Made by a program: the position numbers and the translations under genes. This document shows positions 1 through 64,000 of a stretch of DNA of 64,000 nt, piece after piece. Every line of letters begins with the position of its first letter. Position 1 is the first letter of the stretch. The stretch is from Sanyastnella coralliicola (GTDB lineage: Bacteria > Bacteroidota > Bacteroidia > Flavobacteriales_D > Sanyastnellaceae). Below the pieces are notes generated by a model. That model was not told the DNA's origin. It saw only the letters and a list, made by a program, of their open reading frames with translations, and searched no databases. The stretch spans positions 1,381,501 through 1,445,500 of the forward strand of contig NZ_CP132543.1 of the NCBI RefSeq assembly GCF_030845195.1, in the 5' to 3' direction.

Positions 1-485
1 TAAAACACAGGGATTTCGCGAAGGTTCGGTTCTTCAAGCGGCGTAGCAAGAATACCAATGTCTAGAATGCCTTTCTGCAGGCGATCAATGATCTCAGCGC
101 TCTGAAGCTCGTGCACGGAGAGCTTGGTGTTTGGATGAGACTTCACGAAATCTCCGATAAAGAGCGGCAAGAGGTAAGGAGAAAGCGTAGGAATCACGCC
201 AATCGAATATTCACCATCAATACGATCTCGTTCCTTATTGACGAGTTCCTTGAGTTCGTCAATCTCACGAAGAATATGTCTGGCCTTCGAAATGAACAAT
301 TCACCCATGGGAGTGGGTTTAATTGGTTGTTTACTTCGATCAAAGAGCTGAAAGTTCATTTGATCTTCCAGCTTCTTTACTTGCAAGGTGAGGGTGGGTT
401 GAGCCACAGAACAACTCTGTGCAGCTTTAACGAAGTGACGATGGTTGTCGAGCGCAACAACATATTGCAATTGCTGGAGTGTCAT
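1..485 (-). CDS. oxyR: LysR-family regulator, OxyR-like (3' part outside window)
   Basis: The reverse strand from the ATG at 485 stays open to the window edge, giving 161 codons; the C-terminal half is missing. Translation begins MTLQQLQYVVALDNHRHF and has a winged helix-turn-helix over residues 1-60 (AAQSCSVAQPTLTLQVKKLE recognition region), then a linker helix and the start of the LysR periplasmic-binding-fold effector domain (about residue 88 onward). The head-to-head arrangement with katG, 136 bp apart, is the usual OxyR arrangement: a peroxide-sensing LysR protein that activates catalase-peroxidase. The redox cysteines expected near residues 200-210 lie outside the window, so the OxyR call rests on N-terminal similarity and context. 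The family call (LysR) is secure. Confidence 0.82.
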   Translation of the reverse strand, partial: MTLQQLQYVVALDNHRHFVKAAQSCSVAQPTLTLQVKKLEDQMNFQLFDRSKQPIKPTPMGELFISKARHILREIDELKELVNKERDRIDGEYSIGVIPTLSPYLLPLFIGDFVKSHPNTKLSVHELQSAEIIDRLQKGILDIGILATPLEEPNLREIPVF

Positions 486-490
486 GCCTA

Positions 491-511
491 TATATTTATA
501 CTGTAAATATA
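491..511. promoter_or_regulatory. Inverted repeat, candidate LysR/OxyR operator
   Basis: A perfect 8-bp inverted repeat, TATATTTA (491-498) and TAAATATA (504-511), is separated by 5 bp. It lies between the divergent oxyR-like and katG genes, just upstream of the regulator's start codon and about 20-40 bp upstream of the katG -33 box. AT-rich dyads of this size and position are typical LysR-type autoregulatory/activator sites. The assignment is inferred from position and symmetry only. Confidence 0.45.
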
Positions 512-528
512 CGTATTGTGATTATCTA

Positions 529-2808
<2,280 letters not shown>

Positions 2809-2834
2809 GCTTGCTTACTTTCAACTGATCCAAA

Positions 2835-2863
2835 GGGCTGTCTAAAAAGACGGCCCTTTTTTT
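2835..2863 (+). terminator. Rho-independent terminator of katG
   Basis: GGGCTGTCT (2835-2843), loop AAAA, AGACGGCCC (2848-2856) forms a 9-bp stem with one G-U pair, followed by seven T. It lies 26 bp after the katG stop. Confidence 0.88.
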
Positions 2864-2925
2864 GTGCTTGGTTTTTGGTGCTTGGTATTTGGTTTTTAGT
2901 ACTAAGAACTAAAGACTAAAAACCC
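2864..2925. repeat. Low-complexity intergenic repeat with a 10-bp hairpin
   Basis: Between the katG terminator and the ybbR stop is a degenerate series of GCTTGGT/TTTTTGG words and then ACTAAGAACT/AAAGACTAAAAA words. GGTTTTTAGT (2891-2900) and ACTAAAAACC (2915-2924) are perfect inverted repeats with a 14-nt loop. It could end leftward transcription from the ybbR side, but there is no T-run. It is more likely a short intergenic repeat of the type seen at 9588-9962. Confidence 0.55.
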
Positions 2926-2926
2926 C

Positions 2927-3886
2927 TCATCTAATAATCAAGAATTCTACACGCCCTGGCTCGATAACCAAGTCTTTTAGCCCGGGAGGGTATTGCTCGA
3001 GACGGAGGGCCACACGTTGTTTTCCGGATTCTGCGAGCTCAATCAAACTTTCCGTATCACATACAACCTTAAAGTCGTCAGGGGAGAAGGCCTCGGCCAT
3101 GCTTCCAGCACTAATGAATCCAACTTCAACACTGTCTGGGAAGAAGCTGATTGACCTAACTCCAGAGATTTTAGGCGCCGTGATACCCACAGTGATACTC
3201 GCATTGATTAATCGGTCTGTTGACCATGAAACAGACACCGATTCCGCGCTAGCGTTAACCCCTGGAGGAAGATTCAACGTAAGCTCTTGTTCACCGTTAC
3301 CGTCGATGGTAAGCACTTCGGTATGGACGAACTGCATCGTGTCAAGAATAAGGCTCGGACCTTCAAGAACAACTTCAGATGGCGTTGGACGAAGTTGACT
3401 TTTCAGTCTGTTCTGATCTGGATTGGCCAATTCAAAATCAACCATTACCGGAATCGTGCGTTGATTTATTGTGCTCAGGACAAAGCGAAGAGAATCTGGA
3501 CGAATCGCAACGATGTTACGATCATTTCCGACGATGCGCAGTAGTTCACTTCGAAGTCGAGAAGTTTCAAGAGCTGAGCGTCCGGTACCGTAAACAGAGG
3601 CGTCAATAGGTACATCAACTGCACGCTCACGCTTGAAATAGCGCTGTCCAAGAATCCCAAACCCTGTAGAATTCACTTCTACTTCGAGGTACTCAGTCTC
3701 TGCAGAGACGAGCTTCGTTTGATCGTCCTGAAGTTGATAAGCAACGGGAACTTGAATGATGTCAGTAGCGTCTTCAGTCAGTGATCGAAGGAGCCAGATT
3801 ACTCCAGCGATCAAGATGCACACGATCAACGCGCGGACATCGCTCCGATCCATTCCACGAAGGATATTTCGAAAGCGATCGGCCAC
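2927..3886 (-). CDS. YbbR-like domain protein (CdaR-like), membrane anchored
   Basis: 319 aa with one N-terminal membrane segment (about residues 18-35, ALIVCILIAGVIWLL) followed by an extracytoplasmic part built of YbbR-type beta repeats. In Firmicutes YbbR/CdaR regulates the cyclic-di-AMP synthase CdaA. In Bacteroidetes its role is not established, and no cdaA is visible here. The start codon is GTG at 3886; a second possible start is ATG 3853. It is the last gene of the dehydrogenase-nusB-DUF1573-yajC operon, 6 bp behind yajC. In many relatives coaE follows ybbR, but here the region ends at katG. Confidence 0.82.
   Translation of the reverse strand: MADRFRNILRGMDRSDVRALIVCILIAGVIWLLRSLTEDATDIIQVPVAYQLQDDQTKLVSAETEYLEVEVNSTGFGILGQRYFKRERAVDVPIDASVYGTGRSALETSRLRSELLRIVGNDRNIVAIRPDSLRFVLSTINQRTIPVMVDFELANPDQNRLKSQLRPTPSEVVLEGPSLILDTMQFVHTEVLTIDGNGEQELTLNLPPGVNASAESVSVSWSTDRLINASITVGITAPKISGVRSISFFPDSVEVGFISAGSMAEAFSPDDFKVVCDTESLIELAESGKQRVALRLEQYPPGLKDLVIEPGRVEFLIIR
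3242..3254 (+). repeat. 13-bp dispersed motif TTCCGCGCTAGCG, exact copy
   Basis: Exact copy antisense to the ybbR-like gene; the gene reads NASAES across it. Confidence 0.85.
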
Positions 3887-3892
3887 TTTGAC

Positions 3893-4225
3893 CTAGCTAT
3901 TCTGCTGCATGTCCTGCTCGCTCACCGTCTGGTTTGGAGAGATTGCAGAACGCTCAACGCGCATTTTACCTTGTTCGATCGAGATCACCACAGTCTTTTC
4001 ATTCATCTCCACGATCTTACCGTGAACTCCGCCGATGGTAACGACCTTATCACCTTTAGAAAGTGATTCACGGAACTTCTTCGCTTCTTTCTGACGCTTC
4101 ATTTGCGGACGAAGCATGAAGAAGTACATGATGATGAACATACCTCCAAGGAGGATAAGGAACTGGTATGGATTTCCTTCTGGAGCAGCTTCTGCTTGAA
4201 GGAGGATGGTGAGCAGGTTGGTCAT
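3893..4225 (-). CDS. yajC: Preprotein translocase subunit YajC
   Basis: 110 aa with a single N-terminal transmembrane helix (about residues 18-40, YQFLILLGGMFIIMYFFMLRP) followed by the YajC signature RPQMKRQKEAKKFRESLSKG and a small cytoplasmic beta domain (GDKVVTIGGVHGKIVEM). YajC associates with SecDF in the inner membrane and assists Sec export. It lies 2 bp behind the DUF1573 gene, in the order nusB-DUF1573-yajC that recurs in Bacteroidetes. Confidence 0.94.
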   Translation of the reverse strand: MTNLLTILLQAEAAPEGNPYQFLILLGGMFIIMYFFMLRPQMKRQKEAKKFRESLSKGDKVVTIGGVHGKIVEMNEKTVVISIEQGKMRVERSAISPNQTVSEQDMQQNS

Positions 4226-4227
4226 AT

Positions 4228-4680
4228 TTACTGGCTATTCGGACCGACAACCACGCCGGTCATGTAGATTAAGTTCTTAGTAGGTACGGTATTGGCTAGA
4301 ACGGTGATCTTTTTGCGTTGTGAACCCTCACGCTTTGAGCTATTGAATTCAACAACGATTTCTCCGTTTTCACCTGGTTGGATTGGTTCTTTCGGCCAAT
4401 CCTTCATTACGGTACATCCGCAAGTAGATTCCACCTTAGAAATCAGTAGGGGAGCATCACCCGTATTTTCAAATTCGAAGTTGTGTCTAACAACTTCTCC
4501 TTCTGCAATGGTTCCGTAATCAAATTCGGGAACGTCAAAAGTGATTTCCGGGAGTTTCGTATCAGCGCCTTCGCCAGAAGCTGATGAAGGAATATTGATC
4601 ATGTCAGTATTGACTCCATCATCACTTGATTCGCAAGCGAAAAGGAACACAGCTAGGGATATGATCAGTAGGTATCTCAT
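4228..4680 (-). CDS. DUF1573 domain lipoprotein
   Basis: 150 aa. It has a lipoprotein signal peptide with lipobox LFAC at residues 13-16, then a Ser/Asp-rich linker, then an Ig-like DUF1573 domain (FDYGTIAEGEVVRHNFEFENTG, residues about 55-145). The domain holds the CGCTV motif common to the family. Function unknown; it is predicted to sit in the envelope, anchored by its lipid. The ATG overlaps the nusB stop codon by one base (TAATG), so translation is probably coupled. Confidence 0.85.
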   Translation of the reverse strand: MRYLLIISLAVFLFACESSDDGVNTDMINIPSSASGEGADTKLPEITFDVPEFDYGTIAEGEVVRHNFEFENTGDAPLLISKVESTCGCTVMKDWPKEPIQPGENGEIVVEFNSSKREGSQRKKITVLANTVPTKNLIYMTGVVVGPNSQ

Positions 4681-5627
4681 TATTGAAGTAAGCCTCTTCC
4701 GATCTTCTTGATGACTCCGTCTTCCTTTAGTTTGGCAAACAGTTGATCAAGAACACCATTGATGAATCCGTTACTCTTAGGTGTGCTGTAGTATTTCGAG
4801 AGTTCGATGTACTCGTTGAGGGTAACTTTCAACGGAACCGTCTCGAAAGTACGTGCCTCCGCAAGCGCCATCTTCATGAGGATGGTATCAAGCGATGCGA
4901 TGCGTTCGATTTCCCAGTTTTTCGTCGACTCCTGAATGAACTTCTCGTTCTCTTCTCCTTGACTGAGTGTCTTTACGAAGAGGTTCTTTGCAAATTCAAG
5001 CTCTTCGTCATCGCTAGAATCCCATAATTCTAGAAGATTCACGTCATCGTCTCCATCACTGATGGTTTTGATCGTTTTAATCGTCATTGATGAAACGATG
5101 TCTAGGTCATCATTCCAGAAGATGCTTTTCTCCTCGAAGAAATCATGAAGTAGTTCAACGTTGATCATATGGCGTTTGAAGAAACGAAGCAGGAACTCAC
5201 GGTCGTGATCAAAACCACGCTCGTCGCTTTCCATGTACTCCTTGTAGTCTTCCGTCTCGATCAAGTCTTTAAAGACCTTCTTTACAAGCTCTTTCTGATC
5301 AGCCCAGCTAACACCAGTGTCGTCTGCCGCCTTCTTGAGAGATTTGCTATGCACTAGCGTGCGAATCACTCGGTTGGTAACAAACTTCGTGTTTGGGTGC
5401 AGGTCTTCCTGAGTAGGAAGCTTCTTGTTTTTACCGGCTTCGATCTTTTCAATCGCAGCTCCTTGCATCTCAATGATGAGGGAGAAGAGGTAGATGTACA
5501 TTTCATACATCTTGTCAAATGAGAAGAACAACGCTTCTTGCGACTTCTTCACATCTCCTTCGCCTTCAGTGTAATGGGCGTACAATGCCTGCATCACTTT
5601 GATGCGAATATGCCTGCGGTTTAGCAT
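4680..5627 (-). CDS. nusB: Transcription antitermination factor NusB (long Bacteroidetes form)
   Basis: 315 aa, about twice the E. coli protein. The N-terminus MLNRRHIRIKVMQALYAH is the typical Bacteroidetes start. The conserved all-helical NusB core is in the C-terminal half (about residues 170-305), with the family motif ENEKFIQESTKNWEIERI and LNEYIELSKYYST. NusB binds boxA RNA with NusE and supports rRNA antitermination. The N-terminal extension of about 150 residues is seen across Bacteroidetes. It lies 23 bp behind the dehydrogenase gene, so co-transcription is likely. Confidence 0.92.
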   Translation of the reverse strand: MLNRRHIRIKVMQALYAHYTEGEGDVKKSQEALFFSFDKMYEMYIYLFSLIIEMQGAAIEKIEAGKNKKLPTQEDLHPNTKFVTNRVIRTLVHSKSLKKAADDTGVSWADQKELVKKVFKDLIETEDYKEYMESDERGFDHDREFLLRFFKRHMINVELLHDFFEEKSIFWNDDLDIVSSMTIKTIKTISDGDDDVNLLELWDSSDDEELEFAKNLFVKTLSQGEENEKFIQESTKNWEIERIASLDTILMKMALAEARTFETVPLKVTLNEYIELSKYYSTPKSNGFINGVLDQLFAKLKEDGVIKKIGRGLLQ

Positions 5628-5650
5628 GGGTGGTTGAGCTTAAGTTTTTG

Positions 5651-6760
5651 TTAGTAGGTCAGCTTCACTTTTCCAATCGCTTTGATTCTAGCTTCCGCTA
5701 GTTCATTCGCTGCTTGGTAACTTGGAATACCAAGGTCAGCAGAGCGTTTGAAGATTTCAAGTGTTGTGTTATAAATTTCTTCAGTTTGAGAGAGCGCCGC
5801 ATCGCGGTTGTATCCAGTAACTTCCCAGTAGCAGTTGATGATACCACCGGCATTCACAAGATAATCAGGTGCGTAGAGGATACCGCGTTCACGAACGATT
5901 TGTCCGTGCTTTGATTCATTGGCCAGCTGGTTGTTTGCTGCTCCACAGATAATGGTACAGTTCAAACGCTCTAGCGTTTCATCATTCACAGTTGCTCCTA
6001 GCGCACAAGGTGCATAGATGTCCATATCAACATCGTAGATATCATCAGGCGCTACGGCTGTAACTCCAAATTTCTCTACGAGTTTCTGGATAGAAGGCTG
6101 GTGGATGTCAGTAATCGTTACGATAGCCTTTTCACTCACCAAGTGCTCCACAAGGTAGGCGCCTACGTGGCCTACACCTTGCACTGCAACTTTCTTTCCC
6201 TCTAGGCTGTCGCTGCCCCAACGTTGCTTAGCTGCAGCTTTCATACCCATGTAAACACCATAAGCCGTTACAGGAGATGGATCTCCTGAACCGCCCATAT
6301 ATTCTGGTAGACCGGCAACGTGCTTTGTTTCCAAAGCAACGTATTCCATGTCTTTCGTTGTAATACCTACGTCTTCAGCCGTGATGTATTTACCACCGAG
6401 GCTATTGACGAATTTTCCGAAGCGACGAAATAGTGCTTCTGATTTTTGAGTTCGGCTATCGCCGATGATCACTGCTTTTCCACCACCAAGATTGAGGCCG
6501 GCTAGCGCAGACTTGTAGGTCATACCGCGGCTCAAACGCAATACGTCTTTCAACGCATCCGCTTCTGAGGCGTAATTCCACATACGAGTACCTCCGAGGC
6601 TAGGGCCTAGAGTTGTATTGTGTACTGCGATAATTGCTTTTAATCCTGTTGCCTGATCTTGGCAGAAGAGCACTTGCTCGTGATCATAAGTTGACATCTG
6701 TTCGATGACAGCTGCGGTTGCATTTGATGTTGCCGCTTCATTTGAATTCACTCCGATCAT
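5651..6760 (-). CDS. Glu/Leu/Phe/Val dehydrogenase (leucine dehydrogenase type)
   Basis: 369 aa, NAD-dependent oxidative deamination of a branched-chain or related amino acid in the cytoplasm. The substrate-binding and catalytic segment GPSLGGTRMW and LNLGGGKAVI (catalytic lysine) lies in the first third. The Rossmann dinucleotide fold GVGHVGAYLVEHL is in the middle, and NAGGIINCYWE near the C-terminus. Length and motifs fit leucine dehydrogenase better than hexameric glutamate dehydrogenase (about 450 aa), but substrate cannot be read from sequence. The first gene of a five-gene leftward operon. The first 20 or so residues before MSTYDHEQV are low-complexity and the true start might be there. 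Confidence 0.9.
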   Translation of the reverse strand: MIGVNSNEAATSNATAAVIEQMSTYDHEQVLFCQDQATGLKAIIAVHNTTLGPSLGGTRMWNYASEADALKDVLRLSRGMTYKSALAGLNLGGGKAVIIGDSRTQKSEALFRRFGKFVNSLGGKYITAEDVGITTKDMEYVALETKHVAGLPEYMGGSGDPSPVTAYGVYMGMKAAAKQRWGSDSLEGKKVAVQGVGHVGAYLVEHLVSEKAIVTITDIHQPSIQKLVEKFGVTAVAPDDIYDVDMDIYAPCALGATVNDETLERLNCTIICGAANNQLANESKHGQIVRERGILYAPDYLVNAGGIINCYWEVTGYNRDAALSQTEEIYNTTLEIFKRSADLGIPSYQAANELAEARIKAIGKVKLTY

Positions 6761-6798
6761 TTCCTTGCAGATTTGTGGTCACGTTTACCACGCGACGG

Positions 6799-6806
6799 CA
6801 AAATTA
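6799..6806 (-). promoter_or_regulatory. -7 box of the dehydrogenase-nusB-yajC operon
   Basis: Reverse-strand TAATTTTG is an exact TAnnTTTG match, 38 bp upstream of the dehydrogenase ATG. No clear TTTG -33 box is found at 19-22 bp; a TTGTG lies in roughly the right place. Confidence 0.5.
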
Positions 6807-6914
6807 CAGCTTTTAATGAGGTGGACACAACACTAGCGATAAAGAGTTGTTACAATTTCTGCTAATATTCTCCATTTCAGAGGGCTGAATAATGAATGCC
6901 TCACGAACATGAAC

Positions 6915-6922
6915 TACTTTTG
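6915..6922 (+). promoter_or_regulatory. -7 box directly before the DUF4249 gene
   Basis: TACTTTTG is an exact TAnnTTTG box ending 4 nt before the ATG at 6927. Transcription would start at or next to the start codon, so the mRNA is probably leaderless. The box also argues against the in-frame ATG at 6909. Confidence 0.5.
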
Positions 6923-6926
6923 CACT

Positions 6927-7922
6927 ATGCGTCGGAACCTCAATATTCTCGTGCTTTTCAGCTTAGCAACACTCTTCTTTCTAGCTTCTTGTGAGAAAGA
7001 GATTGAAGTAGACCTACCTGCGGCTACACCACGTATGGTCGTAGAAGGCAGCATAGAGCAAGGACAGCCGCCTATTGTATTCCTGACGATGAGTCAAGCT
7101 TACTTTGATCCCATTGATCTCAATGCGTATCAAGAGTTGATTGTACGCGATGCAGATGTTTACGTAACGTCGAACGGCAATCAAGTACAGCTCGATCTTA
7201 TCTGCTCAAGTGATGTCCCTGAGGAGCTTCTGCCGGCGGTGTCTGAATTGACTGGTTTCACAGAAGAAGAGCTAGCGTTGATTGACATCTGTTTGTACAC
7301 CACCTTTGACGAATCCATATGGGGAGTTCCAGGGAATACCTATGATTTACGTATCGAACGTGGAGAAGATCTGTTGACCTCACGAACGAAAATCAATACT
7401 CCAATTGCCCTTGACAGCGCTTGGTTTCGAATTCCAGGCAATCCTGATCCGGATGACTCGCTTGGTTTTGCCTTCGCCATCCTGACTGATCCTGATACCC
7501 TAGGGAATGCTTACCGTTGGTTTGCTCGTCGTGTGAATACTTATCCTGCATGGTCTGAAAATGCGGGTGAAGTCAAAGACGCGAATTACATTGCCCCATT
7601 GGGTAGCGCTACTGACGATGCCTTTTTTAATGGCTTAAGTTTTGAATTCGGTTACTTCCGTGGAACCGCTCCCGGATCAAATAAGGAGGATGACTTCAAT
7701 GCCGAGGCAGGATATTTCAAAGTTGGGGATACCATTGCTATCCGTGGCACCGTTATTGATCGTGGAGCATTTGATTATATCATCAGCTTTGAAGATCAAG
7801 TTGCTACCCAGGGATCACCGTTTGCATCCCCAGCAAACATTCGGACAAACATCGAAGGAGGTTTGGGTGCTTGGATTGGCTACGGAGCTTCGTACGATAC
7901 GATCATTTGCGCTGCGCCTTGA
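6927..7922 (+). CDS. DUF4249 family lipoprotein
   Basis: 331 aa. Lipoprotein signal peptide MRRNLNILVLFSLATLFFLASC (lipobox LASC), then EKEIEVDLP and a beta-rich body typical of DUF4249. In other Bacteroidetes DUF4249 lipoproteins often neighbour TonB-dependent receptors, but none is adjacent here. Molecular function unknown. Start chosen at 6927 rather than 6909 because the upstream promoter box overlaps the longer form. The gene is followed 45 bp later by the MuiA-like gene on the same strand. Confidence 0.8.
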   Translation: MRRNLNILVLFSLATLFFLASCEKEIEVDLPAATPRMVVEGSIEQGQPPIVFLTMSQAYFDPIDLNAYQELIVRDADVYVTSNGNQVQLDLICSSDVPEELLPAVSELTGFTEEELALIDICLYTTFDESIWGVPGNTYDLRIERGEDLLTSRTKINTPIALDSAWFRIPGNPDPDDSLGFAFAILTDPDTLGNAYRWFARRVNTYPAWSENAGEVKDANYIAPLGSATDDAFFNGLSFEFGYFRGTAPGSNKEDDFNAEAGYFKVGDTIAIRGTVIDRGAFDYIISFEDQVATQGSPFASPANIRTNIEGGLGAWIGYGASYDTIICAAP

Positions 7923-7967
7923 TAGCGCCGGAATTATTTTCCACCTTGTCACCGATAATACACCTTT

Positions 7968-9587
7968 ATGAAGATCGCTTCACCATTTCTCATGGCGGTA
8001 CTTTTCGCCATCACCCCATATTTCGTTGGGGCTCAAACCAATGTCAATAGTCAAATCGATGAAGTCACTGTGTACCTCGACGGAGCAGTAGTAGAACGTT
8101 CAGGGACTGTCAACCTGAAGGCTGGACCAAACGAGCTTCGCTTTAGTGGAATCACGCAGTACATCTATCCGAATAGCCTACAGGCCGCGGGCGGAGACAA
8201 CTACGTCATCACCAGTGTTAGTTTCCAAGTCGACCGAGACGCACAGGCACGCTACCCGGCACATATTGAAGCGAAGCGAGATAGTTTGGATGATGCTCAA
8301 TTTGACAAGCGAGCAAAGCAAGCCTTGCGAGAGACGTTCCAAGAGGAATTGCTATTGCTTCAGCAGAACCGATCAATCAATGGCAATCAAAACGTCTTGT
8401 TGGTTGAAGACATCGAAGAAATGGCTGATTTCTACCGTGAACGCATCAAAGAGATCAAATACAAGATTCTTGAGCTAGAAGATGAAGAGCAAGACTTGGT
8501 GATGCTCGTTTCTCGTCTTCAACGTGAGCTTCAAGACTTTAATGCGAATCGTCCGCTCAACGTGGGAGAGATCATTGTGAAGCTTGATGCGAAGAAAGCA
8601 GGGAACGTGAACTTGGGCGTAAGCTACTACGTAACGCAGGCAGGCTGGATTCCTATGTACGATTTGCGCTCAAAGAATACAGATTCACCGGTTGAACTGA
8701 CCTTCCGAGCGAAAGTTCGTCAAGGAACGGGCAATGATTGGGATAATGTCAAGTTGAACCTTTCAAGTGGTAATCCAAGTATTGGTGGAAATCCGCCGGC
8801 GTTAAGTCCTTGGTATCTCTATTTACAACAAGCGTACAAAAGCAATGGTAGAAGATATAAAAGTGCTTCAAAGGCTTGGGAGAATCCGGCAGAAGGGGCG
8901 TACGAAAGAATGGAAGAAGACGCAGAAGGCATCGTATACAGCTTGGAGCCAGGAAACGTCGCCATGGTCAACGAACGATTGATTTCCACTGAATTCAACT
9001 TGACGGTCCCTTACGACATTCCTAGCTCGAATCAGTTCCAAGAAGTGCAAATGCAAACCATATCATTGAACGCTGATTACCGCCATTTCGCCGTTCCTAA
9101 ATTGAATACGGATGCCTATCTCACTGCTGACGTTGTGAATTGGCAGCAGTATAGTCTTTTACCTGGAGAAGCTTCCATATACTTTGAGGGTGACTATGTA
9201 GGCACTTCTTACATTGATCCGTATCAAACAACGGATACTTTGCAGCTTTCAATGGGAAGAGATCCAGGTGTGATCATCGACCATGAACAGATCAAGGAGT
9301 TCTGTAAGACCTCTACTTTCGGAGGGAAGAAAACAACCACAAAAGCGCACAAGATCACGGTGATGAACACGCGTCCAACAGCAGTAACTCTTCGCTTAGA
9401 AGATCAGTTACCTCTCACCACAGACGAAGACATCACCATCGAAGCCACAGAGCTTTCAGGTGGCCAGCACGACCTTGAAACAGGTAAAGTGACTTGGGAT
9501 CTTGAACTAGCGCCAGGAGAGAGCAAAGAGATTATCATTTCGTTTACGGTTAAATATCCGAGAAAGAAGCCGATAGCGAACCTCTGA
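7968..9587 (+). CDS. DUF4139 / mucoidy inhibitor MuiA-family protein
   Basis: 539 aa with a signal peptide (MKIASPFLMAVLFAITPYFVGAQ). The N-terminal DUF4140-type segment VTVYLDGAVVERSG lies at about residues 33-120, followed by a long charged coiled coil (about residues 110-205, REFTQEELLLLQ to LQRELQDF). The C-terminal DUF4139 beta domain (about 215-539) contains the hallmark VSYYVTQAGWIPMYDLR and ends in LELAPGESKEI. The family is named after a locus affecting mucoid phenotype; the biochemical role is unknown. Predicted periplasmic or outer surface. Probably co-transcribed with the DUF4249 gene. Confidence 0.88.
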   Translation: MKIASPFLMAVLFAITPYFVGAQTNVNSQIDEVTVYLDGAVVERSGTVNLKAGPNELRFSGITQYIYPNSLQAAGGDNYVITSVSFQVDRDAQARYPAHIEAKRDSLDDAQFDKRAKQALRETFQEELLLLQQNRSINGNQNVLLVEDIEEMADFYRERIKEIKYKILELEDEEQDLVMLVSRLQRELQDFNANRPLNVGEIIVKLDAKKAGNVNLGVSYYVTQAGWIPMYDLRSKNTDSPVELTFRAKVRQGTGNDWDNVKLNLSSGNPSIGGNPPALSPWYLYLQQAYKSNGRRYKSASKAWENPAEGAYERMEEDAEGIVYSLEPGNVAMVNERLISTEFNLTVPYDIPSSNQFQEVQMQTISLNADYRHFAVPKLNTDAYLTADVVNWQQYSLLPGEASIYFEGDYVGTSYIDPYQTTDTLQLSMGRDPGVIIDHEQIKEFCKTSTFGGKKTTTKAHKITVMNTRPTAVTLRLEDQLPLTTDEDITIEATELSGGQHDLETGKVTWDLELAPGESKEIIISFTVKYPRKKPIANL

Positions 9588-9655
9588 TCGGTGTCCGGCG
9601 TCCGGCGTCCGGCGTCCGGCGGCCGTTGGGTGACGCTATGATGAAGATTGAATTG

Positions 9656-9685
9656 AGCCTCCGCAGTTTGTGGGGGCTTTTTTTT
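9656..9685 (+). terminator. Terminator of the DUF4249-MuiA unit
   Basis: AGCCTCCGCA (9656-9665), loop GTT, TGTGGGGGCT (9669-9678) pairs over 10 bp with two G-U pairs, then seven T. Confidence 0.85.
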
Positions 9686-9881
9686 ATCCGGCGTCCGGCA
9701 TCCGGCGTCCGTTTCTTTTGGGCGAAAGGGCTAAATGGCTAAATGGCGAAATGTGACTTCTGTTCTATAGATGCTGATTAAGTGAGTTTTGATCGACTTT
9801 CATTTGCTCACTTTTGAGGCAGAAATACCTTTTTCCGCAATCCGCAATCCGCAATCCGCAATCCGCATTCCTTGAAAAAAG

Positions 9882-9904
9882 AAAAACCCCGCATAACGCG
9901 AGGT
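9882..9904 (-). terminator. Terminator of the leftward PDZ gene
   Basis: On the reverse strand ACCTCGC, loop GTTAT, GCGGGGT, then TTTT. The stem is 7 bp (9886-9892 with 9898-9904) with one T-G pair, 58 bp past the PDZ gene stop. Confidence 0.75.
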
Positions 9905-9962
9905 CTTCCTTCAAAAATTGCATGATAAAACCGGATGCCGAATGCCGGACGCCGGAAAAGGA

Positions 9963-11531
9963 TCAACTCCCTTTAACCAATTTCTTGCTGTATGTTTTAT
10001 CTCCTTGCATTAGCTGCATGTAGTATACGCCGTCAGCTTGATCAGATAGGTCGAGCATATTGCGGTATTGACCGTCGAAGTCGTTGATTTGCTCATCGTA
10101 TACGAGGCTTCCCATTTGATCATAGATCATAACGCGCACGGGGTCATTTGCAGGCAGTGTGAACTGCAGTGCAAACTGACCGCTACTTGGGTTAGGGAAG
10201 AATGAGATGTTGCTCATATCGAGGTCATTCGCATTGCGAAGCTTTGTATCCGCGTTTTCGTTTACGATGGCCATGTCTTCCTCAGTCACATTGTCGATTT
10301 CTAGACGGATGCTGACCTCAGAATCAACTTCGAATCCATCAGGACGCTCCATAGCGAGTGAAAGTTCTTCTAGTCCTTGCATCAATTCGTCCAGTCCTTC
10401 ACCGAACTCATCCATGCCTTCTAGGCTTTCCATAAGACCTTCTAGTCCTTCACCGAGATCATCAAGGTGAATTTCCATGTCGTAAAGCTGACCCCCAAGC
10501 TCGTCTACTCCTTGAAGGTTAGGAACGACCATCAGTCCTTCGTAGTTATGGTACTCACGTGAGCCGATTTCAGTGGTTGTTGTCATGGTATTCTGTCCAC
10601 GACGGTATTCGATGGTTACCTGATCACCTGGTGATGTTCCGCGGATCGCTGTAACGAGCTCATCCCAATTATGAACGAGGTCTCCATTGAAACGCTTGAT
10701 AAGGTCACCAGCTTCTAGACCTGCTGATTCAGCGGATGATCCTTCGATCACAGATCCTAGCATTACACCAGCATCTGGTCCACATCCTCCAGGAGTAACA
10801 CCAAGGAACGAACGTTCTTCCATGTCTTCACTCTTGAAGAAGTTTTCTTCGCTGTACTTGTCAGGGTAGAGGTTATCGAGGTTGATTTCGAAGTCTCCGC
10901 CATTAAAGTCAAATGACTCTCCTGACCATGGGAAACCGATTTCTTCCACTGGACGCTCACCGAAAGTCACTTTCGTTTTTTCTTCGTTTCCATCACGGTT
11001 GTACTTGATGGTTACTTTTTCATCTGGTTTGTGCGCTTTGATCGCCTCAACCAACTCGTCGTAGCTGTTGACGTCGTATTTACCCACTTTCGTTATGATG
11101 TCACCTTCTTGAAGGTCACTTTCAGATGCCGCTGTGTCATCGATGATTCCTGAAACACGAGCTCCACGGGTACCGTCTGGTCCGTTTGCTGTGTCTACAT
11201 ATACACCGAGGAATGCGCGTCCAGAGCTTTTTTCAGGATAGAAGCTAAGGTCGTAGTTCTGCTCTTCACCGTTTTGATTCAGTTTGCGAACAGTAATTTC
11301 GAAGGCCTGTCCTTCTTCAAGGTTTCCGAATTCATCAAGGATGTCGAGTTCTTTGAGGATAGCCTCAATGTCATCACCATTCTGAAGGTTGATCTCTTTC
11401 TCGAGTTCTTCAACCTCGCCGTTGGATTCTTTCTTGATCTTAACGGTGGCTTTGTCTTGTGCTTGAGAGAAACTAACCGCGAAAACAGCTAGCAGCACAA
11501 ACAGGGCTTTAAGGAGATTTTGGTACCGCAT
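9963..11531 (-). CDS. Secreted double-PDZ protein with T9SS type A sorting domain
   Basis: 522 aa. A signal peptide (residues 1-25, ending SFSQAQ) is followed by an acidic region. Two PDZ domains follow: residues about 95-175 (RAFLGVYVD, then the SDLQEGDIITKVG loop) and about 245-320 (RSFLGVTPG, then the AGLEAGDLIKRFN loop). The segment at about 330-400 is a Gly/Leu/Glu/Asp/Met repeat. The C-terminal 80 residues (FFPNPSSGQFALQF to KKLVKG) are a T9SS type A sorting domain. There is no protease domain, so this looks like a secreted peptide-binding scaffold and not a DegP/HtrA enzyme. It is transcribed alone, with a -7 box at 11553-11560. Confidence 0.85.
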   Translation of the reverse strand: MRYQNLLKALFVLLAVFAVSFSQAQDKATVKIKKESNGEVEELEKEINLQNGDDIEAILKELDILDEFGNLEEGQAFEITVRKLNQNGEEQNYDLSFYPEKSSGRAFLGVYVDTANGPDGTRGARVSGIIDDTAASESDLQEGDIITKVGKYDVNSYDELVEAIKAHKPDEKVTIKYNRDGNEEKTKVTFGERPVEEIGFPWSGESFDFNGGDFEINLDNLYPDKYSEENFFKSEDMEERSFLGVTPGGCGPDAGVMLGSVIEGSSAESAGLEAGDLIKRFNGDLVHNWDELVTAIRGTSPGDQVTIEYRRGQNTMTTTTEIGSREYHNYEGLMVVPNLQGVDELGGQLYDMEIHLDDLGEGLEGLMESLEGMDEFGEGLDELMQGLEELSLAMERPDGFEVDSEVSIRLEIDNVTEEDMAIVNENADTKLRNANDLDMSNISFFPNPSSGQFALQFTLPANDPVRVMIYDQMGSLVYDEQINDFDGQYRNMLDLSDQADGVYYMQLMQGDKTYSKKLVKGS

Positions 11532-11552
11532 GTTATTGATTTTGATTCATCT

Positions 11553-11560
11553 CAAATCTA
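11553..11560 (-). promoter_or_regulatory. -7 box of the PDZ protein gene
   Basis: Reverse-strand TAGATTTG, an exact TAnnTTTG, ends 21 nt upstream of the ATG at 11531. No convincing -33 TTTG is seen. Confidence 0.45.
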
Positions 11561-11611
11561 AACCCAATGAACGTGAGCGGGTGTTAATGCTTCGCAAGAA
11601 ATGTTAATGCA

Positions 11612-12784
11612 TTATTCTTCGCGGAAGAAGTCAATGTACTTCTTATCAATGAGATGCACCTCTTTATAGTAGTAGTGTATGATCTCGCTAGCGCGGAATC
11701 CGGAACGTGCCATGCGCATGGCTCCCTCTTGACAAAGGCCCACTCCGTGACCAAATCCTACACCAGTGAAATTGACGAATTCCTCATCCTCATCAATCAC
11801 GAAGAAGGCGGACCGAAGTCCCATATCTCTTCTGATGGTGGTCATTCGTAGATTTCGAAGGCTGTCAGAGAAGTACCGTGTACGCTCTGTTGGGTAGAAT
11901 GCCATCACGAGACTATCAGAAGCTTCATCAAAGTCAAAATCTTCATGGGAGCGCAGGTAGTTCAGCCATTTCTCTTTTGGAATTCGCTTCTCCCAATTGC
12001 TATGGGGCATGACGAGGCAAAAGGTGTCAGGTCTGCCCACCAAATAGGGAAGAGGCTTACTCCAGACGTATTCAGAATTCAATGTGTGTCCGCCGCAGTT
12101 CGAGTGAAATGCAGCTGTAATCAAGTTGATGTCAGAATCGACTAAGACTTGATCTTTCGTATCCCAAGTAGCAATGGGAATGCGGTATTCATAACGCGCA
12201 ATCCCATGGTAGGCTTGACAATGCACTTGATCACATACGTTGAAGCCTTCGTTGATGTGGCGGTCTTTATTGGCGAGAGCGTAGGTACGTGCTATGATTG
12301 CTTGCACTTTATAATACTCTAGTTCTTGCTTTGCACCAGATTCGGCTTCAGTAACTCCAGCCACATAACGCTCAACAGAAGCTTCGTTCACAAGAAATAA
12401 ACGCCCCTTTAAAGCGCGTACAATGAGGTTGTCTGGATATATGTAGTTCGATTTCTTCTTAGAAACCTGGGTAGCCGATAATCTGAACTTACTTTCCCAT
12501 TCCTGGGATTGAATGATCAGGCGCTGATAGTTCCCAATAACTTTGCCCTGATACTTGAGCGTCACAAGACTTCCTTGAGCGGTGAGTTCTATTTGTGAAG
12601 CAGCGGGAAGGTCTAAAACTTGCTTGTCATTGTAGGTGACTACATAGCTTCCTTCGGTAATAAACACCTGAGCATTCAGGTGTGGATCTCCACCATTAAT
12701 CCCTACTCGAAGTTGATCCTGAGCGTCGATATCAGAAAAGCATAAGATGCTTATTGCCAGAAGTATGTAATGAAATAGCTTCAC
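11612..12784 (-). CDS. SpoIID/LytB domain protein
   Basis: 390 aa with a signal peptide ending in DIDAQDQ. The SpoIID/LytB fold covers about residues 100-385: GRLFLVNEASVERYVAGV, the catalytic-type EAESGAKQELEYYKVQAIIARTYAL stretch, and the C-terminal GFGHGVGLCQEGAM motif. SpoIID is a lytic transglycosylase acting on denuded peptidoglycan glycans. In non-sporulating Bacteroidetes it presumably remodels cell wall, though the substrate is not known. The start is a GTG, 7 bp behind lpxB, so it belongs to the surE-lpxB operon. Confidence 0.88.
   Translation of the reverse strand: MKLFHYILLAISILCFSDIDAQDQLRVGINGGDPHLNAQVFITEGSYVVTYNDKQVLDLPAASQIELTAQGSLVTLKYQGKVIGNYQRLIIQSQEWESKFRLSATQVSKKKSNYIYPDNLIVRALKGRLFLVNEASVERYVAGVTEAESGAKQELEYYKVQAIIARTYALANKDRHINEGFNVCDQVHCQAYHGIARYEYRIPIATWDTKDQVLVDSDINLITAAFHSNCGGHTLNSEYVWSKPLPYLVGRPDTFCLVMPHSNWEKRIPKEKWLNYLRSHEDFDFDEASDSLVMAFYPTERTRYFSDSLRNLRMTTIRRDMGLRSAFFVIDEDEEFVNFTGVGFGHGVGLCQEGAMRMARSGFRASEIIHYYYKEVHLIDKKYIDFFREE
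11686..11698 (-). repeat. 13-bp dispersed motif TTCCGCGCTAGCG, exact copy
   Basis: Reverse-strand exact copy inside the SpoIID-like gene, read there in a frame encoding FRAS. One of eight exact copies in the window; see findings. Confidence 0.85.
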
Positions 12785-12791
12785 TAAAGAT

Positions 12792-13907
12792 TTAATTCTG
12801 AATTTTGTTCTTCAGATCATCAACGATAATGGTTGCTGCTTCGCCAGAAGCACCACCGCCTCCCAATTTTTCTTTCAATTGGGCGTAGCCTTTGAGCAGC
12901 TCTTGTCGCTTTCCATTTGGGTCGAGTAGTGAGCTTAACTCTTTCGAAATAAGATCTGTGTTCATCTCTCCTTGAATCAATTCACGTACCACTTCTTTAT
13001 CCATGATCAGGTTGACAAGTGAGATGTACTTGATCTTTACCAAGCGTTTCGCGATTTGATAGGAGATGCTGCTTCCTTTATAGCAAACAGCCTGAGGCAT
13101 GCCATGCAACGCGGCTTCTAGCGTGGCTGTTCCAGAAGTCACAAGTCCAGCTTTTGCCTTCTGAAAAAGGGCATAGGTCTCGCCAAAAACGATATTGAAG
13201 TCTGAGATTGACTTAAACTGCTCGTAGAAAGAGGGCGATTGGCCAGGGGCACCGGCGACTACGAATTCATATTCAGGGAAACGTTTGGCCACTTCTAGCA
13301 TCACAGGCAACATCGTGCTAATTTCCTGCTTACGGCTTCCAGGGAGCAATGCAATGATCTCTTTTCCAGGAGTTTCGATCGATAGGCTTTTACTGTGTTC
13401 CTCTTTGCCGATGACGTCTAAGAGTGGATGTCCGACGAAGTCTACTTCCATCCCGTGGCCTTTGTAGAAGTCTTTTTCAAAAGGGAGAATCGTCAGCATA
13501 CGTGTTACGTCTTGCTTGATTCGTTTCACTCGCCCTTCTTTCCAGGCCCATACTTGAGGTGAGATGTAGTAGTATACCGGAATACCTTGTTCTCTGCAGA
13601 AAGTGGCGATGCGCAGATTAAAACCTGGGTAGTCAACCAAAATCACGGCATCTGGAGCATATTCCAGAATGTCTTCCTTACATAGTTTGATGTTGCCAAG
13701 AATGGTACGAATGTTCATGAGGACTTCAATGAAGCCCATGAATGCCAGGTCTTTATAGTGTTTTACGAGTGTAGCGCCTTGTTCTTCCATGAGGTCACCG
13801 CCCCAAGCACGAAAGGAGGGAGAAGCATCGCGTTCGGCGATAGCCTTCATCAAATTTGAAGCATGTAAATCTCCTGAAGCCTCTCCGGCAATGACGTAGT
13901 ATTTCAC
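12792..13907 (-). CDS. lpxB: Lipid-A-disaccharide synthase LpxB
   Basis: 371 aa, usual length. It joins UDP-2,3-diacylglucosamine and lipid X to form the tetra-acyl disaccharide of lipid A at the inner membrane. It has the N-terminal motif MKYYVIAGEASGDLHASNLM, the central DYPGFNLRIA and ISPQVWAWKEGRVKRI segments, and the nucleotide-sugar binding motif LLPGSRKQEI, then GTATLEAAL, all conserved in GT19. The start is a GTG at 13907. It lies 1 bp behind the small membrane protein and 7 bp ahead of the spoIID-like gene. This shows the organism makes lipid A. Confidence 0.97.
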   Translation of the reverse strand: MKYYVIAGEASGDLHASNLMKAIAERDASPSFRAWGGDLMEEQGATLVKHYKDLAFMGFIEVLMNIRTILGNIKLCKEDILEYAPDAVILVDYPGFNLRIATFCREQGIPVYYYISPQVWAWKEGRVKRIKQDVTRMLTILPFEKDFYKGHGMEVDFVGHPLLDVIGKEEHSKSLSIETPGKEIIALLPGSRKQEISTMLPVMLEVAKRFPEYEFVVAGAPGQSPSFYEQFKSISDFNIVFGETYALFQKAKAGLVTSGTATLEAALHGMPQAVCYKGSSISYQIAKRLVKIKYISLVNLIMDKEVVRELIQGEMNTDLISKELSSLLDPNGKRQELLKGYAQLKEKLGGGGASGEAATIIVDDLKNKIQN

Positions 13908-13908
13908 T

Positions 13909-14205
13909 TCAGTAAAAATAGATTACAACCGGCACCGAAAGTATCACAATTCCTAACACACCGCGGCAAAAGTTATACCACTGGAAGCGCATGAATAGTG
14001 CAAAAAGGAAGATGTCGAATAACACACTTACGGTGATGATCTTGTCTGTAAAGAAGCCGGAACCAATGAAGACATCGTTGATGAAGTAGCTTAGCTCTTG
14101 AGAGTAGTATACCGACCAAAAGGTGGCGTACATAAAGAAGCCAATGACAGCTCCAAGTACACCGGCAATGGCACCGATCCAGAGTTTATCGAATCGTTCT
14201 TTCAT
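13909..14205 (-). CDS. Small membrane protein between surE and lpxB
   Basis: 98 aa with three predicted transmembrane helices (about residues 9-32, 55-70 and 78-97). No family motif that I recognise. Its ATG overlaps the surE stop by 4 bp (ATGA) and it ends 1 bp before lpxB, so translation is coupled on both sides. A small membrane protein in this position is common in Bacteroidetes. Function unknown. Confidence 0.75.
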   Translation of the reverse strand: MKERFDKLWIGAIAGVLGAVIGFFMYATFWSVYYSQELSYFINDVFIGSGFFTDKIITVSVLFDIFLFALFMRFQWYNFCRGVLGIVILSVPVVIYFY

Positions 14206-14981
14206 AGATCAAAGTCCCACTGATTAAGGGTGCCAATGGCGTGGTGGTTGGTTAAGTCAAATTGCGTTGGCACCACAGAAACATATCCATTAGCCAAGGC
14301 CCATTCGTCTGTATCTTCTCCTTTGTCTGGGTTTTGGAATTTCCCTGTCATCCAGTAGTATTCGCTTCCCCAAGGTGATTGGCGCTTTTCAAACGCGTCT
14401 TCCCAACTACCCATCGCTTGTCGACAAATCTTAACTCCTTTAATCTCCTCAAGTGGGAGTTTCGGGATGTTCACATTGAGACAAGAGCCTTTGGGAACTC
14501 CATTCTTTAACACGGCTTCTGCGATCTTCTTTACGAAGGGCTTACAAGGTTCGAAATCCGCGTTAGCGCTATGGTCAAGAAGAGAATAGCCGATGCTAGG
14601 AACGCTCTCTACGGCTCCTTCTACAGCAGCAGACATTGTTCCTGAGTAGATAACGTTAATGCTGCTATTCGCTCCGTGATTGATGCCTGAAACCAAGAGG
14701 TCAGGCTTCCTATCTAAGACGCGATATATCGCCAGCTTCACACAATCCACAGGAGTGCCGGACGTTGAGAATGCACGAACCCCTGAAACTGGGTAATCCA
14801 CCTCTTCTAATCGAAGGATATTGTTGATGGTCACAGCATGACCCATGCCTGATTGCGGACTATCTGGGGCGACCACCCACACATCACCCAACTCAACCAT
14901 TACTTCGATCAAGTTGCGGATTCCCTTGGCAAAAATGCCATCGTCGTTGGTGACTAAGATTAATGGGCGTTCTGTGCTCAT
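14202..14981 (-). CDS. surE: 5'/3'-nucleotidase SurE
   Basis: 259 aa. SurE dephosphorylates nucleoside monophosphates and helps stationary-phase survival. Metal and substrate residues are visible: ILVTNDDG (N12, D13, D14), then APDSPQSGMGHAVT, then VSGINHGANSS and YSGTMSAAVEG. The first gene of the operon surE - membrane protein - lpxB - spoIID, divergent from the small T9SS gene at 15090. A near copy of the 13-bp motif (ATCCGCGTTAGCG, 14556-14568) lies within it. Confidence 0.96.
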   Translation of the reverse strand: MSTERPLILVTNDDGIFAKGIRNLIEVMVELGDVWVVAPDSPQSGMGHAVTINNILRLEEVDYPVSGVRAFSTSGTPVDCVKLAIYRVLDRKPDLLVSGINHGANSSINVIYSGTMSAAVEGAVESVPSIGYSLLDHSANADFEPCKPFVKKIAEAVLKNGVPKGSCLNVNIPKLPLEEIKGVKICRQAMGSWEDAFEKRQSPWGSEYYWMTGKFQNPDKGEDTDEWALANGYVSVVPTQFDLTNHHAIGTLNQWDFDL

Positions 14982-15028
14982 AGTTAGGCGTATTTTGAGT
15001 TCGCTTGTATTTACTTTGAAACTCAGTG

Positions 15029-15036
15029 CAAACTTA
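15029..15036 (-). promoter_or_regulatory. -7 box of the surE-lpxB operon
   Basis: Reverse-strand TAAGTTTG, an exact TAnnTTTG, 47 bp upstream of the surE ATG. The -33 region is degenerate. Confidence 0.45.
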
Positions 15037-15089
15037 TGAAGAGCACCGTGAAACTTTTGTGAAGCTAAGCCTGTATTTTCAACGTCAGA

Positions 15090-15686
15090 ATGTGGTCTAA
15101 ACTCTTTTTAACGGTATTTGCTCTCCTCCCTGGAGTCATCCTTGCTCAGGGACAGCATCACTTGCTTGAATCGATGTCGGTTCGACAGGTAGATGATGGC
15201 GTGCGTATTGATTTTGGGATCAAGGGAGGGGCCAGTTGTACGGGGGCTCAAATGCAACGCCGACTTGGCGAATCTGATTTCGTTCAAGTGGGGCAAATTC
15301 AAGGGGTTTGTGGAGGAAGTGAGTTTACTGAATACTATACCATCGTTGATTCTTCTCCGATTAATAATCAAGAAGCACATTATCGCTTGATCTTAGGCAA
15401 TCAAGGGCCGACAACTGAATTGTCTATTACATTCATCCCGATGACAGGTGAGGTTTTGATGTACCCTAATCCCACGAACGGCCCCGCACGCGTCCGTTGG
15501 AGCGGAGTAGATGGGGATGTGTACATCTTGCGTGTTATAGACGCTTCTGGCCATCTTATGCACGAGGAACAGGTAATTGCTCCTTCGACCAATGCGAATT
15601 TCCAAGACCTACGACCGGGCTTTTATATCTTGCAACTGATCAAAGAAGGAGAGGAGCCGATGAGCTACCGCTTCCTACGTCAGTAG
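15090..15686 (+). CDS. Small secreted protein with T9SS type A sorting domain
   Basis: 198 aa. Signal peptide MWSKLFLTVFALLPGVILAQ, then a beta-rich region of about 95 residues with three cysteines and no recognised family, then a type A sorting domain from GEVLMYPNPTNGPARV to the end (GFYILQLIKEG...YRFLR). The cargo portion is very short. It is followed 3 bp later by yjbQ, so the two are probably transcribed together although their products act in different compartments. Confidence 0.8.
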   Translation: MWSKLFLTVFALLPGVILAQGQHHLLESMSVRQVDDGVRIDFGIKGGASCTGAQMQRRLGESDFVQVGQIQGVCGGSEFTEYYTIVDSSPINNQEAHYRLILGNQGPTTELSITFIPMTGEVLMYPNPTNGPARVRWSGVDGDVYILRVIDASGHLMHEEQVIAPSTNANFQDLRPGFYILQLIKEGEEPMSYRFLRQ

Positions 15687-15689
15687 ATT

Positions 15690-16097
15690 ATGGCAGAACA
15701 TTTTGCAATTGAATTGCCTCCCTTTCCAAGAGGCATACATCTCATTACGAACCACGTCCGCAAAGACTTACCATTGAATGGTGATGGGGTTCTCCATTTG
15801 TTTATTCAACACACTTCAGCAGCACTGACGATTAATGAGAACGCTGATCCGGATGTCCGTCACGATATGGAATTAATGATGGACCGCATCGTACCTGAAA
15901 ACCAGCAAGGGCTATTGCACACCTACGAGGGGCCTGATGATATGCCTGCGCACACCAAGTCGTCCCTTTTCGGTAGCTCCGTGAGCATTCCGTTTTCTGA
16001 AGGGAATTTACTGTTGGGAACATGGCAAGGTATTTACCTCTGCGAGTTCCGCAATTCCACCGGTAGGCGAAGAATGATCGCTACAGTGATGCGCTGA
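15690..16097 (+). CDS. YjbQ family (UPF0047) protein
   Basis: 135 aa, full length for the family. The hallmark HTSAALTINENADPDVRHDM is at residues about 40-60, and the C-terminal part GTWQGIYLCEFRNSTGRRRM carries the invariant GTWQ. Members have been reported to have weak thiamine-phosphate synthase activity in vivo; the physiological role is unsettled. Cytosolic. Its stop codon abuts the stop of the convergent pepD gene with no intervening base, and I see no terminator between them. Confidence 0.93.
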   Translation: MAEHFAIELPPFPRGIHLITNHVRKDLPLNGDGVLHLFIQHTSAALTINENADPDVRHDMELMMDRIVPENQQGLLHTYEGPDDMPAHTKSSLFGSSVSIPFSEGNLLLGTWQGIYLCEFRNSTGRRRMIATVMR

Positions 16098-17558
16098 TTA
16101 ATTCTGAGGAATACGCTTCAGCGTTTCTAGCAAAAAGCCCCAGTACTTCTGTACAGAACTGATTTGAACCTTCTCGTCAGGACTGTGTGCTCCACGGATA
16201 TTAGGACCGAACGAAACCATATCCATATCAGGGTAGTTCGTTCCAAGGATTCCACACTCTAGACCAGCATGACAAGCAAGAACGTTTGGTTCTTCCTTGA
16301 ACATCTCACGGTAGAGATCAGCCATTAACGAAACGATGTCTGATGAAGGGCGAGGCTGCCAACCTGGGTAAGCTCCGGACGCCAAAACCGTTAGATCGAT
16401 TTGCTCGAAGTTCGCTGTTAATGCGTTCGCTAGATCATCTTTTTCTGTGTCTAGAGAGCTGCGTGTAAGGCACATAACCGTTACTTCACCGTCTTTCACG
16501 ACTACTCGAGCAAGGTTATTCGAAGTCTGTACGAGGTCTTCGATATCTGGGCTCATACGGTAGATACCATTCCACGTAGTGTAGATTGCGTTGGTTAATG
16601 CTGTTTGGAATTCCTCCTGCATCACTTTTCCCGGAAGATCAACAGACTCCATTGTGATGTGAAGATCTGGGTCAGTAGTTCCGTGCTCCGCAGACAAGAT
16701 TCCTTCCATCTCTTTCACGTAAGCCGCGAATTTTTCGTCTTGTGAAGTCGGAACTGTCACTACGGCCACTGATTCACGAGGGATGGCATTACGCAATCCA
16801 CCACCATCAATGCTAGCAACACGTACACCATAGTTTTCAAGCGACTTCCAAAGCACACGATTCATGAGCTTGTTCGCGTTTCCAAGACCTTTGTTGATGT
16901 CCATTCCGGAGTGTCCTCCTGAAAGACCTTTTACGGTAATCTTGAAAGCGACGTGATTCGCTGGAGTGTCTTCTTCAGTGTAGCTTCCGTTTGCTGTGAT
17001 ATCAACACCTCCGGCACAACCAATTGTCAACTCGTCATCGTCTTCGGTGTCAAGGTTGAGTAGAATCTTTCCTTTGAGCCATCCGCCTTTCAACTCAAGA
17101 GCACCAGTCATTCCTGTTTCTTCATCGATCGTGAAGAGGGCGTCGATTGCTGGGTGCTCAATGTCATCGCTTGCGAGGATTGCCATAATCGAAGCAACAC
17201 CGATACCGTTATCAGCACCGAGTGTTGTTCCTTCGGCTTTCACCCAGTCATCTTCCACGAACATCTTGATTCCTTCAGCATCGAAGTCGAAGTTCGTATC
17301 GTTATTCTTTTGATGAACCATGTCCAGGTGACTTTGCATCACTAGGGGAGTGCGGTTCTCCATTCCGGCAGTCGCTGGCTTGCGGATTAGTACGTTGCCC
17401 ACTTCGTCTACTTCGGTAGGAAGTCCGAGCTTGTTCCCGAAGTCAACCATAAATTGGATGACACGTTCTTCTTTCTTTGACGGACGAGGAACGGCATTCA
17501 GGTCAGCGAAATGGTTCCACATGCTTTTCGGCTCTAGGCTACGTACTTCTTGGCTCAT
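16098..17558 (-). CDS. pepD: Aminoacyl-histidine dipeptidase PepD (M20C)
   Basis: 486 aa, the usual length. A zinc dipeptidase that hydrolyses Xaa-His and other dipeptides in the cytoplasm. Metal ligands are in MQSHLDMVHQK (His, Asp), TTLGADNGIGVA (bridging Asp), IDEETGMTGA (catalytic Glu pair) and NLDTEDDDELTIGCAGG. The lid domain has SGGHSGMDINKG, and the C-terminal His ligand is in GAHSPDEKVQI. It lies 45 bp behind the alpha-2-macroglobulin gene in the same direction, with no terminator between, so read-through is possible. Confidence 0.96.
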   Translation of the reverse strand: MSQEVRSLEPKSMWNHFADLNAVPRPSKKEERVIQFMVDFGNKLGLPTEVDEVGNVLIRKPATAGMENRTPLVMQSHLDMVHQKNNDTNFDFDAEGIKMFVEDDWVKAEGTTLGADNGIGVASIMAILASDDIEHPAIDALFTIDEETGMTGALELKGGWLKGKILLNLDTEDDDELTIGCAGGVDITANGSYTEEDTPANHVAFKITVKGLSGGHSGMDINKGLGNANKLMNRVLWKSLENYGVRVASIDGGGLRNAIPRESVAVVTVPTSQDEKFAAYVKEMEGILSAEHGTTDPDLHITMESVDLPGKVMQEEFQTALTNAIYTTWNGIYRMSPDIEDLVQTSNNLARVVVKDGEVTVMCLTRSSLDTEKDDLANALTANFEQIDLTVLASGAYPGWQPRPSSDIVSLMADLYREMFKEEPNVLACHAGLECGILGTNYPDMDMVSFGPNIRGAHSPDEKVQISSVQKYWGFLLETLKRIPQN

Positions 17559-17603
17559 CTTATTTTCTAATTAGTGCATAGATCATTCAAATGCACCGCG
17601 AAG

Positions 17604-20600
17604 TTACAAAAGACCAGCCGGTAAAACAGTCACCCATTCACCTTGAGTTCGTGCATTGATGGTGCCATCATACATTACCTCAACCTGAGTAGAAGGAGCG
17701 AAGAACTCTCCAACATAAGCTGCGTTCAATCGCACATAGAATACCGAAGGATCTCGTCTGTATAGATTGAAGTATGTAAGTACGCGATCATCTCGTATGT
17801 CTTTGTGCTCTGCCCACGTGCTTTGATAATTGTTAGCACCCGCAGTAAGCATGCGGTCATTCAAGATCTCCCAACCAGAAGGGAAGATTTGCGTGAGCGC
17901 TACATCCCTTAGGTTCCGACGGTAGCTCTGGTGATTGATCTGCACTTTCGCAATGAAGTCAGTGCCTTGTTCAATCTGGCTGATATCAAGCGGTGTCCCA
18001 TCTGGTTTCAAGTAAACTACCGTCAAATCAAGGCCATTATTCTCAGCTGGTTGCTGGTCTTCTACGGGTTGACCTGAGCTAACTAATCTCAAGTAGAGTG
18101 TGCGTTCTCCTTTATTCTCAATTTCTAAGCGGTTATTGTGAATCTGTTTCACGCTAAGATCATGGAATACTGTGGTCTTCTGTGGATTTTGTAAGGCACT
18201 AGACTTTCCATTGAAGACATATTCATACTTCAATGAAGTGTTGCTTTCTTCTTTGAGGAAGCGCCCAATAGCGTTTAGTGCAAACGCCGTCTCCTGTGTG
18301 CTGTACCATGTGCCAGAGCTTAGGTTGTCTGCAAGTTGTTCAACGAGAGGTCCGGCTTTAGCTCGTTCTCCAGAAATGATCATCACCTCGGCAATCAATG
18401 CCATGTCGCGCATGCGACTTCCGTAGTGTGGCGAGAGGAATTCATAGGCTTCTGGATCAGGTAGGAGACCATTCGTAATCTCTTCAGCTACCTTTTCTTG
18501 TCCTACGAGTACATAAGCCGCTGCCAGTTGCCATTTTGCCGCTGCGTTCATTCTATCGTTCTCACGCAATCTGTTCATCGCAGACATGTTTGGCTCTCCA
18601 GCGAGGGCTAGGGTGAACAAGCGGTATGCTTGTGGTAATTCGTAACCCTGGTAGTTGTTGTTTCCGCGCTTGTAAGGACGCCAGTTACGGGCGATGTCGT
18701 TTTGATACTTCACCCAGCGTTCAATCATTCCGTCAGGAACATTGAAGCCTTTGTCTTTTGCTTCGATCAAGAAGTGACCAACATAGGTTGTTGCCCAGTC
18801 ATTGATATTCGTTTGACTTGGCCAGTAGCTAAATCCACCGTTCTCTTTCTGGAATCGCTTCAAGCGATCGATACCCGCAATCACGTTGTCTTTTGCTCGC
18901 TGTTTTTGCTCTGTGGTGAGCTCTACGGCATCTCCAATGTACAATTGAGGGAAGGCGCGAGAAGTGGTCTGTTCTGCGCAACCATGAGGGTAGCCGAGAA
19001 GGTAGTCGAGTCTTCGACCAAGATCAACCGGACGGAATCCAGAAACCTCTAGACGAAGGTCATTGGTACCTTCCATTCCGATCAAGTCGAATTCTTGAGA
19101 CCAGCTTTGACCCGCCTCCGCGACACCAACGAAGCGATTGGACAACGGAGGATTCGGATTTCGGACATTTAATTCGATGGTATGCCGTGCCGTTTCTCCA
19201 CCGCCAGTGGCAATGATTTCCGCGCTAGCGACACCTTCTAGATCACGCACCTTAAGACGGAAATTGACAATCTGATCGCCAATCTTACTGAATTCAAGCT
19301 CTTCTTCGTCATCTCCAAGATGCTCCAACATTCCGTTCAACTTCACTTTTACCTTGACGTCTTTGACGTTCTCGTCCATAGCAAACACCGTCACCGGAAG
19401 CTCAACAACTTCTGAAGGTCCCAATACTCGAGGTAGCGTACCCAACACCATCAATGGCTTGCGCACTGGAACTTCCTTTTCAGCATGACCAAACGCGCTG
19501 CCTTTTCGAGCAACAACCATCACACGGACAGCCCCGATATAGTTTGGCATCAGCAGTTCATGCTCTGCGGTTTCTCCAGCCTTCAATTCGAACGGACCGA
19601 GATATGAAACCACAGGTTTGAATCTATTTACCTTGTTTGGTCCAGTCTCTGCATTCTCTTCATCACCACCAATTCCGAGAAGGGGAGCCATTTCTCCGGC
19701 ATGTGCTCCAATTACTTGGTCAAACAAATCCCAAGTGGTAACACCAAGAGCCTCTTGTGCATACATTTTACTGTGCGGATTCGGCGTTTTGTAGCGGGTT
19801 AGACCCAATAAACCTTCATCCACTACTGCGAGCGTGTATGACATTCCGGTACCTGAAGATTCAGATACCTTCACTGTGTACGCTTCTTCTGGAACCAATT
19901 CATCAGGCATCTCAATCTTAGGACTGATGTGCGTAGTTGGATCAGTTACCTTCACGCGAGCCACACCATAGATTCGGATGGGCTTGTCATTCGCTGTCTG
20001 AGCATGCGGTTGAATGAGATTGATTGAAACAAACACGTTTGGTGCGAAGCCTTTCTCAGCTTTGAATGTATAGGTGTTGGACCCGTTTTTAGTGTCCATC
20101 CAATCAGAACCAATGATTCCTGATCCGTCTTCAATGGTGATCAATGCACGCGCACCATCAGCACCAGGGAAGCTAATGGACACTTGGTCTCCAACTTCGT
20201 ATTCTTCTTTGTCTGGAGTAACAATCAACATGGTTTCTCCTTCGGGGTTTTCACGTTGAGCTCTTCCAGCCCAACCTGGCCAATCGATGTAAGTGATTTG
20301 TCCTGTCGCGTGGCCACTTTCAGGATCTTCAACGCGCACTAAGTATCGTCCCCAAGAAGGGTAGTCAACGCGGAACTTGAAATCTCCTTCACCTTTAGTA
20401 TCTGTGCTGATTTCTCCACGAGTTACTACGGCAGCGCTATTTCTACCGATGTAGTCAGAGAGGTTTTCATAGTGGGTATTCCACCACCATTTCCATGAGA
20501 TCTTGTAGACCGTGTAGTAGAGTTTCTTCCTAGCTACGCCTTTACCGTCATTGTCAACGGTGCGAACTTGTACAGTGTGCGTCGTGTCTGTTAGAAGCAT

Positions 20601-23177
20601 GTTTCTTGCGCGATCTCCTTTCGGTAATCTGATGCCGACATAGCTGTCGAAAGGAGAGAGCGGGATGCTGTGCGCGTCGATGCTGAAGTCACCTCCGGCT
20701 TCATAAGCGCGGGTGTTAAACACAGCGTTAAGATGTCCTGGAGCTTCTGATAAATCACTGATGTTGATATTGACTGAAGCAGTTCCATCTTCACCTACTT
20801 TCTTGTCAAAGACAGTGTTGGCAGGGGAATCCATTCGCCGCACAGGATCATCGAATTCAAAGTCTGGTAGGCGCCCGAAAGAAGTGTTAATCGGGTAGAG
20901 CGTCATTTCGATTTGAGTTCGCAAGTTTCTACCAGGAGCTCCGTGTAGCCAATTGACAGAGAGATCTCCAACGATGGCACGGTCACTGGCCTCAATCATA
21001 TCCTTTCCAAAGTCGAGCCCGATCTTCAAACGGTTTGGTTTGATCGTTTCCACTTTAAGACGCTTCGAGAAAGTAGCGTTACCTACTTTGATGCGAACTT
21101 GCCAATTCCCAGTCACCGCTTCAGGGTCTGTTGGAATCGCCCATGAAACGTGGTTTGATGCAGTGAGCAGTCGGTTCTCCTTATGAACATTTCTGTTCCG
21201 AGCATCCATCAATTCCAACTTGACAGGGTGATCCACCGGGATGCGATTCTCAGGGTCTTCGAGCATGAAACCAAGGAATAGGGTATCACCTGGTCGCCAC
21301 ACACCACGTTCGCCATAAATGAATCCTTTCAACCCATTTTGTGTGGCAGAACCACTCACGTCAAATGTAGAAAGCGAAAGTCCGAGCCCATTGGCTAGTT
21401 TCAAGTAGCTCTTTTGCTTGTTATGACTCGCTACACAGAGGAAAGGAACCTTGTCGTCAGCTTCGAACTGCGTGAATCCATCGGCGTCAGAAACGGCTCT
21501 GTCAATCTCTTGTCCTTGATAGTTCAAGAGTCGGACACTTGCGCCGCTTAATGGGTCTCCAGAGGCAATATCTGTGGTGAAAATCATCCATTTATTGTCT
21601 TTTCCTCGTTTCGCTGTCAAGCCGATATCTGTAGTCAAGAAATTACGACCTGTATGTCGGTATTGACGGTAGTAAGTACCATGACAAGGATTGTCACGCT
21701 GCTTGTAATCATAGTCCCAGTAGTAGTTATTCCAAGCTGAGTACCAGTAAGTATCGAAGTAATCCCAGTATGATGACTCTTCCTCACCGAAGGAGTCCCA
21801 ATCTTCCTCAAAGGCCTCAATGTCTTCTTCTGATTCGCTCAATCCATCTTCACAAGGGTAAACTGAATGCGCCATGCGGAATCCGATTTCTACTCTGTAG
21901 ATGGCAGCAGGTTCTACCTTAACTAGCTCATCGAGGTCGAGGTAGTAACGATTCCATTGATTCAGGTCGTTGCCATGGCCAGAGATATCAACCGTCTTTT
22001 TGCGAACCACGCGTCCAACTCGCTTCAGCTGATCTTCGCCTGAATAATGGCTTGTTTGAAGGAACTGAGGAATGTTGTCTTCATAAATGCGAATTGCACG
22101 CACATCAACAGCAGAAAGGGAAACTGCTTCGAAGGCAATCTTATTTTCATTCGCTGTAGGTAAAATGGTCTTATTCTGATCCGGCATGCGTACGGCTGGT
22201 TTCAAGCTTTCGAATTGAACCATGACCTCGAGGCTCTCTTTCAAACGGTAACCAGCGTAGTTCTTGATTCCGCTTTGAATCTCCAGTTTGGCCTCTCCGG
22301 TCTTACGCGTATCAGGGTACACACGAACAACGTTGCCATCCACTTCCACGCGCACGTCGTCGTCATCCCCAAGAATGAAAAGACCTCTTGTTGATTGCTG
22401 GTCATCAATTGGGTCAGAAAAGATGACGTTAACATATTGTTCTGGCTTCTGAACAACAGTTGTTTGGATGACTTTAAAATCAGCTAATCCAGGGATTTCT
22501 TGTGTGGTTGATCCTTCGCCTTTACCGCCAATGGTTGCGGCGTCCCAATTCAAAAAAAGCTCTCCACTTTCTTGCGCTCGTTCGACGCTATCGACAGTGA
22601 AGTAATGGGTGCGACCACTTTCATGCTGCCACGCTAAATTTCTTGTTTGTCCTGATTGCAGTGCACTGAGCAGTTCTTCTGCTTCGTCGCTTTGAACATC
22701 ATCTGCAGTGTAGAGCACACCACTGACATATTGCCATTTTGTATCGTCCACATCATACGGTGCTACCTCCGTTACTTGCACCGTTACACCTTGATCAAAT
22801 GTCCTCCAACCAAATTGAAAATCATCCAGATTCGTTTCACCGATGATCTCTTTGAGGTCTAGTTTAACCTTGTATGCGGTTCCAGAATCCATCCATTCAT
22901 TTGGAGTGAACTCGAGAACATTTCCATCCGTCCATTTAAGATCTCCGTCAATGGAAGGTTCGATGTCAATCCATGATAGATCAACACCGGATGTTGCTCC
23001 AGGAAGTAACTGTTCTGCATTGAAAACAACACGGACACTGGCTGTTCTTGAAATATGTCCTGCGGTATACGCACGAATAAAGGCACTGTATGCTTCATCC
23101 GCTGGTGGAATGTCAGGAGTAGTCTTGCAGCCAAAGAGGAACAAGATGAGCGCTAGGGGAAGGAGGAGTTGCTTCAT
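17604..23177 (-). CDS. Bacterial alpha-2-macroglobulin, large thioester lipoprotein
   Basis: 1857 aa. Lipoprotein signal MKQLLLPLALILFLFGC (Cys17) followed by Ig-like MG domains, a bait-type region, and the alpha-helical toroid with the thioester motif GCAEQ (C1400, Q1403). Thioester macroglobulins trap proteases by covalent attachment after bait cleavage; bacterial forms guard the periplasm. A Glu/Asp/Trp/Tyr-rich insert lies at about residues 450-505 (DYFDTYWYSAW region). The start is ATG 23177; the in-frame TTG at 23195 gives a poorer signal peptide. The usual partner gene pbpC (penicillin-binding protein 1C) is not adjacent. An exact 13-bp motif lies inside (19218-19230) and another just upstream. 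Confidence 0.93.
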   Translation of the reverse strand: MKQLLLPLALILFLFGCKTTPDIPPADEAYSAFIRAYTAGHISRTASVRVVFNAEQLLPGATSGVDLSWIDIEPSIDGDLKWTDGNVLEFTPNEWMDSGTAYKVKLDLKEIIGETNLDDFQFGWRTFDQGVTVQVTEVAPYDVDDTKWQYVSGVLYTADDVQSDEAEELLSALQSGQTRNLAWQHESGRTHYFTVDSVERAQESGELFLNWDAATIGGKGEGSTTQEIPGLADFKVIQTTVVQKPEQYVNVIFSDPIDDQQSTRGLFILGDDDDVRVEVDGNVVRVYPDTRKTGEAKLEIQSGIKNYAGYRLKESLEVMVQFESLKPAVRMPDQNKTILPTANENKIAFEAVSLSAVDVRAIRIYEDNIPQFLQTSHYSGEDQLKRVGRVVRKKTVDISGHGNDLNQWNRYYLDLDELVKVEPAAIYRVEIGFRMAHSVYPCEDGLSESEEDIEAFEEDWDSFGEEESSYWDYFDTYWYSAWNNYYWDYDYKQRDNPCHGTYYRQYRHTGRNFLTTDIGLTAKRGKDNKWMIFTTDIASGDPLSGASVRLLNYQGQEIDRAVSDADGFTQFEADDKVPFLCVASHNKQKSYLKLANGLGLSLSTFDVSGSATQNGLKGFIYGERGVWRPGDTLFLGFMLEDPENRIPVDHPVKLELMDARNRNVHKENRLLTASNHVSWAIPTDPEAVTGNWQVRIKVGNATFSKRLKVETIKPNRLKIGLDFGKDMIEASDRAIVGDLSVNWLHGAPGRNLRTQIEMTLYPINTSFGRLPDFEFDDPVRRMDSPANTVFDKKVGEDGTASVNINISDLSEAPGHLNAVFNTRAYEAGGDFSIDAHSIPLSPFDSYVGIRLPKGDRARNMLLTDTTHTVQVRTVDNDGKGVARKKLYYTVYKISWKWWWNTHYENLSDYIGRNSAAVVTRGEISTDTKGEGDFKFRVDYPSWGRYLVRVEDPESGHATGQITYIDWPGWAGRAQRENPEGETMLIVTPDKEEYEVGDQVSISFPGADGARALITIEDGSGIIGSDWMDTKNGSNTYTFKAEKGFAPNVFVSINLIQPHAQTANDKPIRIYGVARVKVTDPTTHISPKIEMPDELVPEEAYTVKVSESSGTGMSYTLAVVDEGLLGLTRYKTPNPHSKMYAQEALGVTTWDLFDQVIGAHAGEMAPLLGIGGDEENAETGPNKVNRFKPVVSYLGPFELKAGETAEHELLMPNYIGAVRVMVVARKGSAFGHAEKEVPVRKPLMVLGTLPRVLGPSEVVELPVTVFAMDENVKDVKVKVKLNGMLEHLGDDEEELEFSKIGDQIVNFRLKVRDLEGVASAEIIATGGGETARHTIELNVRNPNPPLSNRFVGVAEAGQSWSQEFDLIGMEGTNDLRLEVSGFRPVDLGRRLDYLLGYPHGCAEQTTSRAFPQLYIGDAVELTTEQKQRAKDNVIAGIDRLKRFQKENGGFSYWPSQTNINDWATTYVGHFLIEAKDKGFNVPDGMIERWVKYQNDIARNWRPYKRGNNNYQGYELPQAYRLFTLALAGEPNMSAMNRLRENDRMNAAAKWQLAAAYVLVGQEKVAEEITNGLLPDPEAYEFLSPHYGSRMRDMALIAEVMIISGERAKAGPLVEQLADNLSSGTWYSTQETAFALNAIGRFLKEESNTSLKYEYVFNGKSSALQNPQKTTVFHDLSVKQIHNNRLEIENKGERTLYLRLVSSGQPVEDQQPAENNGLDLTVVYLKPDGTPLDISQIEQGTDFIAKVQINHQSYRRNLRDVALTQIFPSGWEILNDRMLTAGANNYQSTWAEHKDIRDDRVLTYFNLYRRDPSVFYVRLNAAYVGEFFAPSTQVEVMYDGTINARTQGEWVTVLPAGLL
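19218..19230 (+). repeat. 13-bp dispersed motif TTCCGCGCTAGCG, exact copy
   Basis: Exact copy within the alpha-2-macroglobulin gene, antisense to it; the coding strand reads ASAE there. Confidence 0.85.
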
Positions 23178-23212
23178 GACGGATAGTTTGATCAAAACGA
23201 ATGTAATTCATT

Positions 23213-23225
23213 CGCTAGCGCGGAA
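23213..23225 (-). repeat. 13-bp dispersed motif, exact copy, intergenic
   Basis: The only exact copy outside a gene. It lies 36-48 bp upstream of the alpha-2-macroglobulin ATG, partly where its -33 region would fall: a weak -7 box, TACATTCG, is at 23198-23205 on the reverse strand. Since there is no coding constraint here, it supports a role at DNA level. Confidence 0.85.
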
Positions 23226-23267
23226 TTGGGAAGTTGAGAATTCGTTAATAGATTCCTATTAAACGAA

Positions 23268-23291
23268 AAGAGCCGGCATAGGCCGGCTCTT
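23268..23291 (-). terminator. Terminator of the propeller/protease cluster
   Basis: AAGAGCCGGC (23268-23277) and GCCGGCTCTT (23282-23291) form a perfect 10-bp stem with a 4-nt loop. On the reverse strand the stem ends in TTTT. It lies 22 bp past the stop of the beta-propeller gene. Confidence 0.88.
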
Positions 23292-23312
23292 CCTTGAACA
23301 TCAGTTCAATAT

Positions 23313-26300
23313 TTAATCACAAGCAATTCCAAATACTGCAAGGAAGCTCAATTGGTCAGTAGCGTTTACCGCTCCATCACCGTTCATGTCGGCTCCACAC
23401 CCATCTGAACATCCGTAATCTCCTAGAAGCATTAGGAGGTCTGCAACGTTTCGTTGACCGTCATTGTTGAAGTCACCCATACAAGGTGGAACCTCTTCGT
23501 CAGGATCAACGGTTCCGTTACAGTCATTGTCAATTCCTTCTTCAGTTGAAGGCGCTCCTGGATACATGTCACCGTCATTGTCGTTACAGTCTGTGTTATC
23601 TGCAACGTAGCCTGCTGGTTGACTACAAGCATCCATCGTTTCGTTTTCATCTCCGTATCCGTCGTTGTCTGTATCTGCATACCAAGTCGATGGAGCAATA
23701 CAAGAACCATCATCACATTGCGCTGCTGGGTCGTAGTTACATGCCGAAGCATCAGTACAACCATCAGGTAGGATACAAGACCCATCATCACATTGCGCTG
23801 CTGGATCGTAGTTACATGCCGAAGCATCGGTACAACCATCAGGTAGGATACACGATCCGTCATCACATTGTGCCGCAGGATCGTAGTTGCAAGCGGAAGC
23901 GTCAGTACATCCGTCAGGGAGAATACACGATCCATCATCACATTGCGCGGCTGGGTCGTAGTTACATGCGGAAGCATCAGTACAACCATCAGGCAGGATA
24001 CATGAACCGTCATCACATTGCGCAGCAGGATTGTAGTTACATGCCGAGGCGTCAGTACAACCGTCAGGAAGGATACACGTACCGTCGTCACAATCTGCGG
24101 CAGGGTCGTAGTTACAAGCTGCTGCATTCGTACATCCAGCGGTGTCTGTTCCACCACAGTTACCACATTCATCCAGTTGGAGACATGATCCATCATCCAT
24201 TGTTGCTGTTGGATCGTAGTTACAAGCTGTTGGGTCTGTACATCCCGGAACATCGACTGGATCGCCAACACATAGGCCATCGAAGACAACGGTAACGTCA
24301 TAGGTCATGTCGTTTCCAGTAGTCCATCCGTTCATGATGCTGAATGTCCAAGTTCCATTTCCAGTCAATGCTGAAGCAGATAGGTCAATGGAAGCAGTGT
24401 ACAAGCCATCTGCTGTTCCTTGCCAATCTCCTGGCCAAACTCCAAAGTTTCCTAATGAGTTGGCACAACCGAAGTCGGTATTGTAACCACCCCACATGTA
24501 GCAATCACCATTTGGATCTACGAGCTGCATCGCCACATCTGCAGGCCAGCTGCCCCCACCACCAACATTGGTGAAGTTCATTGTGATGGTCGCTAGGAAC
24601 GGTGAGCCTGAGCCGTCAAAATTAACGTCTGCTGTTGCCGTACCTCCGAGTGTCGCATTGATACTCACTGTGGATTCACAGTCACAATCGAAACCAACAG
24701 GAGGGTAGGCACATGAACCGTCGTCGCATACGGCCGTGTCTAGGTAGTTACAAGCCGTAGGGTCTGTACAACCATCAGGAACAATACATGATCCGTCATC
24801 ACAAGTTGCGTTCGAATCATAGTTGCAAGCCACAGGGTTTGTACAACCATCCGGAAGGATACACGATCCATCGTCACAACCAGCAGAGGCATCGTAATTA
24901 CATGCTGTTGCATTGGTACATCCTGGGAAAGTACAGCTACCATCATCTGCATCAGCAGTGGAATCGTAGTTACATGCCGCTGGATCTGTACATCCAGGGT
25001 TTGTTGCTCCTAGACAGAATAAGTGATCAGCCTGGGTACCAAAGTTGGCGACATCCATTGTGACCAGGGCTGTTCCCCCTTCATCTGTGATGACATAATT
25101 TCCATCGCTACCACATCCGAAAGTGGTCCCGGCAAGGCCGTCACCGTAGCTATCGAACATAGAGAAAGTAAAACACCCGTCAGGTAGGCAGAGCGTAATA
25201 TTATAGGTCGTTAGGTTACCGTATCCGGCACCAGAGAATACTTCGTTTCCATCGGAATCGTAGACAGCCCAAGATGATTCATTTCCCCAACAATCTGTCG
25301 TAAGTGTGAGTGTGACGTCATTGATTCCTCCACTCACGTAGTAAGAGCTCGATTGAGAATCATTGAGCGCAGATTCATCGGCGCCGCCATTATTCACGTC
25401 GGTAATATTGACTTCGAATGTAAAGGCACCGGTTCCCTCGTCAAATGCAGGCAGAGTAATCGTCTCGATTTCACCGGTAGCAAGGTTTCCTGTCCAGTTA
25501 TAAGTGTTGACAGTTCCTCCTTGTATACCGTATTCAATAGTCAGAGCCGTCAAGTTATCCTGACCGAAACATCCAATCACAATCTCAGGAGTCACTGATG
25601 TCTCACATACCGTTTCTTCTGGAGAATTGATCTGAACAATTCCAGCGTCTAGCTGAGGTAAAGTGAACAACGGAGCATTCCAAATACCACGACCGTATGT
25701 AGACGCGACTATGGTATTCGATGCATAATGAATCTCAAGCTCGGTAACCACAACGTTTGGAAGACCGTCTTTATATGGCTGCCAGCTAGCGAAGGTGTCG
25801 TCACGGTAGTACACACCCGCATCCGTACCAACGTACACAGCATCATTCGTTCCTTCATGGTAAGCGATACAGTTCGCAGGAATGTTTGGAAGACCATCAG
25901 AGATGTTAGTCCAAGTAGATCCAGCGTTATCACTGAAGTAAACTTTAGATCCATTGGTGTAACCTGAAAGCGTCACCCAAACGCGCGTCTCATCTGCAGG
26001 ATCAATTGCGATGTAAGTAATGAACTGGTTTGGAAGGCCAGAAAGTGCGCTGAAGTTTGTTCCGTCGGTACTTAAATACAGAGAAGCACTCTTTGAAGCA
26101 TAGATGTAGTTTGTGTTTGATTTCGCAACAGCCAATGCATCTATGTTTCCTGAGCCGAAACTACCAAGTCCCGTGAAGCTATTACCACCATCTGTAGAAC
26201 GGTAAACGGTAGACTTACCGATGTACATGGTATTCGGATCAATTGGATCAAGAATGTAAGGGGTAAGCCAGTCACCACCTTCGTTTACTCCAGTTCCGTT

Positions 26301-27923
26301 GCTTGCAACAATTTGGTTGAAGCTACCTCCACCATTCGTAGACTTGAAGATGGCACCATAGTAGAGCGCACCGTACATGATATCTTGATTGGTATAGTCA
26401 ATTGCGGATTCAAATCCGTCACCGCCAATCACACGAGACCAGTTGTTTCCGTCTTTGAGGTTGGTTCCGTTGTCTTGCCATCCTGAAATCACTCGGTTTT
26501 GGTTGGTCTGCGCCGTTCCTAGGCGGTAGATCTGAGCGATTTCTAGATTGCTTGATAAATCAGTGAATGAGCTTCCACCATTTGTTGTTCGGAATACACC
26601 ACCATCACACCCTACGAGCAGGGTAGAAGTACCAGGGATAAAGTTGAACCCGTGGTTGTCTGCGTGAACATAAGGAAGTCCAGCAGCGCCGTACCAGTGA
26701 CCAGTACAGCTCCAGTTTGTACCTCCATCTGTTGTTTTCCACACATTGACACCACCTACATAAACCGTGTTTGCATCGTTTGGATCTGCAGCTACTGCGA
26801 GATCGTACCAAGCTTGACCTCCAGTATCCGTTCCGTTCTCAGACCATCCAAGAAGGTTCGGGCTTGACGCCATTTGCGTGAAGTTCAATCCGCTGTCTAA
26901 TGAACGGTAGAACCCATAGAAACCTTGATTCGCAGAACTACCTGCAAGGATGTATACGACATCTTGGTTTGCTTCTGAAACAGTAATCGCAAGACGACTA
27001 ACCCCTGAAGAAGGAACTCCTGCAGTGATTTGAGTCCAGCTCGTTCCAGTGTCTGTTGAACGCCAGAACTGTGTGTTGTTTCCAGTAGCATACATCACGT
27101 TTGGGGTGTTCGGCTTCCATTCAATGTCTTTGAAGTTCCCGCTTTGCACTTGGGTCCATGATGAACCACCATCCGTCGTTTTGTAGATACCATTAGAAGT
27201 AGCAGCTAACAGGGTCAAATTATCCGTTGGATGCATGATCAAACGGTTGATGCGACGTGTTTGTGTCACATCCCAGTTCAAGCCTGTAGAGCTCCATGTA
27301 GCACCGTCATCTGTAGATTTAAGAACACCGAGAGAGTAAGTGTCTCCGGCATCTCCATCACCCGTTGCGATGTAAATGACATTGCTGTTCGAATGATCGA
27401 TCGCAACATCAGTCACACCGATGGATGCTAACAAATCTGTATTCAACAAAGACCACGAGCCACCGGCATTGGTTGAGCGCCATAATCCGCCTCCAGGTGC
27501 ACAAGCGTAGTACACGGAAGAGTTATTTGGATCAGTACGAACCATGTTGATTCGCCCGGCACCACCCCCAGAAGTTGGGATGTCAGTATTACCGAAGTAA
27601 GACCAGACACCGTTCATTCGCGCAGCTTCAGAAGGAGCATTTCTCATTTCATCCTGAACTGCATTCCAAGAGGCCATAGAAGAGAAGCGTTCCCCGCTAG
27701 GGTAAACACGAGGCTCCATAAACCACTCCCAGCGTTTGAACTGTTTAAACCCTTTTCCTTTTTCAACTTCTCGATCTGACCAATCTGCGTCGAAAGCATC
27801 TTGCACTTCGTAGAAGTTGATTTCAGGGTCAAGCATCATGTCACTCCAGTGCTCTCCTGCTTCTTGTCCGTATGACAAGCCCCAGGTAAAGAGCAATGCC
27901 ACTAGCCATAAAAGTCTTTTCAT
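23313..27923 (-). CDS. Giant secreted beta-propeller protein with P-domain, ACNYD repeats and dockerin-like C-terminus
   Basis: 1536 aa. Signal peptide MKRLLWLVALLFTWGLSYGQ. Residues about 100-730 are a sortilin/BNR-type beta-propeller with many STDGG(A/T)TW-like Asp-box turns. Then come a CARDB-like domain (LDAGIVQINSPEETVCE) and a DSYGDGL module (about 105 aa). Four Cys repeats of the form CTDPxACNYDxxAxxDDGSC follow, then an inserted proprotein-convertase P-domain-like segment (WPADVAMQLVDPNGDCYMWGG). Seven more repeats lead to a MopE-like metal-binding stretch (DTDNDGYGDENE to GIDNDCNGTVD). The extreme C-terminus has two dockerin-like calcium loops (GDFNNDGQRNVADLL, ADMNGDGAVNATDQL). No type A or B T9SS tail. 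Third gene of the cluster, 30 bp behind the metalloprotease. Start ATG 27923; the in-frame TTG at 27947 is less likely. Confidence 0.85.
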   Translation of the reverse strand: MKRLLWLVALLFTWGLSYGQEAGEHWSDMMLDPEINFYEVQDAFDADWSDREVEKGKGFKQFKRWEWFMEPRVYPSGERFSSMASWNAVQDEMRNAPSEAARMNGVWSYFGNTDIPTSGGGAGRINMVRTDPNNSSVYYACAPGGGLWRSTNAGGSWSLLNTDLLASIGVTDVAIDHSNSNVIYIATGDGDAGDTYSLGVLKSTDDGATWSSTGLNWDVTQTRRINRLIMHPTDNLTLLAATSNGIYKTTDGGSSWTQVQSGNFKDIEWKPNTPNVMYATGNNTQFWRSTDTGTSWTQITAGVPSSGVSRLAITVSEANQDVVYILAGSSANQGFYGFYRSLDSGLNFTQMASSPNLLGWSENGTDTGGQAWYDLAVAADPNDANTVYVGGVNVWKTTDGGTNWSCTGHWYGAAGLPYVHADNHGFNFIPGTSTLLVGCDGGVFRTTNGGSSFTDLSSNLEIAQIYRLGTAQTNQNRVISGWQDNGTNLKDGNNWSRVIGGDGFESAIDYTNQDIMYGALYYGAIFKSTNGGGSFNQIVASNGTGVNEGGDWLTPYILDPIDPNTMYIGKSTVYRSTDGGNSFTGLGSFGSGNIDALAVAKSNTNYIYASKSASLYLSTDGTNFSALSGLPNQFITYIAIDPADETRVWVTLSGYTNGSKVYFSDNAGSTWTNISDGLPNIPANCIAYHEGTNDAVYVGTDAGVYYRDDTFASWQPYKDGLPNVVVTELEIHYASNTIVASTYGRGIWNAPLFTLPQLDAGIVQINSPEETVCETSVTPEIVIGCFGQDNLTALTIEYGIQGGTVNTYNWTGNLATGEIETITLPAFDEGTGAFTFEVNITDVNNGGADESALNDSQSSSYYVSGGINDVTLTLTTDCWGNESSWAVYDSDGNEVFSGAGYGNLTTYNITLCLPDGCFTFSMFDSYGDGLAGTTFGCGSDGNYVITDEGGTALVTMDVANFGTQADHLFCLGATNPGCTDPAACNYDSTADADDGSCTFPGCTNATACNYDASAGCDDGSCILPDGCTNPVACNYDSNATCDDGSCIVPDGCTDPTACNYLDTAVCDDGSCAYPPVGFDCDCESTVSINATLGGTATADVNFDGSGSPFLATITMNFTNVGGGGSWPADVAMQLVDPNGDCYMWGGYNTDFGCANSLGNFGVWPGDWQGTADGLYTASIDLSASALTGNGTWTFSIMNGWTTGNDMTYDVTVVFDGLCVGDPVDVPGCTDPTACNYDPTATMDDGSCLQLDECGNCGGTDTAGCTNAAACNYDPAADCDDGTCILPDGCTDASACNYNPAAQCDDGSCILPDGCTDASACNYDPAAQCDDGSCILPDGCTDASACNYDPAAQCDDGSCILPDGCTDASACNYDPAAQCDDGSCILPDGCTDASACNYDPAAQCDDGSCIAPSTWYADTDNDGYGDENETMDACSQPAGYVADNTDCNDNDGDMYPGAPSTEEGIDNDCNGTVDPDEEVPPCMGDFNNDGQRNVADLLMLLGDYGCSDGCGADMNGDGAVNATDQLSFLAVFGIACD
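23700..24245 (-). repeat. 75-bp tandem repeat block (seven ACNYD repeats)
   Basis: Seven repeats of a 20-residue Cys unit plus linker, the last five encoding nearly the same 25 residues (CTDASACNYDPAAQCDDGSC plus ILPDG). Two neighbouring units differ at only about three bases, while others with the same protein sequence differ at many third positions. A second block of four units is at 24711-24995, separated by the P-domain-like segment. Confidence 0.9.
24711..24995 (-). repeat. First block of four ACNYD repeats in the propeller gene
   Basis: Encodes four diverged units, CTDPAACNYDSTADADDGSC to CTDPTACNYLDTAVCDDGSC, preceding the P-domain-like insert. More divergent than the 23700-24245 block. 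Confidence 0.88.
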
Positions 27924-27953
27924 ATGTCGTAGGTAAGGTGTTGTCAATAGTTG

Positions 27954-30900
27954 TTAGTCACACGCAGTGCCGAACACAGCAAAGAAGCTGAGTCCATCAG
28001 CTTGTGTAACCACTCCATCTCCGTTCATATCAGCCATACAGTTCACTGAACAGCCGTAATCACCGAGGAGGATGAGTAGGTCAGAAACGTTGATTTGTCC
28101 ATCGTTGTTGAAGTCACCAGCACATGGTGGAACCTCTTCGTCAGGATCAACTGTTCCATTACAATCATTATCAATGCCTTCTTGCGTAGAAGGACCTCCA
28201 GGGTACATATCCCCGTTATTGTCGTTACAATCTGTATTGTCAGCAACATAGCCAACAGGTTGAGCACAAGCCATCACCATGTCAGCGTCATCACCGAATC
28301 CATCGTTGTCTGTATCTGCGTACCAAGCTGTTGGCGCAATACATGAGCCATCATCACATGTTGCCGCAGGATCGTAGTTACATGCTGAGGCGTCTGTACA
28401 TCCATCAGGAAGGATACATGAGCCATCATCACATGTTGCCGCAGGATCATAGTTACATGCGGAAGCATCGGTACATCCATCAGGTAGTACACAAGACCCG
28501 TCATCGCATACGGCTGCAGGATCGTAGTTACACGCTGAGGCATCAGTACATCCATCCGGAAGGATACACGAACCATCGTCACATGTGGCAGCAGGGTCGT
28601 AGTTACACGCCGCAGCATTTGTACAGCCGTCAGGAAGGATACAAGAACCGTCGTCACATTGAGCTGCTGGATCGTAGTTACAAGCCGAAGCATCAGTACA
28701 TCCATCAGGAAGTTGACATGAGCCATCATCACAAACGGCCGCTGGATCATAGTTACACGCCGCAGCATTCGTACATCCGTCAGGTAGGATACAAGATCCA
28801 TCGTCACACGTTGCAGAAGGATCATAGTTACACGCTGAAGCATCCGTACATCCATCAGGAAGTTCACATGAACCGTCGTCAATCGTTGCTACAGCGCTGA
28901 AGTTACAAGCGGCAGGATCAGTACATCCAAAACATGTAAAGTCACAAGAACCGTCATGAACTGTTGCCGTTGCATCGTAGTTACATGCTGTCGGATCAGT
29001 ACATCCAGGAGTTCCAACAGGAACGCAGAAATTCTCTACCACTTGGCTACCGTAGTTAGCTACAGCCATTGATACGAGTACATTTCCAAATTCGTCAGTC
29101 ACGTCATAGATTCCGTCAATCGCACATCCAGAAGCAATTCCAGAAAGTCCGTCACCGAAGCTGTCATTGATAGTCAAGTCGTAACAGTCTGCAGCAAGAC
29201 AGAAGTCATAAGTGTATGTCGTTTGGTCAGCGAGGGTATTTCCTGCTACCGTTTGAATGACTGTTCCATCATCAGCAGCTAGAGTCCAGCTAACTTCTTC
29301 ACCCCAACAGTCTGTGAGTAGAGTGAACGTTGCATTGGTTGCTCCAGAAACCGTATTGAAGTTGCTTGAACCAGCGTTATTCGTAGGGTTGTCATCCGTT
29401 CCTCCGTTTGGATTCTGAACATCCGCGTTGAAGACGTGAGCGCCTCCAGGAATGGTCATCGTTGGCAAAGTGATCGTTGTTGATTCACCTGTTGCCAAAG
29501 AACCCGTCCAGTTGAAAGTAGTTGGTGAACCACCGTCTACATCGTATACAAGGTCGAAGCTTGTCAAGTCGAAGTTTCCGAAGTTGGAAACAACTACCTC
29601 TGGAGTGATTTGATCACCACAGTAATCTCCACCTGGTTCGTTGATAGATAGGATACCAGCATCTAGATCATTCGCACCTACTGCAGGTCCGATCGTGAAG
29701 TTCTGGTTTGAAATATCGAAGAAGATGTTGTTCGATGCCTTCACCTTGATTCGTGCTGTAGAAGATTCGCCAGCAGGAATCAATACCAATTCAGATCCAT
29801 CATTCGCAGTGTTAGCTAGAAGGAGCGTTGGGTAGGTAAGACCACCGTCCAAAGAAAGGTAGATGTCAACGTTTGAACAGTTGATAGGTGCAAGGTCAGT
29901 ATTCGCTACATCCCATGTTACGGTTTGGAAAGTGTTTCCAGGGTAAACTACCGCCGTATTTGGCGCTGTTACTACGAACGGACCACCAACATCAGAAACA
30001 TCAAAGGTTACCTGATCGTCATTTACACCACCAGCACCTGCAACGTTGTCACGCACGGTACAACGGAAGGTCAATGAACGTGTGTAGTTCGGAAGGAACT
30101 CTCCGATCACCGTAGTGTTGTTCACCAAATCAGTAATACGAGGGAATACACGTGTAGGATCTGTAACAGATGGCCATGAACGGAAGATTGGCTGGTTTCC
30201 AGAAGGGTTAGTAAGGTTGTTGTCACCACCAGCGGTTGCTGGACCAAGATCATATTCTTCCCAGTTGTAGGTAATCTCGTCGCCATCGGCATCAGAACCA
30301 ACCGCTGTCAACTCAAATGGAGTCGAAATAGGAATAGTCCATCCTCCAGGGCCCGCGTCAACAGTAGGAGGGGTGTTGCCTGTATTGGTTGTTACTGGAC
30401 ATGTTCCACCATTTCCGTTTACAACGAAGTTCCACATCTCATTAATACTGTGATTGTGGAAGTGATCATCACTATTGCTTTGAAGGTTCGGAGGACAAAT
30501 ACCTGCGTAACCCATAATAGTGCTTGCTGAACCTGGTTCGAAGGCTGCTGAACCAGCGCGGTTACAACTGTTGTTCTGTGTGTGGTTACCACCGAATTGG
30601 TGTCCCATCTCGTGACAAACGTAATCGATATCGAACGGGTCACCTACTGGTGTCCCTTGTCCTGTCACACCACGTGCCTTGCTTCCTCCACAAGGAGACT
30701 GAAGTTGAGCGATACCTCCACCACCAGTTGAGTAAACGTGACCAATGTCGTAGTTCGCACTTCCGATGTTAGCATCACACGTTGTCTGGTTTTGGTTCAG
30801 CATGGCTCCACCATTTCCGTTATCGTAGGGATCCGTAGCTCCATTCAAGAAGATGACTTGATCGTTGTTCGCCACGATGATCATACGAATCGCTGCATCA

Positions 30901-31688
30901 CGTTCGTATACCCCATTCACACGTGTCATTGAGGTATTCATGGCTGCAAGTGCATCTGCGGTTGTTCCTCCATGGAACTGAGCATATTCACCTGTACATG
31001 CCAAAGCCAGGCGGTAAGTGCGAAGCTGCGCCCCAAAAGGAGTGCGGGCTCCAGCGCCCATACCCATCGTACGAACGTCTTTCTGCTGTCGCTTCTTAAT
31101 CGGACGATCAGATTCAATCGCCTCATCATATTCATTCGTGTCAATGTCATCTGGCATTACCGGAGGAAGTTCGTTGAAGACCTTCGTTGTTGTTGCGTAG
31201 AAAGATGACTTCGTGTACGACATGTAGTATTCGTCTGTGTTCAGACTTATTGGGTCGATGTACACGGTTTCTCCAGCACGTAAAATCATCGCGTGGAAGC
31301 CCTTTTGAGTAAGGTCAAAACGGATCGTCGCTGTCTTATCGTCGATTCCTTGTCCAAGGTATGAACGGATAAAAGGATAGCGTGATTGAAGCTCCGGAGC
31401 CATTACCGAACTCTCTACAAAGCGGAAGCTCTGCGTTGTTCCGTCAGGCATTGGGATCGAGATGATCGTACCTGAATTTCGAACTGAAACCTCAGCTTCA
31501 TCAGGTGCCTGATCAAGGATAGATTCCAGAAGTGAACGTTCGATTTGAATGCCTCGGTATTCTTCCGGGTTAATGGTTTGGTCATTTCTGATCGGCAGCT
31601 GTGCGTCAGACCAGTATGATTGAGCTGAAAGGCTAATGCAAAAAATGCAGAATACAGCCGTAGCTACAAAAGTGTAGACGTTCCTCAT
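27954..31688 (-). CDS. Secreted reprolysin-like metalloprotease (M12B type) with ACNYD repeats and dockerin-like C-terminus
   Basis: 1244 aa. Signal peptide ending ISLSAQ; a prodomain-like region to about residue 215; a metzincin zinc protease domain about 215-430. The zinc motif is HEMGHQFGGNH (H359, E360, H363, H369) and the Met-turn is STIMGYAGICPP. Fibronectin/PKD-like domains follow, then a CARDB-like domain, a DSFGDGL module (TDCWGEEVSW to FCV) and nine CTDxxACNYDxxAxxDDGSC repeats. A MopE-like stretch and two dockerin-like calcium loops (GDFNNDGQINVSDLL, ADMNGDGVVTQADGL) end the protein. The last 150 or so residues are close to those of the neighbouring propeller protein. Predicted extracellular endopeptidase. 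Middle gene of the cluster. Confidence 0.9.
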   Translation of the reverse strand: MRNVYTFVATAVFCIFCISLSAQSYWSDAQLPIRNDQTINPEEYRGIQIERSLLESILDQAPDEAEVSVRNSGTIISIPMPDGTTQSFRFVESSVMAPELQSRYPFIRSYLGQGIDDKTATIRFDLTQKGFHAMILRAGETVYIDPISLNTDEYYMSYTKSSFYATTTKVFNELPPVMPDDIDTNEYDEAIESDRPIKKRQQKDVRTMGMGAGARTPFGAQLRTYRLALACTGEYAQFHGGTTADALAAMNTSMTRVNGVYERDAAIRMIIVANNDQVIFLNGATDPYDNGNGGAMLNQNQTTCDANIGSANYDIGHVYSTGGGGIAQLQSPCGGSKARGVTGQGTPVGDPFDIDYVCHEMGHQFGGNHTQNNSCNRAGSAAFEPGSASTIMGYAGICPPNLQSNSDDHFHNHSINEMWNFVVNGNGGTCPVTTNTGNTPPTVDAGPGGWTIPISTPFELTAVGSDADGDEITYNWEEYDLGPATAGGDNNLTNPSGNQPIFRSWPSVTDPTRVFPRITDLVNNTTVIGEFLPNYTRSLTFRCTVRDNVAGAGGVNDDQVTFDVSDVGGPFVVTAPNTAVVYPGNTFQTVTWDVANTDLAPINCSNVDIYLSLDGGLTYPTLLLANTANDGSELVLIPAGESSTARIKVKASNNIFFDISNQNFTIGPAVGANDLDAGILSINEPGGDYCGDQITPEVVVSNFGNFDLTSFDLVYDVDGGSPTTFNWTGSLATGESTTITLPTMTIPGGAHVFNADVQNPNGGTDDNPTNNAGSSNFNTVSGATNATFTLLTDCWGEEVSWTLAADDGTVIQTVAGNTLADQTTYTYDFCLAADCYDLTINDSFGDGLSGIASGCAIDGIYDVTDEFGNVLVSMAVANYGSQVVENFCVPVGTPGCTDPTACNYDATATVHDGSCDFTCFGCTDPAACNFSAVATIDDGSCELPDGCTDASACNYDPSATCDDGSCILPDGCTNAAACNYDPAAVCDDGSCQLPDGCTDASACNYDPAAQCDDGSCILPDGCTNAAACNYDPAATCDDGSCILPDGCTDASACNYDPAAVCDDGSCVLPDGCTDASACNYDPAATCDDGSCILPDGCTDASACNYDPAATCDDGSCIAPTAWYADTDNDGFGDDADMVMACAQPVGYVADNTDCNDNNGDMYPGGPSTQEGIDNDCNGTVDPDEEVPPCAGDFNNDGQINVSDLLILLGDYGCSVNCMADMNGDGVVTQADGLSFFAVFGTACD
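28341..29006 (-). repeat. Tandem block of nine ACNYD repeats in the metalloprotease gene
   Basis: Nine consecutive units of about 75 bp encode CTDASACNYDPAATCDDGSC-type repeats with ILPDG linkers. Their antisense strand produces long spurious open frames. Confidence 0.9.
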
Positions 31689-31709
31689 AGTACTCTATTA
31701 GTCAAGGTT

Positions 31710-31731
31710 GGGCGCCACTCAACTGGCGCCC
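31710..31731 (-). other. Strong hairpin between the serine protease and metalloprotease genes
   Basis: GGGCGCCA (31710-31717) and TGGCGCCC (31724-31731) form a perfect 8-bp GC-rich stem with a 6-nt loop in the 55-bp gap between the two genes. There is no T-run on either side, so it is not a standard intrinsic terminator. It may protect or process the transcript and set different levels for the first and second genes. Confidence 0.6.
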
Positions 31732-31743
31732 CTGATTGGTTAC

Positions 31744-34242
31744 TTAATTACAAGGCGTTCCGAAGAACGATAGGAATGTTAGGAAGTCGGAAGAGCTGGT
31801 GTTTCCATCTCCATCGAGATCTCCAGTACATCCTCCAACGCAGCCGTAATCAGCAAGCATCATGAGGAGGTCTGCGATGTCTCGGTTTCCATCTCCGTTC
31901 ATATCCCCTGGACAAGCTGACAGTTCATCACCGTCAATGTTCCCGTCACAGTTATTATCGATGTCTTCACCGGTACCAGGTGCACCAGGGTAGACATTTC
32001 CGTTCATATCATCACAGTCGGTATTGACTGCGCTGTATCCAGCTTCTGGTCCGCAGAGAAGCACTGCTGCGCCAGCTCCAAATCCATCACTATCACCGTC
32101 AACATAGAAGGTCATTGATGGGAAGGTACAGCTGCCATCATCACATGTAGCGGCTGGGTCGTAGTTACATGCAGAGGCATCAGTACAACCATTAGGTAGG
32201 ATACATGATCCATCATCTGTAGTTGCTGCTGGATCGTAATTACATGCCGTAGCGTCTGTACAACCTGGGATTCCAGGAAGTGTCAAACAGAAATCATGTG
32301 TTGCCTGTGCCCCGAAGTTACCTCCAGCTACCATTTGGGCGTGGGTTGTACCAAACTCATCTACAAGGATGTAATCTCCAATGACCCCTTGGTATTGCAG
32401 TCCGTCGCCGAAGCTATCGTATACATTCAGCTGGTAACAACCTTCAGGCAGACAGTACGAGTATGAGTAAGTTGTTTGTGTAGCAGCGTAAGGACCATCC
32501 GAGAACAAGATTGTTCCCTGGTCATCACGAAGATCCCAAGTGGTTTCTCCTGGATAGTTATCCGTTGTAATGTCGAAATCGATTGTAATTCCAGTACCAG
32601 CAGTTGAGAAGCTACTTGAACCACTATCGTTCGTATTATTCTCGTCCGTTCCTCCATTTGGATTGACTACCGAAGCATTGAAAGTGTGTGCACCATCTGC
32701 CAGTGTTTGCTGTGGTAAAGTCACGTTCACCGTGTTTCCAGAAGCAAGGGCTCCAGACCACGCTTGTGACATCGTAGCACCACCATCTACTTGGTATTCA
32801 ATCGTAAACGAAGTCAAAGTAGTTGTACCCGCGTTGCGTACCGTTACCTCAGGCGTAACGTTAGAAGTACAGTAAATTCCATCAGGCTCAACCACATTCA
32901 ATAATTGTGCGTCGAGCGCTACCGAAGGTGCATTTGGATCATACCCATCAATGACCGTATTAGAACAGCCAGGGGCGAGGTAAGTACAAATGCTAGGGAA
33001 TGTCAGGTCAAAACGACCGTAGTAGTCGTTCACGTTATTGGAACATGAAGCTTGTCCACCGTAAAGTTGACCGATGATACGTTGGTTTTGATCAAACAAA
33101 GGTGATCCTGAAGATCCTGGTTCTGTAGTACCGTCTTCCCAGTCGAAGATTCTCCAACATTGCGCACCGCCGAAGGTCGCTTGTCCGGCAGCATCTGTAT
33201 CGAAAGAGATTTTCTTCAAGTCACCACTTGGGTGGTGAATAGCTACTTGGTTTGAAGGGAAATTTCCTGTTGCATCCCATCCAGCGTAGAATGGGTTGTA
33301 AGCCGTAGGAACAGGGTTCCCGTTGTTAATTTCTAGTAATGCATAATCCGTACCGGCACCGCTTGAAAGCAGGGTTGAACCAGATACGGTGTCAAATGCG
33401 CCAACGTTGTTTCCAGAACACGTGGTGCTTTGCCAGTTAAATCGGAATACCCATGAGGCCACACTACCACCTAAACAGTGGTTCGCAGTCAAGAAATATG
33501 GATGTCCGTCGTTTGCTGTATTGTTCACCAAAGCCCCCGTACAGATTCCATTACCGTTGACTACGATCATGGCTACTGAGTTGATTTGGTCTTCCCATCC
33601 AGCTGAAACAGGACAGATAACATTGTTGTTACATGCTCCAGAGTCACCAATTCCACGGGCAACTACATCTAGATCACGGTAAGCGTGTGTAAGTGTTTCA
33701 ATCTGAAGTTCACCTGTTCCGATTTGATTCGCCGGCTCACGGTATTCAACGATAATTTCATCGCTTGGAATAGGGTAGGTTCCGAATCCGAGGTCATCTC
33801 TGTTGTTCTCTGAGGTGAACGCACCGAGAATGTGTAGATGATCTGCAGAATAAACGAATACTTCACCACCTTCAGGAATCTTGAAAATGTCGAAGCTCAA
33901 GTTCAAAGAATGCGCTCCAGGAGATGTTAGTTTGAGAAGCCAAACGCGATCACCATTTGGCAATTCATGCCATTGACCTGAGTTATTCAGGTTTCGTCCT
34001 AAAACGAAGTTCTTTCCAAAACGGTAGGGAGCGTCTTTAAATTCATTGTTGATTTCGTCTTCAGCCAACATGGCATCAACATCAAATGGTGGCATTTCCA
34101 TTACCGGGACGTGCCAATTGATTTTGTTATTCTCGAATGTAGCAGGGGAGCCTCCTTGACTTATCTGAGCGAAGCCTTGGGTGTATAGTAGCATAAGGCA
34201 AGCGCAAAGCGCGAGCTTCAGCAAAGGTTTTAACGTGGTCAT
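31744..34242 (-). CDS. Secreted trypsin-like serine protease with ACNYD repeats and dockerin-like C-terminus
   Basis: 832 aa. Signal peptide MTTLKPLLKLALCACLMLLYTQGFAQ. A proregion is followed by a chymotrypsin-fold serine protease at about residues 205-440. The catalytic triad is visible: H255 in LTANHC, D299 in GTDYALLEI and S378 in PGSSGSPL. Its organisation resembles the lysyl-endopeptidase group, but specificity is not readable. Then follow a CARDB-like domain, the DSFGDGL module, two ACNYD repeats, a MopE-like stretch, and two dockerin-like loops (GDMNGDGNRDIADLL, GDLDGDGNTSSSDFL). Start ATG 34242; the open frame extends 67 codons upstream but with no signal peptide. First gene of the cluster. 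Confidence 0.9.
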   Translation of the reverse strand: MTTLKPLLKLALCACLMLLYTQGFAQISQGGSPATFENNKINWHVPVMEMPPFDVDAMLAEDEINNEFKDAPYRFGKNFVLGRNLNNSGQWHELPNGDRVWLLKLTSPGAHSLNLSFDIFKIPEGGEVFVYSADHLHILGAFTSENNRDDLGFGTYPIPSDEIIVEYREPANQIGTGELQIETLTHAYRDLDVVARGIGDSGACNNNVICPVSAGWEDQINSVAMIVVNGNGICTGALVNNTANDGHPYFLTANHCLGGSVASWVFRFNWQSTTCSGNNVGAFDTVSGSTLLSSGAGTDYALLEINNGNPVPTAYNPFYAGWDATGNFPSNQVAIHHPSGDLKKISFDTDAAGQATFGGAQCWRIFDWEDGTTEPGSSGSPLFDQNQRIIGQLYGGQASCSNNVNDYYGRFDLTFPSICTYLAPGCSNTVIDGYDPNAPSVALDAQLLNVVEPDGIYCTSNVTPEVTVRNAGTTTLTSFTIEYQVDGGATMSQAWSGALASGNTVNVTLPQQTLADGAHTFNASVVNPNGGTDENNTNDSGSSSFSTAGTGITIDFDITTDNYPGETTWDLRDDQGTILFSDGPYAATQTTYSYSYCLPEGCYQLNVYDSFGDGLQYQGVIGDYILVDEFGTTHAQMVAGGNFGAQATHDFCLTLPGIPGCTDATACNYDPAATTDDGSCILPNGCTDASACNYDPAATCDDGSCTFPSMTFYVDGDSDGFGAGAAVLLCGPEAGYSAVNTDCDDMNGNVYPGAPGTGEDIDNNCDGNIDGDELSACPGDMNGDGNRDIADLLMMLADYGCVGGCTGDLDGDGNTSSSDFLTFLSFFGTPCN
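32128..32265 (-). repeat. Two ACNYD repeats in the serine protease gene
   Basis: Two units, CTDATACNYDPAATTDDGSC and CTDASACNYDPAATCDDGSC, the shortest array of the three genes. Confidence 0.88.
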
Positions 34243-34602
34243 TATACGTTGGTTAGCGGTTCTAATTAGTCCTATCAGTAAATTTAGGAAATAAATAGGC
34301 TCTATTTCGTACGGTTTGTCGAAGGAAAGGTTGCGCACGTCGTAACATTGGATGCCTACAGGGGTGAAAACAAGTGTTTTACTTGGTTTGTATGCATTAA
34401 GAGTAACCTTGGCCTTGGATGCCTCTTTCCGGGAAATCCACAAAAAAAATCTCGAAATCTTGAAAAATGCCCGTCAATGTTGATAAATCTGACGGTTTTG
34501 GCCTGTTCTTCGGCGTTGGTATGGGTAAATTAGAGCTTGATTTAATTCAAAGCCCCCTGTGATGGGATTCAGCGGCTTTTAATTGGACTCCTGACGAGAT
34601 TT
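34243..34602. other. 360-bp divergent intergenic region upstream of parE, no gene
   Basis: AT-rich, with no open frame that looks coding. It holds two possible RNA hairpins on the + strand. One is CCGTCA (34471-34476) with TGACGG (34490-34495) then TTTT. The other is AAAGCC (34549-34554) with GGCTTT (34574-34579) and an inner CCC/GGG pairing, ending 23 nt before the parE ATG. A 10-bp direct repeat, TTGGATGCCT, occurs twice (about 34348 and 34414). No exact TAnnTTTG box is seen for parE; TAAATTAG at 34526 is the nearest. Confidence 0.6.
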
Positions 34603-36450
34603 ATGGCTGAAGTACAGTATACAGAAGATAATATCCGTTCCCTCGATTGGAAAGAGCACATTCGGCTTCGTCCGGGTATGTACATCGGAAAGCTTGGTGA
34701 CGGTTCAACAGCAGACGATGGTATTTACGTTCTGCTTAAAGAGGTGATTGATAACTGCATCGATGAGTACGTAATGGGTTACGGAAAAACGATAGAGATC
34801 AGTATCAAAGATGACCTAGTTAAGGTTCGAGATTACGGACGAGGCATTCCGCTTGGGAAAGTGGTCGATGTAGTTTCGAAAATGAACACCGGTGCGAAGT
34901 ACGACAGTAAAGCCTTTAAGAAATCCGTTGGTTTGAACGGGGTGGGTACCAAAGCTGTAAATGCGTTGAGTACATCATTTACCGTGGAGTCAGTCCGTGA
35001 CGGTAAGATGAAGTCAGCTTCATTCGAACAAGGGAATCTCCTCGAAGAAACGAAAGAGGAAGAAAGCTCGAAGCGCAGAGGTACACGCGTGACCTTTGTT
35101 CCTGACCCCAGCATCTTTGTGAACTTCCAGTATCGTATGCAATACGTGGAGCGCTTGCTCTGGAACTATGCCTACTTGAATACAGGTTTGACCATCTACT
35201 TCAACGGTCAGAAATACCATTCGGAGAATGGACTTAAGGACCTGTTGAACGCCAATCTCGGACAAGAACCTAACTACCCAATTATCCACCTGCTTGGTGA
35301 TGATATTGAAGTAGCACTCACGCATACTCAAGCCTACGGAGAAGAGCATTACTCTTTCGTTAACGGACAATACACAACCCAAGGTGGTACACACCAAGGG
35401 GCGTTCCGCGAAGCCTTGGTGAAGGTGGTGCGTGACTTCTTTGGGAAAGACTATGACGCAGCAGATATCCGCGCAGGAGTTGTTGGTGCCATTTCGATTA
35501 AAGTGATGGAGCCTGTCTTCGAATCGCAGACAAAAACGAAGCTCGGATCTACAGAGATCGAACCTGATGGAGCTTCGATTCGAAGCTTTGTGCTTGACTT
35601 CCTCAAGCGAGAGCTCGACAATTTCCTTCACAAGAACTCAGAGATCGCGGAGGCTATTCAGAAGCGCATCCTTCAAAGCGAACGAGAGCGTAAAGACCTC
35701 GCTGGAATTAAAAAGCTCGCCCGCGAGCGCGCGAAGAAGGCAAACCTGCACAACAAGAAGCTGCGAGATTGTCGTGTTCACCTCAACGAAAAGAAAGATC
35801 GCAGAGAAGAAACAACTCTCTTCATTACCGAGGGTGATTCTGCTTCTGGTTCGATCACGAAAGCTCGCGATGTGAATACACAAGCGGTATTCTCTTTAAA
35901 AGGGAAGCCATTGAACAGCTTCGGGCTCACGAAGAAGATCGTATACGAAAACGAGGAGTTCAACCTTCTTCAAGCAGCATTGAATATTGAAGACGGACTC
36001 GATAACCTACGTTACAACAACGTGGTAATCGCAACCGATGCGGATGTGGATGGAATGCACATTCGTTTGCTGCTCATCACCTTCTTCCTACAGTTCTTCC
36101 CTGAATTGGTGAAGAGCGGACACCTCTACGTTCTACAAACACCGTTGTTCCGAGTTCGGAATAAGAAAGATACCTACTACTGCTACTCGCAAGAAGAGAA
36201 GTTGGAGGCCATGGAGAAAGTAGGACGAAACCCAGAGATCACACGATTCAAGGGACTTGGAGAGATTTCACCTGATGAGTTCAAGCACTTTATCGGAGAG
36301 AATATTCGTCTGGATCCTGTGGTTATCGGACAAGATAGCAGCATACAAGACCTGCTTACCTTCTTTATGGGTAAGAACACACCAGATAGACAAAGCTTCA
36401 TCATTGAGAACCTCCGTGTGGAGCGTGATGAAATTGAAGAACCAGCATAA
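34603..36450 (+). CDS. parE: DNA topoisomerase IV subunit B (ParE)
   Basis: 615 aa. GHKL ATPase domain with [10 protein letters not shown] (Mg-binding Asn) and the DYGRGIP and [17 protein letters not shown]-lid motifs; transducer domain; TOPRIM domain with TEGDSASGS (catalytic Glu) and [10 protein letters not shown]. The short form without the 170-residue GyrB insert, paired with parC, fits topoisomerase IV and not gyrase. It decatenates daughter chromosomes. The stop lies 22 bp before parC, so the two are one operon. Confidence 0.95.
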
Positions 36451-36472
36451 CAGCTTAACAGCCTAGCAAGAC

Positions 36473-39187
36473 ATGGCAGAGAACGAAGAATTCGAACGCG
36501 ACGAAGAATTCGAAGACAGTGGAGATAATACCCTGGAGAATGTCATCCAGGTGAAGGGGATGTATAATGACTACTTCCTCGATTATGCCTCCTATGTAAT
36601 ACTTGAACGTGCAGTCCCTCACCTATATGACGGACTAAAGCCAGTACAGCGTCGTATCCTACACTCTCTGCGAGAGATGGATGATGGACGTTTCCACAAA
36701 GTGGCGAATGCGATTGGTAATACAATGAAATACCACCCGCACGGTGATGCTTCTATTGGTGATGCCATGGTTCAGATTGGTCAAAAGGAGATTCTTCTTG
36801 ATACTCAGGGGAACTGGGGTAACATCTTGACGGGAGATAGCGCCGCTGCTCCACGTTACATCGAGGTGAAGCTTTCTAAGTTCGCAAATCGCGTTGCGTT
36901 CAATGGAAAGACCACCACATGGTTGAGTTCGTATGACGGACGAAACCAGGAGCCCGAAACACTTCCGATGAAGTTTCCATTGTTGCTCGCTCAAGGGGTA
37001 GAAGGTATCGCCGTAGGTCTTGCATGTAAGATCCTTCCGCACAACTTTGTGGAGCTGATTGATGGTTCAATTGACATCCTCAAAGGCAAGAAAGTAACAC
37101 TCTATCCAGACTTCCCAACTGGGGGGATGATGGATGCATCTGACTACAACGACGGACTGCGCGGTGGAAAGATCAAGGTGCGAGCTCGCATTAAGAAAGT
37201 TGACGCTAAGACGTTGTCAATCTATGAGTTGCCTTATAATACCTCAACCACTAGTTTAATTGGCTCGATTCTAAAAGCGAACGATCGTGGGAAGATCAAA
37301 ATCAAGAAAGTTGAAGATAACACAGCCGATCAAGTTGAGATCCTGATTCACCTGGCATCAAATGTTTCTCCTGACAAAACGATTGATGCGTTGTACGCAT
37401 TCACTGACTGTGAAATCTCCATCTCGCCAAACTCGTGTGTGATTGAAAATGATCGTCCGCAGTTCCTTGGAATGAGTGAGATGCTTCGACGCAGTACTGA
37501 ACGTACTAAAGACTTGTTGAAGCAAGAGCTGGAGATTCGCAAAGGAGAGCTTCAAGAACAGTGGCACTTCGCGAGTCTAGAAAAGATATTCATTGAGAAA
37601 CGCATTTACCGCGACATTGAAGAGTGTGAGACTTGGGAAGCGATTCTTGAAACAATCCATAAAGGATTAAAGCCTCACATCAAGCACCTCATCCGCGAAG
37701 TGACCGATGAAGATGTGACTCGTTTGACTGAAATCCGCATCAAGCGTATTTCGAAGTTCGATAGCTTCAAGGCCGACGAGAAGATCGCTTCGTTAGAAGG
37801 GGAGATTGAAAAGGTTCAATTCCACCTTGATAACTTGACAGACTTCGCCATCGACTACTTCAAGGAGTTGAAGAAGAACTTTGCAGAAGGACGTGAGAGA
37901 AAAACAGAGATCAAAGCCTTTGATACCATTGATCGTTCAAAAGTAGCTGTGGCCAATGCCAAGCTGTACGCGAACTTCGAAGAAGGCTTCATTGGAACCG
38001 GCTTGAAGCGTTCTGAAGGAGAGTTCGTTTGCGATTGTTCAGATATCGATGACATCATTGTCTTCCGTAAAGACGGTACGATGATCGTTACGCGAGTTTC
38101 TTCGAAGGCCTTTGTAGGTAAAGATATCATCCATGCTTGGGTGTGGAAGAAGGGCGATAAGCGCCGTGTCTACAACTGCATTTACCGTGATGGAAAAGCA
38201 GGGAAGACAATGGTAAAGCGCTTCAGTGTGACTTCGATTACGCGTGATCGTGAATACCCAATTACAAAGGGTACTCCAGGTTCAGAGGTCTTGTACTTCA
38301 CAGCCAATCCAAACGGAGAAGCTGAAGTAGTGACCATCTACCTGAAGGCGATTCAACGGGTGAAGAAGCTCAAGTGGGATATCGATTTCTCTGAAATCCT
38401 GATCAAAGGACGAGGAGCAGGAGGAAATACTGTGACCAAATTCCCAGTTCGTAAAGTTGAATTGAAGGAGAGTGGTGTTTCTACTTTGGGAGCGCGTAAA
38501 ATCTGGTTTGATGAAACGGTGCAGCGTTTGAACGCTGACGGAAGAGGGAATTTCCTCGGTGATTTCAATCCTGAAGACAAGATCCTGGTACTTATGAGTA
38601 CCGGTGAATACAAGCTGACCGGCTTTGACCTCACCACGCACTTCGATGAGAACAAAATTCACATTGAGAAATGGGACCCAGAACGTCCCATTTCAGCAGT
38701 GTACTACGACGGAGAGAAAGAAGAATACTACGTGAAGCGCTTCTTGCCTGAATCTACAAGCAAGAAAACGAGTTTCATTTCTGATCATGAGAATAGTCGC
38801 TTAGCTGTTGCATCAACCCTTCATCACCCGCATGTACGCGTGAAGTTTAACAAGCGATTCAAGCACACACGTGATAAGGAAGATCAAATCCTGAATCTTC
38901 GAGAGTTTATTGCTGTAAAAGGCATGAAAGCGCTTGGAAACAGACTTTCACCGCTTCCAGTAACTGAAGTGCTGCTGGAACCGGCTATTGAAGACTTGGA
39001 AGCTAAGGTAGAAGCTGAAATCCAGGCAGAGAGAGCAGCACAGAATCCAGCTCCTCTAGCTGCTGCACCTGCCGAAGATTTTGCTCCGGAAGCTGATCAA
39101 ATTAGTGAGCCGATTGATTTGGAACTCCCAGATAGCTCTAAGAAAGGCACTCCACCAGAAGAAGGAGAGCAACCGACCTTATTCTAG
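36473..39187 (+). CDS. parC: DNA topoisomerase IV subunit A (ParC)
   Basis: 904 aa. Breakage-reunion domain with HPHGDASIGDAMV and the active-site tyrosine Y129 in APRYIEVKL, which forms the covalent DNA link. The C-terminal half (about residues 500-830) is a beta-pinwheel-like DNA-binding region (FRKDGTMIVTRV, VLYFTANPNGEAEV). It ends in an Ala/Glu/Pro-rich tail of about 60 residues (AAPAEDFAPEADQ). The acidic N-terminal extension (residues 1-30, MAENEEFERDEEFED) is also seen in Bacteroidetes ParC. Second gene of the parE-parC operon. Confidence 0.95.
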   Translation: MAENEEFERDEEFEDSGDNTLENVIQVKGMYNDYFLDYASYVILERAVPHLYDGLKPVQRRILHSLREMDDGRFHKVANAIGNTMKYHPHGDASIGDAMVQIGQKEILLDTQGNWGNILTGDSAAAPRYIEVKLSKFANRVAFNGKTTTWLSSYDGRNQEPETLPMKFPLLLAQGVEGIAVGLACKILPHNFVELIDGSIDILKGKKVTLYPDFPTGGMMDASDYNDGLRGGKIKVRARIKKVDAKTLSIYELPYNTSTTSLIGSILKANDRGKIKIKKVEDNTADQVEILIHLASNVSPDKTIDALYAFTDCEISISPNSCVIENDRPQFLGMSEMLRRSTERTKDLLKQELEIRKGELQEQWHFASLEKIFIEKRIYRDIEECETWEAILETIHKGLKPHIKHLIREVTDEDVTRLTEIRIKRISKFDSFKADEKIASLEGEIEKVQFHLDNLTDFAIDYFKELKKNFAEGRERKTEIKAFDTIDRSKVAVANAKLYANFEEGFIGTGLKRSEGEFVCDCSDIDDIIVFRKDGTMIVTRVSSKAFVGKDIIHAWVWKKGDKRRVYNCIYRDGKAGKTMVKRFSVTSITRDREYPITKGTPGSEVLYFTANPNGEAEVVTIYLKAIQRVKKLKWDIDFSEILIKGRGAGGNTVTKFPVRKVELKESGVSTLGARKIWFDETVQRLNADGRGNFLGDFNPEDKILVLMSTGEYKLTGFDLTTHFDENKIHIEKWDPERPISAVYYDGEKEEYYVKRFLPESTSKKTSFISDHENSRLAVASTLHHPHVRVKFNKRFKHTRDKEDQILNLREFIAVKGMKALGNRLSPLPVTEVLLEPAIEDLEAKVEAEIQAERAAQNPAPLAAAPAEDFAPEADQISEPIDLELPDSSKKGTPPEEGEQPTLF

Positions 39188-39203
39188 ACCCATTGATTTA
39201 AGC

Positions 39204-39211
39204 TACTTTCG
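39204..39211 (+). promoter_or_regulatory. -7-like box just before the methyltransferase gene
   Basis: TACTTTCG (one base from TAnnTTTG) ends 6 nt before the ATG at 39218, suggesting a transcript with almost no leader. No -33 TTTG is clear. Confidence 0.35.
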
Positions 39212-39217
39212 CGACGC

Positions 39218-39985
39218 ATGAATAAGATCGTCAGTTTCGTAACACGCTTTATTCCTCGCCACATTTTGCAGCGAGTGGCGCACTTGTTTCTTCAATTGTT
39301 GAGTTTCTTTTATCGAGGGAAGAACATCGAAGATCCAATCTCAGGAATCTCGTACCGTAAGATTCTCCCTTATGGTCGCGTGCACAGTCGTCCGAATGCC
39401 CTAGCACCGGATAGTATGTCACTCGAGCGTCATCGATTGATTTGGCTGTACCTACGGGAGAAGACAAATTTCTTCAAAGATGATCTGCGCTTCCTGCACA
39501 TGGCGCCTGAATACTGCTTTCTGAAGCTATTCAAGCGACAGAAGAATCTTGAGTACGTGACTGGAGACCTTCTATCTCCATGGGCAGAGCACCATTTCGA
39601 TGCGCATCAAATCCCGTTTGAAGACAATAGCTTCGATGTGGTGATGGCGAATCACCTGCTCGAGCACGTTGAAGATGATCGACAGGTAATGCGTGAGTTT
39701 CACCGCATTATGAAGCCAGGCGGTTGGGGTATTTTCCAGGTTCCTATTGATTACGCTAGCGCGGAAACTCAAGAAGACCCTAACGTGACTGATCCTGCTG
39801 AAAGAGAACGTTTGTACTGGCAACGAGATCATGTTCGCTTGTACGGACGAGACTATGCAGAGCGCCTACGTGAAGCTGGTTTTGAAGTCAAAGAAGATGA
39901 TTACGTTGGAGAACTAGGGAAGGAGCTTCAGGAGCGATACGCTTTGATGCCTGAAGAAATCATCTACTACTGTCAGAAGAAATAA
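39218..39985 (+). CDS. Class I SAM-dependent methyltransferase
   Basis: 255 aa. Methyltransferase type 11 region at about residues 85-200: FLHMAPEYCFLKLFK (a degenerate SAM motif I), then VTGDLLSPW, PFEDNSFDVVMANHLLEHV and MKPGGWGIFQVP. The N-terminal 60 residues are basic and partly hydrophobic. Substrate cannot be deduced. The last 30 residues are FEVKEDDYVGELGKEL and so on. An exact 13-bp motif copy lies at 39754-39766. It converges on the yigZ-like gene with 5 bp between stops. Confidence 0.82.
   Translation: MNKIVSFVTRFIPRHILQRVAHLFLQLLSFFYRGKNIEDPISGISYRKILPYGRVHSRPNALAPDSMSLERHRLIWLYLREKTNFFKDDLRFLHMAPEYCFLKLFKRQKNLEYVTGDLLSPWAEHHFDAHQIPFEDNSFDVVMANHLLEHVEDDRQVMREFHRIMKPGGWGIFQVPIDYASAETQEDPNVTDPAERERLYWQRDHVRLYGRDYAERLREAGFEVKEDDYVGELGKELQERYALMPEEIIYYCQKK
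39754..39766 (-). repeat. 13-bp dispersed motif TTCCGCGCTAGCG, exact copy
   Basis: Exact copy on the reverse strand within the methyltransferase gene; the gene reads YASAET across it. Confidence 0.85.
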
Positions 39986-39990
39986 GGGAA

Positions 39991-40602
39991 TCAGACTTCG
40001 GCGCTAGCCTCTACGAAATCAAGATCATTAAACGCGGTGAGCAGTTCATCAGTCAAACTCTGACGAACCGAAGTCGTTAGGGTGCATTTGAATTCGAACT
40101 CGTGCGTGATCATTTCAAGGTCATAATCTTTTAGGATCTTCATCACAGAACCCATAGCCTCATAAGGGAAGTCAACCTTGATCGTGTCTTCAACAAGCAA
40201 CTCAATGATATCCCCGGCTTCAATAGCCTCACGTGCTGAAGTGCGGTAAGCATCTATCAATCCGCCCACACCAAGTTTCACACCGCCGAAATACCTTACC
40301 ACAACAATCAACACATTCGTAAGGTCATAGCTTTGGATTTGACCTAAGATTGGTTTACCCGCGCTGTTGCTAGGCTCACCATCATCATTCGCGCGATAGC
40401 GTTTCTTATCATGACCTAATCGCCAGGCATAGCAATGGTGACGAGCAGCATGATGCTCCTTTTTAACTACCTCTAAGAAAGCCTTGATTTCATCTTCATT
40501 GCGCACAGGAACTGCGTAGCCAAAATGCTTGCTGCCTTTGACTTTGTAAAGACTTTCACTGCGTCCCTTGAGGCTTAGATACGTATCTGAAGCTTCGCTC
40601 AA
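39991..40602 (-). CDS. YigZ/IMPACT family protein
   Basis: 203 aa. N-terminal UPF0029 (IMPACT) domain with YKVKGSKHFGYAVPV at about residues 19-33, then HHCYAWRLGH and NDDGEPSNSAGKPIL, and VVRYFGGVKLGVGGLIDAYR, all signature segments. A C-terminal DUF1949-like ferredoxin-fold half follows. The bacterial role is unclear; IMPACT proteins in eukaryotes bind the translation regulator Gcn1. The start is a TTG overlapping the upstream gene's stop (TTGA); no ATG is available nearby. Confidence 0.88.
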   Translation of the reverse strand: MSEASDTYLSLKGRSESLYKVKGSKHFGYAVPVRNEDEIKAFLEVVKKEHHAARHHCYAWRLGHDKKRYRANDDGEPSNSAGKPILGQIQSYDLTNVLIVVVRYFGGVKLGVGGLIDAYRTSAREAIEAGDIIELLVEDTIKVDFPYEAMGSVMKILKDYDLEMITHEFEFKCTLTTSVRQSLTDELLTAFNDLDFVEASAEV

Positions 40603-41000
40603 GAAATAGGGTTCAAGTTCACAGAGAAGACTGTGATTGAATTCGGATCGCGGTCGTAATACAGTTTATCGAGCGCTCCGAGAACATTCTTTGCGCTGAA
40701 GTAAGAAGTGTGAAGCAAGCTTTCACCATGAATAGACCACTGGATAGTGTATGAGCTCTCGCGGTCTTTGTAGTTCTTCACGTACTCAAGCATTGAGCGA
40801 AGAGCATCTAGCTTGTTTACTCCCTCACAAGTGTGGAACAAGAAGCTCTGATTGTGACGAGGGTTGATGGTGATTAAACGCAGAAGTGCGTTGTTGTCTT
40901 GCTCATCGAAATCGAATACGACACTATTCTTCCCAAGGCCAATGTATTCACTGATCTCGGCTTGGATCTGAGCGATCTCGATATTCTTATCTACAGTCAT
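40599..41000 (-). CDS. Conserved hypothetical protein
   Basis: 133 aa, soluble, with no signal peptide or recognised motif. The middle contains FLFHTCEGVNKLDALRSMLEYV and the end SAKNVLGALDKLYYDRD. Codon use and coupling to the YigZ-like gene (4-bp overlap) support that it is real. A -7 box (41018-41025) lies just upstream. Function unknown. Confidence 0.7.
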   Translation of the reverse strand: MTVDKNIEIAQIQAEISEYIGLGKNSVVFDFDEQDNNALLRLITINPRHNQSFLFHTCEGVNKLDALRSMLEYVKNYKDRESSYTIQWSIHGESLLHTSYFSAKNVLGALDKLYYDRDPNSITVFSVNLNPIS

Positions 41001-41017
41001 GGAGTTACTTTACTTAA

Positions 41018-41025
41018 CAAAGCTA
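41018..41025 (-). promoter_or_regulatory. -7 box of the hypothetical/yigZ pair
   Basis: Reverse-strand TAGCTTTG, an exact TAnnTTTG, 17 nt upstream of the ATG at 41000. Confidence 0.45.
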
Positions 41026-41078
41026 CGAAATCAAGTTCCTTCAAGCTTGCGCCAAAGATACTTTCTAAGAATGCCTAT

Positions 41079-41657
41079 CTACAGCTTGAATGAATCAGCT
41101 ACAATATGCTGAAGAATCGGAACCACTTCAGATTCAAAGAATGGATTTTTCTTCAACCACAATTGGTTTCTAGGAGAGGGGTGCGGCATGACTAGAAAAC
41201 CGTTTTCAAGGTGCTTTTCAAAATCGCCAATACGCGCAGTCATGTTCTGTTTTTGAGTCTCTGGCAAGTAGTAAGCCTGAGCGTAGGCTCCAATGAGTAA
41301 GGTAAGTTGGATGTTCGGTAACTGTTCCCAAATGCGCTCGTGCCAAAGCGGCGCACACTCTTTCCTTGGTGGGAGGTCTCCGCTGCTCCCTTTGCCGGGG
41401 TAACAGAACCCCATGGGCATGATGGCGAATTTTGAATCGTCATAGAATGTGTCGCGATCAACGTTCAACCATTTCCGCAAACGGTCTCCGCTTGGGTCAT
41501 TCCATGGAATCCCTGAGGCATGCACTCGCGTTCCTGGTGCTTGTCCGATGATCATGATCGATGCGTCTTTATCAAAAGCCACTACAGGTCTAGGACCCAG
41601 CGGAAGCGAGGCAGCGCACACGGTGCATCCAGCAATCTCTTTTTTAAGGTTCTCCAC
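41079..41657 (-). CDS. Uracil-DNA glycosylase family protein
   Basis: 192 aa. UDG superfamily fold: motif A IIGQAPGTRVHASGIPWND (about residues 35-53), then SGDRLRKWL, a four-residue hydrophobic strand LLIGAYAQAYYL, and motif B MPHPSPRNQLWLKKNP near the C-terminus. The N-terminus has a CTVC pair (residues 11-14), but I do not see the full four-cysteine iron-sulfur set of families 4 and 5. It is predicted to remove uracil from DNA, though some members of this subgroup have other roles. The start is a GTG. Confidence 0.85.
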   Translation of the reverse strand: MENLKKEIAGCTVCAASLPLGPRPVVAFDKDASIMIIGQAPGTRVHASGIPWNDPSGDRLRKWLNVDRDTFYDDSKFAIMPMGFCYPGKGSSGDLPPRKECAPLWHERIWEQLPNIQLTLLIGAYAQAYYLPETQKQNMTARIGDFEKHLENGFLVMPHPSPRNQLWLKKNPFFESEVVPILQHIVADSFKL

Positions 41658-41721
41658 TTTTCCAATTACTCATTCAAAGTGACATCTCACCAGTCTATTC
41701 AACCAACGAATCAATCTGGCT

Positions 41722-41751
41722 TTTGGTCACGATAGGTTGAACATACTTTAG
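41722..41751 (+). promoter_or_regulatory. Promoter of the T9SS protein gene at 41767
   Basis: TTTG at 41722-41725 and TACTTTAG (7 of 8 to TAnnTTTG) at 41744-41751, 18 bp apart, 15 nt before the ATG. Confidence 0.5.
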
Positions 41752-41766
41752 CCACAAATAAATCCA

Positions 41767-42771
41767 ATGAAAAAACTATACACTCTACTCGTACTTCTCA
41801 TGTGTGTTGTTGGGATGAATGCCCAAACCTACACTAGTGGTGACATGCTTTCACCGGTTGCGAACGAATTTACCATGAATCAAATTGATTACGTAGACCT
41901 CAGCTCTCAAACAGGTACAAATCAAACATGGGATTTTTCAAACGAAACGAACTGGTCTGATCTCGCATTCTCGGTGATGAACCCAGCAGATGTGGATGGG
42001 GCTGATAATTTCCCACAAGCGAACTATTCCTTGAATGCTGATGATCTGATCAACAACTTCCTTTCAGTGACTTCAAGCGGTGCTTCAGTATTGGGGTACT
42101 ATGGTAACGCCGGGGGAATTGAGATCATTCAAACCTTCTCTGATCCGCAGATACTGTACGGATTCCCTTTGACTTTCGGTGCTAGCGGTAGTGATGATTA
42201 CGAAGGTTCAACAAGCTCTGCAGGTTTCGTTCAAGGAATGGAAGGAACGGTGACTTGGGAAGTGGTTGGCTCTGGTACTGTAATCACACCTATGGGAAGC
42301 TTCTCGAATGCACTCTTGATCCACACGTTTGATGACGGAATCATTTCATCAGAAGCAGGAGGGATGACTTTCGAAGGGACATCAACTGTTGATAGCTACG
42401 AAATTCTAGTACCTGGTTATCCAATTCCTTTGGTTCACATGGATGTAGCAACAACTGAATTCTTCGGAGAAGTAGACAGTGAAACAACGGCGTACATCAT
42501 GGCAGATGCAGTAGTATCTGTGTCTGAACTAGGCAAGGCATCATTTGATGTGTATCCAAATCCGGCGAATGATGTGGTTTATATCGCTAACGCGGAATCG
42601 GTAGGTGCACAGATTGATATTCTTGACATGACTGGGAAAGTGGTCTTCACTCAATCAACCAACGGTAACCAAACGATTTCGGTAGATACAAGTAACCTGA
42701 ATGCAGGCCTTTATTTCGTGGCTATGCGTACGGGAGAGTCTATAAGCACGCAGAAGCTGATCATCGAATAA
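41767..42771 (+). CDS. Secreted protein with T9SS type A sorting domain
   Basis: 334 aa. Signal peptide MKKLYTLLVLLMCVVGMNAQ, then a beta-rich cargo domain of about 240 residues with no family I recognise (features WDFSNETNWSDLAF and GTVTWEVVGSGTVITPMG). A type A sorting domain of about 75 residues follows, from FDVYPNPANDVVYIAN to the end (GLYFVAMRTGESISTQKLI). It is monocistronic, with its own promoter and terminator. A one-base variant of the 13-bp motif lies at 42584-42596. Confidence 0.85.
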   Translation: MKKLYTLLVLLMCVVGMNAQTYTSGDMLSPVANEFTMNQIDYVDLSSQTGTNQTWDFSNETNWSDLAFSVMNPADVDGADNFPQANYSLNADDLINNFLSVTSSGASVLGYYGNAGGIEIIQTFSDPQILYGFPLTFGASGSDDYEGSTSSAGFVQGMEGTVTWEVVGSGTVITPMGSFSNALLIHTFDDGIISSEAGGMTFEGTSTVDSYEILVPGYPIPLVHMDVATTEFFGEVDSETTAYIMADAVVSVSELGKASFDVYPNPANDVVYIANAESVGAQIDILDMTGKVVFTQSTNGNQTISVDTSNLNAGLYFVAMRTGESISTQKLIIE

Positions 42772-42798
42772 TCGCGTGATATTATTAAGGTTACGGAG

Positions 42799-42827
42799 AG
42801 GCCAGGACATACGTTCTGGCCTTTCTT
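42799..42827 (+). terminator. Terminator of the 41767 gene
   Basis: AGGCCAGGAC (42799-42808), loop ATAC, GTTCTGGCCT (42813-42822), 10 bp with one G-U pair, followed by TTTCTT. Confidence 0.85.
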
Positions 42828-42886
42828 CATATAGAAGTGTTCGAATAATGTTAGAACTGCGTGAGATACGACGGGAACAATGCACT

Positions 42887-42894
42887 TACTTTCG
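42887..42894 (+). promoter_or_regulatory. -7-like box of the FAD/4Fe-4S pair
   Basis: TACTTTCG, one base from TAnnTTTG, 18 nt before the ATG at 42913. The -33 region is weak. Confidence 0.35.
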
Positions 42895-42912
42895 TTCTAG
42901 AAATTAAAGTAC

Positions 42913-44274
42913 ATGTCTCATACTGTCATCATTGGTAACGGAATATCTGGTGTAACCGCCGCCAGACATATTCGGAAGCGCAGCGACGATCGCATCACGA
43001 TCATCTCTGCGGAGACCGATCATTTCTTTAGTCGTACTGCGCTTATGTATATCTACATGGGGCATATGACTTACGAAAACACCAAGCCTTTTGAAGATCA
43101 CTTCTGGTCTAAGAACAGAATAGATCTGATGCGTGAGTATGTGTCTACAATAGACTATGCGAAGAAGACACTTCAGTTTTCAAGTGGAGGCACCCTGGCT
43201 TATGATAAGTTGATTCTTGCGGTAGGATCTAAACCCAACAAATTCGGATGGCCTGGACAAGACCTTGATGGCGTTCAAGGGTTGTACAGTTACCAAGACT
43301 TGGAGCTATTAGAAAAGAATACCCATGGTCCATTGGTAAAAGACCCAGCAAAGAAAAAAGTAAAACGAGCTGTACTCGTAGGAGGAGGTTTGATTGGAGT
43401 GGAATTCGCTGAAATGCTGCTGACACGTGGTATTGAGGTGACATTCTTAGTTCGAGAAGACCGCTTCTGGGGTAACGTTTTACCGAAAGAGGAAGGGGAA
43501 CTTGTTGCTCGTCATATGATTGAGCACCACGTTGATCTTCGCCTCAACACTGAGCTTGCAGAGGTGATACCAGATGAGAATGGTCGTGCCAAAGCTATCA
43601 AGACCAAAGACGGCGAGACGATTGAATGTCAGCTCGTGGGATTGACAGCCGGAGTTTCACCAAACGTAGCCTTTCTGAAAGGCGGCGAGCTTGAGATAGA
43701 CCGAGGAATCTTGGTGGATGAATACTTGAAGACGAATATTCCTGACGTTTATGCCATCGGTGATTGCGCTCAGATGAGAAATCCATCGAAAGGTAGAAGA
43801 CCGCTTGAGCAAGTGTGGTACACCGGACGAATGATGGGGGAAACAGTTGGCGCAACGCTAACGGGGACACCAACTCCATACAAACCAGGATACTGGTTCA
43901 ATAGCGCAAAATTCTTTGATATCGAGTACCAGACCTACGGCACCGTTCCTGCGCGTGACTTAGACGGATTATCTGAGTTTTATTGGGAGCATCCGGATGG
44001 AAAGATCTGTATCAAGATTGTCTTTGAGACAGCAACCCGCCGATTCCACGGAATCAACACTTTCGGGATCCGCATGCTCCATGAGCGATTTGATAAATGG
44101 CTCAATGAAGAACGCTCGGTAGATCACATTATGGAGTACTTGGCAGATGCCAATTTTGATCCTGAATTCTATCGCACTCACGAAAAAGCGGTGGTCAATA
44201 AGTTCAACGCAGAACAGGGCACTGCGATCGTTCCAAAGAAAAGAAGCTGGAAACGCATTTTTAGCAAAGCCTGA
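42913..44274 (+). CDS. FAD-dependent NAD(P)-type oxidoreductase
   Basis: 453 aa. Pyridine-nucleotide-disulfide reductase fold. The FAD-binding motif VIIGNGISGVTAARHI is at residues 5-20. The second dinucleotide motif VLVGGGLIGVEFAEML is at about 157-172, and the FAD-contacting VYAIGDCAQM at about 280. There is no redox-active CxxxxC, so it is not a disulfide reductase. It resembles NirB-N-terminal/ferredoxin-reductase-like proteins. The last 60 residues form a distinct tail. It ends 4 bp before the membrane iron-sulfur gene, so the two probably form an electron-transfer pair. Confidence 0.85.
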   Translation: MSHTVIIGNGISGVTAARHIRKRSDDRITIISAETDHFFSRTALMYIYMGHMTYENTKPFEDHFWSKNRIDLMREYVSTIDYAKKTLQFSSGGTLAYDKLILAVGSKPNKFGWPGQDLDGVQGLYSYQDLELLEKNTHGPLVKDPAKKKVKRAVLVGGGLIGVEFAEMLLTRGIEVTFLVREDRFWGNVLPKEEGELVARHMIEHHVDLRLNTELAEVIPDENGRAKAIKTKDGETIECQLVGLTAGVSPNVAFLKGGELEIDRGILVDEYLKTNIPDVYAIGDCAQMRNPSKGRRPLEQVWYTGRMMGETVGATLTGTPTPYKPGYWFNSAKFFDIEYQTYGTVPARDLDGLSEFYWEHPDGKICIKIVFETATRRFHGINTFGIRMLHERFDKWLNEERSVDHIMEYLADANFDPEFYRTHEKAVVNKFNAEQGTAIVPKKRSWKRIFSKA

Positions 44275-44278
44275 GATC

Positions 44279-45934
44279 ATGAAGAGTATTAAGAGAATAG
44301 GACTAATCCTGCTCATCGCAGGGATTTCGATCTTCACGTTTAGCTTGATTTTCCCAAGCTATGAGATCACGGATTATACCGTGAATCAGCACTTTGATCC
44401 CATTATCGATGGCTATCAAATCGACTTGAAGAAGGCTGCCGAAGAAGGGGATACCTCAGCCGTTACTCAAGCGAAAATCAAGGTAGATTCGTACTCTGCC
44501 TTGCGTGATCGTTTGTTGACAACGAAGGGTGACTACGGAGTGAATTTCGTCGCTTTAAGTTCTGCGATCAGAACTCAGCTGAATGAGCACAACGAAGCAC
44601 TTAAAGCCGAAAGCAATTGGGACGCTGTCATTTGGGATGCCCCGCGAGATTTTGCGGCTTCAATGATGCGACCCGCAGCCACAGGACCAAGTGTGGAAAT
44701 GAAGGGGCTTTTCTTGTTCTTGACTTTCGGCTTGGCTATGATAGGAGGGTTGATGTATATTCTTCCAAATGTTGTACTGATGGGACCTCCAGGGATCAAG
44801 AACCACCATGTGTTCCATGAAAAGGCGACGAACAGAGGATGGATTGGCTGGCTGGTATTTGTCTGGTTGGTGAGTTTCTACATCCTACTTTATTTCTTTC
44901 CAGACTATACCCTTGGATGGGTATTCCCAACAGACCCTGCAAGCCAGTTCTTGAAGAATCAAGATGCTAGCCGTTGGTTCCTGTATGGTCTGATGTACTG
45001 TTCTGTAATGACCGTTATGGCGATCAGAATGTACGTGAAGTACCGTAATAACCGCTATCAGATTGTGCGTACTTCAAGTGTGCTCTTCTTTCAGGTGGCA
45101 TTTGCCTTCTTGATTCCTGAATTGTTGACGCGTTTCAATCGTCCTTCTATGGACTTCAAGAACATCTGGCCACTTGATTACGACTTCTTCTTCAATTGGA
45201 ATTTGGACCAGTTGATTGCTGAAGGAACACTTGGTGTATTCATGTTGGTTTGGGGTATTGCCTTGATTGTTGTGGCAGTTCCGGTGTTTGTTTACTTCTT
45301 CGGAAAACGTTGGTACTGTAGCTGGGTTTGTGGTTGTGGAGGGTTGGCCGAAACACTCGGTGATCCCTATCGTCAATTGAGCGACAAGAGCGTCAAAGCA
45401 TGGAAGATCGAGCGCTACTTGATTCATGGAGTATTGGTGTTCGCCATATTCATGACGGGGGTGACCTTGTACACCTACTTCAGCGGAGTATCTCAAGTAG
45501 CCGGCGTTGATACCTACGATGTGCAGAAGACCTACGGATTCTTGATTGGATCAGTATTCTCAGGAGTAATTGGAACCGGATTCTATCCAGTGATGGGTAG
45601 CCGTGTATGGTGCCGTTTCGGGTGTCCGTTGGCAGCCTATCTGGGATTGGTTCAACGCTTCAAAAGCCGTTTCAGAATTACCACAAATGGTGGACAGTGT
45701 ATTTCTTGTGGAAACTGTTCTACGTACTGTGAGATGGGAATCGACGTTCGCTGGTATGCCCAGCGTGGTCAGAACATCGTAAGATCTTCATGCGTCGGTT
45801 GTGGAATTTGTTCAGCGGTTTGTCCGCGTGGAGTATTGAAATTGGAGAACGGTCCGGAAGAAGGACGTATCAATGATAATCCGATTATCATTGGTAAAGA
45901 GGGAATCCAACTTTCGACAGATGTAACTAAGTAA
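44279..45934 (+). CDS. Polytopic membrane 4Fe-4S protein (NapH/NosR/CcoG-like)
   Basis: 551 aa. One N-terminal helix (about residues 5-25), a soluble segment of about 115 residues, then about six transmembrane helices (about 140-470). Two Cys motifs sit at membrane edges: WYCSWVCGCGG, where NapH/NosR have C-x-x-x-CP, and WCRFGCPLAAY. Two C-terminal 4Fe-4S clusters follow: CISCGNCSTYCEMGID and CVGCGICSAVCPRGVL. It likely moves electrons between the quinone pool and a periplasmic or cytoplasmic partner, but the acceptor is unknown. Start ATG 44279; an earlier in-frame ATG lies inside the FAD gene. Confidence 0.85.
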   Translation: MKSIKRIGLILLIAGISIFTFSLIFPSYEITDYTVNQHFDPIIDGYQIDLKKAAEEGDTSAVTQAKIKVDSYSALRDRLLTTKGDYGVNFVALSSAIRTQLNEHNEALKAESNWDAVIWDAPRDFAASMMRPAATGPSVEMKGLFLFLTFGLAMIGGLMYILPNVVLMGPPGIKNHHVFHEKATNRGWIGWLVFVWLVSFYILLYFFPDYTLGWVFPTDPASQFLKNQDASRWFLYGLMYCSVMTVMAIRMYVKYRNNRYQIVRTSSVLFFQVAFAFLIPELLTRFNRPSMDFKNIWPLDYDFFFNWNLDQLIAEGTLGVFMLVWGIALIVVAVPVFVYFFGKRWYCSWVCGCGGLAETLGDPYRQLSDKSVKAWKIERYLIHGVLVFAIFMTGVTLYTYFSGVSQVAGVDTYDVQKTYGFLIGSVFSGVIGTGFYPVMGSRVWCRFGCPLAAYLGLVQRFKSRFRITTNGGQCISCGNCSTYCEMGIDVRWYAQRGQNIVRSSCVGCGICSAVCPRGVLKLENGPEEGRINDNPIIIGKEGIQLSTDVTK

Positions 45935-46039
45935 TATAGGTATACGTCTTTCATTCGTCAGAAAGTTCTTAGTACCTTTCCACGGCCTCGGATTAAACCT
46001 GCGCGGCTCGATTTTGTTAACTGTCACAAACCAAGACGA

Positions 46040-48877
46040 ATGAAGCAATTCTATCTTTTATTAGCAGCTTTTTTGGCTGTCCCAACAATGGCTCTCTCTC
46101 AGTCGTTCGCTGACATGGGTGAAGAGTTACCAAACGAATATCACTCTGGCGGAACTGTCGGTGTAGTTGACATGAACAATGACGGCTACGATGATATCGT
46201 TACTCTCGATAACGCTAACACGCTCATCGTACTTTACCAAGGTGCTGATGGGTGGACAGAAGTGAACTACGGTCAGATCTCAGGATCTAACCAGTGGGGA
46301 TTCTCTGTTGGAGACATGAACAACGACGGTCACAATGATGTGATTTCTGGAGGTGCTTACGATGGTGTTCACTTCATCTCGATTGACGAGCAAGGCGTAT
46401 CTGAACAGTTCGATCTACAGAACGGAAGCATGTTCATGCAAGACTGTAACATGCACGACATCGATAACGATGGTTACCTAGATTTCTTCGGATGTCACGA
46501 TGATGCTACTTCTCGCATGTGGCGAAACAATGGTTCCGGAGCAATGGTACCTAACGAATTCATGATTGATTTCGAATCATACGATTTCTCTGATTATCCA
46601 GACACAGACCACTCAGGAAACTATGGTTCAGTTTGGTGTGATGTAGACGACGATGGTGACAATGATCTTTTCATCGCGAAGTGTCGTCAGTTCGTTTCTG
46701 ATCCAATGGATCCACGTCGTATTAACCAGCTTTGGATTAACGATGGTGAAGGTAACTTCACAGAAGAAGCAGAAGCTCACGGACTCGTATTCTACGAGCA
46801 GTCATGGACAGCAGATTTTGCTGATTACGATAACGATGGTGACTTTGATGCCTTGATCACGAACCACTCAGCAAACATGATGCTTTTTGAAAACGACGGA
46901 AGTGGAAACTTCACGGATGTATCAGAAGCAGCAGGTGTGGACGTGAACGGATTCTTCCTTCAAGCGAAGATGATCGACTTTGACAACGATGGCTACAACG
47001 ACATCGTTTATGCTGGAGGTGTTCACTCATACTTCCACAACAATGGTGATGGAACATTCACCGAGGAGCCAAACAAGTTCCCTTACAATGATACCATGCA
47101 CAGCTTCGGTATTGGAGACCTTAACCGCGATGGTTTTGTAGACCTATACGCTAGCTACGGTAACATCTACGTTGACGCTGACGGCAACAACCCCGATCGC
47201 GTTTGGATGAACGAAACGAATGATAACAACTGGGTGGTATTCGACCTAGAAGGAATCATCTCAAACCAGAACGCAGTAGGGGCAAAGGTGAAGATCTACG
47301 GAGACTTCGGAGTACAAGTACGTGAAGTGCGCGCTGGAGAAAGCTACGGTATCGTCAACACGTTCCAACTACACTTCGGTCTAGGTGATGTGACTGAGAT
47401 CGATGAAGTAGTGATCGAATGGCCAAGCGGAATGGAGACAGTAATCACTGATCCAGAAATCAACACTTTCCATACGATTTTCGAATCTGAGTGTCAGTTG
47501 GCAAATGTTGACATCATTGCTAACGGACCACTAGAAATCTGTCCGGGTGAATCAGTAAACATCGAAGCACCTATGGGTTACACTTACTTATGGAGCAACG
47601 GTGAAACAGGAATGAGCATAGATGCTGCTGCCACTGGCAACTACAGCGTTACAGTATTCGATGAGAACGGATGTCCGGGAGCTTCAAATATTGTTCAGGT
47701 TGTTGTAGTGCAGCCGGAACTTCCTTCAGTTACCGTGAACGGTGATACTCAATTCTGTGAAGGTGGTTCTGTAGAATTGATCTCTTCCAATGCTGATAGC
47801 TACGAGTGGTCAGAAGGAACAGAATCACAAGTATTGACCGTTACTGAATCAGGAACGTACTACGTAACTGTTCCTGGTGTTTGTGCAGATGACTTGGAGT
47901 CTGAAGAAATCACAGTGGTAGTATTGGATGCGCCTGATACACCATCTGTTCCAGATGAGAGCATTGAGAACCCTGGTACTGCCACATTAAACGGCACAGG
48001 AAATGAGCTTCACTGGTACGAAAATGAAATGGACGCTGATCCGATCTTCGTTGGTAACACGTTTGAAACGCCATTCTTGAACAGCACAACTTCATTCTGG
48101 GTAGAAGACGTAAATACTTACGGTGGAGTACAAGGAAACGGAGGTAAAGAGAATAACGATGAAGTGAACGGACAGTACCACTTCAACTCTAACTTCTGGT
48201 TGGTATTCGATGCAAACGAAGACATCATTCTCGATAACGTGAAAGTGTACGCTGGAAACGAAGGCATGCGCTCAATCGCAGTAATCGATAACAACGGAAC
48301 AATCGTAGCGCAAGGAGACTTCAACGTGCCACAAGGAGAGTCAGTAGTTGAACTAGGCTTCTTTGTACCAGCAGGTACAGGGTACGGTTTACGCAGCTTG
48401 GATGATGATCCACAACTATGGCGTGAAGATGATAACTCTGAACAAGCATACCCATATGATCTAGGTGGATTGGCGACAATCGTTTCTAGTTCAGTAGGTG
48501 GAGCTGGAGCAACAGAATACTACTACTTCTTCTACGATTGGAATGTATCTACTCCAAGTTGGGAGTGTGTATCTGACCGTATCGAGGTGATCGTTACTGT
48601 TGTTGGAATTGAAGAAATCGAAGCGTTGGCTTCACTAAACGTATTCCCTAACCCTGCTTCTGACATGGTGACAGTGGCGTACGAATTGACAGCGCAAAAA
48701 GACGTTGAGCTACGTATTACAGACCTTGCAGGTCGTACGATTGTAAATAAGCAATTGTTGTCTGCAGTTGGCGCAAATCAAGAGGTGGTTAACCTTTCTG
48801 AGTTTGCTACTGGAGTATACGAGCTTCAACTTGTGATCGATGGTCAAACAGCTGCTTACAAGCTGATCATCGAATAA
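46040..48877 (+). CDS. CRTAC1-like FG-GAP/ASPIC protein with T9SS type A tail
   Basis: 945 aa. Signal peptide ending MALSQ. Residues about 25-400 hold repeated VCBS/FG-GAP calcium motifs (DMNNDGYDDIV, DIDNDGYLDFF, DYDNDGDFDAL, DFDNDGYNDIV, DLNRDGFVDLY). An ASPIC/UnbV domain follows at about 400-485 (GAKVKIYGDFGVQVREVRAG, IEWPSG). Two Ig-like/PKD-like domains come next, then a beta-sandwich region with NELHWYEN, and a type A sorting domain (LNVFPNPASDMVTVAY to the end). Predicted to be cell surface or secreted; ligand unknown. A bidirectional terminator follows. Confidence 0.9.
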   Translation: MKQFYLLLAAFLAVPTMALSQSFADMGEELPNEYHSGGTVGVVDMNNDGYDDIVTLDNANTLIVLYQGADGWTEVNYGQISGSNQWGFSVGDMNNDGHNDVISGGAYDGVHFISIDEQGVSEQFDLQNGSMFMQDCNMHDIDNDGYLDFFGCHDDATSRMWRNNGSGAMVPNEFMIDFESYDFSDYPDTDHSGNYGSVWCDVDDDGDNDLFIAKCRQFVSDPMDPRRINQLWINDGEGNFTEEAEAHGLVFYEQSWTADFADYDNDGDFDALITNHSANMMLFENDGSGNFTDVSEAAGVDVNGFFLQAKMIDFDNDGYNDIVYAGGVHSYFHNNGDGTFTEEPNKFPYNDTMHSFGIGDLNRDGFVDLYASYGNIYVDADGNNPDRVWMNETNDNNWVVFDLEGIISNQNAVGAKVKIYGDFGVQVREVRAGESYGIVNTFQLHFGLGDVTEIDEVVIEWPSGMETVITDPEINTFHTIFESECQLANVDIIANGPLEICPGESVNIEAPMGYTYLWSNGETGMSIDAAATGNYSVTVFDENGCPGASNIVQVVVVQPELPSVTVNGDTQFCEGGSVELISSNADSYEWSEGTESQVLTVTESGTYYVTVPGVCADDLESEEITVVVLDAPDTPSVPDESIENPGTATLNGTGNELHWYENEMDADPIFVGNTFETPFLNSTTSFWVEDVNTYGGVQGNGGKENNDEVNGQYHFNSNFWLVFDANEDIILDNVKVYAGNEGMRSIAVIDNNGTIVAQGDFNVPQGESVVELGFFVPAGTGYGLRSLDDDPQLWREDDNSEQAYPYDLGGLATIVSSSVGGAGATEYYYFFYDWNVSTPSWECVSDRIEVIVTVVGIEEIEALASLNVFPNPASDMVTVAYELTAQKDVELRITDLAGRTIVNKQLLSAVGANQEVVNLSEFATGVYELQLVIDGQTAAYKLIIE

Positions 48878-48895
48878 GTCGACTGATGAAATAAG

Positions 48896-48923
48896 AAAAG
48901 GTGACCTCAGGGTCACCTTTTTT
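48896..48923. terminator. Bidirectional terminator between convergent genes
   Basis: GGTGACC (48900-48906), loop TCAG, GGTCACC (48911-48917), with AAAA before and TTTTTT after. It can end the CRTAC1-like gene rightward and the methyltransferase gene leftward. Confidence 0.88.
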
Positions 48924-48937
48924 ATGTCTATTGTTTT

Positions 48938-49579
48938 TTATCGGCGGGTGTAGATGTAGAATTCTGCCGGAGTGGTGGCAAGCTCGTTCTGAGCACGAGG
49001 GTGGAAAGGGTTGTCGAGTTTTCGATTCAACTCCCATTCAGGATATCGCTCCTCAATGTCTTTGGTGAAAAGCCTTGGATGTACGTGGTTAGGGTGACTG
49101 CCTTCCACATAGACTTCGTTCCACGCGTAAATGATCACCATCGATTCCGCGCTAGCGAAAAGATCATTCATGTAAGCATCATAAACATGCGCTTCCGTGA
49201 GGTGATATAAAACATCAATGGAAAGGGCAGCATCACATCTTGGAATCTCTTTAGAGGCACCGGTTTTATAGACCTGGAAAGAAAGTTTTGGACGATCTTC
49301 AAAGCGCTTACGTAGCTTGGCAATGATGGTGGATGACACATCAAGGCCATGATACTTTTTGAAGCGGAACATGTTGAGTTGGTTCCCATCACCGCAGCCA
49401 AACTCAATCCCTGAGCTTAAATTGAATTCATCAATGAGCTGGTTGATGGCTTCTGCCTTGTAGTCAGCAAAATGCTCGTAACTGCCTTCTCCGCTATTTC
49501 CACCCTCGGCATAGCGATATTCCCAGTAACTGGCTGAATCGAATTTAGAACGTTTAAAGAGTCTGGAGAAAAGGCTCAT
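48938..49579 (-). CDS. Class I SAM-dependent methyltransferase
   Basis: 213 aa. SAM-binding motif I GIEFGCGDGNQLNMF (about residues 59-73), acidic strand HGLDVSSTI, and DAALSIDVLYHLTE (motif IV region). No signal peptide, though the first 12 residues are basic and hydrophobic. Substrate unknown. The ATG overlaps the upstream gene's stop by 4 bp, so it is translated together with the cytochrome-c peroxidase-like gene, an unusual coupling of a cytosolic methyltransferase with envelope genes. An exact 13-bp motif is at 49145-49157. Confidence 0.82.
   Translation of the reverse strand: MSLFSRLFKRSKFDSASYWEYRYAEGGNSGEGSYEHFADYKAEAINQLIDEFNLSSGIEFGCGDGNQLNMFRFKKYHGLDVSSTIIAKLRKRFEDRPKLSFQVYKTGASKEIPRCDAALSIDVLYHLTEAHVYDAYMNDLFASAESMVIIYAWNEVYVEGSHPNHVHPRLFTKDIEERYPEWELNRKLDNPFHPRAQNELATTPAEFYIYTRR
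49145..49157 (+). repeat. 13-bp dispersed motif TTCCGCGCTAGCG, exact copy
   Basis: Exact copy antisense to the methyltransferase gene; the gene reads ASAES across it. Confidence 0.85.
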
Positions 49580-50700
49580 TCAGTAAATGGATTTGCATAC
49601 ATCTCTTCGGTGATCATGTAAGGATCGTCAAGAGTATGCAAAAAAGCAACTAAGGCCTCGATATCTGATTCAGAAAGATTCATCACAATGGGAGTTCCGC
49701 CTGTGGTGAGTTCGTAGGTTAATCGGTCATCAAGGTTTGGGTGAGCCACGATGTTACTGTTGTAGTGTTCAAGGGCTTCCTCAAGGGTTGCAAAGCGTCC
49801 GTCGTGCATGTAAGGGGCGGTATAGCCCAAGTTGCGGAGGGACACCATTTTGAACTTGCCATGATCGTTTGGATTGCCATTCACGTCTCCGGCACCACCG
49901 TCGGCATAATTCTCATCGAGGCCGGTGTTAGCAGTACCTGGAGTATAGAATTGAACCGTCATGTGGCACTGGTTACAGCGAGTGACACCGTTGAAGAACA
50001 GTTCTCTTCCTTCCGCCTCTAGCTCTGTAAAGTTGGCGAAGTCAATATCATAACCTTCATCCCATTTAGAGCGATATGAAACGATCGAACGTATGAATTG
50101 AGATAAGGCCAACGACATGCGATCAGCGGTCACTGTTGGATCACCAAAGGCCGCCTCGAATAAAGCAGGGTAGTAGTCTTGTGATTCCACTCGTTCTACA
50201 GCTTCAGTCAAGGTTAAGCCCATTTCCTCGGGATGTTGAATAGGCTCTAAGACTTGGTTCTCTAGTCCGTTGGTGCGCCGGTCCCAAAAGAATCTGCGGG
50301 AATACTGGAGATTGAACATCGCCATGGAGTTCCTAGGAGTAATGACACCGTTCAGTCCTTCACTGAAACGATCGTTGTCTGCAAAAGCATGTTCCTGATG
50401 ATGGCATGAGCCACAGCTGATCGTACCATCTACAGAGAGGATCTCATCATAGAACAGCACACGCCCTAAGGTTGCACCGTGATTGGTAACCGGATTGTCA
50501 CTCGGAATGGCCTCGAAAAGATCAAGTGCACCAGATTCGGTGAAGTAAGCAGGAAGCGTAATTCCTTCGTAGTCAAAAGGAGTTTCAGGTAGAGATAGCG
50601 TTTTCTCGTTGCTTGGAGGAGGAGAGAGTACATTATCTTCTTTACAGCCTGCGAAGACTATGACGAAGCTTATAATGCACAATACTACCTTTCCTTTCAT
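49576..50700 (-). CDS. Di-haem cytochrome-c peroxidase/MauG-like lipoprotein
   Basis: 374 aa. Lipoprotein signal with lipobox VFAGC at residues about 14-18. Two c-type haem motifs: CGSCHH (about residues 96-101) and CNQCHM (about 240-245). Long conserved features LGRVLFYD, PRNSMAMFN and APYMHDGRFATLEEALEHY support the CCP/MauG family. It is predicted to reduce peroxide or oxidise a protein or small substrate in the periplasm. It overlaps by 4 bp both the lectin gene upstream and the methyltransferase downstream. Confidence 0.92.
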   Translation of the reverse strand: MKGKVVLCIISFVIVFAGCKEDNVLSPPPSNEKTLSLPETPFDYEGITLPAYFTESGALDLFEAIPSDNPVTNHGATLGRVLFYDEILSVDGTISCGSCHHQEHAFADNDRFSEGLNGVITPRNSMAMFNLQYSRRFFWDRRTNGLENQVLEPIQHPEEMGLTLTEAVERVESQDYYPALFEAAFGDPTVTADRMSLALSQFIRSIVSYRSKWDEGYDIDFANFTELEAEGRELFFNGVTRCNQCHMTVQFYTPGTANTGLDENYADGGAGDVNGNPNDHGKFKMVSLRNLGYTAPYMHDGRFATLEEALEHYNSNIVAHPNLDDRLTYELTTGGTPIVMNLSESDIEALVAFLHTLDDPYMITEEMYANPFTE

Positions 50701-52649
50701 CGCATAAGTTGAATCGTACCTGTGATGGGTTCATCTGGACTACCACCGCAAGCCGAGCTGTAATCTAAGATAAAATAGTAAACGCCTTCATTGATTTCAT
50801 TACCAGAGTCACGACCATCCCATGCTTGTGGGCGTCCTGTGGTTTCGAAAATCAGCGTTCCCCATCGGTTATATACTTGAAGATCATACTCTTGGAAAAG
50901 CGATAGTATGTTTAAGTCTTGATCTACAGCAAGGTAAGGGACAAAAACATCATTCGTTCCGTCGTTATTTGGAGTGAAGACATTTGGGATAATCAAAGAA
51001 GAAAAATCGACTTGGGTATCCTCGTCTTCGAAGATTTCAACCGTTGCTGAGCTAGAACATCCGTTGGATTGGATGGTAGCCGTGAGCGTATACATCCCTT
51101 CGAGTGCCACTGTTGGACTAAATGAATTCTGGCCATTGGTGATGAGTCCAGGGTTTGCCACCCATTGAAGGTCTACGTCTGATGGACTAACTGAGACTCC
51201 TTCTATTTGTAGCGTAGGCTCGGTACAAGTCAAGGTATCGGAGAATCCAGGGAAAATCTCTGGAAAGAACACATTATCAACTACGGTAGCATTCACTGAG
51301 TTTTCACAACCACTTTCAGGATGAACAGTGAAGAACACGTAAGTGCCTGCTTGATCTGTATCTAATTCATTTGAATCAGTGAGCAAAGTGCCACCGGCAT
51401 CCAACCAACCGAAATTGGTCGTTCCATCACCATCTGCGATGATCGTTGCTTCAGGAGTGTAGCAGCTGATTTCGCCAACGTCAATAATCATTGGTTCATT
51501 GACTTCGAAGTTTTCTTCCACCACGAACTCAAAGGTGGATTCGCATTGGTCGTTGTAGTTCACGGTCACAGTGTAGACACCAGCACTGTCAACCACTACG
51601 CTAGAAGCAGTGGTGCCGGTGATGAAATTTCCTTCGTCGGTCGTCCATGAGTAAGTACTTGGATTACCGAGGTTATTGCTTGCGGTGAGGGTGGAGGCAG
51701 GAGAGGCACAGGAAACCAATTCACCTCCGGAAATACCGACTTCTAAGGCTTCTACATCAACGTTAATGATGGTGGTGCTTTCGAGTCCACAATCATCACT
51801 GAAGGTAACCGTGTATTCGATGTCTTCTGTAGCCGAACAAACTGGGTTTTGGATATTCGGATCATCAAGGAATGTCTCTGGGCTCCAGGTGAAGTTGCCT
51901 TCAGGATCTCCACCAGGATTCAATTCAATCGTTCCACCTTCGCATAAAAACACGTCAGATTCAGAAGTGAGAATGTTTTCTTGGAGACAAACAGTCTGGT
52001 TGTTGAACGAACCTCCTGTGGCTGCGGTGAACCCCCAGTAGACGTTTGACTGTCCGTTGAAGATGTCATTGATAAGATCAACCGTTTCAGAAGTTCGGAA
52101 CACACAATCCCAGTAGACTTCTACGCTCATGTCCGTTGGATCCCAGATAATGCGTACTTGATGGTCATCACCATCTTCCACGTTGAAGCTGTCTTGAGAA
52201 GTTTGAACAGGTGAACCGATGGCGTTTCCTGAAATATGGCTTACGTCTCCATTTGAAATCATGCCGATGTGATCAAAGAGAGGGTCGCCGTATTCAGTGT
52301 TTGACCAAGTATCGAATTCAATACCAAATGCCGGTGAGAAACCTAGGAAGCCTAGTCCACCACCTGCATCACCTAAGGCGTTGTTTCCTACTGTTTGAAG
52401 CACGAAGCAGATTCCATCTGCACCATTTCCATCAATGTTCCCAAGGTTCATGAGGAATGAGATGTCAAAAGGCTCCGTGAGATCGATTTGCTCCGCGTAC
52501 CACACCGCACCGTTTTGGAAAGTTTGAGTGGTGGTCAAGCGGTAACAGTCATCCCCAAGAAAAATGGCATTTCCTTGCAGGAAGTAGGTTTGCGAGAAGG
52601 CTCCCAGAGAGAACAACGCAAATGCTATGGTCAGCAGTGATTTCGGCAT
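50697..52649 (-). CDS. L-type lectin domain protein with T9SS type B (CHU_C) tail
   Basis: 650 aa. Signal peptide MPKSLLTIAFALFSLGAFSQ. N-terminal legume-lectin-like beta-sandwich at about residues 20-215 (NGADGICFVLQ, then FGIEFDTWSN and DHIGMISNG), which in this fold binds carbohydrate. Several Ig-like domains follow with CxxxxTLTA patterns. The C-terminal gliding-motility-associated sorting domain is FTPNNDGTNDVFVP to YNRWGTLIFE, then WDGRDSGNEINEGVYYF, a classic type B signal. Probably a secreted or surface-attached carbohydrate-binding adhesin. Confidence 0.92.
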   Translation of the reverse strand: MPKSLLTIAFALFSLGAFSQTYFLQGNAIFLGDDCYRLTTTQTFQNGAVWYAEQIDLTEPFDISFLMNLGNIDGNGADGICFVLQTVGNNALGDAGGGLGFLGFSPAFGIEFDTWSNTEYGDPLFDHIGMISNGDVSHISGNAIGSPVQTSQDSFNVEDGDDHQVRIIWDPTDMSVEVYWDCVFRTSETVDLINDIFNGQSNVYWGFTAATGGSFNNQTVCLQENILTSESDVFLCEGGTIELNPGGDPEGNFTWSPETFLDDPNIQNPVCSATEDIEYTVTFSDDCGLESTTIINVDVEALEVGISGGELVSCASPASTLTASNNLGNPSTYSWTTDEGNFITGTTASSVVVDSAGVYTVTVNYNDQCESTFEFVVEENFEVNEPMIIDVGEISCYTPEATIIADGDGTTNFGWLDAGGTLLTDSNELDTDQAGTYVFFTVHPESGCENSVNATVVDNVFFPEIFPGFSDTLTCTEPTLQIEGVSVSPSDVDLQWVANPGLITNGQNSFSPTVALEGMYTLTATIQSNGCSSSATVEIFEDEDTQVDFSSLIIPNVFTPNNDGTNDVFVPYLAVDQDLNILSLFQEYDLQVYNRWGTLIFETTGRPQAWDGRDSGNEINEGVYYFILDYSSACGGSPDEPITGTIQLMR

Positions 52650-52699
52650 CCTATAAAAGTAAGAATAATTGCGGGAGTAAGTGTAGTTTAAACACTTAA

Positions 52700-53218
52700 C
52701 TATTGGATACTCTTCATGATTTTCATTGATTCCCGCTCCAACCAGCTAGACTTCTCATTATCAGCCCAAAAGGCGATCATGTACAGCTGGCCATTGTCTT
52801 CGAATCGGTATTCAATGAACTTGAGATCGGTGTCGTCTATTCGAAGCTTGTAGAGGTCTTTCACCATCTCCACTTCATTCACAACTACTGGCTCAGACGT
52901 TATGAATGGAATTTTCATCGCCTGCATCACGTGTTGATGCTGGGGAATAGGAAGAATGACCACACCGCAATAAGGATCACCATAGGTATGTCCGGTATAA
53001 AGCAAATCACGCTTGAATCGGATGTTCTTGATGACGGGGCCCAAGCTCTTGTCCTCTTGAAATGCACGTTTTACCGGATTGTGGAAGATGTAATCACCGT
53101 AGAACTGGAAGGTCTTTGACCCTACTTCCAATGGGATTAATCCATCCTTGTGCTCTAAATCCTGATAGATGATACAGGAGCTAAGGAAGAAGAGGAAAAC
53201 AATCAGACTATTCTTCAT
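52700..53218 (-). CDS. Hypothetical lipoprotein
   Basis: 172 aa. Signal MKNSLIVFLFFLSSC (lipobox LSSC, Cys15), then a mixed alpha/beta body with no known family (YGDYIFHNPVKRAF and LKFIEYRFEDNGQLYMI). Overlaps the CarboxypepD_reg gene by 11 bp, so translation is likely coupled. It lies 50 bp upstream of the lectin gene. Function unknown. Confidence 0.7.
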   Translation of the reverse strand: MKNSLIVFLFFLSSCIIYQDLEHKDGLIPLEVGSKTFQFYGDYIFHNPVKRAFQEDKSLGPVIKNIRFKRDLLYTGHTYGDPYCGVVILPIPQHQHVMQAMKIPFITSEPVVVNEVEMVKDLYKLRIDDTDLKFIEYRFEDNGQLYMIAFWADNEKSSWLERESMKIMKSIQ

Positions 53219-54941
53219 CTACCCGAAAGTAAGCGAAGTTGTCGATACCCAGGTGATACTTGATGTACTCATTCCACGATTTGAAGGCAATCATATTCTC
53301 TCCGCGATGCACCTCGCGCGTGTATCGGAGTAACTCGCGTTCCAATTCCGCGTTAGCGTGATTAAACAAGGTCTTGATTTCTTGAATGTCAGAAGCCTGT
53401 ACTAACTCCGATTGCAGTCTGCGACGCTCAACTTCGGCAATATCAACGTACATGTTGATGAAAGCCAATGCTTTACCATTCTGTGGAAGATTGAAGTACG
53501 AAGTAAATGGATCCAGTAAGGTGCGCGTGTAGATATCTAACGAATCTCCGCAATCATTGATGTCGAGGTACAACTTCGAATCAATGAAATAGGGAATTTC
53601 CTGAATGGTTTCATCCCAAAAGGAAGTGCTATCACTCGAAGCTAAAGTATTAATACCTGAAATCCGACTGCTCTCTTTCCAGAAATGAAATCCTCCAGCC
53701 TTGAATCCTTGAGGAAAGGTGAAGTTAGGGTCAAAGAGAAGGTCTTCAGTTATTACCGATGGACTCCCATAGAAAGCTTCGTTGGCACCATCTTCGTCAC
53801 TCATTCGCAACTCAGCACAATTCTCCCAGAAGAAAGGATTCCGCGCATAGGCATTCATCATTCGATAATCACTTGCTCCGGTGAGATCCGCTTCTAATTG
53901 AGGCAATTCAAACAGGTCTCCGTTGCTGTATGCGAAAAGCACGGCGCTCGTTGATGTGGTGTAAGGATCTCTGTTAATCCCCTTGTATTCAATGCTGTAG
54001 TCGAAATCCATGTGATGGAAACGACTGTGTTGATCATCGAGCTCGAAGGTTCTGCTGATGCGCATATCAACGTTCAGAATGGTGTCTTCAGGAAGGATCG
54101 GCAGGAAAGGGTGGATGGCCGCATCCTCAATCGACAAATCAATACGCAACAGACGATTGCTGGTTGAATCAATTACAGCGGTGCCTTCAAAGAACCAATC
54201 ACTCTTTTCAAAAGGGGTAAAGGCAATCGTGTAAATGGTGCGCCCTTCATCATCGAGTGTTCGCGAAATCAACGATAGTTCATATCTCTTTTTGAGCTTT
54301 CGACTACTGTATTCTAAAGGCGTACGCGGAAAGTAGCTTGCACGATCGTAAATCGTTTGCATTTGGAACGCGCGTGAAGTGGAAGTACTGAGATAAAAGG
54401 TGTCTCCAAATTTCCTTAGTCCACATCGGCCATTCTTAAGTTCAATCTGACTGACATCGCCCGAACGAAATTCACCATTATAATACCCTTCAACGAGCTC
54501 AATCTGCTCGTCATTGATGAAGTTCTCCAGCTCAAAGTAGGTACGCGCTTCTTGCAACGAATGATCACGCTTCTTCCGGCATTTCGAGAGTATGGTGTAC
54601 AGGTACGAATTATCGCCTTCAACAAAGGCCACGCTCAACAAAGTGACGTCTTGCTTCAGTTCTACAACCTTCTTAGTCCTGAGTTCTTTTACGCTAGCGC
54701 GGAATCGCTGGTACCCAATGAATGAGATGGTAATACTGTCTTGCTCGCTTTCTGTTTGAAGTCGGAAGAAGCCGTTATCATTGGTGATGGTACCCAATCG
54801 CATAGCCTCATTATACACAGTAGCATAAGAGATGGCCTGTTTGCTGGAAGCATCAATAATTTTACCCTCTAATGGTGACTGTCCTTGAGCGGATATCAAC
54901 GAAAGCACAAAGACTGTGAGGAAGAGTAGAGTTCTTTTCAT
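53208..54941 (-). CDS. CarboxypepD_reg-like domain protein
   Basis: 577 aa. Signal peptide MKRTLLFLTVFVLSLISAQGQ. An N-terminal carboxypeptidase-regulatory-like beta-sandwich follows at about residues 22-100 (LEGKIIDASSKQAISYATVY, then GTITNDNGFFRL, then ITISFIGYQ). The remaining 470 residues resemble the DUF5686-type outer-membrane associated proteins but lack a visible TonB plug. Probably envelope located; function unknown. Holds an exact 13-bp motif (54692-54704) and a one-base variant (53346-53358). Leads the downstream run of overlapping genes. Confidence 0.78.
   Translation of the reverse strand: MKRTLLFLTVFVLSLISAQGQSPLEGKIIDASSKQAISYATVYNEAMRLGTITNDNGFFRLQTESEQDSITISFIGYQRFRASVKELRTKKVVELKQDVTLLSVAFVEGDNSYLYTILSKCRKKRDHSLQEARTYFELENFINDEQIELVEGYYNGEFRSGDVSQIELKNGRCGLRKFGDTFYLSTSTSRAFQMQTIYDRASYFPRTPLEYSSRKLKKRYELSLISRTLDDEGRTIYTIAFTPFEKSDWFFEGTAVIDSTSNRLLRIDLSIEDAAIHPFLPILPEDTILNVDMRISRTFELDDQHSRFHHMDFDYSIEYKGINRDPYTTSTSAVLFAYSNGDLFELPQLEADLTGASDYRMMNAYARNPFFWENCAELRMSDEDGANEAFYGSPSVITEDLLFDPNFTFPQGFKAGGFHFWKESSRISGINTLASSDSTSFWDETIQEIPYFIDSKLYLDINDCGDSLDIYTRTLLDPFTSYFNLPQNGKALAFINMYVDIAEVERRRLQSELVQASDIQEIKTLFNHANAELERELLRYTREVHRGENMIAFKSWNEYIKYHLGIDNFAYFRVDEE
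54692..54704 (-). repeat. 13-bp dispersed motif TTCCGCGCTAGCG, exact copy
   Basis: Exact copy within the CarboxypepD_reg gene, in the same orientation as the gene and in a different reading frame from most (reads FRAS). Confidence 0.85.
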
Positions 54942-55024
54942 AGTTGATCGTTGAATGAAAAGTACGAATTGAAGGAGATTAATATCAATCCCTTAAGGGG
55001 CGAAATTCAATCATTGATCACAAT

Positions 55025-56923
55025 TCAATCCTCAGATTTCGAAGAGGATGCTGCCTGTACATCGAGCGATTTGAACTCTGAGTTTTCGCTCTTGTATTCA
55101 GGAACGATGCTCTTCAGTTTACTCACCAAGGCTTGGTTGTCTTGTGCTGAGAAGAGGGCTACTAACGACTCAATTTCAAGTTTGACCGCCTCGAATGGAT
55201 ACTCACGCACCTTTGCCTTCAGAATCTTAGAATGGTGCGTTGCCAGCGTGTCTTCCTCGTTGGCGAGTAGTTCTTCGTAAAGCTTCTCTCCAGGACGAAG
55301 TCCAGTGATCTTAATTTCAATGTCTTTCCCAAGTTCAAGCCCTGATAAACGAATCATCTTCTTGGCCAGATCCATGATCCGAACAGATTCTCCCATATCG
55401 AATAGGAAAATCTCACCTCCAGCGCCCATGACGCCAGCTTCAAGAACCAATTCAACGGCTTCGGGGATGGTCATGAAGAAACGTGTGACTTCTGGATGTG
55501 TTACTGTAATAGGTCCGCCGGCTTCAATCTGACGCTTGAAAAGCGGAATGACTGAACCATTCGATCCAAGTACGTTTCCAAATCGAGTCGTAATAAAGGA
55601 AGTCTCACTTTGCGCGTTCAACGACTGACAATAGATTTCAGCGGCTCGTTTACTTGCACCCATCACACTGGTAGGATTTACCGCTTTATCCGTCGAGATG
55701 AGGACAAAACGCTCCACCTTATGCTTCACGGCTTGGTCTGCGACATTCTTTGTTCCTAAAACGTTGGCTAGAATGGCCTCAGTAGGATTGACCTCCATCA
55801 ACGGCACGTGCTTGTATGCTGCAGCGTGGAATACGATTTCAGGTTGGTAGGCTTCCATCAGTCGTCGCACGCGGTCCTCTTGGCGGACATCACCAATGAC
55901 GAAGGAGCAGAATGAAGCGGTACCCATAGCCTTCATCTCGAACTCAATGTCATAAAGCGGACTTTCAGCTTGATCGAATAAAATCAAGTGTTCCGGCTCA
56001 TAGGCAGCAATTTGACGAACCAATTCGCTTCCAATACTTCCCGCAGCGCCGGTAACCAATACCTTCTTGCCGTGTAGCATTTTGCGAACTTCTGGATTGT
56101 CCAACTTGATAGCTGAACGGCCCAAGAGGTCTTCAATGCGTATTTCACGAAGCTGACGAAGACTAAGCTCTCCGTTAATCCATTTTCGAACAGGAGGGAC
56201 GTTCAATACTTTCACGTCGTACGCCAAGGCCAGATCAATCATCATGGCTTTTCGCTCAGGTCCCAAATTCTGAATGCTGATGATCATTTCATCCACCTTT
56301 CCTTGCGAGAAGAACTCTTCCGCTTTGCTTGAATGGTAGATGGATGCTCCTTCGATTTTCTTCCCCGACTTGTTCTTTTCGTCGTCGATGAAGGCGATGA
56401 CGTTCACGCCTGATTCAAGGTCTCGGTCAATAGCTTGTTTTGTGATGAGTCCGGCTTCACCAGCACCATAGATAACTACGTTCTTCTTCGATCGCACAGG
56501 AGACTTCAGCTCGAGGTAAACCACCTTCACGAGGATACGGGAAGCGATCATCGCGAACAAAGTCATCAAGAAATCAATAGCAATGACGCTATTCGGGATG
56601 AAGTAAATACCGTCAAACACGCTGTAGCGCAGCTGATTGGCAATCACAAAAACCAGTGAACCTCCGAGGATGGTGATGAAGATGCGCTGCGCATCTTGAG
56701 TAGATGTGTAGCGAATGATTCCGGCGTAAGTTTTTCCAAGGAAGAAACTCAGGGCACGAACAGCTAAGAAGATAGGGAAGAAGCGAATCGCTAAGTCGAT
56801 CTCAATTTGCGGAGGATTGAACTCAAAGCGCAACAAATAAGCTACCGCAAACGCTACCACACAAATGACGAGGTCAATCAAAAAGATGAGCCAACGCGGC
56901 GTGTTCTTATTTGGGATCAACAT
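55025..56923 (-). CDS. CapD-like nucleoside-diphosphate-sugar epimerase/dehydratase
   Basis: 632 aa. Four N-terminal transmembrane helices (about residues 8-130), a CoA-binding-like Rossmann segment (VVIYGAGEAGLI at about 140), and a C-terminal SDR domain. That domain begins VTGAAGSIGSELVRQI (about 283-298) and includes HAAAYKHVPLME and STDKAVNPTSVMGASK. It is of the WbpM/FlaA1-membrane type, converting UDP-GlcNAc-type sugars to 4-keto-6-deoxy forms for capsule, O-antigen or glycoprotein glycans. Start ATG 56923, because an exact -7 box covers the upstream TTG (56935). Confidence 0.92.
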   Translation of the reverse strand: MLIPNKNTPRWLIFLIDLVICVVAFAVAYLLRFEFNPPQIEIDLAIRFFPIFLAVRALSFFLGKTYAGIIRYTSTQDAQRIFITILGGSLVFVIANQLRYSVFDGIYFIPNSVIAIDFLMTLFAMIASRILVKVVYLELKSPVRSKKNVVIYGAGEAGLITKQAIDRDLESGVNVIAFIDDEKNKSGKKIEGASIYHSSKAEEFFSQGKVDEMIISIQNLGPERKAMMIDLALAYDVKVLNVPPVRKWINGELSLRQLREIRIEDLLGRSAIKLDNPEVRKMLHGKKVLVTGAAGSIGSELVRQIAAYEPEHLILFDQAESPLYDIEFEMKAMGTASFCSFVIGDVRQEDRVRRLMEAYQPEIVFHAAAYKHVPLMEVNPTEAILANVLGTKNVADQAVKHKVERFVLISTDKAVNPTSVMGASKRAAEIYCQSLNAQSETSFITTRFGNVLGSNGSVIPLFKRQIEAGGPITVTHPEVTRFFMTIPEAVELVLEAGVMGAGGEIFLFDMGESVRIMDLAKKMIRLSGLELGKDIEIKITGLRPGEKLYEELLANEEDTLATHHSKILKAKVREYPFEAVKLEIESLVALFSAQDNQALVSKLKSIVPEYKSENSEFKSLDVQAASSSKSED

Positions 56924-56932
56924 GGACACGGG

Positions 56933-56940
56933 CAAATATA
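56933..56940 (-). promoter_or_regulatory. -7 box directly before the CapD-like gene
   Basis: Reverse-strand TATATTTG, exact TAnnTTTG, ends 9 nt before the ATG at 56923. It implies a transcript with nearly no leader, and that the gene is expressed apart from porT upstream. Confidence 0.45.
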
Positions 56941-56976
56941 TGCTATAGATATGGACGTGAGCGTGTCTCTATCAGC

Positions 56977-57690
56977 TTACCCCTCAAAACAAAGAGAGAA
57001 AATAAAAGTCCGCGTGCGGAGGCTTTCGATTGGGGCGGAGAACCGCGACTCTTCTTGGATCAACATATTCGGCAATCCAAAGGCGGTTTTCATCTCTATG
57101 GAGAACTTGAAATAGGGGAGGAAGAAGTCAATTCCGCCACCGGCGTCAATACTATAGTCTCGATTCTGAAGCTTAATGATGACATCGCTTTCCACCGCAT
57201 TGTCAACGTCTTTCTGAGACTGGAGGTCAATACTATACTTACCTCCAATCAAAGCATAGGCAGCTACATTGCCGACTCGGTTAGTCCGAAGCTTAATTAA
57301 CAGAGGGAAATCAAGGAACACAGACTCCGTACGTTTAAGTAAGATGTCTTGGGTTCCATCCTCCAAGAGGAATCGATAATTCAAACCGCGATCTTGGAAA
57401 CTCAGTCCGGGAATGAACCGCAAGTGAAAGTTAGGTGTGAGGTCTAATGACGCAAGCAAAGCCAGGTTGAATCCACTTTGACGCACGTTTTCAATACCCA
57501 AAAGAGAGTCTTGGAACGTGAAGTCTGGACGATAATCAAAGAAGAAATCACTGGTGTTGGTGCTCAACAAGAACCCAAAGTGATACTTCTTGTAGTCAAA
57601 CGAAGGCAGGTTCTTCATCTTCACCCCCTGGGCGAAAGCCCCTGAGACGATGGTGAGCAGTAATGCTATGAGAACGATTCGTTTATGCAC
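56977..57690 (-). CDS. porT: PorT-like outer membrane protein (type IX secretion)
   Basis: 237 aa. Signal peptide ending SGAFAQG, then a beta-barrel of about 210 residues. The start KNLPSFDYKKYHFGFLLSTNTSDF, with aromatic-rich strands, is the typical PorT N-terminus. PorT is required for T9SS assembly in Porphyromonas and Flavobacterium. The start codon is GTG. The name is based on sequence character and organism context; other OMP_b-brl members of this size look alike, so a homology search should confirm. Confidence 0.75.
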   Translation of the reverse strand: MHKRIVLIALLLTIVSGAFAQGVKMKNLPSFDYKKYHFGFLLSTNTSDFFFDYRPDFTFQDSLLGIENVRQSGFNLALLASLDLTPNFHLRFIPGLSFQDRGLNYRFLLEDGTQDILLKRTESVFLDFPLLIKLRTNRVGNVAAYALIGGKYSIDLQSQKDVDNAVESDVIIKLQNRDYSIDAGGGIDFFLPYFKFSIEMKTAFGLPNMLIQEESRFSAPIESLRTRTFIFSLCFEG

Positions 57691-57749
57691 GGAAGATCAA
57701 TTGTAGTTACAAGTTAGCAAACGCGAGTTCACTGGCTTTATTACCATCT

Positions 57750-58301
57750 TTATCTCATAAGGTTACGCCAAAGCAATGAGGCGAGAAGAGAATACGCAAT
57801 CGCTGTGGCCATCAAAGCAAGCAGGGCCAAGGTCATTTGCACGTACCACTTTCCAAAGAACTCAAACGCTTCTATCGACTTTGCTTTCGCTTCTTCTCGG
57901 TCAATTCCAACCAAGTTCGGATTCTCGGCTACCATGGCTTGATAGCTTTCTTCCGTGGCGAAAGATTCCTCGATCTCGCTGCGTGCCTTATCGTTCTTGA
58001 GGGCAATGGTGTCTTTAGCGATGGCATAATTGAAGATACCCAATGCTATGATGGCGAAAATGACATACTTCGACGTCGCACGCACCACTGTTTTCAAATC
58101 GTCGAGAAAGTGCGATTGTCCTGCTGGAGTGTCTTTGACCTTTCTGCGAATTGTGAACACAGCGATCAAGAGGATGAAGAACAAGTTCATCATCACTCCA
58201 GCTGAGACATTCTGTTCAAACGGCAATACGAAGAGTAGCCCCGTTTTCGTCGCCAGCCATAGGCCAACGCAAATAAAGATCAGCTTGTCTATTCCTGTCA
58301 C
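57750..58301 (-). CDS. Membrane protein, DUF4199-like
   Basis: 183 aa with four predicted transmembrane segments (about residues 5-22, 33-50, 75-95 and 150-175). Between helices 3 and 4 lies a charged region (KNDKARSEIEESFATEESYQ) of about 50 residues, the arrangement seen in DUF4199 proteins. The start is GTG. It lies 11 bp behind rho on the same strand. Family assignment is tentative and function unknown. Confidence 0.55.
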   Translation of the reverse strand: MTGIDKLIFICVGLWLATKTGLLFVLPFEQNVSAGVMMNLFFILLIAVFTIRRKVKDTPAGQSHFLDDLKTVVRATSKYVIFAIIALGIFNYAIAKDTIALKNDKARSEIEESFATEESYQAMVAENPNLVGIDREEAKAKSIEAFEFFGKWYVQMTLALLALMATAIAYSLLASLLWRNLMR

Positions 58302-58312
58302 AGCGGTTTAGA

Positions 58313-59983
58313 TTATCCGTTCATGGAAATCAAGAACTCCTCGTTGCTCTTGGTGCTTGTGATACGATCCTTGATGAATTCCATTGCTTCCACAGGGTTC
58401 ATATCAGCCAAGTGCTTACGAAGGATGTGGATACGCATCAACACGTCTTTCTCCAATAGAAGGTCTTCACGACGTGTACCTGAAGCAAGAATGTCAATGG
58501 CTGGGTAGATACGACGGTTAGAAATACGACGATCCAACTGGAGTTCCATGTTACCGGTACCCTTGAATTCCTCAAAGATCACTTCATCCATCTTCGAACC
58601 AGTTTCAGTCAACGCAGTAGCGATGATTGAAAGAGATCCTCCGTTTTCAATGTTACGAGCAGCACCAAAGAAACGCTTAGGCTTCTGCAATGCATTCGCG
58701 TCAACACCCCCCGTAAGTACCTTTCCTGATGCAGGAGATACCGTATTGTATGCACGAGCCAAACGCGTGATCGAGTCAAGAAGGATACATACGTCGTGTC
58801 CACACTCTACCATACGCTTTGCTTTCTCCAATACGAGGTTAGCAATCTTCACGTGGCGATCTGCAGGCTCATCGAAGGTAGAAGCAATCACTTCTCCGTT
58901 CACACTACGCTTCATGTCTGTCACCTCTTCCGGACGTTCATCGATCAAAAGAACGATCAAATAAACTTCTGGGTGGTTCTTGGCAATGGCATTAGCAACG
59001 TCTTTGAGAAGGGTCGTCTTACCAGTCTTTGGCTGTGCTACAAGCATACCACGCTGACCTTTTCCAATAGGAGCGAAGAGGTCCATGATACGCATGCTGA
59101 CGTTACGTGTGTTATCTGCCAACTTGAAACGCTCATTCGGGAAGAGTGGTGTCAAGAATTTAAATGGAACACGGTCACGCACAAATTCAGGCTTGCGTCC
59201 ATTGATCTTGTGAACGTTGATCAACGGGAAGTACTTTTCACCATGCTTCGGAGGGCGAACCTCACCAAGGATAGTATCTCCAGTTTGGAGTCCGTAAAGC
59301 TTGATTTGTGACTGTGAAACGTAAACGTCATCAGGACTATTCAAGTAGTTGAAGTCTGCTGAACGCAGGAATCCGTATCCATCCTGCATCATTTCTAGCA
59401 CTCCTTCAGCTTTTACAAGCCCATCGAAGTTGTAACCGTGTTCATCCGGACGAGCGATGTTGCTCTGGCGGTTGCGGTTACGGTCGTTATTTCGTTGACC
59501 GTTATTGCGGTCGTTATTTCTTTTATCGTTGTTTCGCTTGTCGTTGCGATCACCGCGATCGTTGCGGTCGTTACGATTATTCGAACGGTTGTCGTTACGC
59601 TTATCGTTGCGTCCGTCACCGTCTTTATTGCCTTGTCGACGATCATTGCGATCGTTGTTTCGTCCACGATTGTTGTTCGGCTTTTCGTCTTTAGATTCCG
59701 GTGCGTCACCTTCTTTCTTCTCAGCCTGAGGCTTATCTTCGTTTTGTGGTGCGCGCTTACGCGGTTGACGTTCTCTCGGCTTTTGTTCGCTCTTTTCAGC
59801 GGCTGGCGCCGATTTATCTCCTTTCAGTGATTTCGTCTTCGTCGGGTTGATCGCTTGTTCGTCAAGGATGATGTAGATCAATTCTTGTTTCTTCAGACGG
59901 TCAACTTTCTTAATGTCAAGTCCCTTTGCTATTTCACGCAGTTCAGCAACTTTCTTGCTATTCAACTCAATTATATCAAACAT
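58313..59983 (-). CDS. rho: Transcription termination factor Rho with long disordered insert
   Basis: 556 aa, against about 420 in E. coli. N-terminal helical region (residues 1-45), then a basic/Asn/Asp-rich low-complexity insert at about residues 60-180 (repeats of NDR, RNDK, NNDRN). A cold-shock-like RNA-binding domain follows ([21 protein letters not shown]). Then comes the ATPase, with Walker [13 protein letters not shown], Walker [15 protein letters not shown], and Q/R-loop motifs [15 protein letters not shown] and [11 protein letters not shown]. The insert is a Bacteroidetes trait; in Bacteroides the disordered region allows Rho to form condensates. A ring helicase ending transcription. 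Confidence 0.97.
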
Positions 59984-60251
59984 AGAGGGGGTTAAAATGG
60001 TACCGGTCTCAGATTTGTGCCGGTGTAATCAGATGTAGTTGGGATTGGTGTCGGATTCGACATCACAATATTACCACTTTTAGATGTGAACGTCACTTTT
60101 TCAATTCAATTTTATTAATGGTCATTGTTGATAAGCTGTATTTCGCTTTGAATGAAGGGGTTGTTGGCTAGCGCCGAAGCGTGTAGCTGCAGTATTTAAG
60201 GAACTCGTAAATGGTTCTGGAAGACCGATTATCTTTGCCAAAAAGATTCTC
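59984..60251. other. Divergent intergenic region between rho and the DUF4293 gene
   Basis: 268 bp with no coding frame. It contains a short dyad, ACCGG (about 60002) with CCGGT (about 60022), and a partly matched reverse-strand -7 box for rho (TAATATTG at 60066-60073). Also a near variant of the 13-bp motif, GGCTAGCGCCGAAG, at about 60164-60177; its reverse complement is also found at about 39996-40009. Nothing else recognised. Confidence 0.5.
60230..60237 (+). promoter_or_regulatory. -7 box of the DUF4293 gene
   Basis: TATCTTTG, exact TAnnTTTG, 14 nt before the ATG at 60252. No clear -33 TTTG. Confidence 0.45.
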
Positions 60252-60722
60252 ATGCTACAGCGTATTCAGACTGTTTATTTGCTTCTTGCCGTGATCTCAT
60301 TGGTTGTGGTATTCTTCGTAGATATCGCACACTTCACAGATGCCGCGGGCATTGAAAGTGAATTGTCTCTGTACAAGATCACCAAGGGCAATGGAGAAAT
60401 AGGGAAGGTAGAATACGGAATGCTTCCAGTAGCGCTTATTTCTGTCACTGCAGCGATTCTTTTTGCGACCATTCTTCAATACCGCAATCGCAACGTGCAG
60501 TCGAAGATCATCCGCATGTGTTACGTGTTGCTTCTACTTTGTGTAGTGGCAATTTGGTACTTCACAGATCAGAACTACTGGTCTCTTGAGATTGCTGAAC
60601 CACAATTCTCATACAGCGTAGGGTTCTTCATGCCATTTGTTGCTTTTGCCTTTACATTCCTCGCTAGTCGCGGAATTCGTAAAGATGAGCAGCTCGTGAA
60701 GTCGCTAGATCGCATCCGATGA
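60252..60722 (+). CDS. DUF4293 membrane protein
   Basis: 156 aa, four transmembrane helices (about residues 5-25, 50-72, 83-103 and 120-142). The N-terminus MLQRIQTVYLLLAVISLV is characteristic of DUF4293, which in Bacteroidetes is found beside rho, as here (divergent, 268 bp apart). Function unknown. The stop overlaps the ATG of the next gene by 4 bp. Confidence 0.85.
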   Translation: MLQRIQTVYLLLAVISLVVVFFVDIAHFTDAAGIESELSLYKITKGNGEIGKVEYGMLPVALISVTAAILFATILQYRNRNVQSKIIRMCYVLLLLCVVAIWYFTDQNYWSLEIAEPQFSYSVGFFMPFVAFAFTFLASRGIRKDEQLVKSLDRIR

Positions 60723-61579
60723 AAAGCTGGAGACAGTACGGTCTAGTTCTACTTTCGTTCTTCTTCTTCGCAGGTGCCTGCCAGGATGAGGAAGGACTTC
60801 TTCAATTCAAGCAACTTCTCGACGAACAAAACACACAACTCATCAATGGTGAGCACTTTGCCATTGAGAACTATTTTGATCGTCAAGAATTCCACAAGGG
60901 AATGATTATGGAGTGCACAGCGAAAGATAGTGCTCCATACCCCCAGCTTTCAGCTCATGTTGAATCTATGCGTGTAACGCTCAATGAAATGCAAGAAGCA
61001 CGAGCGGCCTACTACAACTGGGGGAATGATGAACTGACCGCCTTAAGCTCTGAGCGCAAAATCGAGCAAAGCGCTTTTGAAAGCATGGAAACGAAATTCA
61101 CTGAATCTCAAAAGCAAGCACTAGAAATAGAATCGCGATTCAAGGCAGAACTCCATTCCTACGACAGCATCATTGCCGTGCACGAAATCACTTTTGTCTC
61201 CCACGAACTCTATGCTGATTCCCTCTTGGTGCGCATCATGCAATGGGAAGATTCTCTCGAAGCTCAAGGTTCCGCGATAGCGTCTTCAAAACAAACATTG
61301 AATCAATTGGGTTGGGACAAACGAAGCGAAGAATACCGCAATGCCTATCAACCCGTTTCTGAAATGCAAGCCAATCACAAGGTGCTGGAATCTACCATCA
61401 CAGGCTCTCAGAACGCACAAGACCGCTACGTGACTGCACGTCCTACTGATGGATTCTACTACGGTCCCTACATGAACGAACGCCCAGACGTAGATGCCAC
61501 TGAACGAATCTTCTTGAAACTAGATTCGATCATGAGTGCTTTTAGAAGCTTCGAAGAGCAGTTTCAAGCTCAATTCTGA
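60719..61579 (+). CDS. Coiled-coil lipoprotein of unknown function
   Basis: 286 aa. Lipoprotein signal with lipobox AGAC (residue about 21), then an almost wholly helical, Glu/Gln/Ser-rich protein with heptad-like spacing from about residue 75 to 225 (QALEIESRFKAEL, SLEAQGSAIASSKQTLNQL). No known family. Coupled to the DUF4293 gene by a 4-bp overlap and overlapping the convergent phosphoesterase gene by 10 bp. A near copy of the 13-bp motif, TTCCGCGATAGCG, lies at 61270-61282. Confidence 0.7.
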   Translation: MKSWRQYGLVLLSFFFFAGACQDEEGLLQFKQLLDEQNTQLINGEHFAIENYFDRQEFHKGMIMECTAKDSAPYPQLSAHVESMRVTLNEMQEARAAYYNWGNDELTALSSERKIEQSAFESMETKFTESQKQALEIESRFKAELHSYDSIIAVHEITFVSHELYADSLLVRIMQWEDSLEAQGSAIASSKQTLNQLGWDKRSEEYRNAYQPVSEMQANHKVLESTITGSQNAQDRYVTARPTDGFYYGPYMNERPDVDATERIFLKLDSIMSAFRSFEEQFQAQF

Positions 61580-62076
61580 GGTTTGGCTCTGGGGCCGAGC
61601 TCAACCACTTCCATATTGGTAATTTTCCCTTCCTTGATGTCGAAACGTAGAAGTGTACGCGTTTTATGAAAACCATGCACTCCAGCGGCGCCTGGATTGA
61701 TGTAGAGCAAATCAAAAACAGGATCTTTCGTCACCTTCAAGATATGCGAATGCCCACAGATCAAGACGTCTGGTTTTCTACGACGGATCAATTCCGGGAT
61801 GCCCTTTGAATAGCGACCCGGTCTGCCAACGATATGTGTCATCCAAAAAGTAATTCCATCAACCACGAAGTGTTGTTCTACAGGGTGAATACGACGTAGT
61901 TTATCTCCATCGATGTTCCCATAGACAGCACGCAATGGCTTGAAGCCCTCTAGCGTATCAGAAACTTCAACCGTTCCTATGTCGCCTGCATGCCAGATTT
62001 CGTCGCAATTACTGAGGTGATGCAGGATACGGTCATCAATATAACCGTGGGTGTCTGAGAGCAATCCGATTTTCAT
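61570..62076 (-). CDS. Calcineurin-like metallophosphoesterase (YfcE/MJ0936 type)
   Basis: 168 aa. The metal-binding series is complete: GLLSDTHG (Asp, His), WHAGDIG, VYGNIDGD (Asn) and ICGHSHI (two His). Also conserved is THIVGRPG. This small single-domain group hydrolyses phosphodiesters or phosphomonoesters in the cytoplasm; substrate not known. Its 3' end overlaps the convergent lipoprotein gene by 10 bp. Confidence 0.92.
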   Translation of the reverse strand: MKIGLLSDTHGYIDDRILHHLSNCDEIWHAGDIGTVEVSDTLEGFKPLRAVYGNIDGDKLRRIHPVEQHFVVDGITFWMTHIVGRPGRYSKGIPELIRRRKPDVLICGHSHILKVTKDPVFDLLYINPGAAGVHGFHKTRTLLRFDIKEGKITNMEVVELGPRAKPQN

Positions 62077-62108
62077 AACAGTGCGAAGTTAGTAGTCGTG
62101 GCAGGATT

Positions 62109-62142
62109 TTTGAATCTCCACAGGCATGAATGATTACCTTCG
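62109..62142 (+). promoter_or_regulatory. Promoter directly before the PorE-like gene
   Basis: TTTG at 62109-62112 and TACCTTCG (one base from TAnnTTTG) at 62135-62142, 22 bp apart, ending 4 nt before the ATG at 62147. The transcript would start about at the start codon. Confidence 0.5.
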
Positions 62143-62146
62143 GTCC

Positions 62147-64000
62147 ATGCATTGGAGAACACACGCCCTATATTCCGCGCTAGCGATACTATTCACTTGT
62201 TTCACAATCATAGTATCAGCTCAGCCTGGAAGGTATTCGATCAGCGATAAGAAATCAATCAAGATGTACGAAGAAGCCGTTTCTGCGTACGAAATGAATC
62301 TTGATAGAGAAGCAGAACAGCAGATCAATAAGGCGATTGAGCGTTCTCCTGATTTTGCTGAGGCCTACCTTCTTCGCGCTCAAATCAACAGCGACAAAAA
62401 AGACATGCAGGCTTCAATCAATGATCTTAGAGAAGTCACTATTCGCAAGCCAAAGATGTTCCCGCAGACTTTCTTCTTTCTCGGAGATTTGTTGATGAAG
62501 GAAAGCGATTATGCTGATGCGAAGATCCAATTCGAAGCATTCCGTAAAATGGGAATTGACGATCCCATGATGAACCAGAAAGCTGATCTCATGATCGCCT
62601 CGTGTGATTTTGCGGTAGAGGCTATGGCATCTCCAGTCCCATTTGATCCTGTGAATTTAGGACCAGGAGTCAATTCTGAAGCTCCAGAATACTTCCCTTG
62701 TATTACAGCTGATTCACAGACATTCCTATACACAAGACTCGTAAAAGACAACCGAGTCAGAGGAGGGAAGCAAGAGGATTTCTACGTTTCACAGCGTACT
62801 AATTCTGGCTGGGGACAAGGAGAACCCGTACGAGAAATTAACTCAGCCTTTAATGAAGGTGCGCCAACTTTAAGTGCTGATGGTCAGATGCTTATCTACA
62901 CGGCTTGTGAAAGCTACGGAGGCGATTGGGGACCATATTACGGACTAGGAAGCTGCGATCTTTTCGTAGCCCAACGCGTTGGTGGACGATGGATGGAAGT
63001 CCAAAATATTCGTCCTATCAACAGCTATGATTGGGACTCTCAGCCATCGTTCAGTGCAGATGGACGTACCCTCTATTTCATTCGTGGAAAGCACACAGGA
63101 CAAGGCATTCGCAAGCAAGATATTTACTACGCTCAAATCCAAGACGACGGGAATTGGAGTAAGCCGAAACGTATTCCAGGTGAAGTGAATACGCCGTTTG
63201 AAGAAGAGTCAGTAATGATTCACCCAGACGGAGAGACGCTCTTCTTCAGCTCCAACGGTCACCCAGGCATGGGAGGCTTGGATATTTTCATGAGTAAGAA
63301 ACAACCAGATGGTTCCTGGGGAACTCCAGTGAATTTGGGTTACCCAATCAATACCGGAGGAGACGAAAACTCTTTGTTGGTAGATGCTGCCGGTGTTGCA
63401 GCTTACTTTGCGAGTGATCGTGAGGGTGGGTACGGAGACCTCGATCTCTACAGCTTCGAGTTGCCTGAGAATGTACGTCCGAAGGCCATTAGCTATGTAA
63501 CAGGCGAAGTATATGACCGTGTTTCACTCCGTAAACTTCAAGCGAAGGTAGAAGTGATTGACCTTGAATCTGGTCAAGTGGTTACTGAGGCGTACAGCGA
63601 TCCAGAGACAGGAAGGTTCCTAACAGTGTTGCCTCCTGGGAAAGACTACGCGTTTAATGTGGCTCGTCCTGACTACCTCTTTTTCTCTCAAAACTTCTCA
63701 CTGAAGAACGTTGAAGCTGGGGAACGCATCGATCTCGATGCTCCACTAGAGAAGATGAAGCCCGGTAGTAAAATTGTCTTGAATAACGTCTTCTTTGACA
63801 CGAATAGTGATGTGCTCAAAGAGACGTCAAAAGCAGAGCTGAACAAGCTGGCCACGATGATGGAGCAAACTCCGAGCTTGAAAATTGAGATCGGCGGACA
63901 CACGGATAACGTTGGTTCTGACCAAGATAACCAGAGTCTGTCTGAACGTCGTGCAGCGAGTGTTGTAAGCTACCTCGTTTCAAAGGGCATTGCGCAAGAT
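62147..64000 (+). CDS. PorE-like OmpA protein (TPR, PD40 propeller, CRD, OmpA), cut by window edge
   Basis: 618 codons without a stop; the 3' end lies outside the window. Signal peptide MHWRTHALYSALAILFTCFT. TPR-like helical repeats lie at about residues 35-130, then a PD40/WD40-type propeller at about 160-440 (DGQMLIYTACESYGGDWGPYYGLGSCDLFVAQR, FSADGRTLYF, GLDIFMSKKQPDGSW). A carboxypeptidase-regulatory-like domain follows at about 448-520 (TGEVYDRVSLRKLQAKVEV) and an OmpA peptidoglycan-binding domain from about 541 (FFDTNSDVLKETSKAEL, GGHTDNVG). This four-part order matches PorE, which ties T9SS to peptidoglycan. An exact 13-bp motif (62173-62185) lies in the signal peptide. Confidence 0.85.
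   Translation, partial: MHWRTHALYSALAILFTCFTIIVSAQPGRYSISDKKSIKMYEEAVSAYEMNLDREAEQQINKAIERSPDFAEAYLLRAQINSDKKDMQASINDLREVTIRKPKMFPQTFFFLGDLLMKESDYADAKIQFEAFRKMGIDDPMMNQKADLMIASCDFAVEAMASPVPFDPVNLGPGVNSEAPEYFPCITADSQTFLYTRLVKDNRVRGGKQEDFYVSQRTNSGWGQGEPVREINSAFNEGAPTLSADGQMLIYTACESYGGDWGPYYGLGSCDLFVAQRVGGRWMEVQNIRPINSYDWDSQPSFSADGRTLYFIRGKHTGQGIRKQDIYYAQIQDDGNWSKPKRIPGEVNTPFEEESVMIHPDGETLFFSSNGHPGMGGLDIFMSKKQPDGSWGTPVNLGYPINTGGDENSLLVDAAGVAAYFASDREGGYGDLDLYSFELPENVRPKAISYVTGEVYDRVSLRKLQAKVEVIDLESGQVVTEAYSDPETGRFLTVLPPGKDYAFNVARPDYLFFSQNFSLKNVEAGERIDLDAPLEKMKPGSKIVLNNVFFDTNSDVLKETSKAELNKLATMMEQTPSLKIEIGGHTDNVGSDQDNQSLSERRAASVVSYLVSKGIAQD
62173..62185 (+). repeat. 13-bp dispersed motif TTCCGCGCTAGCG, exact copy
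   Basis: Exact copy in the signal-peptide coding region of the PorE-like gene, in sense orientation; reads SALA there. Confidence 0.85.

Follow-up and report, generated by a model that had tools for sequence, protein, structure and literature searches.

What does the C-terminus shared by three neighbouring genes of a 64,000-nucleotide stretch of DNA (the window) do? The genes code for two proteases and a propeller protein, and their common end (the tail) had been read in the original prediction either as an alternative sorting or anchoring signal or as a dockerin binding a cohesin-like partner, with the three proteins assembling into a calcium-dependent proteolytic complex. The features concerned are:

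31744..34242, minus strand: W3, secreted trypsin-like protease (PF13365, E 7e-10), with CARDB, DSFGDGL module, 2 CNYD repeats, MopE-like stretch and double tail (domain and motif scan)
31747..31914, minus strand: W3 tail, two calcium-loop units with Cys, at the stop codon (tail profile and fold model)
32128..32262, minus strand: W3 CNYD repeats (2; motif)
27954..31688, minus strand: W2, secreted reprolysin-like metalloprotease (PF13583, E 4e-30), with DSFGDGL module, 9 CNYD repeats, MopE-like stretch and double tail (domain and motif scan)
27957..28124, minus strand: W2 tail, two calcium-loop units with Cys, at the stop codon (tail profile)
28341..29003, minus strand: W2 CNYD repeats (9; motif)
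23313..27923 (counted from its ATG), minus strand: W1, secreted BNR/sortilin-type propeller (PF15902, E 3e-27), with DSYGDGL module, 11 CNYD repeats, MopE-like stretch and double tail (domain and motif scan)
23316..23483, minus strand: W1 tail, two calcium-loop units with Cys, at the stop codon (tail profile)
23700..24992, minus strand: W1 CNYD repeats (11, in two groups of 4 and 7; motif)
46040..48877, plus strand: FG-GAP/UnbV_ASPIC protein used for comparison, ending in a type A tail and sharing 63% identity with L041, a tail-bearing protein encoded elsewhere in the genome

Much of the predicted architecture holds. The three genes run in the same direction with gaps of 55 and 30 bp (the latter with the ATG start of W1), the CTDxxACNYD repeats number exactly 2, 9, and 11 in W3, W2, and W1, the DSFGDGL module, or its DSYGDGL form, occurs once per protein, and all three proteins end in two calcium-loop units with a terminal cysteine. 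Two modules attributed to the whole trio are less uniform: CARDB exceeds the Pfam cut-off in W3, scores under it in W2, and has no listing in W1, and the MopE-like stretch is below cut-off in W3 and a motif only in W2 and W1. The CARDB, DSFGDGL, and CNYD modules are not specific to tail proteins, as they also occur in type A proteins of the same genome. Downstream of W1, after 117 bp and in the same orientation, comes a gene for a bacterial alpha-2-macroglobulin, a protease trap (window 17604-23195, minus strand).

The tail is far from restricted to the trio. A profile built from seven tails, three from the window and four from the first Dockerin_1 matches, gave 63 matches in the window's own 4.1 Mb genome (best E 1e-28), which is more than chance. 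Reading the 62 ORFs behind these matches left 61 usable tail proteins, one (L078) being set aside for an in-frame stop; this tail-like match (G000:C1:1842481-1842570) is possibly a decayed tail gene. The module lies at most three residues from the stop in 59 of the 61 proteins (the exceptions being L039 and L064), and 51 have a cysteine within their last five residues. Classified by eye, the tails comprise 24 double ones ending in Cys, 27 single ones, 9 double ones without terminal Cys, and L039, where a double tail is followed by a 45-residue extension; a motif script split them 26/25/8/2 instead. Signal-peptide-like starts were found in 57 of the 62 ORFs by a crude heuristic, and in 4 more by eye. 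The last unit of 50 tails has the consensus C-x-x-D-[LFM]-[ND]-x-D-G-x-V-x-x-x-D-L-L-x-F-L-x-x-[FY]-G-x-x-C, and both cysteines and the calcium ligands are conserved over many unrelated cargo proteins.

The position of the tail invites comparison with the sorting domains of the type IX secretion system (T9SS). A review, as excerpted (PMC10202324), distinguishes C-terminal domains (CTDs) of types A, B, and C and gives type A an Ig-like beta fold. The T9SS domains (type A, type B, and type C/ChiA) and the tail are alike in being C-terminal and in occurring on proteins with signal peptides; they differ in that type A (TIGR04183) has the Ig-like beta fold, as described in that excerpt, and the tail a predicted dockerin fold. 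As predicted, the tail is neither type A nor type B: the source genome has at least 150 type A matches (the best 150 of 232 candidates) and 48 type B matches (TIGR04131), 45 of them over cut-off, and none among the best 150 or the 48 overlaps the 61 tail ORFs. NCBIfam scans of the tail pieces list neither model. Among 10 further ORFs scanned in the window, one ends in type B, as expected, and three in type A, the claim for the whole window having been four.

On one and the same cargo, the tail can stand at the C-terminus where a known CTD would be, both among relatives of W3 and in pairs of paralogues within the genome. The catalytic region of W3 is present in 136 of 150 genomes of the order. 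Among 95 such loci, 20 (13 distinct) carry the tail, all 60-97% identical to W3, and 64 (all distinct at their ends; 31-53% identity) carry PNP-type tails, scored as type A-like by a PNP-motif proxy rather than by a profile match. Four of the W3-relative tails were missed by the pattern and assigned by eye (L167, L184, L185, and L186). The remaining 11 have neither tail: five ran off the contig (L163, L197, L207, L232, and L233), two are cut short (L216 and L236), L234 has no recognised tail, L188 and L190 have another tail, and L239 has a different dockerin pair. The orthologues of the trypsin-like protease outside the clade end in type A-like tails, and this between-species exchange is probably one replacement event. 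The named relatives with at least 60% identity come from metagenome-assembled genomes labelled by their submitters Flavobacteriales or Cryomorphaceae, and in one case Chryseobacterium gleum.

In L188 and L190, the W3 orthologue and a second ORF on the same contig have another recurrent tail where type A would be, made of two GDxNxNGxxxYTGxxNDRDxIL-type repeats with QQLP at the stop and without an NCBIfam match at E 1; it may reflect a second replacement, unrelated to the first, in a different clade of Flavobacteriales. The W3-like protease of L239 (35% identity), from a record labelled Candidatus Neomarinimicrobiota, has a plain pair of dockerin-type loops at its end where a type A-like tail might be expected.

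Within the genome, the clearest exchange involves L041 and the window ORF 46040-48877, which are 63% identical over 890 residues and start to diverge at the tail cassette; past the shared region, L041 has CNYD repeats, then a MopE-like stretch and finally the double tail, and its paralogue has a type A domain. Seven of the 61 tail proteins have such long-coverage paralogues in a set of 41 type A ORFs, 40 of which were picked mainly for length and not at random, the other being the W3 paralogue L157. Further pairs are W3/L157 (41%), L074/L308 (56%), L090/L274 (50%), and L094/L285 (40%), and the paralogues of L070 and L072 are weak (27-32%). Any match at E 1e-8 or better to the 41 ORFs is found for 33 of the 61, many through shared repeats or domains.

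Because it occupies the place of the usual surface-secretion signal of its relatives, the tail is probably an alternative address label. The shared end would then be a portable, clade-specific C-terminal targeting cassette, serving for sorting or anchoring, a reading to which we give a probability of about 0.58 from sequence comparisons. The first of the two predicted answers thus appears to be the better one, given the C-terminal position, the signal-peptide-like starts, and the exchange with type A on the same cargo. Under the targeting reading, the signal peptide would take the protein through Sec, and the protein would end with one or two Cys-framed units followed by 0-4 residues. The double tail is predicted to fold as a dockerin, each unit would bind one calcium, and each could be closed by a disulfide from Cys to Cys. 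Since the tail stands where type A does on otherwise like cargo, its role is most likely equivalent, carrying the protein to the cell surface or holding it there. The likeliest path would be export by the T9SS, with the tail recognised in some way that differs from the ordinary type A route; the genome keeps PorU/PorV-type genes and type A cargo, with C25 (PorU-type) and PorV-family genes close together at about 149.6-153.1 kb. Both proteases and the propeller of the window would be ordinary cargo of the tail system. Several points count against the targeting cassette, namely the PorV counts and the lack of a neighbouring partner (see following), the weaker genus-level correlation, the probably single W3 event, and the kinship with a dockerin family.

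The nearest named relative is NF041540 (dockerin_GC, the NCBIfam "GC-type dockerin domain-anchored protein"), so that the module is structurally of a known kind, a dockerin near NF041540. The model matches 30 of 31 double tails at 0.01 or better, 9 of these at 1e-6 or better, which is roughly its cut-off. Of 43 single units it matches 37 at E 1 or better, the single-unit form covering about half of the model. Most members do not reach the 29 bits that the curators set as cut-off, the W1 tail among them with 28.0, and no NF041540 listing at E 0.1 is obtained with W1, W2, and W3 at full length. The phrase "GC-type dockerin" was not found in the literature searched. Pfam Dockerin_1 (PF00404) matches 24 of the 31 double tails at 0.001 or better, and double tails have the two F-hand calcium loops and the dockerin fold of that family according to Pfam, PDB profiles, and predicted fold; the 27 single-unit tails have one calcium loop only. 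Dockerins come first among solved relatives by sequence (2y3n_B, E 1e-10). They are also the best structural matches of a model of the W3 tail made from 26 aligned tails (mean pLDDT 84, pTM 0.67), with 2y3n_B at a TM-score of 0.75 by query length, a Foldseek E of only 0.0019, and, over 59 aligned residues, Z 9.8 and rmsd 2.0. The structure prediction suggested for the C-terminal end hence points to a dockerin fold, and the "dockerin-like" label was apt as far as profiles and predicted fold go. The predicted fold is common to cellulosomal dockerins and the tail, but the tail units are Cys-framed and 27 of 61 are single. What is apparently undescribed is the use in place of a T9SS signal and the half-size form: no description of a dockerin-type tail replacing a T9SS signal was found in the literature searched, which covered open-access journal papers.

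A dockerin is classically a docking module. The tail might accordingly be a working dockerin that attaches proteins to a surface receptor and so builds a cellulosome-like coat, without itself being an export signal; the receptor would be a divergent cohesin or another protein, perhaps itself exported by the T9SS. The fold and the profile matches speak for docking, and there is a precedent: the part of PMC8542988 available to us describes in Ca. Stygibacter (Cloacimonadota) C-terminal dockerin enzymes together with a cohesin scaffoldin that bears a T9SS-type CTD. We nevertheless consider docking unlikely, if a serious contender. Pfam Cohesin has no match at E 0.01 in the source genome (best E 0.66) or in any of the 15 genomes that represent the tail-rich genera g175, g180, and g181, nearly half of the tails are single units, and docking alone leaves unexplained how proteins that have lost their type A domain cross the outer membrane.

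Three kinds of partner were sought and rejected. Among 61 family genomes, Pfam Cohesin matches at E 0.01 or better in 14 and passes the cut-off in 5, without tracking tail abundance, and this, with its absence from the source genome, leaves the predicted cohesin partner unsupported, although a divergent cohesin may have escaped the profile. A dedicated PorV-like shuttle was dropped as PorV-family counts are not raised in tail-rich genera (2-4 genes per genome in g175, g180, and g181 versus 4-7 in g176 and g178). No common neighbour gene was seen by eye in three clusters of tail genes of the source genome and one locus of another family.

The tail might also be only a calcium-stabilised end cap, spread by gene conversion and carrying no address, the proteins being periplasmic or leaving the cell otherwise, e.g. 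in vesicles. In keeping with such a cap, we know of no T9SS link for dockerin-like modules near NF041540. However, the strict C-terminal position, the retention of both cysteines and calcium ligands across many unrelated cargo proteins, and the precise exchange with a known sorting domain together argue for selection on the position of the tail, and we hold the cap to be quite improbable.

The distribution of the tail also counts for the targeting cassette. At E 1e-5 or better, 4 of 395 genomes across the phylum match the tail profile: the source genome, one of the same family (G045), one of another family of the order (G041), and G064. In G041 a single tail, truly C-terminal, occurs once; the G064 match (L102) lies inside its protein and is a dockerin-like stretch. 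At E 1e-4, 49 of 150 genomes of the order match: 40 of the 41 that belong to the same family, and 9 of 109 in the rest, the latter with 1-3 matches each. At least 40 matches each (matches, not proteins) are found in 26 family genomes. Among the 57 tail loci L099-L155, one of which (L112) is unreadable, the stop follows the tail closely, after no more than a few residues, in 54; L102 and L116 are the exceptions. The expansion is thus restricted to one, mostly uncultured, family of Bacteroidota. In another family of the order, L256:5208-7889 holds its genome's only tail match, on one protein, and the product of the neighbouring gene has a type A-looking end.

Within the family, tail and type A counts tend to be inversely related. 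Genera g180 and g181 have at least 55 tail matches versus 31-48 type A matches. Among the matches listed for the 24 family genomes of 2.6 Mb or less, the two counts are inversely ranked (rho -0.90), and the same holds for loose counts per Mb in the 39 genomes common to the tail and type A surveys (rho -0.57); at the level of the 17 genera, rho is -0.47 (p 0.057). As these inputs are loose counts or lower bounds, of matches and not of proteins, and as the genomes are related, the inverse relation is supportive of the targeting cassette and not proof of it. A bolder form of that reading, which we put forward tentatively and at somewhat below even odds, would add the tail to the known classes of T9SS export signal, as the first to have an EF-hand/dockerin fold where the others have a beta domain. 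Such a signal would work even when reduced to a half-dockerin of 27 residues closed by a disulfide, would be recognised by a calcium-dependent shuttle yet to be discovered, and would perhaps already be commoner than type A in g180 and g181.

The gene order W3-W2-W1 is kept in six related contigs (L177, L178, L181, L183, L184, and L238), W1 being cut by the contig end in L183 and L238, and the tail is also found at the end of the closed W2 and W1 orthologues; in L177 the frame of W1 has one in-frame stop, with the tail further down the same frame. That W1, W2, and W3 assemble on the surface into a calcium-dependent proteolytic complex scaffolded by the propeller is very improbable: the conserved order speaks for it, but no cohesin domain is listed for the three in the domain scan, L160, L179, and L186 have W3 and W2 but no W1 next to them, and a tail present on 61 proteins of the genome cannot specify this trio. 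A trio-specific complex was for this last reason set aside as the meaning of the tail, and the predicted three-protein complex found no support; it was the proposed genome-wide search for the module that revealed how much wider its use is. The trio has the look of a conserved cluster for protein degradation whose products bear the tail that is common in its clade.

Counts of T9SS cargo usually rely on searches for tails of types A and B. If the tail is an equivalent address, a large part of the surface proteome of one Flavobacteriales-type family would have been overlooked, or labelled as dockerins without a cohesin. The tail would then be a minimal, possibly calcium-dependent, export or anchoring tag, and the natural pairs of like cargo bearing either tail make the question directly testable by fusions.
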